Source of the DNA: Paratrimastix pyriformis | Taxonomy: Eukaryota; Preaxostyla; Paratrimastigidae | Reading direction: 5' to 3' | DNA length: 64,000 nucleotides | Assembly: GCA_027972325.1 (NCBI GenBank) | Contig: JAPMOS010000104.1 | Location: forward strand, 77,437 to 141,436 | In this document: piece by piece, positions 1 to 64,000 of the stretch | Layout of the letters: every line of letters starts with the position of its first letter | Numbering within the stretch: position 1 is the first letter of the stretch | The notes under the pieces: model-generated | What the model was told of the DNA's origin: nothing | Database searches by the model: none | The model's input: only the letters and a program-made list of their open reading frames with translations | Program-made: the position numbers and the translations under genes

Positions 1-1454
1 TGTCCACACCGGGGTGAGGAGAAGAGCCTCCCCGCTGCTCCCTCAACCGTTCCAAGACTCTGAGGATGAGCGAGAACGGTGGGTTTATCCACGGCACTTC
101 TGAGGCTAGGTTCTGCCGGAAGAAGTCCACTCCCGCCGCTCCCGGTTCCTTGACCAAGGACCAGAACCGTGGGCACAGGTGGTTTCGCGCCGATGCAAAG
201 GCGTCCACCGTCGGCTTCGTCCTGAGCTTCACCACCGCCCTGAAGAGGGCTGGGTGGAGCTGGTAATCTTCGGCGTCGACCCACCGCGAGAGCCTGTCCG
301 CTCTCACGTTGTCGGTGCCGTGAGAATGTGCTCTGTGGTGAGGGTGATCTGGTGTGTCTGGCAGAACTCCCAGAGTGTTCTCAACCGGGTGTTGAGCTGC
401 TGGCTCTGTGACTTGAGTCTGCCGACTGACCACACGACAGACGAATTGTCCGAGAACCAAAGTACGGACTTGCCCGTGACCTGTTCCCGGAACAGGTGGA
501 GTGACCTGATGCCCGCTTCCAATTCGAGCGGGTTTATTGAACTGATCTCCTGCAGGTCCGTCACTCTCCACAACTCGTGTGCTGGGATGCCCTGCTCGAT
601 GCTCTGTGCCGGAGTCCTCAGCACTGCCCCCCAGCCCATCTCGGCTGCATCCGTGGTCAGGATCAGCTCTGCTGGTGGGGTCCGAAGTGGGGTGCTGGTG
701 GGGTACTGTGCATGTTCCCACCACTCCAAGTCCCTGTGTGACTCCTCCGAAAGGGTCACCAGTGCGTGCCATCCCCCCTGCGCCTTGATCGCCGTGGACA
801 GGTCGATGTTCAGGTTGCGCAGGTACAAGCAGGCCGGGCGAATCGTCTCCCTGCATGACGACATAAACCCGATCACCGCTGCCAATGATTTGGCTTTGAT
901 GGTGGTGCACTGTTGGGTGTTGTGCGCCATCTCTCTCACCTTCTGTGCCTTCTCGGGTGGGAGTGAGAGTGTCATCGCTCGAGTGTCGAGGACAAACCCC
1001 AGGAACTCCAGCATTTGAACTGGTTCCACTTGGGTTTTGTCCCAGCTGATCTCGAACCCGAGTGAGAGAAGGTGACGAAGGAGTGCCAGTGTATGCAGCT
1101 TGGTCTCCTGTGGTGACCTGCCCAACACCAGGAGGTCGTCGATGTAGTGGACTACCAAGATGCCGTGTCTCCGGGCTTCCTTGATTGCCACTCTCATGGT
1201 CTTTGTAAAGATTCTGGGAGCCACATTCAGGCCGAATGGGAGGGCTTGGAAGCGATATTCCGTGCCCTCCCATTCGACTCCCAGGTATTTCCGGTGAGGT
1301 GGAAAGATCGGGATGTGAAAGTATGCATGTTTCAAGTCGATCTTGGTGGCCCACATCATGGGCTCCACCACGGCCCTCACCGTCTTCCACCCCTCCATTT
1401 TGAAGGAGGGGCAGAAGATGAAGTGATTCAAGGCGGTGAGGTCCAGGATCAACC
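1..1454 (-). pseudogene. DIRS-type retrotransposon D1: RT-RNase H, 3' part, interrupted by E1
   Basis: Read on the minus strand, 1452-304 encodes a reverse transcriptase with the palm motif YIDDLL (near 1130-1150), followed by an RNase H-like domain with a TTDAAEMGWGA motif and a later SDNSS motif. After an apparent frameshift, 303-1 continues in another frame with NVRADRLSRW and NPPF motifs, which are typical of the RNase H to recombinase linker of DIRS elements. The N-terminal part of the RT is missing here because E1 inserted at 1454/1455; it resumes at 27036. No tyrosine recombinase is visible, since the element runs off the window. The copy is nearly identical to 27385-28420 apart from small indels. 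The family assignment rests on motifs only. Confidence 0.85.
1450..1454. repeat. Left target-site duplication of E1 (CAACC)
   Basis: CAACC directly precedes the C-run that begins the left terminal repeat, and the same five bases follow the right terminal repeat at 27036-27040. The uninterrupted D1 copy at about 28415-28432 has a single CAACC between the same flanks (GAT and TCCATTT). This is an exact 5-bp duplication, as expected of a DDE (retroviral-type) integrase. Confidence 0.93.
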
Positions 1455-1915
1455 CCCCCCCGCTAGTTGCACAGCCTTGTGTTCATATCGTATCATGTCG
1501 GCTCGCGCCTCCACTCTACTCTTATCTTTCCCTATTATGATCTTCTTAATATGGTTGGGATGTTCCGGCTCATCATGCACGGCGCAGCCGTGGTATGATG
1601 AAGTCGGGACATCTTATTATGGATACCCTATATGATCTATTATTTCAGTAACTCTTCAGTAACTTATTAACTATTAATATTTATGATTGTATTTTAATAG
1701 ATATTAATAAGTTATGTTGATATAAGATCATATAAGTAGTTATATTTAAGGAGTTACTAAAGGAGTTATTAAAGAGTTACTCAAAAGTTCGTGTCATAGA
1801 GGTAATGAGCTTTATGATGGGTTTACGTCAGGAGATTTAACACAAGAAAGTTACCCAAAGGGTGTAAATAGGGAAGATTATTGGGGAAAATAGGGGTATT
1901 TCCTGGTAATAAGTT
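1455..1915 (+). repeat. Left terminal inverted repeat of E1 (461 bp)
   Basis: The sequence matches the reverse complement of 26575-27035 along its whole length; I saw no mismatch by eye. It starts with seven C residues, has a moderately GC-rich outer 170 bp and an AT-rich inner part with repeated AGTTACT/AGTTATT motifs. The identity stops exactly at 1915/1916, where fiber coding sequence begins. That abrupt inner edge coincides with a rearrangement breakpoint. No gene is assigned inside the repeat: the short open frames there are present in both copies but show no family features. Confidence 0.93.
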
Positions 1916-4900
1916 TGATGCCCCTGATATCAATTATCCATTATGCACGTTATGGACCAATACTACGTCAAATACATGTTTCGTTCTTGTCAATATCACA
2001 TATAATAGTGAGACAAAGCAAACTCTAGCCATTTGGAAACGTGTTTCTTCGAGTTCATATGCCGAATCAGTTGACCCGACTGAAAAATCGGTAGTTATCC
2101 GTGATGACAGTTGTTCTGTGCACTCAAATGAGTTATTCCTTACTGGATATGTCGATAGAGTGAGCGGCAAAACTCTTCCTCTGAAAGTCACACCACATCA
2201 GTATGGTGGAAATTATACAGGAAAAGTAGAAGCGTCATTAATTACAGGCGATGATATTTCCACCAATTCGGCGATCAATGTTGCAACACTAAAATTAAAT
2301 AGTTTCGGAACAACAACAGGTTATTTGTATCGTGCGACCGACGGAACTATTGGGTTAGCTGCTGCACCAACAGGTGAGGGTGGCACTACACCATATATTT
2401 ATTCAACAGATGCATATGAAAACTCTGTCGCAGTTCGTGATATGGTTGGGTCACTACATGCATACAATCTTTGGCTTCCTGGTATTGCCGATCCAACAAT
2501 CTCAAAACTAGTCAAGATCAATCCTGGAACTGGTGAAATGAAAACTGCCTTAATCAATTATAATGACATCGATTCAACTGTCGACTTCTCTTTCCATAAT
2601 GTCCGCATCCATTCTATCTCTGATACTGGTATGCTTGGATGTGATGCAAATGGGAATATTCAACGAGTGAACGATGGTGTATTCTCGCAAATTTATTCAA
2701 TCACTGGTCCCCTAAAATTCCCAAATGCCATCTCCACTGATGGTATCTCCCAATATGGATCTTCAGGTATCATCACCTGTTATAATACAATGAAGTTCCT
2801 CAATGGTCTCAGAACACCAGTTCTTAATGCATCATATCTTGCCACAGATTCTAACGGTGCTATCATTGCAACATCATTACCAACGTCCATGTCATTGACA
2901 TCTTTAACACTTCCATCATTACTGTCAAAGTCATATCTCGCAACCGATGCATCAGGAAATATAATTGCTGGTTCACCTCCAGCCGTCCAAAACTATTCAC
3001 CACCAATCGCACTAGCCGCAGATAGTATTATATTTTCAAATACTGATAATACCGTGTCTACAATAAAATCATCCGGCAGTATTCAGTATGTTTGTGATTC
3101 AGATGCAGACGATACAACACCTGTTCATAAATTCACAAATAGGACAAACGATCTAGTATCAATGTATAATACAAAAACCACATTTGCCTATCCAATCGAA
3201 TGTCCTACAATATGTGCCAATGATGCGAATTCGCTCAAAATTTCAATGTTCTCATACGGTAACACGAATTGGGGCATTTATCAATCAAGCTATAAAGATT
3301 ATATAGGAACAGATGGAGCTGCATGCACAAATCCTACAACCAGCACATCGAACGCTCTCCGTATTCGTGTATACAATGACCCAAATACTGGACTAATATT
3401 CGAAAACTCAAACAATGTCTGCAACTTTGCATCAAATGCCCAGACAGGTGCTTTCTATACTCGTGGCTTACTATCTGCTTCCGGAAATGTGGCAACATCT
3501 AAGATCGTTCCAATTGCTGCGACAGGTTTGAAAATTGCAATAACACAGAATAGTGACAATTGGGGAATCTATCAAGCTATCTCTGGCACAAACAATGATT
3601 TCGCTGGAACTGGTTCTGCATGTGCCGGGTATGATATGAATAATGGATTTCGTTTTCGTGTATATGATAGTGGTTCGACAGGTCTTATTTTTGAGAACTC
3701 AAACAATGTCTGCAACTTCTCTGCAAATGCCAATACTGGTTCCTTCTGGACTCGTGGATTGCTCACTGCTGGTGGTAACTTAGCAAGCCCGAAGATTAGC
3801 TCGCTTGCATCTTCTGCAAATCTTGGACTCAAAATTGGATTTAATGGAACGGCTGACAATTCTTGGGGTGCTTATCTGTCTGCATCAACTTCTTTCGATG
3901 GAACAACTGCATGTGTCGGATATGACTTCTCTGGCCAGGCACTTCGTCTTAGGTCTTATAATAATGCAAACTGTGGCATACTATTCGAAAACAGCGACAA
4001 TGTCACTAACTTCTCTATCAATTCTAATAGCGGAGCAATGTTCGTTCGTGGTAAAGCTTCTTTTCCTGAAGGCATACGTCTTCCTCAAAATGTGAATGGC
4101 TATCTCGTGAGTGACTTAAATGGTTTTGTCACGACAACAAGCAGCATATGGCGATCTGAAAATGTTGCTGGTAAAGCAATACAATTGCGTCAATCACTTC
4201 AACAGGCAACCTTATAAATATTTCAGGTGACAATGACGAAAGCTATTACAACGCAAATAACACAAATTATGGTGTAACCATATCTTCAAGTGGTGTGAAT
4301 GCAATGAATTTTGGAAAAACACGGATCACTTCACCATTGATTCTAGCAACAAATAGTGCAACAGGAACAAACATACCAGTATATATCGACAGCAATGGAA
4401 AATTAAATTCTGTATCTTCTTCAATCAGATATAAGGAAAATATCACCAACATGGAAGACACATCATACATTTATCAATTGCGACCAGTCAATTATGTATA
4501 TAAAACAGACACTGAAAAAATGAAACGTTACGGACTAATTGCAGAAGAGGTTGAACTCGTTTCAAAAGATTTGGTCTACTACCGCGATGGACAAATTGAA
4601 GGAATTACACAAGACAAACTACCATTTATGATGCTCAATGAAATGAAAATAATGAAACAACAAGTCACCGATCTTGTAACTGAAAACACGTCATTGAAAG
4701 AACAGTTAGCCAGTCTTACAGCTGATATGATATCCATCAAGGCACAAATTGCATCTCTAATACAACCATCAGTCAAATTCTCATCTACAGTGCCAACATC
4801 AACAACAAATAATAGTTTAACATTTTATGAAGGTGTTGTAGACGAGAGCATACATCTCATGGCACGTTGGAAGAAGGATAACGTCTTAAAGGAACTTGAT

Positions 4901-4945
4901 ATGAACACAGATAATCAAAAACCAGTAATATCAAATGGTATCTGA
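1916..4945 (+). pseudogene. Fiber protein, distal part with S74-type chaperone (N-terminus missing, frameshifted)
   Basis: This is the shaft and tip of a trimeric-fiber-like protein. The sequence from APDINYPLC (1918) onward aligns with the E2 fiber (45572-44420) at about 80% by eye. The E2 fiber shows what is missing here: some 60 N-terminal residues, which in E1 lie at 5153-5330. Between about 3230 and 4060 there are three repeats of roughly 95 residues, each with NWGIYQ-, GLIFENS- and TRG-like motifs. The C-terminus (from about 4424, SIRYKENI) is a peptidase S74/endosialidase-type intramolecular chaperone followed by a coiled coil. One frameshift near 4205 separates shaft from chaperone. 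The frame runs past a breakpoint at about 4930, so the last few residues are not native. No promoter precedes it, because it abuts the terminal repeat. Confidence 0.85.
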
Positions 4946-5121
4946 CCTTGCACTATCATTGATACAAGGGCATTGGTCTTACCACTTCCTGATCCTCCAA
5001 CCATACACATCCGAAATAATCCTTGTGGTGCAAATGGATTCAGGATCTTTTCATTGTGCTGATCATCACCAAAAAATTCTTTCACATTTATAACATCCAT
5101 TGTTTCTATATAAAGAGGCAA
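4931..5121 (-). pseudogene. Genome-packaging ATPase, N-terminal half (displaced)
   Basis: This fragment carries the Walker A loop GGSGSGKTN and aligns with residues 1-57 of the E2 ATPase (45628 onward), which has GPSGCGKTN. Homology ends at about 4931, just before the IYIYSKH segment that in E1 begins at 5331 on the other strand. The fragment therefore reads into the antisense of the fiber end rather than into its own second half. A TATATAGA box lies directly upstream of its ATG. The family is the FtsK/HerA-type packaging ATPase of Polintons and adenovirus-like viruses; as arranged it cannot make an active enzyme. Confidence 0.88.
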
Positions 5122-5152
5122 GATATTTATTTTCTTCTGTAAATATATAACA
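5122..5152. promoter_or_regulatory. Divergent promoter between ATPase and fiber N-termini
   Basis: Only about 30 bp separate the two divergent ATG codons. The ATPase side reads TATATAGAAACA before its ATG, and the fiber side reads AAATATATAACA before its ATG. The same divergent pair is present in E2 (45573-45627), so this block was preserved as a unit through the rearrangement. Confidence 0.6.
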
Positions 5153-5330
5153 ATGTCTTTATTACCTTTTGGTTATTCATCAAGTTATACTACATCATCT
5201 CAACGTGGTCCTCGTGGTCCTCCTGGCCTATTACATGTCACAGATGGATTACAGTTGGAAACGTCTACTTCTACACTTTCTCTTACATTCGATCCAAATT
5301 CAATTACAAAGTATGTGTCAATGACTCGAA
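5153..5330 (+). pseudogene. Fiber protein, N-terminal segment (truncated)
   Basis: About 59 residues are homologous to the E2 fiber N-terminus. They include a short collagen-like stretch (GPRGPPG) and the conserved TSTLSLTFDP and SMTR motifs. Homology stops after SMTR near 5328; the frame then enters ATPase sequence out of phase and ends at 5380. In E2 the same region continues directly into APDINYPLC, which in E1 lies 3.4 kb away at 1918. The segment is presumably the virion-attachment end of the fiber. Identity to E2 is about 55% by eye, lower than in the distal part. Confidence 0.82.
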
Positions 5331-5863
5331 GATCTATATCTACAGTAAACATGTGGATGACCCTAATGATGTATATGTGAAGTTGATAGAATATCTTGAA
5401 GATGTTCAAGCCAACGCGAGAGAGCAACTTGAAGAGCCTGATTTAGAGATGGTATATTATGGAAATAAGCTTGATGACGTGATCCCAGTTGAAGAGCTCC
5501 CATACGAATCCAGTGATATTTGATGATTTCATGAATGAACCCAAACAGAAACAGGCTATAATGACAGAATACTTTACATCAGGCCGACATAAACAAGCAT
5601 CAGTGATATATTTGGCACAATACTTCTATAATATTCCAACACAAATCAGAGCTAACACAGGGTATTTCCTCATATTTAAGATGACAAAAAGAGATATTAA
5701 TTGTTTGAACTTATTAATTTGTGAGCCAAAAGAACGAATACAAGCATTATATAATGTAGCGACGGCCCAGAAATTTAACTTTTTGATGATTGACTTGGTC
5801 ACTACGTTTGAAAAGTTGAAATATCGTCAAAATTTTGATGGCATATTAGAAATGGACCAATAA
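5331..5863 (+). pseudogene. Genome-packaging ATPase, C-terminal half (frameshifted)
   Basis: From 5331 one frame encodes IYIYSKHVDD and continues to about 5520. The next frame (5489-5863) holds the Walker B-like VIFDDF and the following TSGRHK...YLAQY segment, as in the E2 ATPase. A one-base shift near 5500 separates them. The Walker A half lies inverted at 4931-5121. The C-terminus ends with a KYRQNFD motif that is also found in E2. This is part of the packaging motor that would load DNA into capsids. Confidence 0.85.
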
Positions 5864-5924
5864 TTATAGTCATGGAACAAAAATTCAGTGAGATCAAAAA
5901 ATAATATCTTGTGTAAATATATAG

Positions 5925-7190
5925 ATGAGTGATTTACGAAAACCAATCTTTAAAAAGTTATCAAAGAAGGAACTGCTTCAGTTGATGAATCAGACAAAGA
6001 ATGCCAAACAAAAAGCACAACGTCATGCAATCACACAACAAATTGATGATGCAAAAGAAGATATGAAAACGAAACGGAAAGAGGAAATTGAAAACAAACG
6101 TCAATTGCAAAAGGCAAAGACATATCTAAATTTGACTGATAATGACTTGCTTAACGTAGATGCAGTGAATTATGATGAATTGATTGAGCTTGCAAAACAA
6201 AACCCAGTCATATTCAATGATATTATTAAGAACAAGCAGTTTGCGGCTATATCAAAAGCGATGGACAAATATACGAAGGATATTGAGAGAGATGGTCGAA
6301 TTATAAAAGAGCAGGATAGAATTATCGAAAAAACAATTGAAGAAGAGGCCATTAAAGGTCCGATTGCAGTTGCTACCATACCTGCACCAGTGACACCTGA
6401 ACAAATAGACAAGAGAAGGGAATATATTCATACGAAATTGAAAGATACTCAGAAAGAGAAACACGATCTTATTGCGAATCAAGATCATGTGTTAAAGGAA
6501 TTTGTTCTCGCACATTATGGCGATGTATTCAAGGCTGATGGGACGCCGGACTACGGTAAGACATATAAACGGAATGGTGAATTACAAGAACAAGGGTATT
6601 TGCCTCCGTCATATAACTTTACCGTCAAGAATATATCCAGCATATTCGCTGATCGTATATCGGCGTCGATTCGCGCAAAGCAGGCAGCGATCGAAGTATC
6701 GAAAGCTATTAAAGAACCCCCTAACATGGAGGAACATAAAGAACCGAAAGAAAAAATTCCACCTCCGCCACCACCTCCGCCACCACCTCCGCCACCACCT
6801 CCGCCACCACCTCCGACCCCTGGTAAAAAAAGAGGGAAGAATCAAAAGTATAAACAGAAAGGAAAAGGTAGCGAAATCTTCCGCTTCTCTCCAGAATTAC
6901 AACGTCGATTACATGTTCTCATTGGTGAATCAGGAGCAGGAAATACATCACCTGAACTCATGAAAGAAGTAAAAGTCATATTGAAGAATTACAATAAGAA
7001 AGGAATGTTACAAGGTCCGAAAGAAGTGAAAGACAGACTAAAAGTAGCCGTTCTAAAATATAAGAAGGGAGACCAATCAAAACAGTTGAAAGGACAGATC
7101 TATGATTATATTGATTATTTATTGAAACATAAAGTGATCACGAAATGGAAATACAATCGGTATGTGAAAGCCTTTAATTTGATTCATTAA
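5925..7190 (+). CDS. Proline-tract, coiled-coil protein of unknown function (421 aa)
   Basis: The start follows the box AAATATATAG directly. The N-terminal 180 residues are highly charged and predicted by eye to form coiled coils (many K, E and Q). A run of about 20 prolines at residues 281-300 is encoded by repeated CCACCTCCG units. The C-terminal 120 residues are basic and end in a YDYIDYLLKHKVITK-like helix-rich segment that resembles the C-terminus of the 120-residue protein at 8152. It lies between ATPase and penton on the capsid-gene strand, so a structural or scaffold role is plausible but unproven. No E2 counterpart is present. No known family recognised. Confidence 0.8.
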   Translation: MSDLRKPIFKKLSKKELLQLMNQTKNAKQKAQRHAITQQIDDAKEDMKTKRKEEIENKRQLQKAKTYLNLTDNDLLNVDAVNYDELIELAKQNPVIFNDIIKNKQFAAISKAMDKYTKDIERDGRIIKEQDRIIEKTIEEEAIKGPIAVATIPAPVTPEQIDKRREYIHTKLKDTQKEKHDLIANQDHVLKEFVLAHYGDVFKADGTPDYGKTYKRNGELQEQGYLPPSYNFTVKNISSIFADRISASIRAKQAAIEVSKAIKEPPNMEEHKEPKEKIPPPPPPPPPPPPPPPPPPPTPGKKRGKNQKYKQKGKGSEIFRFSPELQRRLHVLIGESGAGNTSPELMKEVKVILKNYNKKGMLQGPKEVKDRLKVAVLKYKKGDQSKQLKGQIYDYIDYLLKHKVITKWKYNRYVKAFNLIH

Positions 7191-7222
7191 ATTAATATCT
7201 GATATATAATATATAGAAAACA

Positions 7223-8095
7223 ATGGCAGTCGCAATTCCATTATATATAAATTCAGAACGTCGAACAAGAGGGTCAAATAGTGATTTCATGATTCAGTAT
7301 AACATGAATCCGATTACTTTCAATGAGGACAAACGGTATTCAATCAAGCTAGTTCACGCCACAATATGGAATACAATCAAAAACATCACCCAATCGAAAC
7401 ACAATAATAAGTTTCAAATCAATGATGGTTTTGAATGGTTTACTTTCACATTTCCAGATGGATGTTACAACTTGAATGATATGAATGCAGCGTTATATAA
7501 TCATTTCAGTGAGAGCAATCAGTTAGAAATCGATAATACGACAGGCAATACGGTGAGCCCGATCACATTTTCAGGAGTGGAGGCCACAGCGAAATGCACA
7601 TTAATCTTACGATTAGGATGGGAGGTTTCATTCGCAGATACGGATGAAGTGAATAATTTGGCAGGTGTGTTGGGTTTTGAGAAGCATGTATATAGTGCCA
7701 AAATTGAATCAACCAAACTATTTATTTCGATAGATGCTCCGAATAAGATTGATATTACGAATTATGATGACATTTTAATACATTGTTCACTAGTTGGGTA
7801 TTCATATTATAACGGTCAGGATTCAGATATATTACATGCATTCCAGTTCGATGTGCCACCCAATTCACAGTGTAATGTGGAACCAAAGAATCCAATAGCA
7901 TGCACATTGAATACGACCAGAATTAGTGAGATATCAGTCAGGATCACAGATCAAAATAATAATGTCATTAACGATTTTGACGATCCAATTATAATGCTTT
8001 TCCAGATAGAAGAGGTCAATGAGGGGACAAACATATTGGCCAATTTAAAACAGATCATACAGGAAGCAGTATCAGAGGCATTAAAGAAGGCATAG
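7223..8095 (+). CDS. Minor capsid protein, penton-like
   Basis: The 290-residue protein opens with LYINSERRTRGSNSDF and ends with an ISVRITDQNNNVINDFDDPI segment. This layout, a short N-terminal strand with IN/DS and N-S-DF motifs and a C-terminal D-NN-D...P-I strand, is typical of the single jelly-roll penton protein of Polintons and related viruses, which forms the capsid vertices. The E2 homologue (42750-43562) shares both ends and the WNTIKNI motif. A TATATAGA box ends ten bases before the ATG. It sits in a plus-strand run of virion genes (penton, 120 aa, 216 aa, capsid, basic protein, protease) with short intergenic gaps. Confidence 0.82.
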   Translation: MAVAIPLYINSERRTRGSNSDFMIQYNMNPITFNEDKRYSIKLVHATIWNTIKNITQSKHNNKFQINDGFEWFTFTFPDGCYNLNDMNAALYNHFSESNQLEIDNTTGNTVSPITFSGVEATAKCTLILRLGWEVSFADTDEVNNLAGVLGFEKHVYSAKIESTKLFISIDAPNKIDITNYDDILIHCSLVGYSYYNGQDSDILHAFQFDVPPNSQCNVEPKNPIACTLNTTRISEISVRITDQNNNVINDFDDPIIMLFQIEEVNEGTNILANLKQIIQEAVSEALKKA

Positions 8096-8151
8096 AAATC
8101 GGAAATCATTAGGAAAATATTTTAATATCTAATTATATAGTATATTAGAAT

Positions 8152-8514
8152 ATGAGTGATACTTCTGAAGATGATAATATATCTACCACACCACCAGTTG
8201 CAGTGGATTCTGATGAGTCCATTGATATTGATCAAATGGCGACGGAAATACTCAAGGCAAAGAAGAATGCCAAAAGACGAGACAGACGTAAAGTGATCAG
8301 ACAAACAAAACCAAAACCGCCACATGCGATACCACAAGATGATAATGTTGATGAATTATGTGATCAAATTGACGACTTAGAGAAGAAAATTATAGCAGAC
8401 CCAAATGACATAGGAAGCAGACAGAAATATAAGAGTATTGCCAGATATATGTTATCACAACATTATATCCAAGAGCCGATCTATGAAAAGATGATACAAA
8501 TAGCAAAAGTATAA
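8152..8514 (+). CDS. Small conserved virion-cluster protein (120 aa)
   Basis: An acidic N-terminus (DTSEDDN, DSDESIDID) is followed by a very basic middle (KNAKRRDRRK) and a helical C-terminus with DPNDIGSRQKYKS. E2 has a shorter homologue (42478-42750) with NPNDLQSRKKLKS, in the same place between penton and the amphipathic protein. Its conserved position among capsid genes suggests a virion or assembly role. No family recognised. The ATG follows a TATATAGTATATTAGA box. Confidence 0.75.
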   Translation: MSDTSEDDNISTTPPVAVDSDESIDIDQMATEILKAKKNAKRRDRRKVIRQTKPKPPHAIPQDDNVDELCDQIDDLEKKIIADPNDIGSRQKYKSIARYMLSQHYIQEPIYEKMIQIAKV

Positions 8515-8546
8515 AATAATATCTCCCGTAGTAATATAGATACAAA

Positions 8547-9197
8547 ATGTTTAGAAGCCGCCAAGGAACATACTATAAACCGTTAACCTACACTGAACTC
8601 ATGAGAAGTTCGCAATTCATGAGACATCAGGTGCCGTTATATGTGTATACATCATTAATGAAAGGGAATATTCGAGGAACAGATCAAATATACATACGTG
8701 GAGATGGTATTATGGATTATGTAAGGAAGTTTTGGAATTGGTTTGCACCGAGATCAGGGAAAATCATAGAGAGTGCCAAAGAACTCTTACCTGGAGCGAT
8801 AGACCTTGGAAAGAAAGCCTATGATGCATATAAGACGAAGGATGCGGAAAAGAAAGAAATATTACCCGCACAGACAGTGGAATTCACATCGAAAACATTA
8901 CAAGAAGTCGGAAAGTTGATTCGTCATGACAGAGATATTCGTAAACAACAGAAAGATCTTGCCAATATTCGTCGTCAAGAGATAGCGAAAGAACAGATGG
9001 ATTTATCAAGAGAAAAGACAGCTGAGAAACTTGATAACATGGAACGAGTTAGAGATGCCGTCACCAAACAAGAAGTAGAACAAGCATCAGACGGTAAGGC
9101 ATCATTGAAGGTTGGGACAGGATCGGGAATAGCACGAATGATAAGACAAAGGTATAACCGGAAACGGAAGGCGGGAGGTGGATTTAGAGAATTTTAA
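8547..9197 (+). CDS. Putative internal virion protein with amphipathic helix (216 aa)
   Basis: Residues 50-90 (DGIMDYVRKFWNWFAPRSGK onward) form a probable amphipathic or hydrophobic helix preceded by glycine. This is reminiscent, by pattern only, of membrane-active internal capsid proteins such as adenovirus pVI. The rest is a long charged coiled coil and a basic tail ending GGGFREF. The E2 homologue (41749-42433) keeps KNVWNWFKPRSE and a basic C-terminus ending GLKEF. It lies immediately upstream of the capsid gene in both elements. The function is inferred from location and shape, not homology. Confidence 0.7.
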   Translation: MFRSRQGTYYKPLTYTELMRSSQFMRHQVPLYVYTSLMKGNIRGTDQIYIRGDGIMDYVRKFWNWFAPRSGKIIESAKELLPGAIDLGKKAYDAYKTKDAEKKEILPAQTVEFTSKTLQEVGKLIRHDRDIRKQQKDLANIRRQEIAKEQMDLSREKTAEKLDNMERVRDAVTKQEVEQASDGKASLKVGTGSGIARMIRQRYNRKRKAGGGFREF

Positions 9198-9239
9198 GAA
9201 CAAAATATTTAGTTGGGTGTAGAATTAATTATTTTGTCC

Positions 9240-9258
9240 GGCATATATATATAGAATA
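9240..9258 (+). promoter_or_regulatory. TATATAGA-type promoter of the capsid gene
   Basis: The stretch CATATATATATAGAATA directly precedes the ATG at 9259. It is a clear example of a box repeated before most E1 and E2 genes, within about 20 bp of the start codon. Such close spacing implies very short 5' leaders. Confidence 0.55.
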
Positions 9259-10698
9259 ATGGAAACAAAAGTCATAAATGATCTTATTACACCAGAGCCT
9301 TTAGATTATGGTTACATAATGTCTCGTGAAGTGAAATCAGATAATAGCACAATTCGAAACACTGTTCTTGAGATTTCATGCAATGGTGATAATGAACGAC
9401 AACGATTACGAGATGGTTCATCCACGGCCGCTGAATACAAATATACTCCATCAGAAGATGGGTCACGACCTGATTGGGGTTCGTTAGAATGTGGCATGAC
9501 CCTCGAGATATCAGCTACTGCGAACTTTAATCCGGAACATATAAATTTTACTAATGGAGGTCCAATCCGTATCTTTGACAAACTGATTCTTGGTATTAAT
9601 GGACTGGAGACGACAATCGATAAATATGGTCTTGGTGCTTCGATGTTAAACACATTATCTACTTCAAAAGAAGTCTTAGTTGACGGACAAGGGATGACTG
9701 GGTTCTATCCCGTTGCAACTACTGCAGGTGCATTCGGCGATCGTGCTGATTACAACGCTCAAGAGCGATTCAAAGTGTTTATGATGAACAATGATACTGT
9801 TGATGGTAATCCTGCTACATCTCATAATCATACAGTATATGTCAGATTTCCCTTACCAGTCCCTCAACTGAATTCAACTGATGTATATCGCCCAAATACT
9901 GAGGTGACATTCAAATTCTTCAGAGCGAAAACACATGAATTATTTACTACAGCAGCTACCTTTACTGCGGATGAGATCCCAACAGTGAATGTTGCTGATA
10001 TGAAATTATATGTGAAACTCATTACACCAAACCCAGAACTAGGAATGATCCTCGACCAGCAATACCTAAAATCGAATGTATACCAATATGAACGATTTAA
10101 CTGCAATACTGTGACAGTGGCCATACCAACAGGCAATTTCACATATCCGATATATGATGGTGCCAGCCGTCCAGCAAAAATATTCATTGGATTCCAGAAA
10201 CCCACGGTGAATGATGTACTGGCGAACACAACCGCTCACCCTGATCCCTCATTATTTGAGCCATCCAAGATCACAAAGATATATTTAGAAGTAAATGGTT
10301 CAAAGAATATTCCATATCTCAACCAGCGCGAACTTGGATTCCAGGCAGAGAATTTTGGTCAGGCATATACTGATCTCATGCGATGCACTAAGTTCTATGA
10401 CAATAAGTCTGTATCGTCAATCGTATCTCGATCTCTGTTCAAAAACGGCTATACAATTTTCGCATTTGACCTTCATGAAAATATTAAAGATTTACCAGAG
10501 CTCAATGTAACTAAAACGGCAATAAAATTAAAAGTTTCAAGAGCAAATGTTATTAATGCTGATATTGCTGCTCATGATGCTGTCCCTATGATTCCTGCGG
10601 ATCTGACCTTAAATATGGTCTTCTTAATTGTTTGGGAATGTGCAGCCGTTGCCACTGGTGCGACTCGTATATATGAGGAAGTCTTTGGTAAGAATTAA
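9259..10698 (+). CDS. Major capsid protein, double jelly-roll type
   Basis: The 479-residue product has the length and all-beta character of the Polinton/adintovirus hexon-like capsid protein. It is the largest structural gene and lies after penton and before the basic protein and protease. The E2 counterpart (40318-41666) shares the layout, including an FIGFQ/IAFQP strand, a LMRCTKF/LMKCTKF motif, YTIFAF/YPIFAF and LPELN. E1-E2 identity is low, perhaps 30% by eye. The ATG is preceded by TATATATATAGAATA. The gene is intact. Its product would trimerise into the pseudo-hexagonal capsomers of the shell. Confidence 0.85.
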   Translation: METKVINDLITPEPLDYGYIMSREVKSDNSTIRNTVLEISCNGDNERQRLRDGSSTAAEYKYTPSEDGSRPDWGSLECGMTLEISATANFNPEHINFTNGGPIRIFDKLILGINGLETTIDKYGLGASMLNTLSTSKEVLVDGQGMTGFYPVATTAGAFGDRADYNAQERFKVFMMNNDTVDGNPATSHNHTVYVRFPLPVPQLNSTDVYRPNTEVTFKFFRAKTHELFTTAATFTADEIPTVNVADMKLYVKLITPNPELGMILDQQYLKSNVYQYERFNCNTVTVAIPTGNFTYPIYDGASRPAKIFIGFQKPTVNDVLANTTAHPDPSLFEPSKITKIYLEVNGSKNIPYLNQRELGFQAENFGQAYTDLMRCTKFYDNKSVSSIVSRSLFKNGYTIFAFDLHENIKDLPELNVTKTAIKLKVSRANVINADIAAHDAVPMIPADLTLNMVFLIVWECAAVATGATRIYEEVFGKN

Positions 10699-10737
10699 AT
10701 GATTATATTTATTTTCTCTTCCAAGAATATATAAGAA

Positions 10738-10899
10738 TGCCACAAAGAAAATCCAAAACAACTCATCGTAAAACAACTCATCGCAAATCTCGAGGTGGTG
10801 CCGTATCAAAACGTGTGATTGCCTCAATTGTGAAACGTGTGTTACATCCAGGTGGTGGAATGTTCCTTCCTGGGACTATGCGAACTACAATGCGCTAAA
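10738..10899 (+). CDS. Very basic 53-residue protein, putative DNA-condensing core protein
   Basis: A reading frame from ATG 10738 to TAA 10899 encodes 53 residues rich in K, R, H and T, with a repeated KTTHRK motif at the N-terminus and a GGGMFLPGTMR C-terminal motif. A homologue in E2 (40267-40123, minus, one frameshift) keeps GLMLPGT and a final MR. Position after the capsid gene and before the protease, plus composition, suggest a core protein comparable in role to adenovirus mu/pVII. That is inference. The box ATATATAAGA precedes the ATG. Confidence 0.7.
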
Positions 10900-10922
10900 T
10901 AAATATATGATTGTATTATATA

Positions 10923-11408
10923 ATGAACTATAATCATATATTGAAGATTCATCCTTTACTTGATATTGAAATCACACAAGTTCTAAGTGCGTATACACCA
11001 TTTCTTGGATGTTTCTCGCGTGATGAACTCAAAAAGCTTCCACCATTAAAGAAGGGTGAAAGTATTGTAATCAATATGAACAAATCAAATGAAAGAGGAT
11101 CACATTGGGTATGTGCATTTAATGGTGATGAATACTGTGAATACTTTGATAGCTTCGGATTACTTCCTCCTCCTGAAGTCCGAGATTATTTATATCGTTC
11201 TCGTAAGACATGTATCTATTCCACATTTCAAATCCAAAATATCTTTTCTGTCACTTGTGGATACTTCTGTATGGTTTACATTCTATCTCGTGCTCGTGAT
11301 CGTGCACCTATTGATGTCATTATGATGTTCAAAGTAAGTGCAGAACCAAACGAACAGAAGATGAATGACCGGATATGTATTAAAATACTAAAAAAACTGT
11401 TAAGATGA
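10923..11408 (+). CDS. Adenain-like cysteine protease (maturation protease)
   Basis: The product is about 161 residues. Catalytic elements of the adenain/Ulp1 clan are visible in order: His in GSHWVC (residue 61), Asp in YFDSFG (76), Gln in FQIQN (about 105) and Cys in TCGYFC (112). In Polintons and adenoviruses this enzyme cleaves capsid and core precursors during virion maturation. I chose ATG 10923, preceded by TATTATATA, over the upstream non-ATG extension. It is the last gene of the plus-strand virion cluster. E2 lacks a counterpart at the equivalent site. Confidence 0.9.
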   Translation: MNYNHILKIHPLLDIEITQVLSAYTPFLGCFSRDELKKLPPLKKGESIVINMNKSNERGSHWVCAFNGDEYCEYFDSFGLLPPPEVRDYLYRSRKTCIYSTFQIQNIFSVTCGYFCMVYILSRARDRAPIDVIMMFKVSAEPNEQKMNDRICIKILKKLLR

Positions 11409-11436
11409 GATATTTAATTAATGATAAATCAAATAT

Positions 11437-11640
11437 CTAATCGATGTGAAGTGGCCCCAACTCAATGCTCCCAAATGAATCATTGATATAAACAATTTTT
11501 ATCGGATCACCTGATCTTACACTTTTCTTTTGACATATCGTTGCTTCAAAGTATTTATTCTCATGTGATAGAACAAGTGAAAGTAATGCATCTAATACGG
11601 TGCGATTGATGATCACTACATTGTCTTGGTCCGTTTGCAT
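11437..11640 (-). CDS. Small unknown protein (67 aa)
   Basis: This short frame is preceded by the box TATATAGAAATCA right before its ATG, the best argument that it is a real gene. The product is about 67 residues with alternating hydrophobic and charged positions and no recognisable motif. It lies between the convergent protease and the polymerase gene, downstream of the latter on the same strand. Confidence 0.55.
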   Translation of the reverse strand: MQTDQDNVVIINRTVLDALLSLVLSHENKYFEATICQKKSVRSGDPIKIVYINDSFGSIELGPLHID

Positions 11641-11684
11641 TGATTTCTATATAGTATTATAACATTTTCTTTTTAAATACTTTT

Positions 11685-13496
11685 TTAATTGAAATCGAAT
11701 AAGGTGACATTATGGATTTCAGCAGATTTGACTCCTTCAAATTTCAAGTCACCGATCTGATTACCAATTTCTTCATAATTGCCTTCTTCAGTTATGGCAA
11801 ATCCATCTGTATGTAACCAGACAACTGATGATAAATTGGTCTTTTGTAAGATCTGTAACATCTTATGGCGTCCGTAATGTAATAGGAATGGCATGATACG
11901 AGCATAGTCAGTCGTGAAAGAACGGTTAATCTTATGGAATCGGACATAATGGCTATCACGAACAGGTTTCATGGTGTCAATGAATGATGAATCATCTAAA
12001 TGGGTTTCGTTTTCTTTATCAAGAACCATATTATATGAATTATGTTGCGATAAGGCACCCCATAAACTATTTAAGATTTGTTTCGCTAAATGATTGCCAC
12101 CGACTTTAAACGGATAGAGGTAATCAACAAATTCTTTGAACATTTTGGATCCTTGAAAGACTTTATCACGGGAATAATATAAAAAGTTGGGTTGACCATC
12201 TTCTATGATTGTTGTCTTTAATCCCAGTTTACGGGCATCAAGGATATCAATCAAACAATAATAGTTCTCTGAATTGAACTTGAATGTGATGGCGTTTGTT
12301 GGGTTTCCATTATCTTCAATCTCACAGTGATATATACCAAATTGTAATCGTTCAGTTGAACTATTGAACTGATCATTAGTGAGAGTCATGAATTCACCTC
12401 TCCGAATCGGAAAGATCGGATTGGGTTTCCTCATAATGGATGGATACATCGAAACAAAGTCATATTTATAAACTTGTCCTGTGTATCCACCTTTTTTACA
12501 ATACATTAACGCACTATATGATGCACCATTGATGAAACGTGCTTCGTCTTCTTGAATGGGTTCCGGACAGATGAGTTTCGTGAAATGATAAAACAATTTG
12601 AGTGCAGTCATAGGAATCGTTTGATTAAATGGATTCACTAAGCCTTCTGTCTTTTCCTTAAGTTCCGTAGCCTCACGAACAAACCGATCATAATATTCTT
12701 TCAGATCTTCATCATTCTCGATATATTTTCCCTTAATCATAATATGTGTCTTGTTCATTTCAGATTTAAACTCTGTCATGGTGAAGTTCTTATATTGTTC
12801 TCCATCATACCCCCGATATCCATCTTCAATATCTCGGGTAATCATGATTTTACGATCTGAGAAGGAACTACGTGTATAATGTTTATTATCAACAAATAAT
12901 GTATAATGATTATTTGAAAGCACTAAGTGAAGTTCATTCTTTGAATCATATTGTGATTGATATGTTGCATCTCCATTGACGGTGATACGAATATTCAGTT
13001 TCTTTTCAATCATTGGCATCTTGTCAAGTGGGACCATATCTTCACGAGGGACTTTCAGAAAACGTTTAAATGTTGATGGATAGTGCCAAGGTAACTCAGG
13101 AAGCACTTGTTTTAGTAAGTTATATAGACAATCATTATGTGAATCTGCTCCACCTCGATTGGGTGCTTGACTTGATTGGAACGAATATACTATGAATTTC
13201 TTGAAATGGTCAACGTTATCACCGATTCCATCATAACTCCCCGCTGATGGGAGTGCCACTGGTTGTCCATATTCAGTCATTTTCCCTGAAACCCATCCAC
13301 CGGGATATAAAAATGAGATCATCATCCATCCATGATATCCTTGATCGACGAATGCATGTGACATCTTTTGACAATACTTCTTTATGATCGCCACTTCTGT
13401 TCCAGGAATGTTGGCTGTAAACTTATATGACCAAACCGCATGATTGCGATAGATCAGTTTTAACTTCTTCCGTTCGAATAACTTGATGGTATTCAT
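11685..13496 (-). CDS. polB: Protein-primed type B DNA polymerase (short form)
   Basis: The polymerase domain (about residues 300-603) shows motif A YKYDFVSMYPS (Asp 346), motif B AKQILNSLWG (Lys 472) and motif C HTDGF (Asp 564). The product is only 603 residues, well short of usual Polinton polymerases, and I see no 3'-5' exonuclease motifs. The N-terminal 300 residues instead contain SHNDCLYNLL (Cys 123) and a downstream SNNHYTLF (His 197), a Cys...His pattern reminiscent of OTU-like cysteine proteases; this is a tentative reading. The enzyme would copy the linear genome from protein-primed ends. TATATAGA abuts its ATG, and the conserved non-coding block 13500-13930 lies directly upstream. 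Confidence 0.88.
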   Translation of the reverse strand: MNTIKLFERKKLKLIYRNHAVWSYKFTANIPGTEVAIIKKYCQKMSHAFVDQGYHGWMMISFLYPGGWVSGKMTEYGQPVALPSAGSYDGIGDNVDHFKKFIVYSFQSSQAPNRGGADSHNDCLYNLLKQVLPELPWHYPSTFKRFLKVPREDMVPLDKMPMIEKKLNIRITVNGDATYQSQYDSKNELHLVLSNNHYTLFVDNKHYTRSSFSDRKIMITRDIEDGYRGYDGEQYKNFTMTEFKSEMNKTHIMIKGKYIENDEDLKEYYDRFVREATELKEKTEGLVNPFNQTIPMTALKLFYHFTKLICPEPIQEDEARFINGASYSALMYCKKGGYTGQVYKYDFVSMYPSIMRKPNPIFPIRRGEFMTLTNDQFNSSTERLQFGIYHCEIEDNGNPTNAITFKFNSENYYCLIDILDARKLGLKTTIIEDGQPNFLYYSRDKVFQGSKMFKEFVDYLYPFKVGGNHLAKQILNSLWGALSQHNSYNMVLDKENETHLDDSSFIDTMKPVRDSHYVRFHKINRSFTTDYARIMPFLLHYGRHKMLQILQKTNLSSVVWLHTDGFAITEEGNYEEIGNQIGDLKFEGVKSAEIHNVTLFDFN

Positions 13497-13515
13497 TCTA
13501 TATAATATACTATAT
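13497..13515 (-). promoter_or_regulatory. Promoter box of the DNA polymerase gene
   Basis: Read on the minus strand, TATATTATATAGA directly precedes the polymerase ATG. In E2 the fragment ends at the same kind of box (46985-46997), after which foreign sequence begins where the polymerase ATG should be. Confidence 0.55.
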
Positions 13516-13930
13516 ACTTTTTTTCTTTAAGTAGTTTTTTTGATTATTTCCATTAATTTCCGTTTCTGAAGTGGTAAAACACTTAGTTAGAAGTATTCTG
13601 ATGGGTTTCCATCAAAAAATCATGTATGTAAATTTTGACATAAGTTTGACATGTTGACATGTTTTGACAGGCGCTCATTCATTAATGACCGGCAACCTTA
13701 GATTTCATTCCAGCCTTGTTACATATGTTACATAGTTCATGAAACGTTATAAACATTTATAAATATTTATAAATTCTGAAAAGTTATTCCAAAAATGAGA
13801 TTTTCCTATAGTAATTTCCCTGAAAAATGCCAAATGGTGAGATAGCTCATTAACTATGCGGAATTGAGCTAAGAACCAACATTACACACATGATCTACAC
13901 ATAAAAACCATTCAGAATATGTTATCATAA
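13500..13930. other. Conserved non-coding block (candidate replication origin or control region), E1 copy
   Basis: No reading frame is supported here, yet long stretches match the reverse complement of E2 46530-46997 in the same order. The shared parts include a GATGG...CCATC hairpin (13600-13613), a cluster of TTTGACAT-like direct repeats (13633-13671), CAACCTTAG, an ATGAAACGTTATAAACATTT segment (from 13739) running into AT-rich TTTATAAATATTTA, TTATTCCAAAAAT, TTTTCCTATAG, and TAGCTCA-TAACTA-CGGAATTGA. Capsid genes of the same elements are far more diverged. Hairpin, iteron-like repeats and AT-rich stretch together resemble an origin or a long regulatory region; the function is not established. 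Confidence 0.8.
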
Positions 13931-13974
13931 TGATCACAAGTTCATATAATATTGTAATTCAATGCTATATGAGC

Positions 13975-14196
13975 TTATTGCTGTTCAAATTCAAAAATTG
14001 TCTTATTTTTCTGATGTTTCTGTGATTTCTCGTGATGAACTAGATTAGATCTCATCACATCCGTGTTACAATATTCACAATGAATACGTTCTTTGAGATA
14101 TGCAAGGTGTTTCTGTTTGAAGGCTGCATCTTCATGGTATCGTCGTTTGAAATAGGAAACTTGATTACCAATATCATCGGCTATTAAATGTTCCAT
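13975..14196 (-). CDS. C2H2-type zinc-finger protein (73 aa)
   Basis: The small protein contains one finger, C-x2-C (CEYC) followed by H-x5-H (HHEKSQKH), of the U1/matrin-like type. Basic residues follow the finger. Related single fingers occur in E1 at 20497-20650 and 25741-26158, suggesting an expanded family. TATAATATACA precedes the ATG. It probably binds nucleic acid; the target is unknown. Confidence 0.75.
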   Translation of the reverse strand: MEHLIADDIGNQVSYFKRRYHEDAAFKQKHLAYLKERIHCEYCNTDVMRSNLVHHEKSQKHQKNKTIFEFEQQ

Positions 14197-14237
14197 TGTA
14201 TATTATAATATTATATATTATTTTTCTTTAAATTAAT

Positions 14238-15008
14238 TTAATTTTCCTCGAAAAACTTATTTAATTCAAGGTTCTCTCTGATGTCCAACGTATGAAGATC
14301 ATTTCTTATGGACAATAACCGATTATCAATATCGTTCAGTATTGTTAATATTCTACCAAATACCGTTTTTAGGACTAACCGATCTTGCTTTGAATTCACG
14401 ATATCATTATCAGTGAGGAGATAAGGGATACGAATTCGATTATTATGGAGTGCAGCCGCGACATGTCGTATGAATGTTATTCCTAAATCATATTTCCTAA
14501 CTAGACTCGCATCGTCCTTCACATAAGACAATTTTAACGAATCGGAAAACTTGTTAAAAAGGGAACTCCATTGAATAATAATTTCCCCATTCGTATCGTC
14601 GAGCTGACTCTTATTAAGTCTTTCAAGATGAATCTTCGTATAGTCTTTGAGCTGAGAATAACCTTCGTAATTTATCGTTTTTAGAAATGTCAATGACTGT
14701 GCGGCATCGTCAACCATTGTCTGATATTGCTTATCAAAATCCTGAATTTTTGACTTGACCTTTTGCAAAGACCTCATAATTGTCTTGAAACAATATGGAG
14801 TCGCATTACAGTAATTTTCGTCCGACATAATTGTTTTCAATTTGGATATAGAGCGTATTGGTTCAAGTCTGGTCATTACGTCATGAATCGTCTTATGGTA
14901 TTCTCGTAGCGATTCCAGTTCTAACTCTTCGTTTCGTATGAATATTTTGAGTTCAGTTTCACACGATTCTTTTAAACTGTCAGTCATTTTTTCATATAAT
15001 GATTTCAT
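14238..15008 (-). CDS. Helical protein of unknown function (256 aa)
   Basis: The product is a soluble, largely helical protein with charged N-terminal heptads (residues 1-60) and more leucine- and isoleucine-rich helices later. It has no signal peptide, membrane segment or known motif. The start is supported by AATATATAGA immediately before the ATG. It is the middle of three minus-strand genes between the conserved non-coding block and the integrase. Its style resembles neighbours at 15051, 22302 and 23144, but I cannot show homology. No function assigned. Confidence 0.7.
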   Translation of the reverse strand: MKSLYEKMTDSLKESCETELKIFIRNEELELESLREYHKTIHDVMTRLEPIRSISKLKTIMSDENYCNATPYCFKTIMRSLQKVKSKIQDFDKQYQTMVDDAAQSLTFLKTINYEGYSQLKDYTKIHLERLNKSQLDDTNGEIIIQWSSLFNKFSDSLKLSYVKDDASLVRKYDLGITFIRHVAAALHNNRIRIPYLLTDNDIVNSKQDRLVLKTVFGRILTILNDIDNRLLSIRNDLHTLDIRENLELNKFFEEN

Positions 15009-15050
15009 TCTATATATTATAAATCTATATAATTTATTTTTAAATTGTTT

Positions 15051-15917
15051 TTAATTCATATGATATTTTACGTAATCGTGATTCGATCTACAATAGTGCT
15101 GTAAAAATATCTCACGATTTTCATGCCTGAATATCGGATGTATGTGCAGCTCCCCCCGATGACGTTTATGTCTGTGATCTGGATAACGAAAGCTCTTACG
15201 TGTCGCAAAATTATCAGCATCCATATCAAAATCAACATCTTTGAATTTATTAAAATTCAATGTGTTTGACGAGAACATTTGATGAAAATATGAATGGAAG
15301 AGATTTAGATGACCGATATAATCTCTTCTTGAGAATAAATATTGATCATTTATCGTGGACACATTAGGATCATCTTCCTTACATCGTAATACTTTATGTC
15401 TCGTAATTTGAATCACATCATTGTCTGTTTTTATAGTAGCAAAACGTATTGTAGTTATCAGACAGATTGATGCAGGAATGAGCTCATTTGAGATCAATGT
15501 TATGAGGTTTGATAGATAAACGATCCTGGAAATAATTTCATTAACAGGAGAAGCATCTATATTTGAAACGACAAAACGTTGAAAGTTTCTATGAAGATCT
15601 ATGAGATGATCCTTTCTCCATAGAAACATCATGGCTTCATTCGCTAAGTAATCGTATATTAGATCCATCATATCATTATGACATATGATATCACAAACGT
15701 GTTTCGTCTTCCCGATTAATGTTGACGAATCGGGGTAAAAACTGGGAGTTGTTCTCTTAAACCATTCATCGTAGAAGTTATATATTTTGTCCATTTCATC
15801 GATTTCATTTTGATAGACTGTCATGAGTTGGTCTTTCAGACGATAATACCTCTGACATAATCCTTGGAACAATTCCAATGCAATCTGTTTTGATTCAGAT
15901 AATGGTTTGAAATTCAT
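15051..15917 (-). CDS. Helical protein of unknown function (288 aa)
   Basis: The product is helical with several hydrophobic stretches (around residues 105-160), though none is a convincing membrane anchor. The C-terminus is rich in histidine and arginine (DHRHKRHRGELHIH near residue 250). The ATG follows AATATATAGA and is divergent from the integrase across about 60 bp. No family recognised. Like the 14238 gene it is uninterrupted, which argues that it was maintained until recently. Confidence 0.7.
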   Translation of the reverse strand: MNFKPLSESKQIALELFQGLCQRYYRLKDQLMTVYQNEIDEMDKIYNFYDEWFKRTTPSFYPDSSTLIGKTKHVCDIICHNDMMDLIYDYLANEAMMFLWRKDHLIDLHRNFQRFVVSNIDASPVNEIISRIVYLSNLITLISNELIPASICLITTIRFATIKTDNDVIQITRHKVLRCKEDDPNVSTINDQYLFSRRDYIGHLNLFHSYFHQMFSSNTLNFNKFKDVDFDMDADNFATRKSFRYPDHRHKRHRGELHIHPIFRHENREIFLQHYCRSNHDYVKYHMN

Positions 15918-15979
15918 TCTATATATTATAAATCTATATATTATCTTTCTAAATAACTAATTTCTTGTGTAATTAATAT
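15918..15979. promoter_or_regulatory. Divergent promoter region, unknown gene / integrase
   Basis: The 62-bp gap is AT-rich. It contains AATATATAGA on the minus side, abutting the 15917 start, and TTAATAT abutting the integrase ATG on the plus side. A copy of AAATCTATATA lies in the middle. Confidence 0.45.
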
Positions 15980-17083
15980 ATGGATTGGTCAAAATTACTA
16001 GGTCCAAAACAAACTAAAAATACTGTTCTCAATCAATTACTATCTATTCCACAACGTGATTCTAAAAAGACTGCTTCTCGATTCTATCTTGTTGATCCTC
16101 ATATTATTAACCAAGCTGATCTCCTGTATCTGCCACATGATCATGATTTTAAATATCTCTTACTTGTTGTCGATATCGGAAGTCGTCAATGTGATGCTGA
16201 ACCTCTGAAATCTAAAGATGCAACAGCTGTTCGTGATGCCTTTATTAAAATATATAAACGGAAAATACTTGATATCCCTCTCAAAATTGAAGTCGATGAT
16301 GGTAGTGAATTCAAAGGTCCTTGTCTGAAATTCTTTAAAGATCATAAGGTTTTGGTTCGTGTCGGAAAGGTTAATCGACATCGTATGCAGGGTATCGTCG
16401 AAAGATATAATCAGATGATTGCTTATGCATTATTCAAACGAATGTCGGCACAGGAGTTATTAACAGGAAAAACATCTCGTGAATGGATCAAAGTATTGCC
16501 TTCATTAATAGAATTTATTAATCAACGTGCTGAGAAACGTGTTCGTAAGTTAAGACAACTCTATCGTCCTGGAGAATTAAATGATCCCATTCAGCAACAA
16601 CCAAATTTCGAATACATCTATCCACTTGGTTCTTCTGTCCGTGTTGAACTGGATGAACCTATTGATATTGTCACTCGAAAACGGTTACCTGGTCGATTTC
16701 GTTCAACTGATATACGTTTTGATCCTCAAGTCAGAACAATCGTTGATCTTGTCATTCGTCCTGATAGCCCTGTCTTATATCTGCTCAATGATCCAGAAAA
16801 CAAGGCAGAATATGAAAATGTAGGATATTCACGTAATCAGTTACAACTTGTCAAGAATAATGAATCATATCATCATGGAAAAGATCTTCAAATCCCAAAA
16901 GAAAATGATCAATATATCATCGACAAGATCATCTCCAAACATATTATCAAGAAAAAGATTTTTTACAAAGTCTCTTGGGTGGGTTACCCTGATGAAAAAG
17001 ACTTCACTTTAGAACCTAAAGCTCAATTAATCAAGGATGTGCCTCAATTAATAGAACAGTTTGAAAAACAACATAAAAAATAA
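15980..17083 (+). CDS. DDE integrase with C-terminal chromodomain
   Basis: The 367-residue product is a retroviral-type (rve) integrase. The acidic triad is visible: Asp in QADLLYLP (47), Asp in VDDGSEF (106) and Glu in GIVERYN (141), with about 34 residues between the last two. The C-terminal 60 residues (KVSWVGYPDEKDFTLEP) form a chromodomain, as in Polinton and chromovirus integrases, which may direct insertion to marked chromatin. An N-terminal zinc-binding HHCC motif is not evident. The enzyme explains the 5-bp CAACC duplication around E1. The gene is intact and its 3' end converges with the helicase gene, 7 bp away. Confidence 0.93.
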   Translation: MDWSKLLGPKQTKNTVLNQLLSIPQRDSKKTASRFYLVDPHIINQADLLYLPHDHDFKYLLLVVDIGSRQCDAEPLKSKDATAVRDAFIKIYKRKILDIPLKIEVDDGSEFKGPCLKFFKDHKVLVRVGKVNRHRMQGIVERYNQMIAYALFKRMSAQELLTGKTSREWIKVLPSLIEFINQRAEKRVRKLRQLYRPGELNDPIQQQPNFEYIYPLGSSVRVELDEPIDIVTRKRLPGRFRSTDIRFDPQVRTIVDLVIRPDSPVLYLLNDPENKAEYENVGYSRNQLQLVKNNESYHHGKDLQIPKENDQYIIDKIISKHIIKKKIFYKVSWVGYPDEKDFTLEPKAQLIKDVPQLIEQFEKQHKK

Positions 17084-17089
17084 GATCAT

Positions 17090-18868
17090 TTACTGCTTCT
17101 TGTGATGTGATTTTTTCTTATTATTTAAGAGCTTCACCAGATGGGATTCATCATCCGATTCCTTCTTGCCTTCAATCTCTTCTGATCCTATGATATCTTT
17201 AAAATCTGGCTCTGGTTCTGGCTCCTTCACTTTAATAATTCTTTTCTTTACTAACTTCTTGGGCTCTTCTTTCGGTTGTTCTTTCGGCTCATCAATGAAT
17301 ATTCCTGCATCAAGATCATCATGGTTTTCTGTTTTCTTTTCTATTTTCTTCACTTTCACATTAATCGATTGTTGATTCATCAACCTGTTGTATGTCTCAC
17401 ATCCACTGAAATCATCTGCCTCGCTAATAAACCGTTTCTTAATATAGAACTCAAAGATCTTCTCTGCTGATGCTGTCACTCTTACTTGATTACCTGTGCC
17501 ACGATGAACAATATCCATATCACGAAGTTTTGTTGATGTATCACGTATTGATGGAATTGTAATCTTCTTTCCAAAATACCGACTTGTCTTATCTGAAGAT
17601 TTGTTATTCAACCACTCTGTAAGTCCATCACATACACTTTTTAATGATTCATCGATTCCAGCATCTTTGCTGAGGTATCGCTCCTTGATGTATTGGTAAA
17701 TGTAAGCCAGATTGTCACAAACCATTTCTGTTCTTGTCTTAGTGGCTGGATACATACGAGAACCATATTGATTATAGGCTTGCATCTCTGGTGTTTTCAT
17801 TTCCTGTTTACAGTATGCATAGAAACATTTCTCGACTTCCTTTTCTCGGAGAATGTCTGTGAACCGATTGAAGAAGGTCATATTTCCATTTAATTCATCT
17901 GAGACATCGAGACAAACCCATCGACGATCATCTTCTTTCAATTGGAACATATAATCATTCACAGCAATGATGAAATTGAGATAGTTTGTTATATCAACTG
18001 GTGTCTGATTCTTCTTATGTAATGCAATCTTATCATCTGTTGCAAATTTCTTGATTTGATCATAGAACATGGAAAAGCCCTCAGGACTCTGATGTAATTC
18101 TTCTAAGATAATTAAGGTCTTGTTTTCAAATTCACCATTGAACTCTCCCGTCAGTGATGATGTCTTGCTCGACCGATAACATGTGTTTCCTATAATGCGA
18201 TCTAAAAAGTCAAGAATCACACCTTTACCTGACCCTTGTTTGGACTTTAAGAAGAGTAATGAACGGTTCTTATTACCATTCAGTAAATTGATGATCCATT
18301 TCCGTGTATATGCATATACAGGTTCATCACCTGAACACCAAATACGTTTAATGAATTCCCAGATTTCGGTCACCTTATTTTTGGTCTCTTCTGAGAATTC
18401 ATCATACTGTGTATGCATGTTCACATATCTGAAGCCACAGAATGTATTGATATATCTGAATTTCACTGCTTCATCATCCTCTGATGATAATTCGAAAGTT
18501 AATGGCTGATTGGGAATAAAAGCAATATGATTCAACACATTCATCTCTTCCATGAACCATTTGAAGGGTTTGAATTTCTTTGCTTCTTTCCTGTTGTCTT
18601 CACATAGCACCATGAATTCATCTGATGTTTTGATATAATTCTGTTTGATCTCTGATTGATCCTTCTCAACAACTTTCACTCCAGTTGCTGTTATATTGTA
18701 GAAGTAGATCCCTTCTGTATCGTAACACTTCGCAAAGTAGGTCATAATGTAACGTTTCATTTCATCGACCTTGTGGTCATTGGCTAATTGGACGAGAGTG
18801 TTACGATCAAATGGCTTGATGGTGTTTCCAAATAGCATTTCATTTTCGATGTTGATTTGAGATTCCAT
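17090..18868 (-). CDS. Superfamily 3 helicase (D5-like)
   Basis: The 592-residue product has the AAA+ core of SF3 helicases: Walker A SKQGSGKG (about residues 209-216), Walker B LIILEEL (252-258), motif C with Asn in IAVND (301-305), and an Arg-rich DDRRW at 313-317. No archaeo-eukaryotic primase motifs are obvious in the N-terminal 200 residues. The C-terminus (about 510-592) is a low-complexity charged tail with PEPEPE and lysine runs. It would unwind the element DNA during replication. It is intact. TATATATTAATAGA precedes the ATG. SF3 helicases occur in many Polinton-like viruses and virophages but not in all Polintons. Confidence 0.9.
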   Translation of the reverse strand: MESQINIENEMLFGNTIKPFDRNTLVQLANDHKVDEMKRYIMTYFAKCYDTEGIYFYNITATGVKVVEKDQSEIKQNYIKTSDEFMVLCEDNRKEAKKFKPFKWFMEEMNVLNHIAFIPNQPLTFELSSEDDEAVKFRYINTFCGFRYVNMHTQYDEFSEETKNKVTEIWEFIKRIWCSGDEPVYAYTRKWIINLLNGNKNRSLLFLKSKQGSGKGVILDFLDRIIGNTCYRSSKTSSLTGEFNGEFENKTLIILEELHQSPEGFSMFYDQIKKFATDDKIALHKKNQTPVDITNYLNFIIAVNDYMFQLKEDDRRWVCLDVSDELNGNMTFFNRFTDILREKEVEKCFYAYCKQEMKTPEMQAYNQYGSRMYPATKTRTEMVCDNLAYIYQYIKERYLSKDAGIDESLKSVCDGLTEWLNNKSSDKTSRYFGKKITIPSIRDTSTKLRDMDIVHRGTGNQVRVTASAEKIFEFYIKKRFISEADDFSGCETYNRLMNQQSINVKVKKIEKKTENHDDLDAGIFIDEPKEQPKEEPKKLVKKRIIKVKEPEPEPDFKDIIGSEEIEGKKESDDESHLVKLLNNKKKSHHKKQ

Positions 18869-18968
18869 TCTATTAATATATATACTATAATATTTTTCTT
18901 TATATTGTTTTTACTATATTTATTTATTCACGCCTGTAATTATTTTCGCATTCATTTATATAGAAAAC

Positions 18969-19824
18969 ATGTCTAAATCCATAAAGATAATTACTGAAGA
19001 TCCTGTTAATGTTCCTGATCCTCCGAAAATGCTTCAAGAAATTCATTTAGATGCTCCATCGCCAATACTTACTCATGTTAAAAATTACATTTGCCGATAA
19101 ATACGAAGAGTATATCAATGCTGATCTCGCCAATACTTATCCCATCTTTAATCAGCCTGTCATTCTCCGGTCTTCTCGACATTATATCAAATACATCTCT
19201 CCTATTCTTCGAGGTGAAGAACTTACTTTCACTGATGATTGCGACACTATGCAGGAAATGGGAGCTCTTCTCAATGAAATTCATTATTATGGTATTGAAC
19301 TAACCTCTTATCAAATTCAACAATTGGCCGACTCTTCTGGCTTATCCAAATTAATTAATCAAGTCAAGATATATATTGGCTCTCACGATGCCAAATGTTT
19401 CAATCGATCTTATGTCTCCCGTCTCAAACAATTTGAATCAGTATGGAACATTTACATCGGTGTCCTCTCTGAGAAGTATAAAGATGATAACTTCAAAAAA
19501 ATATCATTTACTGTCATCATGGACACCATCCGTAATAGCAACTTCTTGAGCTTAATCAATATGAATGTTATCTATCACAATATCATCTTTGAATTCTTAA
19601 CATATCTTAAAGAAGTGGTTATCGACCACAAGGAATCTTCCCTCTCTGATATATCACTTAACCTTTCAATGTCTTTGCTTGATAATGGTCTCCTGTCCTC
19701 TGTCACTGGTGTTGCAACAACTGTCACTAATCTCATTCAGAACTCGGCGAAACTTGACAAATCTACTCTCTTACAACAATTAGGATCAATCACCGAAGTT
19801 TCTAAATTACTCACTCAGAAATAA
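18969..19824 (+). pseudogene. Unknown protein, about 280 aa, one frameshift
   Basis: An ATG at 18969 follows TTATATAGAAAAC and opens a frame that stops at about 19100. The following frame (usable from 19051) runs to 19824. The two overlap at an A5 run (19079-19083), so a single-base indel most likely splits one gene. The longer part is helical with no known motif. It is divergent from the helicase. I treat it as one gene because the promoter box lies only before 18969. Confidence 0.65.
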
Positions 19825-19863
19825 TATCCCTATGAATTAATTTCTTAAGTTATTAATATAAGA

Positions 19864-20450
19864 ATGCCAATAATTTCTATGCGTAATGGAGCTCAAGCGG
19901 AAGTAATCATAATGCAAGGAACTTACAAAGACACACCACAAAATCGTAAGTTACATCGTGTCGGTCAACATTATGATAAGAAGGTATTTAAGATCATTAA
20001 AGGACCCACTCCTACGGGGAGATCATATCGAAAGAAACGCGGTAAAGGTCTCTCTGATTATGATCTATCTGATGTCATTCTCAATTCACAACCCATGACT
20101 CGTATCGATGATGAAGGTAATAGCTATGTTCAATTAGTCAGACAAGACGGGTCAGTTGATGAAATCCCCGAAGATCGATATAATCGGTTCATCAAATCAA
20201 AAGTTGACGACGCAATAAAACCTAAGAAAAGAACGTATTATAAGCGTCCAATTAAAGATACCATGATGCAAGATGGTGATGGTGTGGGTGCCGAAATTGT
20301 TGGGGCACTTGGTGAACTCCCGAATACTCTGAAAAAGTTCTGAAAGATCTCCAACCTGATCGTCCTCATATTGGTTTAACTAAAGGGTGGCGAAATCCCT
20401 TGACTGGCCAGTATATGGTCGGTAATAAAGTCGAGAATAACCATTACTAA
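19864..20450 (+). pseudogene. Conserved unknown virion-cluster protein (homologue in E2), frameshifted near the end
   Basis: The first 159 codons run to 20343. The conserved C-terminus (GLTKGWRNPLTGQYMVGNK) continues in another frame to TAA at 20450, across a GAAAAAG run near 20336. The E2 gene 39492-40080 matches in the middle (DDEGNS, QLV, DGSV-EIPEDRY, KRPIKDTMM, GDG-GAEIV) and at the end. In E2 it follows the basic protein and capsid on the same strand, which argues for a virion-associated role. No family known to me. ATTAATATAAGA precedes the ATG. Confidence 0.72.
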
Positions 20451-20496
20451 AAGAATGATAAATAATTTATGGCTAATGATAAATTATTTGTCTGTC

Positions 20497-21012
20497 TTAA
20501 TTTTGTTGTTCGTTAATCATGATATCCAATTGTTCTTTCAATGCTTGTTGATGGAATTTCGTTCTGATATGACCTGTTTTACCACCATGTTGATATTGTC
20601 GATGACATACCTCACATGTATCAATATGAGCTTGCCTTTTAATTGTTTCTCACGAAGGGCTGAATTTTTGATAGGCAAGTTTACAATACTTTGTATGTCC
20701 TATTCGTATCTTTGCTCCAGCTATATTATCGTTCAGTGGAGGGTTTTGTTCGAGTTGATAATCACCTTCCAATTTGAACAAGTCTCTTCGTGTGACGGGT
20801 TCTTCTGGGTGAAATATTACATCAATCTTCATCCGATCCCATCCAACTCTTCTCACATATTGATAGAACTTACTATCAGCCTTCACTGATGTGTATTTAT
20901 GTAACGAAAATCGTTTCTCCAATGTTTGGATTGTAGATCCTATGTAATATTGAGTTGGATCTTCAATATCATAGATCTTATAGATGATTCCTGTAGTATA
21001 TGTTGCTTCCAT
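20497..21012 (-). pseudogene. GIY-YIG endonuclease with C-terminal zinc finger, separated by one in-frame stop
   Basis: Residues 1-60 carry the GIY-YIG signature: GIIYKIYD, YYIGSTIQ, and the conserved Arg and His in KRFSLHK. A TGA at 20650 ends the frame after 120 codons. The same frame then continues without break to 20497 and encodes a zinc finger (CEVC ... HIRTKFH). Fusion of GIY-YIG nucleases to zinc fingers is common in large viruses, so the TGA may be a point mutation or a consensus error. Alternatively the nuclease ends naturally and the finger is a separate remnant. The enzyme would be a site-specific or repair-type nuclease. Confidence 0.75.
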
Positions 21013-21045
21013 GTTTATAGTATATAATAATATAGTTATATTTCT

Positions 21046-21869
21046 TTAAATAGATTTCTCCATTAATTTATTAAATAATTCTTGTTGTTCACGATTTTTT
21101 TCTTTGGATTTCATCTGAGGAAAATATAAAAGGAACTCATCCAACTTTAGATGCTTTAGTATGTTATGTATTAGAAAGTTATAATTCAGGAAGTTTTGCG
21201 TGTCTGCTTCTTACATTGATTATATCTCGATTGGATCTTATTAAACATCTGTCGTATTTCTTGGATCTGATCTGCCGTAAATTCAGGCAGCTTTCGACTT
21301 GACACTCGTGAAAGAATATAGAATATGTTCTCATTATAGACTGTCAGATTCAATTGTTTCAATATCTTCCTCATCACTTTGTATGTGATATCCGATGATG
21401 CCATCTTCCGAACTTCGATCTCTTTCTGGATTTCTTGAATCACATCATCTGGGACATCACGTTCTGTCTTTCCTTGATAACTATTCAATATCTCATCCAA
21501 ATGATGCATCCTCTTATACATCACTCGCGACTTATACATTGTCCCATCACATGAAGACACCGATGATTCGAATTCTATTGGCTCAGCAAGACCACATGTT
21601 GGACACACATTATATCCATCCGATACGATCTTCTCTGTCCCACATTCACAGAGATTGTTCGGATCTTTGGGCTTATGAAAGAGGTGCTTCAATGGAACAA
21701 TCTTTTCGGGTGTTGGTTTATTCTGCATCATCTTGTCTAACTCATCAAATAGAGCATCATCTGACAGTTCAGAAGATGACGATACTTCCGGGCTAATAGC
21801 CTCATTCAGTTTTTTCAAATATCTATGATACTTTGTTTTCTTAACCATAAATGTTGTCATAATATACAT
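21046..21869 (-). pseudogene. VLTF3-like late transcription factor, frameshifted near the C-terminus
   Basis: The N-terminal third holds a zinc ribbon (CECG ... CPTCG). It is followed by YKRMHHLDEILNSYQGK, DVPDDVIQEI and the helical core typical of the poxvirus-type VLTF3 family of Nucleocytoviricota. The first frame stops at 21186. The characteristic end of the family (a FLNYNF-like stretch, LDEFLLYFP, MKSKEK) lies in another frame down to 21046, so a single indel near 21190 splits the gene. It would act with the host or helper RNA polymerase at late promoters and may be linked to the uniform TATATAGA boxes. It is unusual in a Polinton. ATG choice is uncertain: 21869 or 21860. Confidence 0.85.
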
Positions 21870-21933
21870 AGATATATGGAATTTATTTTTATATAAATTA
21901 ATTTAAAGAATTATATGTTATAATACTATATAT

Positions 21934-22233
21934 ATGTATTATAAACCAACTATTACTGTCAGTGGTGAATGTGAAAATCTTCATAAAAATATGTCGGTAT
22001 TTGACATCTTACAACAATGCCATGCCAAGTTATCAATTAATAATCATGATGTGACTCTAGATATGGGACTTATGAAACTGATGTCTCAACTAATTCAGGA
22101 CAAAAATAAACAACAAATTCGTGAAAAACAACAAGAAGAGGCCAATCGGATTAATAGGTTAGAAGAATTACTAGGAATGAATAAAAAATCAACAAACGAA
22201 AATCAAATCGACGATAATTATAACTACGTATAA
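21934..22233 (+). CDS. Small coiled-coil protein (99 aa), unknown
   Basis: The ATG directly follows ATACTATATAT. The product has a short folded-looking N-terminus with two cysteines and a Q/K/E-rich coiled coil at residues 55-85. It is divergent from the VLTF3-like gene. No family recognised. Confidence 0.6.
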   Translation: MYYKPTITVSGECENLHKNMSVFDILQQCHAKLSINNHDVTLDMGLMKLMSQLIQDKNKQQIREKQQEEANRINRLEELLGMNKKSTNENQIDDNYNYV

Positions 22234-22301
22234 ATATATTGGTTTTTCTTTATTTGTAAACTATTTAAAGAAAAACATGTTACTATATTATAGATAGAAG
22301 A

Positions 22302-22816
22302 ATGAACAAAGATTTAGAAGCAATGTGCGATCATTTTGATGATTTGATTAATGTCGCCACACATTTTGATATTGTCCTCATGAATCTACAAATTGATGAC
22401 AACTTTTTGAGAAGACACAAATCATAGATATATGCGAGGATCAATTTGATAGACTCAATTCTATCGTGGATGAAATTCGTGATATGAATTGTAATAACAA
22501 AGATCATTTAGATTTCATATCCAATAAATATGGAAAGTTACGACTAGACGCTCTTACTACATTATTCAATTCAATAAAATCATATTTCCTTCATCTCAAT
22601 CGGACCACTATAGAAGACTATTATATGGGTAATCATACAGATGCAGGTGATATATACTTGTTTGGCTTCATAGGAAGTAATCAATATACATTATTAGAAT
22701 GTGAAAAGCTATACGAACAATCAAAAAAATATAAGGGAGAAGGTAATTCGGAATTAAAACTCGTTCCTTTCGATTTTAATGATCCATTCAAAAGTGCAAA
22801 TCGCGAAAAATATTAA
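22302..22816 (+). pseudogene. Unknown helical protein (about 170 aa), frameshifted
   Basis: The ATG 22302 follows TATTATAGATAGAAGA. The first frame stops at about 22425. A second frame continues without stops from the T5 run at 22402-22406 to TAA 22816. One homopolymer indel explains the break. The protein is helical and charged with no motif; the second frame contains an EDQF-RLNSIVDEIRD heptad-like stretch. It belongs to a cluster of small unknown plus-strand genes. Confidence 0.6.
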
Positions 22817-23067
22817 AACAGTGGTGAAAACACTCAACAAAATAACTTTGCCTCATAAAGATGACTCTTCATCTGATGATGATAAAGGAACTATTTATGG
22901 TGATGCTATTAAATCATTCAATAAAGGTGTTCAAAAGATGATAAAACGGAAAAACACGATGACATCGGGGGATCTGCGATCCTTCGCAGCATCCTCACGG
23001 TGCTGGCGAGCAAAGCTCTAAGCGCCGCGAGAATGACACTTCTTCTGATGAAGATACCGATAGTTAA
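22779..23067 (+). pseudogene. Unknown small protein with acidic tail, overlaps previous gene, frameshifted
   Basis: This frame starts inside the end of the preceding gene (38-bp overlap) and runs to 23021. A second frame across 22970-23067 ends in an acidic SSDEDTDS tail, which looks like the true C-terminus. The middle contains DDSSSDDDKG and lysine-rich stretches. It may be the C-terminal part of the 22302 gene after a further frameshift. A locally GC-rich patch at 22965-23030 contrasts with its surroundings. Confidence 0.45.
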
Positions 23068-23143
23068 TTAATATAATATACTTTTCTTTAATTTTAAAGT
23101 TATTTAAAGAAAAAATGTATAGTATCTGTATAAGAGCAATAGT

Positions 23144-23449
23144 ATGAGATATATCAACAAGAATGATTCCAACCAAATCATATATTTAGCTTGTCATTCC
23201 GACGGTATCATTAGATTTTTACATAGAAAATCAAGTCGAGAATTCTTAATAGAGTGTGCTAATGTGTTTAATTTACTGATTTCTGTATATAGTAATATAC
23301 AAGCGGAACTTAATAGTATGAGACAGGGATTTAATTCTCCTGAAGATCTAAATAAGTTTAAATCCATATCAGATTTATATACGTCATATGTAGATGCTCT
23401 AGAAAAGATGCATAAATATGATCTTATCCTCTTCGACGATTACAAATAG
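23144..23449 (+). CDS. Unknown helical protein (101 aa)
   Basis: A plus-strand frame of 101 residues, helical, with an N-terminal YLACHSDG stretch. It lies about 30 bp downstream of TATAGTATCTGTATAAGA, a weaker form of the usual box. It is the last AT-rich gene before the GC-rich island at 23470. No family recognised. Confidence 0.55.
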   Translation: MRYINKNDSNQIIYLACHSDGIIRFLHRKSSREFLIECANVFNLLISVYSNIQAELNSMRQGFNSPEDLNKFKSISDLYTSYVDALEKMHKYDLILFDDYK

Positions 23450-23472
23450 TTCATTGTAATAATCTACAATAT

Positions 23473-24654
23473 ATGATTGAGACAGCGCAAGCCATCTTCC
23501 GTGTGCGCAAGTACCGGATGCATGAAGGCCTCATCGTCTACCAACATCGTAAGTGTGAAGCCAAAAGCCAGTCACTGGCTCAAATCCTCTCGCTCGGCAA
23601 CACCGTCGAACGCGCATTCTTCGATGGCCGCTGCGATTGGACGATTCCACAACAAGTGCTCGCAATGCTGGATGCGCGCAGCAATGAGCTGATGAACGGG
23701 TCGCTTCCCTTCGTCGTTCAAGCCCTCAAGCAACACAACTACAACCTCAACTTCGCCGAGCTGAGCGCACCCGAACTCGATCCCGTCGAACTGTGGAAAC
23801 CCGATATGAGCAACAAGATCATTTGCCTGATGGGATGGACACAGGATGCAGATGGCCACTGGACTCGCGCGCCGGAGCACTGGACACCAACGGCTGAGGA
23901 GATGACTCAACTTGGCGTGAGAAACAACACAGCTTACCTGCTCACTGTCCGCGATCCGCTGTTTGAAGAGAAGAAGGCCTGGTACGAAATGATTCGAGAC
24001 CTTGGGATGGATGCCGAATCGGGCTCCAACGTTCAACCGCGCGACGTCATCATCTATCATCATCGTGCAACGCTTAGCGCGTACCACAAACTCATCAAGG
24101 CGCAAGGCGAGACGCACGGAACGGCAAACATCGTGCGTGGCGTGGCCCTTCTCCGTAACGTTCACGACAAGTGCACCGGCGCTGAAACGATTGCCACGTT
24201 GCCCGCAGAGGTTCCGAGACCGGACATCAACGCACAAATCAAGAAGGTCTCAGCCGTCATCGCCGAACAAGGTCGTACAGAGAAAGCAGTTGCGCGATCG
24301 GGTCTTCAGACGCGTGGCGCAGCATCCGTCGTCCCGCAAATCGATCGCAGCATCGTCCTTCGAATCGCGAAGGAGGTAATGGACACTGCGCAGCGCCATG
24401 GTACAACATTGGAGTTCAGCTCCGACGAGGCGGCACGCTCAACATCAGCAGATGAGGTGATCAGAATCCTGGAGGCTCACAAAGAAGAGCTGAAGACGAC
24501 TCATGTAGTCTCACGCTTCGACGTAACGAAAGCGCACGAGATGGTATACAACCTCATGCTTAATGCCGGCCATCAGATCGCGAAGTGGACATCAGCACGG
24601 AAGCAAGTCGATGGACAACGATATCGCGTCTACACGCTCAACCTCGATTCGTAA
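23473..24654 (+). CDS. GC-rich orphan cargo gene (393 aa), unknown
   Basis: The ATG lies directly after CTACAATAT, so the gene seems placed under an element-style promoter. From that point base composition jumps from AT-rich to clearly GC-rich. The 393-residue product looks soluble, with no membrane segments; it has a WTQDADGHW motif near residue 126, a YHHRATLSAYHKL stretch near 193-205, and helical charged stretches in the C-terminal third. I do not recognise a domain. Codon use differs from every other E1 gene, pointing to acquisition from a GC-rich source such as the host. The antisense frame at 23572-24237 is most likely a shadow. The gene is uninterrupted. Confidence 0.75.
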   Translation: MIETAQAIFRVRKYRMHEGLIVYQHRKCEAKSQSLAQILSLGNTVERAFFDGRCDWTIPQQVLAMLDARSNELMNGSLPFVVQALKQHNYNLNFAELSAPELDPVELWKPDMSNKIICLMGWTQDADGHWTRAPEHWTPTAEEMTQLGVRNNTAYLLTVRDPLFEEKKAWYEMIRDLGMDAESGSNVQPRDVIIYHHRATLSAYHKLIKAQGETHGTANIVRGVALLRNVHDKCTGAETIATLPAEVPRPDINAQIKKVSAVIAEQGRTEKAVARSGLQTRGAASVVPQIDRSIVLRIAKEVMDTAQRHGTTLEFSSDEAARSTSADEVIRILEAHKEELKTTHVVSRFDVTKAHEMVYNLMLNAGHQIAKWTSARKQVDGQRYRVYTLNLDS

Positions 24655-24699
24655 CCGCCGCCGGTGTCACACGTTCCCCGTAACGTCCGGACCCCCTCT

Positions 24700-25360
24700 A
24701 TCTCAAGTGGCCACCTACATATTCCCAAGACTTCCATCGCCGCGCTCCCGCGTAGGTGGCCACCTTCCCCGTAACGTCCGGACCCCCTCTATCTCCTACG
24801 AGTGGCCACGTAGGAAGTCTTGGGAAATTGAACGTGGCCACTATCGCTAGACCCCCCTCCGGAGACCCTTCCGCCTTTTTAGCCTCTCCGAACCCCCCTT
24901 AGTCGCTCTTGCAGCAGGTACGCTGGTGGCCACCTACAACATGCGCGGGGTCTGAGTTTAACGTCCGAGGGGGGTCTACTGACTACCAAAAGATGGCTCG
25001 CCATACTATCTATTATTTCTTAAGTCTTCCCGGAACTTCCAACGTGGCCACTTTCGCTAGACCCCCTTACTCGCTCTTGCGGCCCCTCCTCGGCGTGTGT
25101 GCCATTTTCGACCTTGCCGACGGGGGAAGCGGCAAGGGTTCTGGAGATAACGATAGTAAAGGGGCGATCAACGCGAAATGGGAAGTGGCCACCTACACCG
25201 AACACGAAGTGGCCACCTACACGAGAACCAAGGTGGCCACCTACTCGGGAAGCGTCGGCGAAGGCCGATCAACGCGAAATGGGAAGTGGCCACCTACACC
25301 AAAACGAATAGTATATAGTAGTAGGTCGAGCCATCTTTTGTAGGTGGCCACCTAGTGATA
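24700..25360. repeat. Array of eleven GTGGCCAC palindromes in a GC-rich non-coding island
   Basis: The core GTGGCCAC occurs at about 24707, 24755, 24802, 24833, 24926, 25043, 25194, 25209, 25232, 25286 and 25343. It is often extended to the palindrome GTAGGTGGCCACCTAC, in part or in full. Some copies sit in longer repeats: a CCGTAACGTCCGGACCCCC block occurs twice (about 24679 and 24769), and an ATCAACGCGAAATGGGAAG block twice (about 25168 and 25269). An inverted pair built on AGATGGCTCG lies at about 24990 and 25326. No coding potential is convincing. The spacing is irregular. This looks like a cluster of protein-binding sites. Confidence 0.8.
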
Positions 25361-25481
25361 TCAACCGCAAAGTTACTGATATCAAAATCGAGAAACTGGG
25401 AAGACCCCCGATTTTTTGAAGTCGCGCAAAACTCGCAAATTTTATATAAACGCGGACTTCCCAATATTTTATATACGGCCC

Positions 25482-25549
25482 ACCCACCCACCCACCCACC
25501 CACCCACCCACCCACCCACCCACCCACCCACCCACCCACCCCACCCAGG
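25482..25549. repeat. (CCCA)n microsatellite, about 17 units
   Basis: This is a near-perfect tandem run of CCCA; the complementary strand is (TGGG)n with many G-triplets and could fold into G-quadruplexes. Frames through it (repeating HPPT or GWVG) are artefacts. It separates the GC-rich island from AT-rich DNA. Confidence 0.95.
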
Positions 25550-25740
25550 TTTTAAAAACAGCTAAATTTAACCCAGATAATAAAAGTTTGGAAATCTCCG
25601 AAGAATACAATCGATATCACAATGAATATGATAAATTAAATCATTTTATGACTTTGCGAAACGTGGTTTATATATAAACCCATATAATGATTGATAAGTA
25701 ATCAATAGTATTAGGTATTTAATATTATTGATCATTTCTT

Positions 25741-26158
25741 TTAATTCATTGCAGAAAGAGCCGCTTGATGAACTGCACTCTTTAAATGTCTCGCACGATG
25801 GGCAATTCCATATGTCGTTCCACATACTGAACATGTTTCCTTCACACTCTTCATTGCATTCATCTGATTGCGATGTTCCTGATTGTAAACTTTTGACGTT
25901 CTTTTCTTTTCTTGATCATTTCTGGATCCTCTTGTTTCACGACTCCTTTTAATGCTTCTTGTTTGGCTTTTTCCTTTTCTTCATAATGCTCCAGTAATGC
26001 TTGTTTATATTCACTTCCCAACTTAGTGCCATACATCATCTCTTGATCAACAAGTTTACGATGCTGTTCTGATTCGATATGTCCATCACGTTCTCCACGA
26101 TGATAGAGTGCACCACAGAGATAACAGCATTCGATTGAGCTTTTGTTTGTCGTTTCAT
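25741..26158 (-). pseudogene. Two-zinc-finger protein (about 140 aa), frameshifted
   Basis: On the minus strand an ATG at 26158 lies just after a TATATTATA-rich stretch. Two frames together encode a protein with two U1-like fingers. The first is CYLC with GHIESEQH. The second, near the end (25863-25741), is CSVCG with HRARHLKSAVH. Between them is a charged coiled coil. At least two one-base shifts, in the first codons and near an AAAGAAAAG run (about 25890), separate the parts. It belongs to the same finger family as 13975 and 20497. It is the last gene before the right terminal repeat. Confidence 0.65.
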
Positions 26159-26159
26159 T

Positions 26160-26574
26160 CTAGTATATTATAATATAATAATATTTCTTTATATTCTTTT
26201 TCTTGAAACTCACTCAGTTTATCATGAGCTGAATGTATGAGACGATAATTAATAGATGATGATCTAAAGTGATGATAAAAAAGATAAAGAAAGAGAGTTA
26301 CTGAAGGATATAGTAAAATGAAATGTCATATCTTTTCCCCCTAATTTTCCCACTCTCCCCCGAAATTTCTCCTGTTGACGACCTTTATGTTTATCATTCT
26401 TTCGTATTTTTCCATGTGATTTCCATCTAGGATTCATTCGTTACTCATCGAGTTATTAAGGAGTTACTTTATGTAGTTACTGAAAATTCTCATCATAGTT
26501 GATTTTCATTCTTCTGATCTAAATCATCTATGAAATATCACTAAAAATAGTTACTCAAAAGGGAATAAACGACC
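26160..26574. other. AT-rich non-coding stretch next to the right terminal repeat
   Basis: I see no gene here. The stretch holds AT-rich promoter-like sequence at 26160-26210, a CCCCCTAATTTTCCC region at about 26338, and several GTTACT-type motifs like those in the terminal repeat. Confidence 0.6.
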
Positions 26575-27035
26575 AACTTATTACCAGGAAATACCCCTAT
26601 TTTCCCCAATAATCTTCCCTATTTACACCCTTTGGGTAACTTTCTTGTGTTAAATCTCCTGACGTAAACCCATCATAAAGCTCATTACCTCTATGACACG
26701 AACTTTTGAGTAACTCTTTAATAACTCCTTTAGTAACTCCTTAAATATAACTACTTATATGATCTTATATCAACATAACTTATTAATATCTATTAAAATA
26801 CAATCATAAATATTAATAGTTAATAAGTTACTGAAGAGTTACTGAAATAATAGATCATATAGGGTATCCATAATAAGATGTCCCGACTTCATCATACCAC
26901 GGCTGCGCCGTGCATGATGAGCCGGAACATCCCAACCATATTAAGAAGATCATAATAGGGAAAGATAAGAGTAGAGTGGAGGCGCGAGCCGACATGATAC
27001 GATATGAACACAAGGCTGTGCAACTAGCGGGGGGG
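26575..27035 (-). repeat. Right terminal inverted repeat of E1 (461 bp)
   Basis: Reverse complement of 1455-1915, ending in seven G residues at 27035. Both copies have the same length and no mismatch was seen by eye, implying recent insertion or ongoing homogenisation. Confidence 0.93.
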
Positions 27036-27040
27036 CAACC
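27036..27040. repeat. Right target-site duplication of E1 (CAACC)
   Basis: Second copy of the five target bases, followed by TCCATTTCCC exactly as in the uninterrupted D1 copy at 28418 onward. Confidence 0.93.
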
Positions 27041-27264
27041 TCCATTTCCCGCCGGGCTTGGGCCGCCCAAAAATGGGAGATCTCATCCCTTTGTCCGACC
27101 CCCCCTGGATCGTTTTCAGTGCCGATATCCCAAGGTACTCCTGGACCACCGCCTCCAAGCCCAGTTTCTCCTCCCCCACCAAGTGGTAAGGGTCCCGGGA
27201 CCACGTCCCCGGGTTGGGTGGGGGTCCCTTGAACGGGATGTGAAACCCTTCCGATACCACCTGT
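27036..27264 (-). pseudogene. D1 reverse transcriptase, N-terminal segment displaced by E1
   Basis: Continuation of the RT broken at 1454. On the minus strand it encodes an IFGRPKPGGKWR motif just upstream of the palm, and a GFHIPFKGPPPNPG stretch. It matches 28418-28640 except for homopolymer length differences (for example seven versus four C near 27105). It ends at CACCTGTG, where a (TG)n insertion begins. Confidence 0.85.
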
Positions 27265-27384
27265 GTGTGTGTGTGTGTGTGTCATACATGTTTGCAACAT
27301 AGAGATGCAAAACTCCCGATTCCGGCCGAAGCCGGGGGGTAACATGACCCCCAGTCCCTCCCATGTCCCCCGCAATTCTCATCG
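27265..27384. repeat. (TG)n microsatellite and short unmatched insert between two D1 fragments
   Basis: About ten TG units are followed by about 100 bp of sequence seen nowhere else in the window, including a CCGGCCGAAGCCGG inverted repeat. It joins the two partial D1 copies. Confidence 0.7.
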
Positions 27385-28669
27385 AGTCTGCCGACTGACC
27401 ACACGACAGACGAATTGTCCGAGAACCAAAGTACGGACTTGCCCGTGACCTGTTCCCGGAACAGGTGGAGTGACCTGATGCCCGCTTCCAATTCGAGCGG
27501 GTTTATTGAACTGATCTCCTGCAGGTCCGTCACTCTCCACAACTCGTGTGCTGGGATGCCCTGCTCGATGCTCTGTGCCGGAGTCCTCAGCACTGCCCCC
27601 CAGCCCATCTCGGCTGCATCCGTGGTCAGGATCAGCTCTGCTGGTGGGGTCCGAAGTGGGGTGCTGGTGGGGTACTGTGCATGTTCCCACCACTCCAAGT
27701 CCCTGTGTGACTCCTCCGAAAGGGTCACCAGTGCGTGCCATCCCCCCTGCGCCTTGATCGCCGTGGACAGGTCGATGTTCAGGTTGCGCAGGTACAAGCA
27801 GGCCGGGCGAATCGTCTCCCTGCATGACGACATAAACCCGATCACCGCTGCCAATGATTTGGCTTTGATGGTGGTGCACTGTTGGGTGTTGTGCGCCATC
27901 TCTCACCTTCTGTGCCTTCTCGGGTGGGAGTGAGAGTGTCATCGCTCGAGTGTCGAGGACAAACCCAGGAACTCCAGCATTTGAACTGGTTCCACTTGGG
28001 TTTTGTCCCAGCTGATCTCGAACCCGAGTGAGAGAAGGTGACGAAGGAGTGCCAGTGTATGCAGCTTGGTCTCCTGTGGTGACCTGCCCAACACCAGGAG
28101 GTCGTCGATGTAGTGGACTACCAAGATGCCGTGTCTTCGGGCTTCCTTGATTGCCACTCTCATGGTCTTTGTAAAGATTCTGGGAGCCACATTCAGGCCG
28201 AATGGGAGGGCTTGGAAGCGATATTCCGTGCCCTCCCATTCGACTCCCAGGTATTTCCGGTGAGGTGGAAAGATCGGGATGTGAAAGTATGCATGTTTCA
28301 AGTCGATCTTGGTGGCCCACATCATGGGCTCCACCACGGCCCTCACCGTCTTCCACCCCTCCATTTTGAAGGAGGGGCAGAAGATGAAGTGATTCAAGGC
28401 GGTGAGGTCCAGGATCAACCTCCATTTCCCGCCGGGCTTGGGCCGCCCAAAAATGGGAGATCTCATCCCTTTGTCCGACCCCCTGGATCGTTTTCAGTGC
28501 CGATATCCCAAGGTACTCCTGGACCACCGCCTCCAAGCCCAGTTTCTCCTCCCCACCAAGTGGTAAGGGTCCCGGGACCACGCCCCGGGTTGGGTGGGGG
28601 TCCCTTGAACGGGATGTGAAACCCTTCCGATACCACCTGTGCCACTTCCCGAGGTGGTCTGAGGGCCAA
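27385..28669 (-). pseudogene. D1 reverse transcriptase-RNase H, second copy (frameshifted)
   Basis: This is a near duplicate of 414-1452 plus the N-terminal part that E1 displaced in the first copy. YIDDLL lies at about 28100-28120. A one-base change near 27966 splits RT from RNase H (frames 28466-27939 and 27899-27282). The RNase H 3' end beyond position 414-equivalent is missing, replaced by the (TG)n insert. It contains the empty E1 target GATCAACCTCC. The upstream gag-like gene overlaps it in another frame, as is usual for DIRS elements. Confidence 0.85.
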
Positions 28670-31221
28670 CCACTCCTCCCGGTGCCGAGCCAGCCTGCCT
28701 GCCAGTGGTCCCCGAGGTGGGTGCTGTGCCAGCAGCCGCAGTTTGGCCTGCTCCCGGTCCCATTGAGGGTCCAGTCCGAGAAGGAAGGGGTCCCTCCCCC
28801 CAGGGGTTAGGACTGTCCCTCCCCGAGCTGAGCCCCTTGGGCCGTGTTATGGGGTGAGGCGGAGTTTCCCCTGAGGGGTGGGGGTGAGTGGGTTCCCGAG
28901 TTGGGTGCCTGCCCTCCCGGGACTTGGCACCCTCCTCCGGTCCCGTGACGGGGTTGTGGGGGAGAGCGGGAACAAGACGGGGCGGAGGGGTGAGGGAGTG
29001 CATGAAGGGTGGTGCAGGTGTGCTGGACAGACTGCTGCCGCCCTCCCTTGCTCTGGTCCCACTCCCGGGCCAGGTAGGTCTTGCCCTGCCATTTGATCTG
29101 GCCGTTTTGGGGTTACTTTTATCGGCGCCACCCCCAGGGGCGCCTGGTCGCCCCCCACCCCCGCACCCGTACCGGAGGGGTGGTGGGGACGCGAGTCGCT
29201 GCCTCCGCCACTGAGGTGCATGAGCTTCACCGCCAACGCTAGCGGAACGTGTGAGTGGGTGTTTCCGGGACCCTGCCTCGCAGACCTCCCCGCGTGTCCC
29301 CGCATTGGGGAGTGTGACCGCCTCTGACTGTGTATCGGTCCGTCTCGGGTTCACAAACCCCTCGCCCAAGGTCGGCGGATCCTTCTCGCCGGTCTCTGTG
29401 TAGCCCCCCACGTTCGGGACCTCCTTGGGTGACGCTCGCCCCGCTGAGGTGACGACGCTAACCTGGGGTGTGAGTTGCTGTTCCGAGTCCCCAACCTCGC
29501 AGACCTCCATGAGGGTTTCAGGTTTGCCCGACGAGATCGCCTCCGCATGTCCTTCCGTCAGCACCGTGTGCTGCCCCTCTTCGGGGGTCTCTCCGGTGAG
29601 TGCCTGCCTCACCTGGGGTAATGTCCTCGCGCGGAGGGTTCCGGTGGGTAGTGTTCCCATGCCGCGAGTCTCCCTGGGTGATGTTCCCTCCATCGACCCG
29701 TCAGAGCCTGGACTGGACCCCCAGGCCCGCCCCGACTGCCCCACGGGCTTTGTTGCCTTGTCCTGCTCTGAGTGTGAGAGTGACTGTGCGGTAGGGCTCA
29801 TGCAGACTGCCTCTCCGAGTGCTGGCGATGACGCCTGCGAGGGTGTGATCACCGGTGCTGATCCGTCCGGTGCCGGTGGAACTGGTGCAGAAGTTGTTTC
29901 CAGTTTAGCCACGGTTGTGCCGAGTGGAACACCACAAGGACTGGCTTCCCGGACCAAAGACTGATGAGTATCGAGTATTTCAGCATTGTGCGGTGCGAGT
30001 TGGTGAGCAGCAGACCCTTCACCTTTTTCTTCTTGTTGATTGTAACGTGTCTCTTGGCAAGACAACGCCACGGAGCGAGGAAAAGGAGGGGCTGCACCCG
30101 AATTGAATGCCAATGAGCCTTCTGTGACCCCAGTTGGTTGTGGGCTCTGTGATGATAAGGCCAACGAGGTTGGTCGAAAAGCGTGCGCCAACGGAGGACC
30201 CGAGGGCAGACAAAATTCTGGGGACAGAAAGTGGGTTTTCTTGCGCCGTCTTGACTTTGGAATAACCCAGAGGTAGTCCGTGCTGTTTGACTTGGTGTTT
30301 TTGGGAGTGCCCGTGTCCACACCCAGTGTGGCAGAGGAGGCCATGGGCAGACCCGGGTTTAGTGGCTTTTTCCTGGCCTCGGTGGCGGCTTTGTTCTTCA
30401 AAGCCTCCAGCTCGCTGGCCTCGATGATGCAGGCCTCGGGCATCTTCGTCCCGTCCTCCAGCCGGCACAGTGGGCGCCACTCGCTCCGGCGGAGGTCGCT
30501 AAGGGTCCTCGTCGTTTCCTTGAGGGCATCCAGAGCCAGGATGCCAAGGTTTCGAGCGGCCTCGAATGAGAGCTCAGACGGCGATGATGCCGTCGAAAGG
30601 TTGGCGAGTGCCACCAGAGTCTGTAGAGGGCGCATAGCGGAGAACACCCCTGCTGTAGCCCGAGCCAGCGCACTGTCCCGTTGAGTCGCCGCCTTCCGCA
30701 GGTCTGGATCAATGAGGCGCAAGGCACTCACTGGTGGTGCAACTGCAGGATCGGCCTTGCCTTGGTCTCGAAAGTTGGGAAACGCGCGGCCGACGTGAAC
30801 AACGCGAGCGAATTCCTCTTGTGTCGGTGCTTCGTGTTGAAGACGATTGAATTGCAGCCCCAGCATCTGCAAAGTCTGTGCTTCTCTTTCTGGTAAGGTT
30901 GGAGGAGTCACCACCTTTTTTGTAGGGGCCTCCTTCGCAAAGATGTCCGGTAACTTGGCCGTTGGTTTGAAATAGATCTGTTGGAGAGTATCGAAGTAGT
31001 ATTGTCCGACTTCCTCTTGATCTTGATCGCTTTCACCTTCTTTTTCTTCAGGATTTGTTGCACCCAACAGAGAGCTGTCACCCTCCGCTCCAGTGTCGCC
31101 TTCAGGGTCAGGAGGTTGGGTTTGGGGGCCAGGGTTGGCCGGGTGTTCAGGGTCAAGGGCGGGCCCCTGTTGCTGCTGGGTCTGTTGTTGTGGTGTTGCT
31201 TGTTGATCTGCTTGATCCATT
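28494..31221 (-). CDS. D1 gag-like protein (about 900 aa)
   Basis: A long minus-strand frame lies upstream of the RT. The N-terminal 60 residues are rich in Q and P, then a helical domain (residues about 80-300: LQMLGLQFNRLQ, RDSALARATAGVFSAM, LGILALDALKETTRTL) follows, then a long low-complexity S/P/G/T-rich C-terminus. Position and layout fit the gag-like first ORF of DIRS elements, which would package the RNA. I prefer the ATG at 31221 (MDQADQQ) over the in-frame ATG 31277. The last 150 or so codons overlap the RT and may be out of the true frame. Confidence 0.65.
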
Positions 31222-31375
31222 CTTTGCCCAATAGGGATGCGTCTTGAAGCGTGCGAAACGCAAAGGGCAGGGTACACTATCCGTGTCAGCTGACATGGAA
31301 TTTCTTTCTATTTGTGGTCAGTGCCGCTTTTTGCGTTGCCTGACGTGATGTCTATTTTACTGGGGGTTTGGGAAG

Positions 31376-31911
31376 ATGAAGGTCGTCGAGATTGATTACT
31401 CGTTCGCCGAGGCTCCGAGGCTGAATACCGACTCTCCGGTGCCATCTGTGTTGAGTTGCACAAGGTACTTAACCGGTTGGGACTCACCTTCGGAAAAATC
31501 CTGTTTTCGATGACCTGCGGTCAAAGTGCTGATATCGAGAAGACCTACCAGTTCCTGACTTCAAGAGCCTTGATGATTCTTGTGTGTCTGGATTCCGAGG
31601 CTGCATTCGGCGTCGACCGTGCCGTCGATGGCCACATGAGGCTGGATGAGCTTGCCCTCTGGGAACGCACTTTCCCCTTCTACGTCAAGGAGGTTTTTCA
31701 TGACCGTTCCATGTTGGAACTCACTGACTACTACGGAGAACAGTTCCCCAAGGTATTCCAGGCTTGCGAACGTGAATACCTCGCTCTCTCCGAAGACGAA
31801 CGGAAGACCTATGACTGGTCGATTCAGTGCCACAAGTTCCGCACCAACACCTGCTACCGCGAGATTCCGGCCCATTGGGACTGTCTCTTCAAGTTCACTG
31901 GGAACGCATAA
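31376..31911 (+). pseudogene. Duplicated gene of unknown function, copy 1
   Basis: The ATG at 31376 opens a short frame. After a frameshift near 31440 a second frame runs to 31911 with conserved segments CVELHKVL, LDSEAAF, MRLDELALWER, ELTDYYGEQFPKVF and DERKTYDWSIQCHKFRT. Copy 2 at 32835-33605 shares these in order, so the sequence was once coding. No membrane segment or known domain. It is GC-rich like the presumed host DNA and may be a host gene or an unrecognised element gene. Confidence 0.5.
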
Positions 31912-32330
31912 ACAACCCGAGACTTTTTGTCTCTATCTCTCTCCGCCACCTTCTTCCCGCTTTCCATGTGTCCCTGTTTTTTTGAAAAGAGTGGCTATTA
32001 CCCCCTGGAGCCTAGTCGCATCGAGAAGACCGTTGATCTATTGTTCGACCATAACTTTTATCTTGTGCGGAACCCGTCAGCGTGGGTCCGTTCACCGAGA
32101 AGAGCGTGTGCCAGCCGTAGTTCGTCCTACAAGGGGAACAAACAGAGAGATGGCGTGAGAAATAGTGCTTTCCTTGTGTCTGATTTTGAACTTCCTGGTT
32201 TTGAAAAGAGTGGCTGTTACCCCTGGAGTATCCCGCATGGAAACCGCCAAATGCAGAGGAAGCACGCAAGTCATGCCATGCTTAGCAGACGGACTCGGTC
32301 TCGCCAGGTGATCATTCTCGTCGAGGACGT

Positions 32331-32672
32331 TCCCGAGTCCCTTCCTGAGCCCCTTCCTGAGTCCCTTCCTGAGCCCCTTCCTGAGCCCCTTCCTGAGTCC
32401 CTTCCTGAGCCCCTTCCTGAGCCCCTTCCTGAGCCCCTTCCTGAGCCCCTTCCTGAGCCCTTCCAGAGCCCCTTCCAGAGCCCCTTCCTGAGCCCCTTCC
32501 TGAGCCCCTTCCTGAGCCCCTTCCTGAGCCCCTTCCTGAGCCCCTTCCTGAGCCCCTTCCTGAGCCCCTTCCTGAGCCCCTTCCTGAGCCCCTTCCTGAG
32601 CCCCTTCCTGAGCCCCTTCCTGAGCCCCTTCCTGAGCCCCCTTCCTGAGCCCCTTCCTGAGCCCCCTTCCCG
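32331..32672 (+). repeat. 12-bp minisatellite CTTCCTGAGCCC, about 28 units
   Basis: Tandem 12-bp units with small variants (GAGTCC; CCAGAGCCC in the middle). The plus frame encodes PEPLPE(P/S)L repeats and follows an open VIILVEDVPES stretch, so it may once have been a proline/glutamate tract of a gene. The minus frames (GRGS, EGAQ, RKGL) are artefacts. Confidence 0.92.
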
Positions 32673-32834
32673 GCATGATGCCACGACAAGCCCCCGGCTA
32701 CGAAGTCCGCTGCTCCCCGCTCCTCAATCGGTCTGTTTACTGTTTTCCCTGATGTGTTGTGGGTTTCTCATGCCTCCTCCAGGACCTACGACTTCTTTCA
32801 ACCGGAGGACAAGACCGAGGTGCACCTAAGCCGA

Positions 32835-33605
32835 CAGGCTTTTACGAACGGATCTTCCCAAGCTGCTGGCAAGTTGGTTCCCGAACACGAATCATCTGAA
32901 TCCCGGCCTCATCGTCCCCGTTCACTTTTTGAAGCCGTTGACTGAGTACCATTTCTCCGCTCCCATCTGTGTTGAGTTGCACAAGGTACTCACCCGGATG
33001 GTTCTCGCTTTCGGTGGCGTCCTTTTTCCTTGACCAGCGGACGCTGTTCTGATACGTCGCAGACCTACAGGGCCTGTCAGCAAGAGCCTTGCTCATTACC
33101 CTGCTCCTTGATTCCGAGGCTGCATTCGACATCGACCACCCCATCGAGGGCCCGATGAGGCTCGATGAGATCGTCCTCTGGGAACGCTCTTACCCCTTCT
33201 ACCTCAGGGTTCTTCGTGACCGTTCCCTGTTGGAGCGCACTGACTACTACGGAGAACAGTTCCCCAAGGTATTCCTGGCCTGCGAACGTGAATACCTCTC
33301 TCTCCGCGGACGAACGGAAGACCTATGACTGGTCGATTCAGTGCCACAAGTTCCGCACCAGCACCTGCTCGCGCGAGCTTCCTACCCTTTGGGACTTCCT
33401 CTTAACTGGGCCCTTCCTCTGCCCCTTCCTGTCCTTGTGGCTGAGCCCGAACCCGTGCCGGAATCCGTGCCCTTCCCGAGAACGTGCCGGTAGCCGATGA
33501 TGACGAAGATGAATGGTTTGCCGGCGATAAATTCGGATGACGACACTGGCAACAACGACTACAACGCCAACCCCCAAGGCGAAGACGAAGACGAAGACGA
33601 GTAAT
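32835..33605 (+). pseudogene. Duplicated gene of unknown function, copy 2
   Basis: Frames across this interval match copy 1 (CVELHKVLTR, LDSEAAF, MRLDEIVLWER, TDYYGEQFPKVF, KTYDWSIQCHKFRT) and extend it. An upstream segment ends in PLTEYHF. Downstream there is a P/V/E-rich stretch (AEPEPVPESV) and an acidic tail (DDDEDEW, EDEDEDE) ending at TAA 33602. At least three frameshifts are present. Confidence 0.45.
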
Positions 33606-35559
33606 GAATCTGGTTCTCTTTTTGATCCGAAATTAGAGGCTCGACGTTTTCTCTCGAAAAAAGGAGGAGGAAGTGCGTCAGGGTGAAGCAAGGTGAAAGT
33701 GAAGCAAGGAGGATTTGGGAGGGTCTGTTCATGAAAACCCGCGGGCCCTCACTACAGACAGGCCGAGTGGGGAGGGTCTGTCCACGAAAACCCGGAGGCC
33801 AGAGCGTCGGGCTTTTTTCTATAGAAATCTCAATGTCTATAGCGTCCACAGAAACCCTGGAACAACCAGGTGGCAAGTCGCGGGGCGGGAGCTTCCCCCA
33901 GGCACCCACCAGGTTACGCTGAATGCGGTTATCTTCCTTTTTGGACATGGCACACGGCTTGAACTCTCTCATTGACAATGTGCTCGTGCGTCATGCGCGC
34001 CAATTGCAAGCATGAGCGTCACATCGAGTTGGGGCGAGCTCAAAATTGGTATCACCGGTCATCGCCCAACAGCCGGAGTACTACTTACTACACAGCCCCC
34101 GTCGTGGGAGACCCGGAGGCACGGGACTCGTCTGCGCCACCATCCTCGCACGAAATGATCTCACTCGGGTGTTTTTCGGCAGGCGCCCCATCGGGGACAG
34201 ACTCACTCGCCCTGGAGGCCATGAGTGAAGGTCCCCTGATTCAGCACAGTTCCTCAGCATGATTGGGAACGCATGATGCCTCCGCCCCCCCCGAGTCCCC
34301 CAACGGTCCGGCAGCATTCTTCAGCTTCACATCAGCTAACAGTTGGGGCAATTACTCCCAGGTTGTCAAGTCCCGGGGGATGCACTTTCCCGCATTGTAC
34401 CGTTCATGCGGAAGGGGTTCACTTCCTTTGACCATCGCGCACGGAGGGAGCGTCACAACCTCGCGACCCTGCACATGGTGACCACCTTGGGTCGAGCTCA
34501 CATTGGCCATCCAGTCTCCCCGGGCACCCCACAAACAGCCGTACCGGCCGAGAAATACCCCGTCAACTTTCAGGCGCGACAGGGGGGCCGACTGCCTTGG
34601 CAGCAGCAGAGGGAAAGTCCGTCGGAATGTTCTCTCTCCTTCCTCATTGTGTGACACACCAGTCGCAGCACCCATGTGCACCTTCCTGTCCCTGCCCATC
34701 ACTCCGTCTCATCCCATCCCCTGCTCCAAGGGACATGATGGGGGGGCTCCGTCCCGGGAGGGCGAGCACCCCTGTCTTGGACCCATCACGATCACTCCTG
34801 CTTGGGGTCACGCTGTCCATTCATATACGAGACTGAGGGCTACTGTGCACTTGACCGCGGTGCCCACAGCGAGGAGCATTATTCCATCGAATTTCTGCTC
34901 CACTGGGGAGCTGTCCGAAGTACACCTCACACGGACACTCATTACCAAGAGCATTTGGTTTGGCGAACAGGTGCTTGTCTGCGCCCACACCGGGCACGGA
35001 TGCTCACACAGACCACTCTCACTGGGTCAGAAACAACAACAGACTGCGAGACCATACCCCGGGAGAAGACATGCTCTTCGGCGTCAGGAACAGGCGCTCA
35101 TACTTATACACCCACGGGTCTCACACACTGGGATCGAGGCACCAGCAAAGCTGGCGGTCAGGTCAGAAACAACTTTGGGACTTCGGCACTGCTAGGTGTA
35201 GAGAATGGAGATAGTTCACTGACCGCCAGCAAGCTTAATAGTTTTCACTTCTTTCCTCAGTGGGTGCTCGTCTGATATCATGTGCGCTGTCACACCCACA
35301 CCTGAGGGTGGGTCTGTGCTTGCCTATGACCGTCACCCCAATACTGGGACCTTGGCAGACTTGCACCGCTGGCTTTCTCATGAGGGCGATCCGTTGTATA
35401 TCCGAATGCCCTATGCCAATGGGTGTATATATCCACAGGGGTATGTTTACCCACTCATGCCTCCGCGGCCACAATGAAGGGCGGTGCCGCGAGTGTGTCT
35501 TTGCACTCATCAGCCAGTGCGTGTTCACGGGCACACCCACACTGTTACCCGGTGGGGTG
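33606..35559. other. GC-rich sequence with no supported gene
   Basis: I find no coherent gene. A direct repeat built on GGAGGGTCTGT and GAAAACCCG occurs at about 33718 and 33770. The remaining frames are short and low in coding character. Confidence 0.5.
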
Positions 35560-36300
35560 TCCTTGAGGGCGGCCTTGCTGGCCTATGGTGCACTGCTGCA
35601 CGGCAGCACCAAGAGTTGGTGCTTTTCTGGGGCGGGCTTGTGTGCTCATCATGTCCTTGGATATGTCCTGGCAGTCCATCGTCTGGGGCGGGCCTGAGTG
35701 CGCCCAGCATGCCCCCTGGATGCACTCTCACGCCAGTAGCATTATCACAGCACCATCACCACCACACGCTCCATCAGTTTGACGTTTTCTCGGGGCGAAA
35801 CCTGTGTGCGCATCGGGTCCTGGTACACCAGGACATCCGTTTGATGCGTCTGGGGCGGACCTGGGTGTGCACTCTCACACACCAACAGCATCATCAGTAC
35901 CACCAGTGCAGTGATTTTTCAGGGCGGGCCTGTGTGCTCATCATGCCCTTGAATGCGTCCTGGCACACCAGGACAGCTGCTTGATGCGTCTCAGGGCGGG
36001 CCTGAGTGTGCCCACATGCCCCCCTGGTGTACATTCTCACACCAGCAGCAGCATCACGCCGACACCATCACACAGCACCACTGGAGTGGTGTTTTTTCAG
36101 GGCGGGCCTGTGTGCTCATCATGCCCTTGAATGCGTCCTGGCATACCAGGACAGCTGCGTGATGCTTCTGGGGGCGGGCCTGTGTGCCCCACATGCCTCC
36201 TGGCGTTCACTCTCACACCAGCAGCGACATCACACCAGCACCTTCAGATCGGAACCACCACACCAGCACCATCATCGTGGGGTTTTGCTGGGGGCGGTGT
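35560..36300 (+). repeat. Degenerate tandem repeats, about 170-bp higher-order unit
   Basis: Units begin with GGGCGGGCCTG(T/A)GTG and contain CATCATGCCCTTGAATGCGT or a CACATGCC variant, CACCAGGACAGC and CTCACACCAGCAGC. Unit starts are near 35629, 35688, 35793, 35851, 35923, 35993, 36099 and 36170, alternating two sub-unit types. Frames in it are not conserved. Confidence 0.75.
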
Positions 36301-36587
36301 GAGGCTGTTCATGCCTGCATTCGCATCGACTGATGCCTTTTCCAGGCGGGCTGTGCCTCTCTGCCGGAAGCAACGGCAGCACTCGGCACCTTTCGGGGGC
36401 GACCCCGGCACATGCGGGGGGACACTGTGGAGTGGGTATGTCTCACCTGTTTAATGCTCCTTCTGGTGTGCTGCCCCTCCGGCACGCGCACTCCCAACAC
36501 CCGGATGGGCATGGGTAGAGTCGGCTCATCGGCCGAGAGGAGCTTGTTGTCGAGTTAAGAGGTGGGGAAAGCTATTCCTTTGGTATG

Positions 36588-36720
36588 GTGTTCACTCTTT
36601 CTTGGTTTGGGTTTGTTTGGGGCTATCCCACGAGGCTGTCCCTCGTTCTCCGAACTCGTGAAGGAGAATGGTGGGATAACCGAGTAATCTCTTCCCAAAC
36701 AAACCCAAACCAAGACAAGT
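36588..36720. repeat. Inverted repeat built on CTTGGTTTGGGTTTGTTTGG
   Basis: A 20-base arm at about 36600 is matched by its reverse complement at about 36693-36714, forming a potential hairpin. A third, longer copy in forward orientation is at 38372-38418 and includes AAGAGATTACTCGG and CTATCCCACCA, matching the reverse complement of 36666-36714. The 36667 and 38418 copies thus flank 1.65 kb as an inverted pair. Confidence 0.7.
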
Positions 36721-38371
36721 CTCCCACCCACCTCCCTGCCTGATGAGGGGCACTGGGTTTGTTTGTTTCTGCTTTCCCCGCGAACTCTCGACAGCTGCAC
36801 GTCAACGTGTACCCACAGACAGTGAATGATGGTGGGCATTTTGTCTTCACGGCGCTGTCTTACTACGTGCTGCCTTGGCGTTACTGTTGCCTTTTCATCC
36901 ACACGATCTGATTGACAAGTCAGTTGGCCTGCCTCGTGGGAGAGGCAATGTGTGGCTGGGTTTCAAGCTTGTTAGATTCCCTTTGACAACAGTGTGGGGG
37001 GCCTTATCGGGGCCGTTTGCCCTTAAGTCACCACCCTTCATTCGTGTGTGGGTGCGTGTGTGATACTTCCCGGCTTACGCGGAGTCCCCCCTTCATTCAC
37101 CCTCATTCAACCTCGTCAGATGTGATTAGGTAATCATGGTGGGGTGAGTGAGGTGTGGTTATTCACCCAGGTACTTTGCTTGCAGCTTATGGGTTATGGG
37201 TTCATCCTGCTCGTTGTGCTCTTGTAGGACACCCAGCATGCACCTTCATAGCGGTGTGGGAGTTGTCTTCCCCTGGTCTGTTATGAATGGACAACAGCTC
37301 GAGGGACTTCATCGTGGTGCGGGGTGTTGTCTTTCACCACCGTTTTGTTGGCAACAGCCATGTGGCTTTATCGTGGTCGTGGTGGACACCATACCTCCTC
37401 CTCGTTCATATGGGGGGGTGGGGTTTTTCTTTCACTGCCGTCTGTTTTGATTTGACGACAGCTCATGTGATTTCATCGTGGTCGTTGTCCCGTGAACCAC
37501 CCCGATCACTCCACCACACACCTCCCTCTCGCGGGAGGGATATTGGTTGAGCACTCTGAAGTGGCGATCGATACGTCACCTTTTGTGCTCTCTCCCTTTG
37601 GGGTTTGGCTTTTGGTGGGGGCTTGTTCTTTTACAGAACTTGACGCCCACACGGCAGGGTGCCTCCACCTCTTCATCGGCGTCGGTCGGCGACTGGTGAC
37701 GAAGAGGCCGCGAGCACGGGGTCGGAGAACCCTCCTGGGATCTGCGAGGCAAGGTGCCTGTCGCGGCTCCGTCGTGCTCTGCGTTTTTCTCGACGCGTGC
37801 CTTTGGCCCGCGCCATGCCGGACAACGAGTCCTCTCGCTGTTTTGTCCGATCTTCTTGTTTTATGCGGGGAGTCCGACCCGTTGAGGGAAGGACTCCCTA
37901 AGAGAGGTGCCGGGTACGGGAAGACTCGGTACCTTCGGGGCCTTTGCAGGTTTCGCCCCTCCTTTTATTTGTGGCTTCTTCTCTCCCACCTGTTTTTTTG
38001 CTGACCGGTTACAGCGGTGCGTCGGGGTTTTCTCCAGCCTCCTCTTTCCCTGACTAGACGTGCACCCCCCGGGGCGGGTCGCGACCCGCTTGAGGAGATG
38101 TTTGGGGTTCGCATGGTTGATCATGAATCTCTCTTCGTCGTTTTCTTTGAAACCTTCGGGAGCTGTGACTCCCAGCTGGATTGTTTACTGCGTTGCGCGG
38201 TACTGACTCCCTTCCCACCTTACTCTGCGTCGGTGGCTGGCGTGTCGTCGTCCGAATGGGCTTATGCTTAAAGGACGAGTCGACTGCCGGCACTGACATG
38301 ACATGTCAAATTCTTTTGCTAAAATTTTTGGATGTCAGTGCCGTTTTGCGTGCTTGCTGTGCAAGTGTTCA
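36721..38371. other. GC-rich interval with weak tandem repeats, no supported gene
   Basis: Three degenerate copies of a roughly 100-bp unit with GACAACAGCTC and TTCATCGTGGT-like motifs lie at about 37255-37490. I see no convincing coding sequence. The interval lies between inverted copies of the motif at 36667-36714 and 38372-38418. Confidence 0.45.
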
Positions 38372-38426
38372 TTCTTTCTTGGTTTGGGTTTGTTTGGGGA
38401 AGAGATTACTCGGCTATCCCACCACT

Positions 38427-39029
38427 GCGCAGGCGGCGTCCGGCCTGGCCACCGCGACCGCTCCGCTACCATCCCAGGACCTCGACGACGACGGTGCCGC
38501 CCAGAGCGGGCCCGAGGGGACCGTCCCGCTGCCCCCCGCGCCCCCTGTGCCCACCCCGGCCCTGCAGATTCACTCTGCCGTCACCCCCCAGCCCCAGGAA
38601 GGCCTCGACCTCTACATCCGGCGCGTGGGAGGCCTCGCTGGGGGACTTTCTCGAGCAGCAGCGGGCCTTGCTCGTGGCCGCAGCTGCTGCCTCCGCGGCC
38701 TTGCCTCCCGCCCAGGAGGCCGGCCTTGCTGCCCGCGGTGCTGCTGGTGCCCCCCCGGGTGCCGGTGGTGCCGCCGCCGTGCCGGCCGCGGATGAGCCTG
38801 CTCCGCTCTCGTTTTTTCGGCCCGACCAGGCCACTGCAACCAACGTTCCGTCCAACCAAGTTCCAGCCGCCGCAGCCTTCCGGCGGCTCGCCCGGGCTGC
38901 TCCCGGTCCCTTTCCGGGGGAGGCCGACCCGCCCAGCGGCGACGATGATGCCGCCGGTGCCGAGGGCGAATTTGCGGACGAGGACGACGCTGCCGCCGCC
39001 GGCGACGAGGATGAGCTCCGGCACGCAGA
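38427..39029 (+). pseudogene. D2 gag fragment
   Basis: This 600-bp segment matches the reverse complement of D2 gag regions (for example 52205-52790 and 58430-59020), including the alanine/proline-rich part and the acidic DEDDAAAAGDEDEL stretch. It starts at GCGCAGG immediately after the inverted-repeat motif and ends at GGCACGCAG, after which E2-flank sequence begins. It is a truncated insertion in opposite orientation to the D2 copies further right. Confidence 0.85.
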
Positions 39030-39035
39030 GTAAGT

Positions 39036-39485
39036 AAAGGAGACCCCGTACATAAAACTTTCTATGATGGGAAGAGGTCATGGAGTGATGGTTATTAAGA
39101 AAAGTGCCATCATAAATGGGCTGACCTGCACCTGCCCATCATAAAAACTTCGTCATTTTATGAAAATCCTCGTCGGGATTTGTGACGTGAAATTTTCCAT
39201 CCACTGGTAGGCGTAGGGTGGGAAAAGGGAGAGTGAGACGTATGGGGATACATGAAATTGATTTCCTAACATGAATTCAATTTTATTTCCTTCATTTTAT
39301 GTCCTCTCCTTATGTTATTCATCTTCTGACTTCTTCTCTCTGTCTTCTAACGAATAGGATCCGAAGTTGGGGAGAAGACGCAGTCTTCACACTCAAACTT
39401 TGTTCTCGTCATATTCTGATCTCTCCTTTTTATTCTTTTTATTTCTTTCATCTTATGACGTAAAGTTCCAATTATTTAGAGAAAA
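39036..39485. other. Non-coding flank of E2
   Basis: AT content rises here. I see no gene. It contains an inverted pair around TATGATGGGA (about 39062) and GCCCATCATA (about 39135), and polypyrimidine-rich TTCTTCTCTCTGTCTTCT. No terminal repeat resembling that of E1 is visible, so the E2 end is not defined. Confidence 0.5.
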
Positions 39486-39491
39486 TAAGTT

Positions 39492-40080
39492 CTATCCCAT
39501 GTAAGTTAAATCTTCTGACTTATTTCCGACCATGTATTGTCCAGTGAAAGGGTTTCGATAGCCATGTGTGATGCCGATCTTTGGACCGTGAATCTTCATA
39601 TCACCTATGACCTTGCGGATCGCGCCAGGTAATTCGGCGACACCATCAACAATTTCGGCCCCTATTCCGTCACCGACCATCATCGTATCTTTTATTGGTC
39701 TTTTGTAATATTCACGTGGATGTGTTTTTTTTAATATTGCGTCAACCTGTGGTTTTAAGAAGCGAATATATCTATCTTCCGGAATATCTTCGACTGAACC
39801 ATCTGTTTTGACTAATTGAACAACCGAATTACCATCGTCGTCAATATAAGTCATAGGCTGGCCATTTAAAACGACATCGGAGAAATCGTAGTCTTTTAGA
39901 CTGCCCCCGGAGTGTCGCGCTTTCCTGATACCACGAGAAGGACCTTTCACAATTCGAAACACAGTTTTATTATATTTTGACCAACACGCCCTAAAGAACG
40001 ATTTTGTTTGGTATCTTTGTAAGTTCCAGACATAATGATTTTCTCTGCTTGAGCACCATTTTTAAAGTGATAATAGGCAT
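39492..40080 (-). pseudogene. E2 homologue of the conserved 159-aa protein, frameshifted
   Basis: ATG 40080 follows TATATTA. The first frame breaks within about 30 codons, and the main frame runs 39962-39492. It keeps GAQAEKII, IVKGP, KDYDFSDVVLNGQPM, DIPEDRYIRF, YYKRPIKDTMM, GIGAEIV and YRNPFTGQYMVGNK, aligning with E1 19864-20450 over its whole length. It is the last gene in the E2 minus-strand virion run. Confidence 0.75.
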
Positions 40081-40122
40081 TAATATATAATTATAGAAGA
40101 AAATAATTATATATTCGTATAT

Positions 40123-40267
40123 TTATCGCATTGTTAAGAAAGATGGTAAGGGAGTTCCCGGGAGCATGAGACCACGACCTAAACGTAATATTTTATGAAT
40201 TGTAGAGCGACGTTTTGTAGTTCCTGAAGTTTTATGGGTTTTTTCTTGTGAGTTTTTTACCAGGCAT
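40123..40267 (-). pseudogene. E2 homologue of the basic core-like protein, frameshifted
   Basis: The ATG at 40267 is preceded by ATTATATAGA. The N-terminal basic codons shift frame at an A6 run; the rest encodes THKTSG, KRRST, GLMLPGT and a final MR, matching the end of the E1 protein at 10738. Position next to the capsid gene is the same as in E1. Confidence 0.65.
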
Positions 40268-40317
40268 TCTATATAATATAATGATGAGAAAATATTTAAT
40301 TATTTTTAAATTTTATT

Positions 40318-41666
40318 TTAGTCCTTACCGAATTCTTCTGTTGCTGACCCAGTGCTACCATTGAATGTGGTCACACCATCAAAAGCAGCAAGCATCCAAA
40401 TAACATGTTGTGGTTGTTCTGGGGCACCCTCAGCAGCTGGTTTCAGAATTGTGTGAATATTGATTGCACATTCATGGTTATTTAATTCAGGAAGACCAGC
40501 ACAATTCTTTCGAACCTTAAATGCGAAAATTGGATACATTGTTTGGAAGTTTTCACGAGTGATAATCCCTCCGTGAACGACATCATTGAAGAACTTTGTG
40601 CATTTCATTAAATCGTGATAAACAAATGGGAAATCGCCATTTGCAATATTTAAATCATGAACTTCATTAGGAATTGTATTTTTATCACCGTCTTCAATGG
40701 ATATCCGTAGTAAACCGGGATCGACAAATTTGCAAGGGTCTGGATGAGCTGTTCCTGCAGTGATGTTGCTGAGGACTCCAATAGGTTGGAATGCAATCAA
40801 AACGTAGGCGGGAATAGATTTATATTTCACGAAATTGAAGGTATCATCAGCGGATAGCTTACGAGTTGTTCTGTGAATAGTGTATTTTGGATAGGCAATG
40901 CTGAATCCTGTTAAATTTTTTTGCTGATTTCTTCACCTAAAAGGTAGTGTGGAGTGACTTGTGGAAGAAGGATTTTCATTTGTGACACTTCGATATTGAT
41001 TTTATTATTATCAGTAATACCATTGCCGCAATAAAAGACTGAAGAATTAGGTGCCCGTTCAAATTGAATATTGACTGTAGTTCCTGGAAGATACGCTCCA
41101 TTGCCAGACAAAATAGGGATTCCAAGAGGAATCATGAAAGCCTTAGTGACAGATGTTCCTGCAATGAATGCGTGTCGAAGATCTTCCATAGAACCGTCAT
41201 CCTCAGCAAGATCTGGGTAAAGTCCCTGTATTCCAGAATTCATTAGGACATCTCTTGTTTTAGTCAAGATGTCAACCATATAGTTTGTCATACCGTAGTC
41301 TTGGATAATTGATTCAATTGTATTATTTATTTTTGTCGTGACTTTTCCGAAAATTCTTCGAATATCGGAGCAAATATTGATAGTGGCCTTTTCAGATGAA
41401 GTTGTGCAAGTAAATTTGAGGAAAAGGTAAATGATAGCGTCCTTCCATACAGCAAGAGCCCCTGATTTTGGATACACATAAGAAAATGATGCAGTAGTGC
41501 CAGAACCAGGAACCAAAGCATCTGTCGGATTACCTGAATCTTCTTTGATTTCTTTAACCTCGTATGATTTTGTTGAATTATCGTTGAGAATTGGTTGTGA
41601 AATTTGGTAGGAAAGATCTTGGAAGCCAGCACTTAGAATTGCGTTAGTAACTTGATCAGTAGACAT
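40318..41666 (-). pseudogene. E2 major capsid protein, frameshifted
   Basis: The N-terminal 251 codons run to 40911 and stop in an A7 run. The C-terminal part continues in another frame to 40318 (IAFQP, LMKCTKFF, YPIFAF, LPELN, final EEFGKD). One homopolymer indel explains the split. The whole aligns in layout with the E1 capsid protein (9259-10698) at low identity. AATATATATTA precedes the ATG. It would be a double jelly-roll shell protein. Confidence 0.82.
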
Positions 41667-41748
41667 TAATATATATTAGATTAACAAAAAATTTATTATA
41701 ATATTTCAAAACTATAATAAATAATTCAATTATACGTATGTTTCTATG

Positions 41749-42433
41749 TTAAAATTCTTTCAGCCCGCGTCCCCTAGTTCGACGCTTACGAGTCTTCTTC
41801 TTTCCATTCCCTACTTTTCTATGTCGGATCACGGCTTGACTGATAGGAATGAAACCATTGCCTGTTAATAACGTCGCTCTACCATTAGACACTGCCTCAA
41901 TGTCAGATTTGGCGCGATCTTGAGCTGCTCTGTTTGAGATTTGTTGTTGTTCTTGGTTATCTTCATGAGCTGAAATAAGTTGTTGTCTATTGATTTCTGA
42001 TTTTTGTTTTTCCTCGAGAGATTTTTGCTGTCGTTCAGCTTCACGTATTTCTTTATCTTTTGGGCGAGTTCACTGATTTTTTGAGAGCATCAGTTGTAAG
42101 AGCGGTTCCCTCTTGGAACAGATCATGAGGATCACCTTTTTCTTTTTGTATGACTCGTAAACTTTTTGCCGAAGTTCACGGCTTTTGGAATTACCTCTTT
42201 GCTGCAGCAATGATGGACTCACTACGAGGTTTGAACCAATTCCATACGTTCTTAAGGATGTCAGTGAACCCATTGCCTTGAATATACACAGGGTCGGTAA
42301 TTTGAATGCCATTATTCACAATGTCATATAATAATGGAGCAGGAACGCCGACTTTGCTATTAATTTGATTTGATATCAGAATTTCGCCGAGTGTAGGAGG
42401 ATTGTAAATCGTGCAATAGCGCAATCTATACAT
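41749..42433 (-). pseudogene. E2 homologue of the amphipathic internal protein, frameshifted
   Basis: ATG 42433 follows GTATATAGTT. The first 80 codons end soon after NVWNWFKPRSESIIAAAKR. Further frames carry a charged coiled coil and a basic C-terminus (KKKTRKRR) ending GLKEF at 41749. It corresponds to E1 8547-9197. At least two shifts are present. Confidence 0.68.
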
Positions 42434-42477
42434 AACTATATACTATTACACGAGAAAAATTTCGATTAATTAAGTTA

Positions 42478-42750
42478 TTATGGGAAAGATTGGACGATAC
42501 TTGAGTAAGTTTCTCTAGTTATAATTTCCATAGTGACCATCTTATTGAGGATAGATTTAAGTTTTTTTCGACTTTGGAGATCGTTGGGATTTTCCATAAC
42601 TTTTGCCTGAAGATCATCAGCTTCTTGTAATAATTCTGATTCGGAAGGTTCAGGTTGCTTTGGTTTTCTCCGTGCGAGAGTTTTATTGCGTCGTAACACA
42701 TCATCAGCAATTTTGAGACTTTGAGAAATAATGTTTTGATCAGATTCCAT
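42478..42750 (-). CDS. E2 homologue of the 120-aa virion-cluster protein (90 aa)
   Basis: Intact. It shares the basic middle and NPNDLQSRKKLKSIL with E1 8152-8514 and lacks most of the acidic N-terminus. Its ATG overlaps the TAA of the upstream penton gene by one base, and its promoter-like TATAATTATAGA lies inside the penton end. Confidence 0.72.
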   Translation of the reverse strand: MESDQNIISQSLKIADDVLRRNKTLARRKPKQPEPSESELLQEADDLQAKVMENPNDLQSRKKLKSILNKMVTMEIITRETYSSIVQSFP

Positions 42751-43562
42751 TATCTATAATTATAGATTTCGAAAATTATTTTTACAGAATTAAAAATGGC
42801 TTCAACAATTTCCAACTGTAACGTGATTGGTTCATTGAGATCAGATAATATATTATTATTATGATCAGTAAACTGGATTTGAATTTCTTGGATTAATTTA
42901 GAATTAAGACGACAATTAGTCAGATGAAGAGGTTCTATCGCCATTTGGTATCCAGGTGGGACATTCATTTGGAAAGTATAAAGTGTATTACTTTTATCAC
43001 CATTGAGATAGCTTGAACTTACCAAGTTTGTTTTAATAAATATTGCATCGACATCAGTGATATTGATTATGTGTTGCGATATAGTGGATGTATCATAAAT
43101 AGCGTGATCAAAACCGAGAATATCCGGGAAGTCAGATAAAGAAAAATCAACTTTCCATCCGTTTTTAATCCGTAACAAACAATGTAATGTGCTCATATTA
43201 GCTTCAAATTCGATGGGCATACTGACATCGCCAGTGACATTATTTGTGATCAGGTCACCTGATTTTTGGAATTGAGCGAAGAGGAAACTGTTTAAATTAT
43301 CAATATTATAAGCACCATCTGGAATGACAAAATTGGGATACCATTCAAATCCATTCCATACACGGAAGATTGTATTATTAGCGGAAGCTTTGATATTTTT
43401 GATGGTATTCCAGATGGTGCCTTTGACGAGACGAATTAGGTAATTTTTATTCGGGTTCAAATAGATGGGTTCAGTATATTGTATTCGAAAATCGCTATTC
43501 GTGCCAGACTTACCATTCAGAACTTCAGAATTAATGAATATTTGTAAACCATTAGCGGACAT
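42750..43562 (-). CDS. E2 minor capsid protein, penton-like
   Basis: About 270 residues beginning at MSANGLQIFINSE, with KSGTNSDFRIQY, WNTIKNIK and a C-terminal IQIQFTDHNNNILSDLNEPI strand. It aligns throughout with the E1 penton (7223). I chose the internal ATG 43562 because the frame's first codons already lie against the inserted module. The natural promoter was removed by the M1 insertion, whose arm starts 11 bp upstream. Confidence 0.8.
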   Translation of the reverse strand: MSANGLQIFINSEVLNGKSGTNSDFRIQYTEPIYLNPNKNYLIRLVKGTIWNTIKNIKASANNTIFRVWNGFEWYPNFVIPDGAYNIDNLNSFLFAQFQKSGDLITNNVTGDVSMPIEFEANMSTLHCLLRIKNGWKVDFSLSDFPDILGFDHAIYDTSTISQHIINITDVDAIFIKTNLVSSSYLNGDKSNTLYTFQMNVPPGYQMAIEPLHLTNCRLNSKLIQEIQIQFTDHNNNILSDLNEPITLQLEIVEAIFNSVKIIFEIYNYR

Positions 43563-43572
43563 TTCAATCACC

Positions 43573-44419
43573 TAGACTGCCGAAGACGGAGGCTGTCGGC
43601 TGCTATCCTGAGTCTTACGATGGATAGTGAGTCGACAGCCGAAGTCGAGGCAGGATAGGTGCTACCCTCCCTCTTGTCTGCTGTTTTTAATTTTTCTGCT
43701 TCTCCCTTGAGCGCTGGACCCACCCGCACCCATCCTGCTGCTACTGACGGGGTTTGTACGCCATTTCAACCGGCCGCCTCTGCCGCGACTCGTACGGAGA
43801 ACACCACTCCAAAACGAAGGCACTGTGCTGGTCCGGGGCGCCCCCTTAAGTACTGGAATTGGGCGGGAAATTTCAGATCTCATTTTTTCAACTTTTGCTC
43901 TGTTGTGATTTCGACATCCGTGCTTTTTTACCCTCTCTTGGGACCCCTTCCGGAGCCCAAATCGGGGTCACTTCACGGTTCGATCATGGACCGTTGGCCC
44001 GCAATTACCTTAACGGTTTTCGGAGATCGGAGATTTGCCGAATCTCGGGCCGTTAACCCCGAATCTCACCCCTTCCGATGCGTGTTAAATTTTTTCTTTT
44101 CGCCCGATGTTCTTGGCTCCCTTTGACCTCTCTCTCGGATTTTTGTTGTGATTTATGGACGCGTATTGGACACGCTGCCCGTCGTGACCATACGATTTTA
44201 ATTTTAGGATTGGTTTTTTTTCGGTCGAACCAACCCTATCGACCACCGGTCGACCCATGTCCATCCTGACCGGTTCTCCACCCAGGACACTTTTTTTGAG
44301 ATGTTTCCAAGTGCTTTCACCTGGGTTTGACTTGTGACTTTTCTGCATTGTGTGGTGTTTATCATGAAGAACAAGGAGATATAGCACCTATCCTGCCTCG
44401 ACTTCGGCTGTCGACTCAC
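43573..44419 (+). mobile_element. M1: non-autonomous module with A and B arms, inserted in E2
   Basis: Left side: arm A (reverse, 43573-43627) joined to arm B (43628-43659). Right side: inverted arm B (44388-44419). The 740-bp core begins GGTGCTACCCTCCC and ends GGAGATATAGCACC. From about 43813 to 44392 it matches the 5' end of the D2 elements (53117-53700, 59345-59925); the first 155 bp do not. It separates penton from fiber in E2. No target duplication is visible. It has no coding function. Confidence 0.75.
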
Positions 44420-45572
44420 TCCCGGCAGCAAGCGTTAGGGGTGGCGTATATGTTGTGGGAGTAGTCCCTGCTATGATATCACCATTTGAGTCTGTTGCGA
44501 GATAAGCTGAATTAATCAATGGAGTTCTGACACCATTTAGGAATTTCATTGTATTATAACATGTAATGATTCCTGAAGATCCATATTGGGAGATGCCATC
44601 AGTTGCTATGGCATTTGGGAATTTAAGGGGTCCAGTGGTAGAATAAATATTCGCAAATTTACCATCAGTCACACGTTGGATGTTGCCATTTGCATCACAA
44701 CCGAGCATACCAGTTTCGGAGATAGAATTAATCCGAACATTATGGAAAGAAAAGTCGACAGTCGTATCGATGTCATTATAATTAATTAACGCAGTTTTCA
44801 TTTCACCGGTAACAGGATTGATTTTGACCAATTTGGATATTGTTGGGTCGGCGATACCTGGAAGCCATATAGTATAAGCATGTAGAGACCCAACCATATC
44901 TCGAACTGCAACAGTTGACTCTGATACTGATTCAGTATAAATATGAGTTGTATCGCCACCTCCGGATGGGGCGTCAGTCAAACCGACAGTGCCATCTGTA
45001 GAACGATACAAATACCCAGTTGTGGTCCCGAAGCTATTTAATTTTAGTGTTGCAACATTGATAGCCGAATTGGTGGAGATATCATCACCAGTAATCAAAG
45101 ATGCTTCCACTTTCCCAGTATAATTTCCTTCAAATGAATGAGGTGTGACTTTGAGAGGAAGGCTCTTTGTAGTGTCGACATATCCAGGAAGAAATAATTC
45201 GGTTGAATGCACAGAACCATTCATATCACGAACAACGATAGATGATTCTGTGGGTTCTACCGCTTCGGCATATGAACTCGATGAAACACGTTTCCATGTG
45301 GCGATATTTGATGAAATATTGACGAGAACAAAACATGTATTTGAACTAGTATTAGTCCATAATGTGCATAAAGGATAATTTATATCAGGGGCACCAGGGT
45401 TACGTGTCATTGAAATGTATTGTGTAATCGCACTGGGATCGAATGTCAGTGTTAACGTTGATGTGGCTGTATCAAGACTCAATCCATTCCCAACATTCAT
45501 CACACCAGGTAACCCTCTTGGGCCTCTTAATGATTGTGCAGATTGTGAAGTTCCAAAATATGAAATTGACAT
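44420..45572 (-). pseudogene. E2 fiber protein, C-terminally truncated
   Basis: About 384 native residues: collagen-like GPRGLPG, TSTLTLTFDP, SMTRNPGAPDINYPLC, then the shaft. The frame runs into the inverted B arm of M1 after PPLTLAAG and stops at 44388. The chaperone is missing. Here N-terminal and distal parts are continuous, unlike in E1, which defines the E1 breakpoint. It is divergent from the ATPase across about 55 bp. TATATTATAATAT precedes the ATG. Confidence 0.85.
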
Positions 45573-45627
45573 ATTATAATATACCTACAGAAATTAATTT
45601 ATCAGCTTAATATATACTATTCATTTC

Positions 45628-46355
45628 ATGCAGGTCATTAATGCAAAACAATTCTTTCATAAAGATCAAAAACGTGACATCGATGATATTAATCCTCTCG
45701 CATTTCAGGGAACTTTTCGGGCTTGTCTTGTTGGTCCTTCAGGTTGCGGCAAAACAAATCTCCTGGCTAGTATGATCATCCAGCAAGATATTCTTTATGA
45801 TCGAGTTTATATTTATTCTAAACATTTGGACGATGAAGATGATGTCTATATGGATATCATTAAAATGTTACACAATGTGGAAGACATCATACGCAAACGA
45901 ACTGGCAAAAATCATTTCAAATGGTTTTCACTGGAAAACTCATCAACGACGTCATTCCAGTCCAAAACTTGGATCAACATTATCGCAATCTTGTGATCTT
46001 TGATGATATGATGAACGAAAAAAAACCACAGCAAAAAGAAATCATTGAATATTATACAAGTGGTCGACATGCGAATTGTAGTTGTGTATATTTGGCACAA
46101 TATTATTTTAAAATCCCCGTCGAAATTCGCGGAAATAGCAATTATTTTTGTATTTTTAAAATGTTAAAAAAGGATTCAAGAATTCTCAGTGAAATTACCG
46201 GCGACAAAACTAAAGATGAACTCCTTCTCATGTATCGTTCTGCAACGAAAGAACCTTTTAATTTCTTCTTAGTTGATCTCAAAACAAGTGATCCTCAATT
46301 AAAATATCGGAAAAACTTTGACGAATCTTGGGTTTCTGAAGACCATGAAATTTGA
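45628..46355 (+). pseudogene. E2 genome-packaging ATPase, frameshifted
   Basis: The N-terminal frame has Walker A GPSGCGKTN (residues 36-44) and VYIYSKH. After about 98 codons the frame shifts near 45920. The second frame holds Walker B-like LVIFDDMM and SGRHANCSCVYLAQYYF to 46355. It aligns with both E1 halves and shows their original order. FtsK/HerA-type packaging ATPase. ATATATACTATT lies upstream of the ATG. Confidence 0.87.
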
Positions 46356-46529
46356 AAAAAATGTCCAGATTTTTGGTGAAAATTTGAACCATTGTCCATT
46401 TTTTGAGTGAAAAATTGAACCATTTGTCACGATTTTCATTGAAATTCTGAACAAGATTTCATTTATTTTCTTATTTTTTGGGATTTCAGTCAAAAAATGA
46501 CATATAATGGTTGACATGATATAGCTACT

Positions 46530-46997
46530 TTTTGACAGGGTTATGTTCACCTCGATATGATTACATATTATGAAGTGTCATACTCTCTAGTTTAGAGGTG
46601 TTATTTTGATGTTTAGATCAATTCCGTGTAGTTACTGAGCTAGGTCAATATTTTAGTAATTTGATGAATTTTTCTAAGTTCCGCCAAATTCCTATAGGAA
46701 AATCGTATTTTTGGAATAACTCTGCAGAATTTTTAAATATTTATAAATGTTTATAACGTTTCATAAACTAGAGCACATTTATAGTAATTCTGGCGAAAAA
46801 GCTAAGGTTGTTAATCGTTAATGAATGTGCCTGTCAACATTAGATATCTTCATGTCAAAAATGTCAAACTTCAAAATCATGTTTTCTTGATGGAAACCCA
46901 TCAGATTATGTATAACTAAGCATTTTGATGAATCTGGTTGTGTGGGATTCATTTAATCTGTCAAAAAATAAAAATTTTCTGTTATACTATTATATAG
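46530..46997. other. Conserved non-coding block, E2 copy
   Basis: Reverse complement of the E1 block 13500-13930 in conserved order: CGGAATTGA segment (about 46620), CTATAGGAAAA (about 46693), TAAATGTTTATAACGTTTCA (from about 46744), CTAAGGTTG (46802), ATGTCAAA repeats (46850-46870) and the hairpin GATGG...CCATC (46889-46902). It ends in TATTATATAG at 46997, equivalent to the polymerase promoter, where arm A begins; the polymerase gene itself is absent. No frame in the block is conserved with E1. Confidence 0.8.
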
Positions 46998-47899
46998 CTA
47001 TCCATCGTAAGACTCAGGATAGCAGCCGACAGCCTCCGTCTTCGGCAGTCTAGTGAGTCGACAGCCGAAGTCGAGGCAGGATAGGTGCTATATCTCCTTG
47101 TTCTTCATGATAAACACCACACAATGCAGAAAAGTCACAAGTCAAACCCAGGTGAAAGCACTTGGAAACATCTCAAAAAAAGTGTCCTGGGTGGAGAACC
47201 GGTCAGGATGGACATGGGTCGACCGGTGGTCGATAGGGTTGGTTCGACCGAAAAAAAACCAATCCTAAAATTAAAATCGTATGGTCACGACGGGCAGCGT
47301 GTCCAATACGCGTCCATAAATCACAACAAAAATCCGAGAGAGAGGTCAAAGGGAGCCAAGAACATCGGGCGAAAAGAAAAAATTTAACACGCATCGGAAG
47401 GGGTGAGATTCGGGGTTAACGGCCCGAGATTCGGCAAATCTCCGATCTCCGAAAACCGTTAAGGTAATTGCGGGCCAACGGTCCATGATCGAACCGTGAA
47501 GTGACCCCGATTTGGGCTCCGGAAGGGGTCCCAAGAGAGGGTAAAAAGCACGGATGTCGAAATCACAACAGAGCAAAAGTTGAAAAAATCAGATCTGAAA
47601 TTTCCCGCCCAATTCCAGTACTTAAGGGGGCGCCCCGGACCAGCACAGTGCCTTCGTTTTGGAGTGGTGTTCTCCGTACGAGTCGCGGCAGAGGCGGCCG
47701 GTTGAAATGGCGTACAAACCCCGTCAGTAGCAGCAGGATGGGTGCGGGTGGGTCCAGCGCTCAAGGGAGAAGCAGAAAAATTAAAAACAGCAGACAAGAG
47801 GGAGGGTAGCACCTATCCTGCCTCGACTTCGGCTGTCGACTCACTATCCATCGTAAGACTCAGGATAGCAGCCGACAGCCTCCGTCTTCGGCAGTCTAG
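46998..47899 (-). mobile_element. M2: non-autonomous module, inverted relative to M1, with A/B arms on both sides
   Basis: Left: arm A (46998-47053) then arm B (47053-47083). Core 47081-47815 is the reverse complement of the M1 core. Right: inverted B (47813-47843) directly joined to A (47844-47899), which leads into the D2a element. The uninterrupted B-A joint here shows what the joint looks like without other DNA in it. Confidence 0.75.
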
Positions 47900-48110
47900 G
47901 TGCTATCACATGCAGAGAGAGAGTCGTGGGAGAAAAGCAAAAACAGAAAACCCACAGCAGCGCAGCATCTAGTCGGCTGGCCGCAGACAAAAAGGAATAA
48001 AATGAAAATTCCCAGAAAGGCATGCCAAAACCAGCATCTAGTCGGCCGGCGGCAGCAGGAGAAACACAGAAAACATAAAACAGACAAATGAGGCCCGGCG
48101 CGGCGGCAAC

Positions 48111-49460
48111 TCAAAAGCACTCGCCGGCGGGCAGGCTGGACGAATCCGCCTCGAGCTCGTCGTTCTCGTCGTCATCAGACGGCCTGGCCCAGAGAGCGCT
48201 CCGGCGGCGGCGGCGCGGAGCAGAAGGCGCCCTGCTCGAGCGGCGGCGAGCAGGCGCAGCAGGCGTGCTCGTGGCATCGCCCGAAGGACTCGCCTCATCG
48301 GAAACGTCGTCGTCGCATATCACAACGCGCTGGCGTGGCGGAGCGGCCGGGCGGTGACGCGGCGTGGCCGCCGACAGCGAGAGCGACGAAGCAGGCGAGC
48401 CTGGCGGCAGGGGCGGAGGCGGAGGCGCCGGACGCACGGCCTGTACGAGATCCGTGGCGGCGAGCGGCGCGGCGGCGCCAGGGGCACGGGGCGGCGGCGG
48501 CGGCGGCGCCGGGGCGAACATCAGGTCGGTGAAGTTGCTGTCGACGCCCGTCTGCACGTAGTGCTGCGCAAACACTTTGGCCGAAGCCCAGCGGCCCAGG
48601 TGCAGGATCTTGTCGGGCATGACCTCGCGCGCAATGGCCCAGCTGGCCCCGCCACGGCGGAAGCCGCGGGCCGAGAGGAGCGAGCGATCGCCCCGCCGGC
48701 GACGATGACCTCGTTGAGGATGTGGCTGATGGTGGCCGGCTTGACGCCCTCGTAGGGGCGGCGCAGCTGGATAACGACCCGCGACGGTCCGGGCGGGTCG
48801 GGGCGCATGGCGCGCGTGCGGCGGAGCCAGCACTGGTAGCAGCTCACCGGGTCGAGCAGCGCATCGGCGGCGCGCCAGATGGTGACGGAGGCGCCCTGGG
48901 CGGTGTAGTCGTTCTTGAAGCCCAGCAGGCAGACCACCAGCCGATCGGCGGCCGGCGGCACGGCCACCTGCGCCACGGTGGGCAGGGTCACGTCCGAGGG
49001 CCGAAGCAGCGCCAGGAAGGCCAGCAGGGCGACCAGCTTGGCGCGGAGGCGCTCCAGCGGAAGCGCGTCGTTGGGGCCCCACCGGTGGAAGAGCTCCACC
49101 AGCAGGGTGGGCGGCACGGGCAGCCCCTTCTGGACGGGCTGCGTGGTGCGGCGCAGACGGATGGCCTTGCGCAGGCGTCCGTAAGGTGGTCTCGCGCCGG
49201 GGAAGGCACCCCAAGCGCGTCGTGAATCAGATTGACCACAGTGGCGATGAGCGACAGAGTCGACCGGGGCCGGCAGCTGGCCCGGGTAGCCTCGTCGGTG
49301 TAGTCGGCCAGCGCGCTCACGGGCATGGGCACCAGCGGGATGCCCCGGCGGGCGCAGAACCGTGCCAGGGCACGCAGCCGGTTGGTGAGGCTCTTCTCGG
49401 TGGTGGGCTTTACAGCAGCCGAGACAAGTAGCTGGCGACCTTGGGCGCTCCAATGGGCCG
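48111..49460 (-). pseudogene. D2a tyrosine recombinase, frameshifted
   Basis: The catalytic core spans about 49430-48520: an Arg box in LLALLRPSDVT, a second box GFRRGGASWAIA, and HLGRWAS...QHYV with the terminal Tyr. The C-terminal tail is proline/alanine-rich and acidic (CDDDVSDEA, DDDENDELEAD). A one-base deletion near 49185 (AA where D2b has AAA) breaks the frame. The gene overlaps the RT 3' end in another frame. The enzyme would integrate circular DNA copies. Confidence 0.85.
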
Positions 49461-51400
49461 CTCCGGCCGCCCAGAAATCCTGAAGGCGCAGACGCGCCAG
49501 CTGAGGTTCTTCGTCGGCTCCGAGTGGCCGGAAGCAGCCGGGCGGAAGGCCCGCGGGTCCTGCGGCAGGAGCACGGGCCAGTCCACCGTCAGGGCCAGCA
49601 GCAGGGGCCACCAGGGCTGGCTCGGCCAGACCGGGGCCAGCAGGGTGCACTCCACGCCGGGCCCGGAGTGCTGCAGGTGGCGCAGGACGCGGTGGATCTG
49701 CGAAAAGGGGGGGTTGACCCAGCTGTTCTCGCCGGGCTCCCACCGGGCCGAAAACGTGTCGGCGCGCAGGGACTGCACATCGCGGTGGCGGCTCTCGTAG
49801 CGGGGCACCTGGCGCGTCGCGAAGGTGGCCATGCGGTCGATCGAGTGCGGGCCCCAGAGCCGGTCCAGCGAGCGGAACAGCGCCGGGTGGAGCATCCAGT
49901 CGCTGCGGTCGAAGTCCCGCGAGAGCTGGTCCGCCGTGGTATTCGTCACGCCCGCCACGTGCTCGGCCTGCAGGGTAATCCCGTGGCGCGCTGCGAGGGC
50001 GTGGATGGCCCGGGCGATCCCGTCCAGGGCCTGGTTGAGGCGGCCGAACCCGTTGAGGTGGGCCACCGTCGTCGCGTTGTCGACCTGGAAGAGCACCGTG
50101 CGGCCCCGCCAGGCCGGCGTCGCGGCCCAGATGCGCAGGGCGTTGAGCACGGCCATGCTCTCGCGCTGGTTGATGGGCGTCTCGCGCATGACGCCCGTCC
50201 AGGGGCCCTGGGCTGTCTCGTTGCGCTCCAGCCAGCAGGCCCCCCAGCCGATGTCCGAGGCGTCCGTGGCGCAGGTCCGATCGGCCGGCGCCGGGAGCGG
50301 ACAGGCCCCGTTCCAGCCCTCGAGGCCCTCCAGCCACCAGCGGAGGTCCCCCCGGGCCGGCTCGTCCAGCATCACGCAGCAGTGCCAGTTGGGGGCTGCT
50401 GCGACCACGCGGTAGACGTTGCGCAGGAGAAACTTGGCGGGCGCCACGGCCCGCGAGACGGACAGGCAGAGGCCCGCCACGTGGGCCACCCGGCGCACGT
50501 GGGGCCGCGAGCAGCGCAGCAGCCGGGCGATCTCGTGCCGGATGGTGCGCCGCTTCTCGGCGGGCACGCAGTAGCGCACCTGGGGAGCGGTCTCGACCTC
50601 GTACCCCAGGAACTGCTGCCGCGGGGCGGGCGGATGGCACTTCTCCAGCTTGAGGTTCATGCCCGCCTGCTCCATCACGGCCACGAAGCGCGCCCACTCG
50701 CGATCGGCCTCGGCCGGCCGACTGGCCACGATGAAGTCGTCGATGTAGGAGAGCATCCGCAGGCCGCACGAGGGGCCCCGGAGGTCCTCGCAGAGGGGCC
50801 TGAGAAACTTGGTAAAGGCCCACGGCGCACAGGAGAGGCCGAACGGGAGAACCGTGTAGACGTAGTAGCGGCCCCGCCAGGCGAATCCCAAGAGCTGCTG
50901 GTCGTCGGGGTGAATGCGCAGGTGATGGTAGCCCTCGGAGAGGTCCGCCGTCGAGATGTAGTCCCCGTCGCGCAGCAGGGGCGCCAGCGTGGTCAGGTCC
51001 TCCAGCTTGAAGGCCGGCGCCTGGACGAAGGAGTTGACGAAGCGCATGTCGATGCACAGCCTCAACTTGCCGTTCTTCTTGGGCGCGCACGTCAGCGGGG
51101 AGATGTTGTGCGGCGGCGCCTGGGCGGGTCGGATCGCGCCCGTCTCGAGGAGGCGAGCCACCTCCTGGTCGACGAAGGAGGCGTGCTCGGGGTGCACGTA
51201 GTTGGGCAAATGGGAGCTGCACGGCTTGCAGAGGAGCGGGATGCGGAAGCCGTGCAGGAGCCAGTTGTGCACGGGGCGGGGCAAGTGGAAATGCTCCTCC
51301 CAGAAGGCCCGGAAGGGCGGGAGGGAGGGACGCCCAGTGCTGAAGCGAGCTGGTGGTGGTGGTGGTGGTGGTGGAGATGCGGCCGGCCCGAGAGCGGGGG
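49410..51400 (-). CDS. D2a reverse transcriptase-RNase H
   Basis: The frame is open from 51956, but true RT sequence begins near 51400 after a His/Thr-rich (GGT)n tract. Motifs in order: KLRLCIDMRFVN, DLSEGYHHLRIHP, LPFGLSCAPWAFTK, SYIDDFIVA (catalytic Asp pair), FLGYEVE, then RNase H with CATDASDIGWGA and FQVDNATTVA, AEHVAGVTNTTADQLSR and WVNPPF. This is intact in D2a. It would copy the element RNA. Confidence 0.9.
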
Positions 51401-51479
51401 GATGGTCGCACCGTGGCGGCGGCAGCGGGGAGGGCGGCGGTGATGGTGGTGGAGAAGGCGGACCCCGTTGCTGCCGCGG

Positions 51480-53190
51480 CGCGCGGGCTCTGCGCGCCGT
51501 TACTGCTCGCCGGCGCCGCCCGACTGCGCCTGCTGGCGCCCGCCGGCGGAGCCGTTGTTGCCGCCACCATTGTCGAAGCGGCGCCGCTGCGGGAAGCTGC
51601 GCTGCTGGCGCTGGGCAAAGTCGTTGAACCGGTCGCCGCCTCGGCCGAACCCGCCGCCGTAGCTGCGCCCGCCGAAGCCGCCGCGGCCACCCGACGAGCG
51701 GAAGTCGCGATCCCGGCCCCCGCCCATGCGACGCCCGCCAGCCTGGCCGCCGCGTTGCTGCTGCTGCTGGCCGGGCAGGGCGCGCATGCCCTGAGCGAGG
51801 CGGATGGCGAAGTCGAGCTGCTGGAGGTTCTGGCCCGTGGCGACCTCGGGAGCGGTGCGGACATACTCGTACATGCGGGCCACGTCGGGGCAAGTGCTGT
51901 GTGCACCCAGGCGAGCCGCTTGCGGTCCACGATGGCGGAGGCAATGGAGCGAGCAAAGCAAGAGGGCGGCGCGCAAGTCCTCCTCGGTGCAGGGCAGGCG
52001 CGCCAGCCGCTCAAGGTTGAGCGATTCCCGGTGAAGGCGCTGGAGAAAGCGGAATTCAGCCCTGGACTCGCGGGCAAGGCCCGTGACGGAGCCGAGCTGG
52101 GGAAAGTCGCTGGCACGGCAACGCCCCGGACAAATGCCCGGGCGCGCTCCAGTGCGAGCCTGTCAGAGGCCTCGCGGTCGCCAGGCTGCTGCTGCGGGTC
52201 GGCTGCGTGCCGGAGCTCATCCTCGTCGCCGGCGGCGGCAGCGTCGTCCTCGTCCGCAAATTCGCCCTCGGCGCCGGCGGCATCATCGTCGCCGCTGGGC
52301 GGGTCGGCCTCCCCGGAAAGGGACCGGGAGCAGCCCGGGCGAGCCGCCGGAAGGCTGCGGCGGCTGGGACTTGGTTGGACGGGACGATGGTGGCAGTGGC
52401 CTGGTCGGGCCGAAAAAACGAGAGCGGAGCAGGCTCATCCGCGGCCGGCACGGCGGCGGCACCACCGGCACCCGGGGGCACCAGCAGCACCGCGGGCAGC
52501 AAGGCCGGCCTCCTGAGCGGAAGGCAAGGCCGCGGAGGCAGCAGCTGCGGCCACGAGCAAGGCCCGCTGCTGCTCGAGAAAGTCCCCAGCGAGGCCTCCA
52601 TCACGCGCCGGATGTAGAGGTCGAGGCCTTCCTGGGGCTGGGGTGACGGCAGAGTGATTCTGCAGGGCCGGGGTGGGCACAGGGGCGCGGGGGCAGCGGG
52701 ACGGTCCCCTCGGGCCCGCTCTGGGCGGCACCGTCGTCGTCGAGGTCCTGGGATGGTAGCGGAGCGGTCGCGGTGGCCAGGCCGGACGCGGCCTGCGCGG
52801 CGGAAGCAGCCTTGTGGACAGCCGCAGCCGCCTGTAGGGCCTGCGCCGGGCTTGCCGGGCCACCGGGAGCCGCCCCGACACGCGGGCATCCGTAACCATC
52901 AGCCGGTCCAAGAAGGTCGAGCCCGGGCCGCGAGTGCCCCTTCCCGCCGAAACGGCACTCGAAGAGCCACTCGAAGAGCCGTTGGGGTCGGATTGGGTGT
53001 CCCAGGAGTTGGAACCTTGATGTTGATCTTGGGCATCGGAGGGTCTTGAAGTCGATGAGTAGAGGCCATTGGAGTAGAGTTTCGTTGTTGTTCGGTCGGT
53101 AGTCCTTGAAAAACGGGTGTTCACCACGAAAAACGAAGGCACTGTGCTGGTCCGGGGCGCCCCCTTAAGTCCTGGAATTGGGCGGGAAAT
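51480..53190 (-). pseudogene. D2a gag-like gene, frameshifted
   Basis: The gag product is spread over three frames (53202-52435, 52889-52056, 51976-51500). The N-terminal S/G-rich part (SGSSSAVSAGRGTRGPG) is followed by alanine-rich helices, an acidic DEDDAAAAGDEDEL stretch, a helical domain (LQQLDFAIRLAQGMRALPGQ) and an RGG-rich RNA-binding C-terminus (GGRGGFGGRSYGGGFGRGG). Several indels relative to D2b. Structural role inferred from position and RGG boxes. Confidence 0.7.
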
Positions 53191-53730
53191 TTCGGATCTC
53201 ATTTTTCAACTTTTGCCCTGTTGTGATTTCGACATCCGTGCTTTTTACCCTCTCTTGGGACCCCTTCCGGAGCCCAAATCGGGGTCACTTCACGGTTCGA
53301 TCATGGACCGTTGGCCCGCAATTACCTTAACGGTTTTCGGAGATCGGAGATTTGCCGAATCTCGGGCCGTTAACCCCGAATCTCACCCCTTCCGATGCGT
53401 GTTAATTTTTTCTTTTCGCCCGATGTTCTTGGCTCCTTTGACCTCTCTCCGATTTTTGTTGTGATTTATGGACGCGTATTGGACACGCTGCCCGTCGTGA
53501 CCATACGATTTTAATTTTAGGATTGGTTTTTTTCGGTCGAACCAACCCTATCGACCACCGGTCGACCCATGTCCATCCTGACCGGTTCTCCACCCAGGAC
53601 ACTTTTTTTGAGATGTTTCCAAGTGCTTTCACCTGGGTTTGACTTGTGACTTTTCTGCATTGTGTGGTGTTTATCATGAAGAACAAGGAGATATAGCACC
53701 TATCCTGCCTCGACTTCGGCTGTCGACTCA

Positions 53731-54127
53731 GTATCGTCGTTGGGCCACTCGCATGGGGGCACGATCGATCTTATTGAAGGAAAATGGTGGGTGAAGTGGT
53801 GGTGCCGACTTAGGAGAACATATCCAACGTGAAACACATTCAAAACTCACTGATATCGCTCGACGTTTCCATGATGTTCGACTCCAAAAAAACAAACCCC
53901 ATGAATATCGTTCTCGATTCAATATCATTATGGATGATCCAGTTCTCAGAAATTGGATAATTGAACATTTTGTAGATCCACGAAATGGTTCCATTCAAGA
54001 GCGGGCAGCGAGAGCCCATCAGTCGATCGGTGATTATATTAGTACGTATATGAGTCCAATCAATGAGATTTTACATAAGAACAAGTTGTCAGGTTTTCAA
54101 CTTAAGGCTAACGATGTTAGGGATCTT
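53731..54127 (+). pseudogene. Orphan coding fragment trapped between D2a and D2b
   Basis: A 400-bp AT-richer piece with an open plus frame of about 110 codons (from about 53800, including an ATG at 53930), helical and charged (HEYRSRFNII, NWIIEHFVDPRNGSIQERAA, YMSPINEILHKNKLSGFQL). It starts right after inverted arm B of D2a and ends where D2b begins (GCTATCACATGC). Arm A is absent here. Composition resembles E1/E2, but I find no homologue in the window. Unknown. Confidence 0.5.
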
Positions 54128-54340
54128 CTGCTATCACATGCAGAGAGAGAGTCGTGGGAGAAAAGCAAAAACAGAAAACCCACAGCAGCGCAGCATCTAG
54201 TCGGCTGGCCGCAGACAAAAAGGAAAAAAATGAAAATTCCCAGAAAGGCATGCCAAAACCAGCATCTAGTCGGCCGGCGGCAGCAGGAGAAACACAGAAA
54301 ACATAAAACAGACAAATGAGGCCCGGCGCGGCGCGGCAAC

Positions 54341-55720
54341 TCAAAAGCACTCGCCGGCGGGCAGGCTGGACGAATCCGCCTCGAGCTCGTCGTTCTCGTC
54401 GTCATCAGACGGCCTGGCCCAGAGAGCGCTCCGGCGGCGGCGGCGCGGAGCAGAAGGCGCCCTGCTCGAGCGGCGGCGAGCAGGCGCAGCAGGCGTGCTC
54501 GTGGCATCGCCCGAAGGACTCGCCTCATCGGAAACGTCGTCGTCGCATATCACAACGCGCTGGCGTGGCGGAGCGGCCGGGCGGTGACGCGGCGTGGCCG
54601 CCGACAGCGAGAGCGACGAAGCAGGCGAGCCTGGCGGCAGGGGCGGAGGCGGAGGCGCCGGACGCACGGCCTGGACGAGATCCGTGGCGGCGAGCGGCGC
54701 GGCGGCGCCAGGGGCACGGGGCGGCGGCGGCGGCGCCGGGGCGAACATCAGGTCGGTGAAGTTGCTGTCGACGCCCGTCTGCACGTAGTGCTGCGCAAAC
54801 ACTTTGGCCGAAGCCCAGCGGCCCAGGTGCAGGATCTTGTCGGGCATGACCTCGCGCGCAATGGCCCAGCTGGCCCCGCCACGGCGGAAGCCGCGGGCCG
54901 AGAGGAGCGAGCGATCGCCCCCGCCGGCGACGATGACCTCGTTGAGGATGTGGCTGATGGTGGCCGGCTTGACGCCCTCGTAGGGGCGGCGCAGCTGGAT
55001 AACGACCCGCGACGGTCCGGGCGGGTCGGGGCGCATGGCGCGCGTGCGGCGGAGCCAGCACTGGTAGCAGCTCACCGGGTCGAGCAGCGCATCGGCGGCG
55101 CGCCAGATGGTGACGGAGGCGCCCTGGGCGGTGTAGTCGTTCTTGAAGCCCAGCAGGCAGACCACCAGCCGATCGGCGGCCGGCGGCACGGCCACCTGCG
55201 CCACGGTGGGCAGGGTCACGTCCGAGGGCCGAAGCAGCGCCAGGAAGGCCAGCAGGGCGACCAGCTTGGCGCGGAGGCGCTCCAGCGGAAGCGCGTCGTT
55301 GGGGCCCCACCGGTGGAAGAGCTCCACCAGCAGGGTGGGCGGCACGGGCAGCCCCTTCTGGACGGGCTGCGTGGTGCGGCGCAGACGGATGGCCTTGCGC
55401 AGGCGTCCGTAAAGGTGGTCTCGCGCCGGGGAAGGCACCCCAAGCGCGTCGTGAATCAGATTGACCACAGTGGCGATGAGCGACAGAGTCGACCGGGGCC
55501 GGCAGCTGGCCCGGGTAGCCTCGTCGGTGTAGTCGGCCAGCGCGCTCACGGGCATGGGCACCAGCGGGATGCCCCGGCGGGCGCAGAACCGTGCCAGGGC
55601 ACGCAGCCGGTTGGTGAGGCTCTTCTCGGTGGTGGGCTTTACAGCAGCCGAGACAAGTAGCTGGCGACCTTGGGCGCTCCAATGGGCCGCTCCGGCCGCC
55701 CAGAAATCCTGAAGGCGCAG
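54341..55720 (-). CDS. D2b tyrosine recombinase
   Basis: The frame is uninterrupted from upstream of LARFCARRG through LLALLRPSDVT, GFRRGGASWAIA and LGRWAS...QHYV to the acidic tail at 54341. This copy lacks the deletion that breaks D2a. The frame opens further upstream (55972) but that part is the RT in another phase; the true start inside the RT overlap is unclear, since DIRS recombinases often begin there. Confidence 0.82.
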   Translation of the reverse strand: MRLQDFWAAGAAHWSAQGRQLLVSAAVKPTTEKSLTNRLRALARFCARRGIPLVPMPVSALADYTDEATRASCRPRSTLSLIATVVNLIHDALGVPSPARDHLYGRLRKAIRLRRTTQPVQKGLPVPPTLLVELFHRWGPNDALPLERLRAKLVALLAFLALLRPSDVTLPTVAQVAVPPAADRLVVCLLGFKNDYTAQGASVTIWRAADALLDPVSCYQCWLRRTRAMRPDPPGPSRVVIQLRRPYEGVKPATISHILNEVIVAGGGDRSLLSARGFRRGGASWAIAREVMPDKILHLGRWASAKVFAQHYVQTGVDSNFTDLMFAPAPPPPPRAPGAAAPLAATDLVQAVRPAPPPPPLPPGSPASSLSLSAATPRHRPAAPPRQRVVICDDDVSDEASPSGDATSTPAAPARRRSSRAPSAPRRRRRSALWARPSDDDENDELEADSSSLPAGECF

Positions 55721-57640
55721 ACGCGCCAGCTGAGGTTCTTCGTCGGCTCCGAGTGGCCGGAAGCAGCCGGGCGGAAGGCCCGCGGGTCCTGCGGCAGGAG
55801 CACGGGCCAGTCCACCGTCAGGGCCAGCAGCAGGGGCCACCAGGGCTGGCTCGGCCAGACCGGGGCCAGCAGGGTGCACTCCACGCCGGGCCCGGAGTGC
55901 TGCAGGTGGCGCAGGACGCGGTGGATCTGCGAAAAGGGGGGGTTGACCCAGCTGTTCTCGCCGGGCTCCCACCGGGCCGAAAACGTGTCGGCGCGCAGGG
56001 ACTGCACATCGCGGTGGCGGCTCTCGTAGCGGGGCACCTGGCGCGTCGCGAAGGTGGCCATGCGGTCGATCGAGTGCGGGCCCCAGAGCCGGTCCAGCGA
56101 GCGGAACAGCGCCGGGTGGAGCATCCAGTCGCTGCGGTCGAAGTCCCGCGAGAGCTGGTCCGCCGTGGTATTCGTCACGCCCGCCACGTGCTCGGCCTGC
56201 AGGGTAATCCCGTGGCGCGCTGCGAGGGCGTGGATGGCCCGGGCGATCCCGTCCAGGGCCTGGTTGAGGCGGCCGAACCCGTTGAGGTGGGCCACCGTCG
56301 TCGCGTTGTCGACCTGGAAGAGCACCGTGCGGCCCCGCCAGGCCGGCGTCGCGGCCCAGATGCGCAGGGCGTTGAGCACGGCCATGCTCTCGCGCTGGTT
56401 GATGGGCGTCTCGCGCATGACGCCCGTCCAGGGGCCCTGGGCTGTCTCGTTGCGCTCCAGCCAGCAGGCCCCCAGCCGATGTCCGAGGCGTCCGTGGCGC
56501 AGGTCAGATCGGCCGGCGCCGGGAGCGGACAGGCCCCGTTCCAGCCCTCGAGGCCCTCCAGCCACCAGCGGAGGTCCCCCGGGCCGGCTCGTCCAGCATC
56601 ACGCAGCAGTGCCAGTTGGGGGCTGCTGCGACCACGCGGTAGACGTTGCGCAGGAGAAACTTGGCGGGCGCCACGGCCCGCGAGACGGACAGGCAGAGGC
56701 CCGCCACGTGGGCCACCCGGCGCACGTGGGGCCGCGAGCAGCGCAGCAGCCGGGCGATCTCGTGCCGGATGGTGCGCCGCTTCTCGGCGGGCACGCAGTA
56801 GCGCACCTGGGGAGCGGTCTCGACCTCGTACCCCAGGAACTGCTGCCGCGGGGCGGGCGGATGGCACTTCTCCAGCTTGAGGTTCATGCCCGCCTGCTCC
56901 ATCACGGCCACGAAGCGCGCCCACTCGCGATCGGCCTCGGCCGGCCGACTGGCCACGATGAAGTCGTCGATGTAGGAGAGCATCCGCAGGCCGCACGAGG
57001 GGCCCCGGAGGTACTCGCAGAGGGGCCTGAGAAACTTGGTAAAGGCCCACGGCGCACAGGAGAGGCCGAACGGGAGAACCGTGTAGACGTAGTAGCGGCC
57101 CCGCCAGGCGAATCCCAAGAGCTGCTGGTCGTCGGGGTGAATGCGCAGGTGATGGTAGCCCTCGGAGAGGTCCGCCGTCGAGATGTAGTCCCCGTCGCGC
57201 AGCAGGGGCGCCAGCGTGGTCAGGTCCTCCAGCTTGAAGGCCGGCGCCTGGACGAAGGAGTTGACGAAGCGCATGTCGATGCACAGCCTCAACTTGCCGT
57301 TCTTCTTGGGCGCGCACGTCAGCGGGGAGATGTTGTGCGGCGGCGCCTGGACGGGTCGGATCGCGCCCGTCTCGAGGAGGCGAGCCACCTCCTGGTCGAC
57401 GAAGGAGGCGTGCTCGGGGTGCACGTAGTTGGGCAAATGGGAGCTGCACGGCTTGCAGAGGAGCGGGATGCGGAAGCCGTGCAGGAGCCAGTTGTGCACG
57501 GGGCGGGGCAGTGGAAATGCTCCTCCCAGAAGGCCCGGAAGGGCGGGAGGGAGGGACGCCCAGTGCTGAAGCGAGCTGGTGGTGGTGGTGGTGGTGGTGG
57601 AGATGCGGCCGGCCCGAGAGCGGGGATGGTCGCACCGTGG
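55639..57640 (-). pseudogene. D2b reverse transcriptase-RNase H, frameshifted
   Basis: Same motifs as in D2a, including SYIDDFIVA (about 56950-56980) and the RNase H DASDIGWG region. Two one-base losses relative to D2a, both in C runs near 56471 and 56577, split RT from RNase H over three frames. The N-terminal side reaches the (GGT)n tract at about 57576-57600. Confidence 0.85.
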
Positions 57641-57719
57641 CGGCGGCAGCGGGGAGGGCGGCGGTGATGGTGGTGGAGAAGGCGGACCCCGTTGCTGCCG
57701 CGGCGCGCGGGCTCTGCGC

Positions 57720-59424
57720 GCCGTTACTCGCCGGCGCCGCCCGACTGCGCCTGCTGGCGCCCGCCGGCGGAGCCGTTGTTGCCGCCACCATTGTCGAAGC
57801 GGCGCCGCTGCGGGAAGCTGCGCTGCTGGCGCTGGGCAAAGTCGTTGAACCGGTCGCCGCCTCGGCCAAACCCGCCGCCATAGCTGCGCCCGCCGAAGCC
57901 GCCGCGGCCACCCGACGAGCGGAAGTCGCGATCCCGGCCCCCGCCCATGCGACGCCCGCCAGCCTGGCCGCCGCGTTGCTGCTGCTGCTGGCCGGGCAGG
58001 GCGCGCATGCCCTGAGCGAGGCGGATGGCGAAGTCGAGCTGCTGGAGGTTCTGGCCCGTGGCGACCTCGGGAGCGGTGCGGACATACTCGTACATGCGGG
58101 CCACGTCGGGGCAAGTGCTGTGTGCACCCAGGCGAGCCGCTTGCGGTCCACGATGGCGGAGGCAATGGAGCGAGCAAAGCAAGAGAGGGCGGCGCGCAAG
58201 TCCTCCTCGGTGCAGGGCAGGCGCGCCAGCCGCTCAAGGTTGAGCGATTCCCGGTGAAGGCGCTGGAGAAAGCGGAATTCAGCCCTGGACTCGCGGGCAA
58301 GGCCCGTGACGGAGCCGAGCTGGGGAAAGTCGCTGGGCACGGCAACGCCCGGACAAATGCCCGGGCGCGCTCCAGTGCGAGCCTGTCAGAGGCCTCGCGG
58401 TCGCCAGGCTGCTGCTGCGGGTCGGCTGCGTGCCGGAGCTCATCCTCGTCGCCGGCGGCGGCAGCGTCGTCCTCGTCCGCAAATTCGCCCTCGGCGCCGG
58501 CGGCATCATCGTCGCCGCTGGGCGGGTCGGCCTCCCCGGAAAGGGACCGGGAGCAGCCCGGGCGAGCCGCCGGAAGGCTGCGGCGGCTGGGACTTGGTTG
58601 GACGGAACGTTGGTTGCAGTGGCCTGGTCGGGCCGAAAAAACGAGCGGAGCAGGCTCATCCGCGGCCGGCACGGCGGCGGCACCACCGGCACCCGGGGGG
58701 CACCAGCAGCACCGCGGGCAGCAAGGCCGGCCTCCTGGGCGGGAGGCAAGGCCGCGGAGGCAGCAGCTGCGGCCACGAGCAAGGCCCGCTGCTGCTCGAG
58801 AAAGTCCCCAGCGAGGCCTCCATCACGCGCCGGATGTAGAGGTCGAGGCCTTCCTGGGGCTGGGGTGACGGCAGAGTGAATCTGCAGGGCCGGGGTGGGC
58901 ACAGGGGCGCGGGGGCAGCGGGACGGTCCCCTCGGGCCCGCTCTGGGCGGCACCGTCGTCGTCGAGGTCCTGGGATGGTAGCGGAGCGGTCGCGGTGGCC
59001 AGGCCGGACGCGGCCTGCGCGGCGGAAGCAGCCTTGTGGACAGCCGCAGCCGCCTGTAGGGCCTGCGCCGGGCTTGCCGGGCCACCGGGAGCCGCCCTGA
59101 CACGCGGGCATCCGTAACCATCAGCCGGTCCAAGAAGGTCGAGCCCGGGCCGCGAGTGCCCCTTCCCGCCGAAACGGCACTCGAAGAGCCACTCGAAGAG
59201 CCGTTGGGGTCGGATTGGGTGTCCCAGGAGTTGGAACCTTGATGTTGATCTTGGGCATCGGAGGGTCTTGAAGTCGATGAGTAGAGGCCATTGGAGTAGA
59301 GTTTCGTTGTTGTTCGGTCGGTAGTCCTTGAAAAACGGGTGTTCACCACGAAAAACGAAGGCACTGTGCTGGTCCGGGGCGCCCCCTTAAGTACTGGAAT
59401 TGGGCGGGAAATTTCAGATCTCAT
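57720..59424 (-). pseudogene. D2b gag-like gene, frameshifted
   Basis: Homologous to the D2a gag region with the same S/G-rich N-terminus, alanine-rich helices, acidic stretch and RGG-rich C-terminus, again distributed over several frames by indels in C/G runs. Confidence 0.68.
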
Positions 59425-59976
59425 TTTTCAACTTTTGCTCTGTTGTGATTTCGACATCCGTGCTTTTTACCCTCTTGGGACCCCTTCCGGAGCCCAAATC
59501 GGGGTCACTTCACGGTTCGATCATGGACCGTTGGCCCGCAATTACCTTAACGGTTTTCGGAGATCGGAGATTTGCCGAATCTCGGGCCGTTAACCCCGAA
59601 TCTCACCCCTTCCGATGCGTGTTAAATTTTTTCTTTTCGCCCGATGTTCTTGGCTCCCTTTGACCTCTCTCTCCGATTTTTGTTGTGATTTATGGACGCG
59701 TATTGGACACGCTGCCCGTCGTGACCATACGATTTTAATTTTAGGATTGGTTTTTTCGGTCGAACCAACCCTATCGACCACCGGTCGACCCATGTCCATC
59801 CTGACCGGTTCTCCACCCAGGACACTTTTTGAGATGTTTCCAAGTGCTTTCACCTGGGTTTGACTTGTGACTTTTCTGCATTGTGTGGTGTTTATCATGA
59901 AGAACAAGGAGATATAGCACCTAGACTGCCGAAGACGGAGGCTGTCGGCTGCTATCCTGAGTCTTACGATGGATAG

Positions 59977-62239
59977 CCATACCGCCGGTATGGATTTTAG
60001 TACCCCCGACAAACATCGCGATACCGGTTCTGATGATGCAAATCGATTTGTTTCATCGAAAAAACACGGGATGATGTCGGAACACCACCTCGAAAATTCG
60101 TTCTATTGAAAATCCATACCGCCGGTATGGATTTTAACCCACCCAAACAAACATCGCGATACCGGTTCTGATGATGCAAATCGATGAGTTTCATCGAAAA
60201 ACGGGATGATGTCGGAACACCACCTCGAAGAATTCGATTTCTATTGAAAATCCATACCGCCGGTATGGATTTTAGTACCCCCGACAAACATCGCGATACC
60301 GGTTCTGATGATGCAAATCGATGAGTTTCATCGAAAAAACACTTGGGATGATGTCAGAACACCACCTCGAAAAATTCGATTTCTATTGAAAATCCATACC
60401 GCCGGTATGGATTTTAGTACCAAAACATCGATACCGGTTCTGATGATGCAAATCGATGAGTTTCATCGAAAACACTTGGGATGATGTCAGGAACACCACC
60501 TCGAAAAATTCGATTTCTATTGAAAATCCATACCGCCGGTATGGATTTTATACCGACAAACATCGCGATACCGGTTCTGATGATGCAAATCGATGAGTTT
60601 CATCGAAAAAACACTTGGGATGATGTCAGAACACCACCTCGAAAAATTCGATTTCTATTGAAAATCCATACCGCCGGTATGGATTTATGTTCGACAAACA
60701 TCGCGATACCGGTTCTGATGATGCAAATCGATGAGTTTCATCGAAAAAACACTTGGGATGATGTCCAGACACCTCAAGAATTCGATTTCTATTGAAAATC
60801 CATGCCGGTATGGATTTTAAATACCGACAAACATCGTGATACTGGTTCTGATGATGCAAATCGATGAGTTTCATCGAAAAAACACTTGGGATGATGTCGG
60901 AACACCACCTCGAAAATTCGATTTCATTGAAAATCCATACCGCCGGTATGGTTTTTAGCACCTGACAAACATCGCGATACCGGTTCTGATGATGCAAATC
61001 GAGTTTCATCGAAAAACACTTGGGATGATGTCGGAACACCACCCTCGAAGAATTCGATTTCTATTGAAAATCCATACCGCCGGTATGGATTTTGTACCGA
61101 CAAACATCGCGATACCGGTTCTGATGATGCAAATCGATGAGTTTCATCGAAAAACACTTGGATGGAACACCACCTCGAAGAATTCGATTTCTATTGAAAA
61201 TCCATACCGCCGGTATGGATTTTAGCCACCGACAAACATCGCGATACCGGTTCTGATGATGCAAATCGATGAGTTTCATCGAAAAACGCAGGATGATGTC
61301 GGAACACCACCTCGAAAAATTCGATTTCTGTGAAAATCCATACCGCCGGTATGGTTTATGTAACATCGCGATACCGGTGATACCGGTTCTGATGATGCAA
61401 ATCGATGAGTTTCATCGAAAAAAACGCAGGATGATGTCGGAACACCACCTCGAAGAATTCGATTTCTATTGAAAATCCATACCGCCGGTATGGATTTTGT
61501 ATACCGACAAACATCGCGATACCGGTTCTGATGATGCAAATCGATGAGTTTCATCGAAAAAACACTTGGGATGATGTCAGAACACCACCTCGAAAAATTC
61601 GATTTCTATTGAAAATCCATACCGCCGGTATGGATTTTAGTACCAACAAACATCGCGATACCGGTTCTGATGATGCAAATCGATGAGTTTCATCGAAAAA
61701 ACACTTGGGATGTCAGAATTACCACCTCGAAAAATTCGATTTCTATTGAAAATCCATACCGCCGGTGGATTTTAGTACCGACAAACATCGCGATACCGGT
61801 TCTGATGATGCAAATCGATGAGTTTCATCGAAAAAACACTTGGGATGATGTCGGAACACCACCTCGAAGAATTCGATTTCTATTGAAAATCCATACCGCC
61901 GGTATGGATTTTAGTACCCCCGACAAACATCGCGATACCGGTTCTGATGATGCAAATCGATGAGTTTCATCGAAAAAACACTTGGGATGATGTCAGAACA
62001 CCACCTCGAAAATTCGATTTCTATTGAAAATCCATACCGCCGGTATGGATTTTGAAATACCGACAAACATCGCGATACCGGTTCTGATGATGCAAATCGA
62101 TGAGTTTCATCGAAAAAACACTTGGGATGATGTCGGAACACCACCTCGAAGAATTCGATTTCTATTGAAAATCCATACCGCCGGTATGGATTTTAGTACC
62201 CCCGACAAACATCGCGATACCGGTTCTGATGATGCAAAT
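59977..62239 (+). repeat. Palindromic satellite array, about 142-bp unit, about 17 copies
   Basis: Each unit contains AAAATCCATACCG-C-CGGTATGGATTTT, an odd palindrome with 13-base arms, then ACAAACATCGCGATACCGGTTCTGATGATGC in two adjoining parts, a second palindrome TCGATGAGTTTCATCGA, and AACACCACCTCGAA with an AATTCGATT tail. Copies differ by small deletions (for example near 60791 and 61759). The array lies between inverted arm A (ends 59976) and arm B (starts 62240). Open frames through it on both strands are artefacts of the repeat. There are no unique spacers, so it is not a CRISPR array. Confidence 0.93.
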
Positions 62240-63078
62240 GAGTCGACAGCCGAAGTCGAGGCAGGATAGGTGCTATATCTCCTTGTTCTTCATGATAAAC
62301 ACCACACAATGCAGAAAAGTCACAAGTCAAACCCAGGTGAAAGCACTTGGAAACATCTCAAAAAAGTGTCCTGGGTGGAGAACCGGTCAGGATGGACATG
62401 GGTCGACCGGTGGTCGATAGGGTTGGTTCGACCGAAAAAAACCAATCCTAAAATTAAAATCGTATGGTCACGACGGGCAGCGTGTCCAATACGCGTCCAT
62501 AAATCACAACAAAAATCGGAGAGAGAGGTCAAAGGGAGCCAAGAACATCGGGCGAAAAGAAAAAATTTAACACGCATCGGAAGGGGTGAGATTCGGGGTT
62601 AACGGCCCGAGATTCGGCAAATCTCCGATCTCCGAAAACCGTTAAGGTAATTGCGGGCCAACGGTCCATGATCGAACCGTGAAGTGACCCCGATTTGGGC
62701 TCCGGAAGGGGTCCCAAGAGAGGGTAAAAAAGCACGGATGTCGAAATCACAACAGAGCAAAAGTTGAAAAAATGAGATCTGAAATTTCCCGCCCAATTCC
62801 AGTACTTAAGGGGGCGCCCCGGACCAGCACAGTGCCTTCGTTTTGGAGTGGTGTTCTCCGTACGAGTCGCGGCAGAGGCGGCCGGTTGAAATGGCGTACA
62901 ACCCCGTCAGTAGCAGCAGGATGGGTGCGGGTGGGTCCAGCGCTCAAGGGAGAAGCAGAAAAATTAAAACAGCAGACAAGAGGAGGGTAGCACCTATCCT
63001 GCCTCGACTTCGGCTGACTCACTATCCATCGTAAGACTCAGGATAGCAGCCGACAGCCTCCGTCTTCGGCAGTCTAGG
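62240..63078 (-). mobile_element. M3: non-autonomous module (inverted), with B arms and a B-A joint
   Basis: Starts with arm B (62240-62270), core matches M2 (62266-62996), ends with inverted B joined to A (62991-63078), as at 47813-47899. The B arm at 63010 has lost a few bases relative to other copies. Confidence 0.75.
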
Positions 63079-64000
63079 TGCTATCACATGCAGAGAGAGA
63101 GTCGTGGGAGAAAAGCAAAAACAGAAAACCACAGCAGCGCAGCATCTAGTCGGCTGGCCGCAGACAAAAAGGAAAAATGAAAATTCCCAGAAAGGCATGC
63201 CAAAACCAGCATCTAGTCGGCCGGCGGCAGGAAACACAGAAAACATAAAACAGACAAATGAGGCCCGGCGCGGCGGCAACTCAAAAGCACTCGCCGGCGG
63301 GCAGGCTGGACGAATCCGCCTCGAGCTCGTCGTTCGTCGTCATCAGACGGCCTGGCCCAGAGAGCGCTCCGGCGGCGGCGGCGCGGAGCAGAAGGCGCCC
63401 TGCTCGAGCGGCGGCGAGCAGGCGCAGCAGGCGTGCTCGTGGCATCGCCCGAAGGACTCGCCTCATCGGAAACGTCGTCGTCGCATATCACAACGCGCTG
63501 GCGTGGCGGAGCGGCCGGGCGGTGACGCGGCGTGGCCGCCGACGAGAGCGACGAAGCAGGCGAGCCTGGCGGCAGGGGCGGAGGCAGGCGCCGGACGCGG
63601 CCTGGACGAGATCCGTGGCGGCGAGGCGGCGCGGCGGCGCCAGGCACGGGGCGGCGGCGGCGGCGGCGCGGGGCGAACATCAGGTCGGTGAAGTTGCTGT
63701 CGACGCCCGTCTGCACGTAGTGCTGCGCAAACACTGGCCGAAGCCCAGCGGCCCAGGTGCAGGATCTTGTCGGGCATGACCTCGCGCAATGGCCAGCTGG
63801 CCCCGCACCGGCGGAAGCCGCGGGCCGGAAGAGCGAGCGATCGCCCCGCCGGCGACGATGACCTCGTTGAGGATGTGGCTGATGGTGGCCGGCCGACGCC
63901 TCGTAGGGGCGGCGCAGCTGGATAACGACCGCGACGGTCCGGGCGGTCGGGGCGCATGGCGCGCGTGCGGCGGAGCCAGCACTGGTAGCAGCTCACCGGG
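63079..64000 (-). pseudogene. D2c: partial DIRS-type element, 3' end with recombinase tail
   Basis: Matches the 3' regions of D2a and D2b (47896-48850; 54128-55070): 3' region with CAGCATCTAGTCGGC repeats, recombinase C-terminal tail, GFRR box and QHYVQTGVDSNFTDL. It has many more single- and few-base deletions than the other copies and is cut by the window end. Confidence 0.8.

Follow-up and report, generated by a model that had tools for sequence, protein, structure and literature searches.

The window analysed here is the whole of a 64,000-nucleotide stretch of one contig of Paratrimastix pyriformis (genome of 56 Mb in 495 contigs), and it holds members of two diverged families of mobile elements, A and B. 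An earlier note on this DNA, made from the letters alone, had claimed that the two members share a non-coding block upstream of the polymerase gene, under selection as DNA or RNA. The locus raises the question of what keeps such a block alike in two families and what it could do for the elements that carry it.

Two element families and their common block

Self-BLAST of the window and its terminal repeats delimited element 1, which represents family A, at 1455..27035 (about 25.6 kb, no strand assigned). Its terminal inverted repeats (1455-1915 and 26575-27035) are 461 bp long and 100% identical, and they are flanked by a 5-bp target duplication, CAACC (1450-1454 and 27036-27040), as is expected of Polinton-like elements. 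The ORF at 11685..13496 on the minus strand encodes a DNA polymerase of 603 aa, which matched DNA_pol_B_2 of Pfam with an E-value of 5.7e-11 and 42.4 bits (cut-off 25.8), and the enzyme was assigned to the organellar/viral type B. The integrase match (rve, E 6.3e-7) had 30.0 bits, under the cut-off of 32.6; it was counted as an integrase, and a chromodomain above the cut-off was found on the same ORF. The element also encodes a DUF5906 protein and a VLTF3-like protein. A jelly-roll capsid was sought among g5925, g7223, g8547, and g9259, none of which had a Pfam match at E 0.01, and the single-sequence fold of g9259 had a pLDDT of 27.6, which is too low for capsid identification. The fibre/ATPase arm of element 1 (1916-5863) is altered in order and orientation compared with the sister copy L039 and with family B.

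Immediately upstream of the polymerase ORF, the comparison of ORF upstream regions showed a TATA-rich promoter-like motif (13500..13535, minus strand), and similar motifs precede several other ORFs of element 1. By eye, two kinds of TATA-rich motif can be distinguished beside its start codons (for example, at 14197-14240, 15009-15050, and 18869-18911). One kind, like TTAAAGAAAA, stands before the polymerase, zinc-finger, and DUF5906 ORFs, and the other, with TAATATCT or TTTCTT, before g5925, g7223, g8152, and the integrase ORF.

The block of element 1 occupies 13576..13929 on the plus strand, and its second copy lies on the minus strand of the family B element at 46556..46926. The alignment of the two (72.0% identity over 375 columns, E 2.65e-52, self-BLAST) bore out the similarity noticed earlier. 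The absence of a shared frame was upheld as well: stops occur in every frame of the six copies tested (6-20 per each of six frames), and the longest open stretch is at most 52 codons. The extent first given to the block, 13500-13930, held for 13576-13929 but not for 13500-13575, a promoter-like AT stretch that scarcely aligns between copies (40-55% in 40-bp windows). The longest identical run in the core alignment spans 31 columns, a length reached by 0.16% of 10,000 column shuffles. By our own ORF list, the site of the block is the longest interior non-coding gap of element 1 (478 bp; the next is 327 bp), and when element 1 was compared at high sensitivity with pieces of a family B copy on contig C63, the block was the only strong match that is wholly non-coding. 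One other wholly non-coding match was found between element 1 and the B1 pieces (22267-22380, 114 bp, AT-rich, E 2e-6).

The position of the block differs between the families. In family A, it lies at the junction of the polymerase start and a small zinc-finger-like ORF, its right neighbour (73 aa, 13975..14196, minus strand, C2H2-like pattern recognised by eye). In family B, it is flanked by the 3' end of the ATPase gene and by the start of a g5925 homologue, so that the placement upstream of a polymerase gene is correct for family A only. The family B element is kept in the window in part, over 39029..46997 (no strand assigned), from an inverted-repeat end at 39029 to a truncation at 46998 by a repeat found elsewhere in the window. 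Its A32-type ATPase, in two overlapping ORFs at 45628..46355 on the plus strand, faces the block with its 3' end. Further along the window, a 5.8-kb repeat is present in two copies that are 99% alike (within 47901-59950), and after it comes a tandem array whose period is about 137 bp (59977-62239).

Both element ends were fixed in detail for one family B copy, that on C63 (17862-40027). It has 463-bp repeats that are 100% identical and the duplication AAGGT, and because of the identical repeats and the 5-bp duplication it looks recently inserted. This copy was read except for 659 bp (18341-18999); the other B copies, several of which are near contig ends, were read in part. The genome matches of the family A polymerase (27), PF03175 (44), DUF5906 (20), and the family A integrase (75) include none inside the 11 B copies. 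Such matches are absent on contigs C179, C199, C202, C212, C243, and C382, and on C17, C63, C447, and C7 the matches belong to A elements or to more distant places and not to the B copies (for example, C17:25763, C63:77331, C447:153644, and C447:196373). The Pfam scan of 36 distinct ORFs from the B pieces, which are a part of the B ORFs and include two beyond the C63 element end (one of them a reverse transcriptase), gave no PF03175 polymerase and no rve integrase. Within the sequence read, family B is without the polymerase and integrase expected of Polinton-like elements. It holds a fragment resembling a Dda-like helicase, and it is possible that family B has an unrecognised replicase of its own; a B-specific ORF of 469 aa had no homologue among 4,002 candidates. 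Since family B keeps the block and no polymerase match was found in its copies, the block is not bound to the polymerase gene.

Two further ORFs of family B were observed at locus L035 (C63). The one at 5737-8766 is fibre-like, 1009 aa long, with a Peptidase_S74 match; the other, a g10923 homologue at 4302-4778, may be a maturation protease because of a weak Peptidase_C5 (adenovirus endoprotease) match (E 0.0039, below cut-off). There is also a third, higher-copy family, C (L100 on contig C154, and many other contigs), which has an rve integrase in frames that reach 351 aa, an ORF of 786 aa, and a GIY-YIG protein, and which gave no block match. Its 786-aa ORF matched PF03175 in the genome search, yet Pfam lists only Endonuclease_7 for it. 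A link between g19051 and this ORF was dropped, since it consisted of a single weak BLAST match.

Genome-wide, 25 DNA matches of the block were found, some of them fragments, and the block was seen once per element. The pattern of its AT-rich tract, allowing up to three mismatches, has 18 genome sites, all in blocks, versus one match for the reversed control; by the examined block loci, 7 of the sites were assigned to family A and 11 to family B. Of the 22 copies or fragments of the block, 16 entered alignments A1 and A2. Excluded were L014, which has a 74-bp insertion, L024 and L026, which have a deletion in the core, L010, whose core equals that of W1, and L027 and L028, which are fragments; alignments A3 and A4 and the model R1, which was built from A3, comprise 10 copies. 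At L098 (C438) and L099 (C410), the 5' end of the polymerase is kept and the block is gone, other DNA starting from the equivalents of 13508 and 13506. The copies on C121 and C259 have a broken polymerase and have lost the iteron-like repeats. A joint decay of block and polymerase was dropped as an explanation, because L009 has a truncated polymerase yet a block that is 99% alike.

The block was also searched for in a collection of viral contigs. A 16-base palindrome from it matched in 55 stretches, which we took as chance, and a 22-base core pattern had no match there. The polymerase of element 1 as a single query found no viral contig, and the polymerase alignment found one remote relative. 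With such polymerase results, the block was not traceable beyond the P. pyriformis genome.

Layout of the block and selection on it

The motifs named in the earlier note were found in the same order in both window copies. The palindrome TGATGGGTTTCCATCA (13599..13614, plus strand; second copy at 46888) is followed by an iteron-like cluster of four same-strand TTGACA at 13635..13669 (plus strand, starting at 13635, 13646, 13654, and 13664), with spacings of 11, 8, and 10 bp. It is a regular array of short direct repeats as in iteron-type origins and the sole such cluster in element 1; among 300 simulations of the element by a first-order Markov model, one had at least three same-strand TTGACA within 35 bp. 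The family A copy L014 has a fifth unit. The B copies have two TTGACA 9 bp apart and one 20-21 bp further, which in the window are at 46862, 46853, and 46832, with another at 46959, beyond the BLAST match. The B copies L015 and L021 have an opposite-strand TTGACA pair, 21 bp apart, at their far end, and a model of the iteron half gave a weak opposite-strand match beside the C63 block (16.5 bits, E 0.0015).

To the right of the cluster lie CATTCATTAA (13676 and 46818 in the two window copies) and AACCTTAG (13694 and 46802), and then an AT-rich tract (13742..13780, plus strand), delimited by the copy alignment and the genome pattern search, in which three TATAAA-like units recur every 10 bp or so. 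Its positions 13745-13769 pair with 46758-46734. The TATAAA units begin 76 bp past the last TTGACA and have few changes across the 16 aligned copies; by its sequence, the tract is predicted to unwind, like the AT-rich region near the repeats of an iteron-type origin. At the right edge of the core (13789..13811, plus strand), CCAAAAAT...GATTTTCCTATAG is almost invariant in the 16 aligned copies, GATTTTCCTATAG being at 13799 and 46692. The comparison of copies further showed a right module (13813..13929, plus strand) with CGGAATTGA (13859 and 46618), which also occurs in family B; in five of the nine copies from family A (L012, L013, L014, L024, and L026), other DNA stands in its place.

Selection was examined with fourfold-degenerate sites as the yardstick; in the genes common to A and B, these sites are near saturation. 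Between A and B1, the core is identical at 178/235 positions (76%) versus 52/138 fourfold sites (38%) of four shared genes, namely the ATPase (from L039) and g7223, g19864, and g19051 (from the window), each compared with its B1 copy (Fisher p 4e-13). Within family B (B1-B2, L015 versus L021), the values are 215/240 (90%) versus 93/163 (57%) for the ATPase and the g5925 homologue (p 6e-14). Within family A (the window versus L013, the single A' copy), they are 185/235 (79%) versus 46/90 (51%) for the polymerase (p 2e-6). The contrasts within A and within B indicate that selection preserves the core in either family separately, and that exchange between them is not the whole cause of the likeness. 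Selection on the nucleic acid itself was supported by yardsticks both between and within families, and the RNA half of the original claim was disfavoured. Judging from these sequence comparisons, the block is very probably a cis-acting DNA element under purifying selection at the level of the element.

Candidate roles of the block

The best reading of the layout, which we hold tentatively, is that the block is an initiator-binding internal region for the control of replication, or an origin. A transcriptional control region is a close rival, and both may hold together. In the control regions of small DNA viruses, a replication control site overlaps a promoter. If the block works in this way, an element-encoded DNA-binding protein would assemble on the phased TTGACA repeats and open the adjoining AT-rich TATAAA units, and the block would act as an internal site of replication initiation or control, possibly overlapping a promoter. 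The candidate binder in family A would be the DUF5906 primase-helicase or the product of the adjoining small zinc-finger ORF; family B would depend on a factor provided in trans or on one of its own that went unrecognised. Against an internal origin, long terminal inverted repeats occur in both families and A encodes a polymerase of the viral/protein-primed type, so that replication should start at the ends. The GC skew along element 1 has no switch at the block, which also counts against an origin.

Somewhat less probable, though a serious possibility, is that the block serves transcription, as an enhancer with a TATA array that times the left-hand gene or the whole element. In W1 (family A, polymerase), 103 bp separate the palindrome from the left gene's ATG, and in the seven B copies measured (g5925 homologue) the distance is 101-105 bp, with the same orientation. 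This near-constant distance speaks against a free-floating element and suggests a promoter-linked role at least as well as an origin. Moreover, the AT-rich tract bears TATAAA units, and in both families the block is upstream of the left gene, between co-directional genes. However, the left gene is not the same in A and B. In element 1, g5925 has no block and is separated from the preceding ORF by 61 bp, and family B retains the block with no polymerase match in any of its copies. Besides, many ORFs have their own TATA-rich motif beside the ATG, and the sequence from the ATG to the core scarcely aligns between families.

The replication reading has an extension that we regard as doubtful, namely that B is a satellite of A. 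An A-encoded initiator would drive replication from the block in both families; B would bring the packaging-ATPase and fibre genes without a polymerase or integrase of its own, and the tract pairs A/B1 and A'/B2 would be two helper-satellite specificity classes. The AT-rich tract has two main variants among the 18 genome sites: the A' copy L013 (C477) and the three B2 copies L021-L023 (C243 and C179) have one, and A and B1 have the other. Eight tract sites have the cross-family pattern versus none with the control pattern (two-sided p 0.008), and five of the eight are within 17 columns. As coding controls we used g19051 and g4304, since g19864 has no B2 copy; the cross-family and control patterns numbered 0/12 in g19051 and 17/17 in g4304, where up to 4 and 6 such sites fall within 17 columns. 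With a single A' copy and such coding controls, the cross-family tract variants are suggestive only and serve as a lead. A satellite should be without replication genes and yet recently mobile, and in B no polymerase, integrase, or DUF5906 match was found, although a helicase fragment is present. A helper-satellite relation is possible because B looks recently inserted and its own enzymes were not found. Helper and satellite should also have common termini. A comparison of the A terminal repeat with the B pieces, including the right repeat, gave just a 26-bp match of chance level, and the end sequences differ. We rate the satellite reading low since A and B differ in their terminal repeats.

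It is unlikely that the block is a packaging signal read by the A32/FtsK-type ATPase. This enzyme is present in both families and adjoins the block in B, and the one 9-kb sample of family C, which is without an ATPase match, has no block match either. However, packaging signals of linear protein-primed viruses such as adenovirus are near an end, whereas in element 1, as in the C63 copy, the block is distant from either end, and packaging does not require an AT-rich repeat architecture.

Recent recombinational exchange of DNA between the families, with no function of the block, is a highly improbable source of the similarity. The fibre region is far more alike between A and B than the rest (84% over 955 bp), and the tract variant of A' is that of B2, as described above, but the conservation of the block well above fourfold sites also within each family, and its patchiness with runs of invariant bases, do not fit this explanation. 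The fibre region, which is partly the most alike stretch of element 1 and B, points to an exchange of the fibre module.

Just as improbable is a structured non-coding RNA or a 5' leader element. The strand opposite to that on which the block was first read folds slightly better than shuffles in both window copies (z -1.85, with 4/100 as good, and z -2.07, with 1/100), and consensus folding gave both-sided change in 4/41 of its predicted pairs, one pair changing in 10/16 rows. Yet the other strand had such change in 0/27 predicted pairs, the covariation terms are small (-0.23 and -0.85 kcal/mol), and the folding z-scores range overall from -1.1 to -2.1, with 1/100 shuffles as good in the best case. 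The palindrome, which the earlier note took for a conserved hairpin, has a stem broken without compensation in 4/16 aligned copies (L013 and L021-L023), and Rfam and tRNA searches of the block gave no match. Promoter-like motifs right at the start codons suggest that leaders are short. Little covariation, uncompensated breaks of the palindrome, and modest z-scores led us to consider the block as DNA rather than RNA.

Comparison with known systems

Polintons/Mavericks and Polinton-like viruses are described in parts of the published work on protist genomes as 15-30 kb insertions that have terminal inverted repeats and encode PolB, an rve integrase, a primase-helicase, and a packaging ATPase (PMC10120064, PMC12220804, PMC4028283), many of them without a detectable polymerase gene (PMC10120064). 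Families A and B resemble them in the terminal inverted repeats and the ATPase, and A also in PolB, rve, and the primase-helicase; the descriptions in those parts include no conserved internal non-coding region common to families at different gene positions. In EMALEs, the endogenous virophages of Cafeteria, type-specific promoter motifs are described in the 100 nt upstream of ORFs, as is recombination between element types, in the relevant passages of PMC8547959. The EMALE motifs recur at many genes, whereas the block, with its length of about 350 bp, was seen a single time in each element. The passages of PMC10120064, PMC12220804, PMC8547959, and PMC4028283 that deal with element families, missing polymerases, promoter motifs, and non-coding RNAs describe no internal conserved control region. 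The literature searched held nothing on a polinton packaging signal or on polintons of P. pyriformis, and the titles and opening lines of abstracts on polinton replication origins and intergenic DNA had nothing on this subject. We came across no account of an internal, conserved cis-acting region of Polintons in the literature searched.

If the block starts replication, the assumption that such elements replicate from their ends only would need testing. The recent-looking family B copy on C63, in which no polymerase or integrase was found, raises the question of what moves it, and the block offers a defined 350-bp target for asking what moves family B.

In iteron-type origins and viral upstream control regions, short same-strand repeats with roughly helical spacing lie near an AT-rich repeat array. 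The present elements differ from iteron-type origins in being linear with terminal repeats, in having an initiator that is only a candidate, and in the lack of replication genes found in B. The block likewise combines repeats with an AT-rich array, and in family A it adjoins the polymerase gene.
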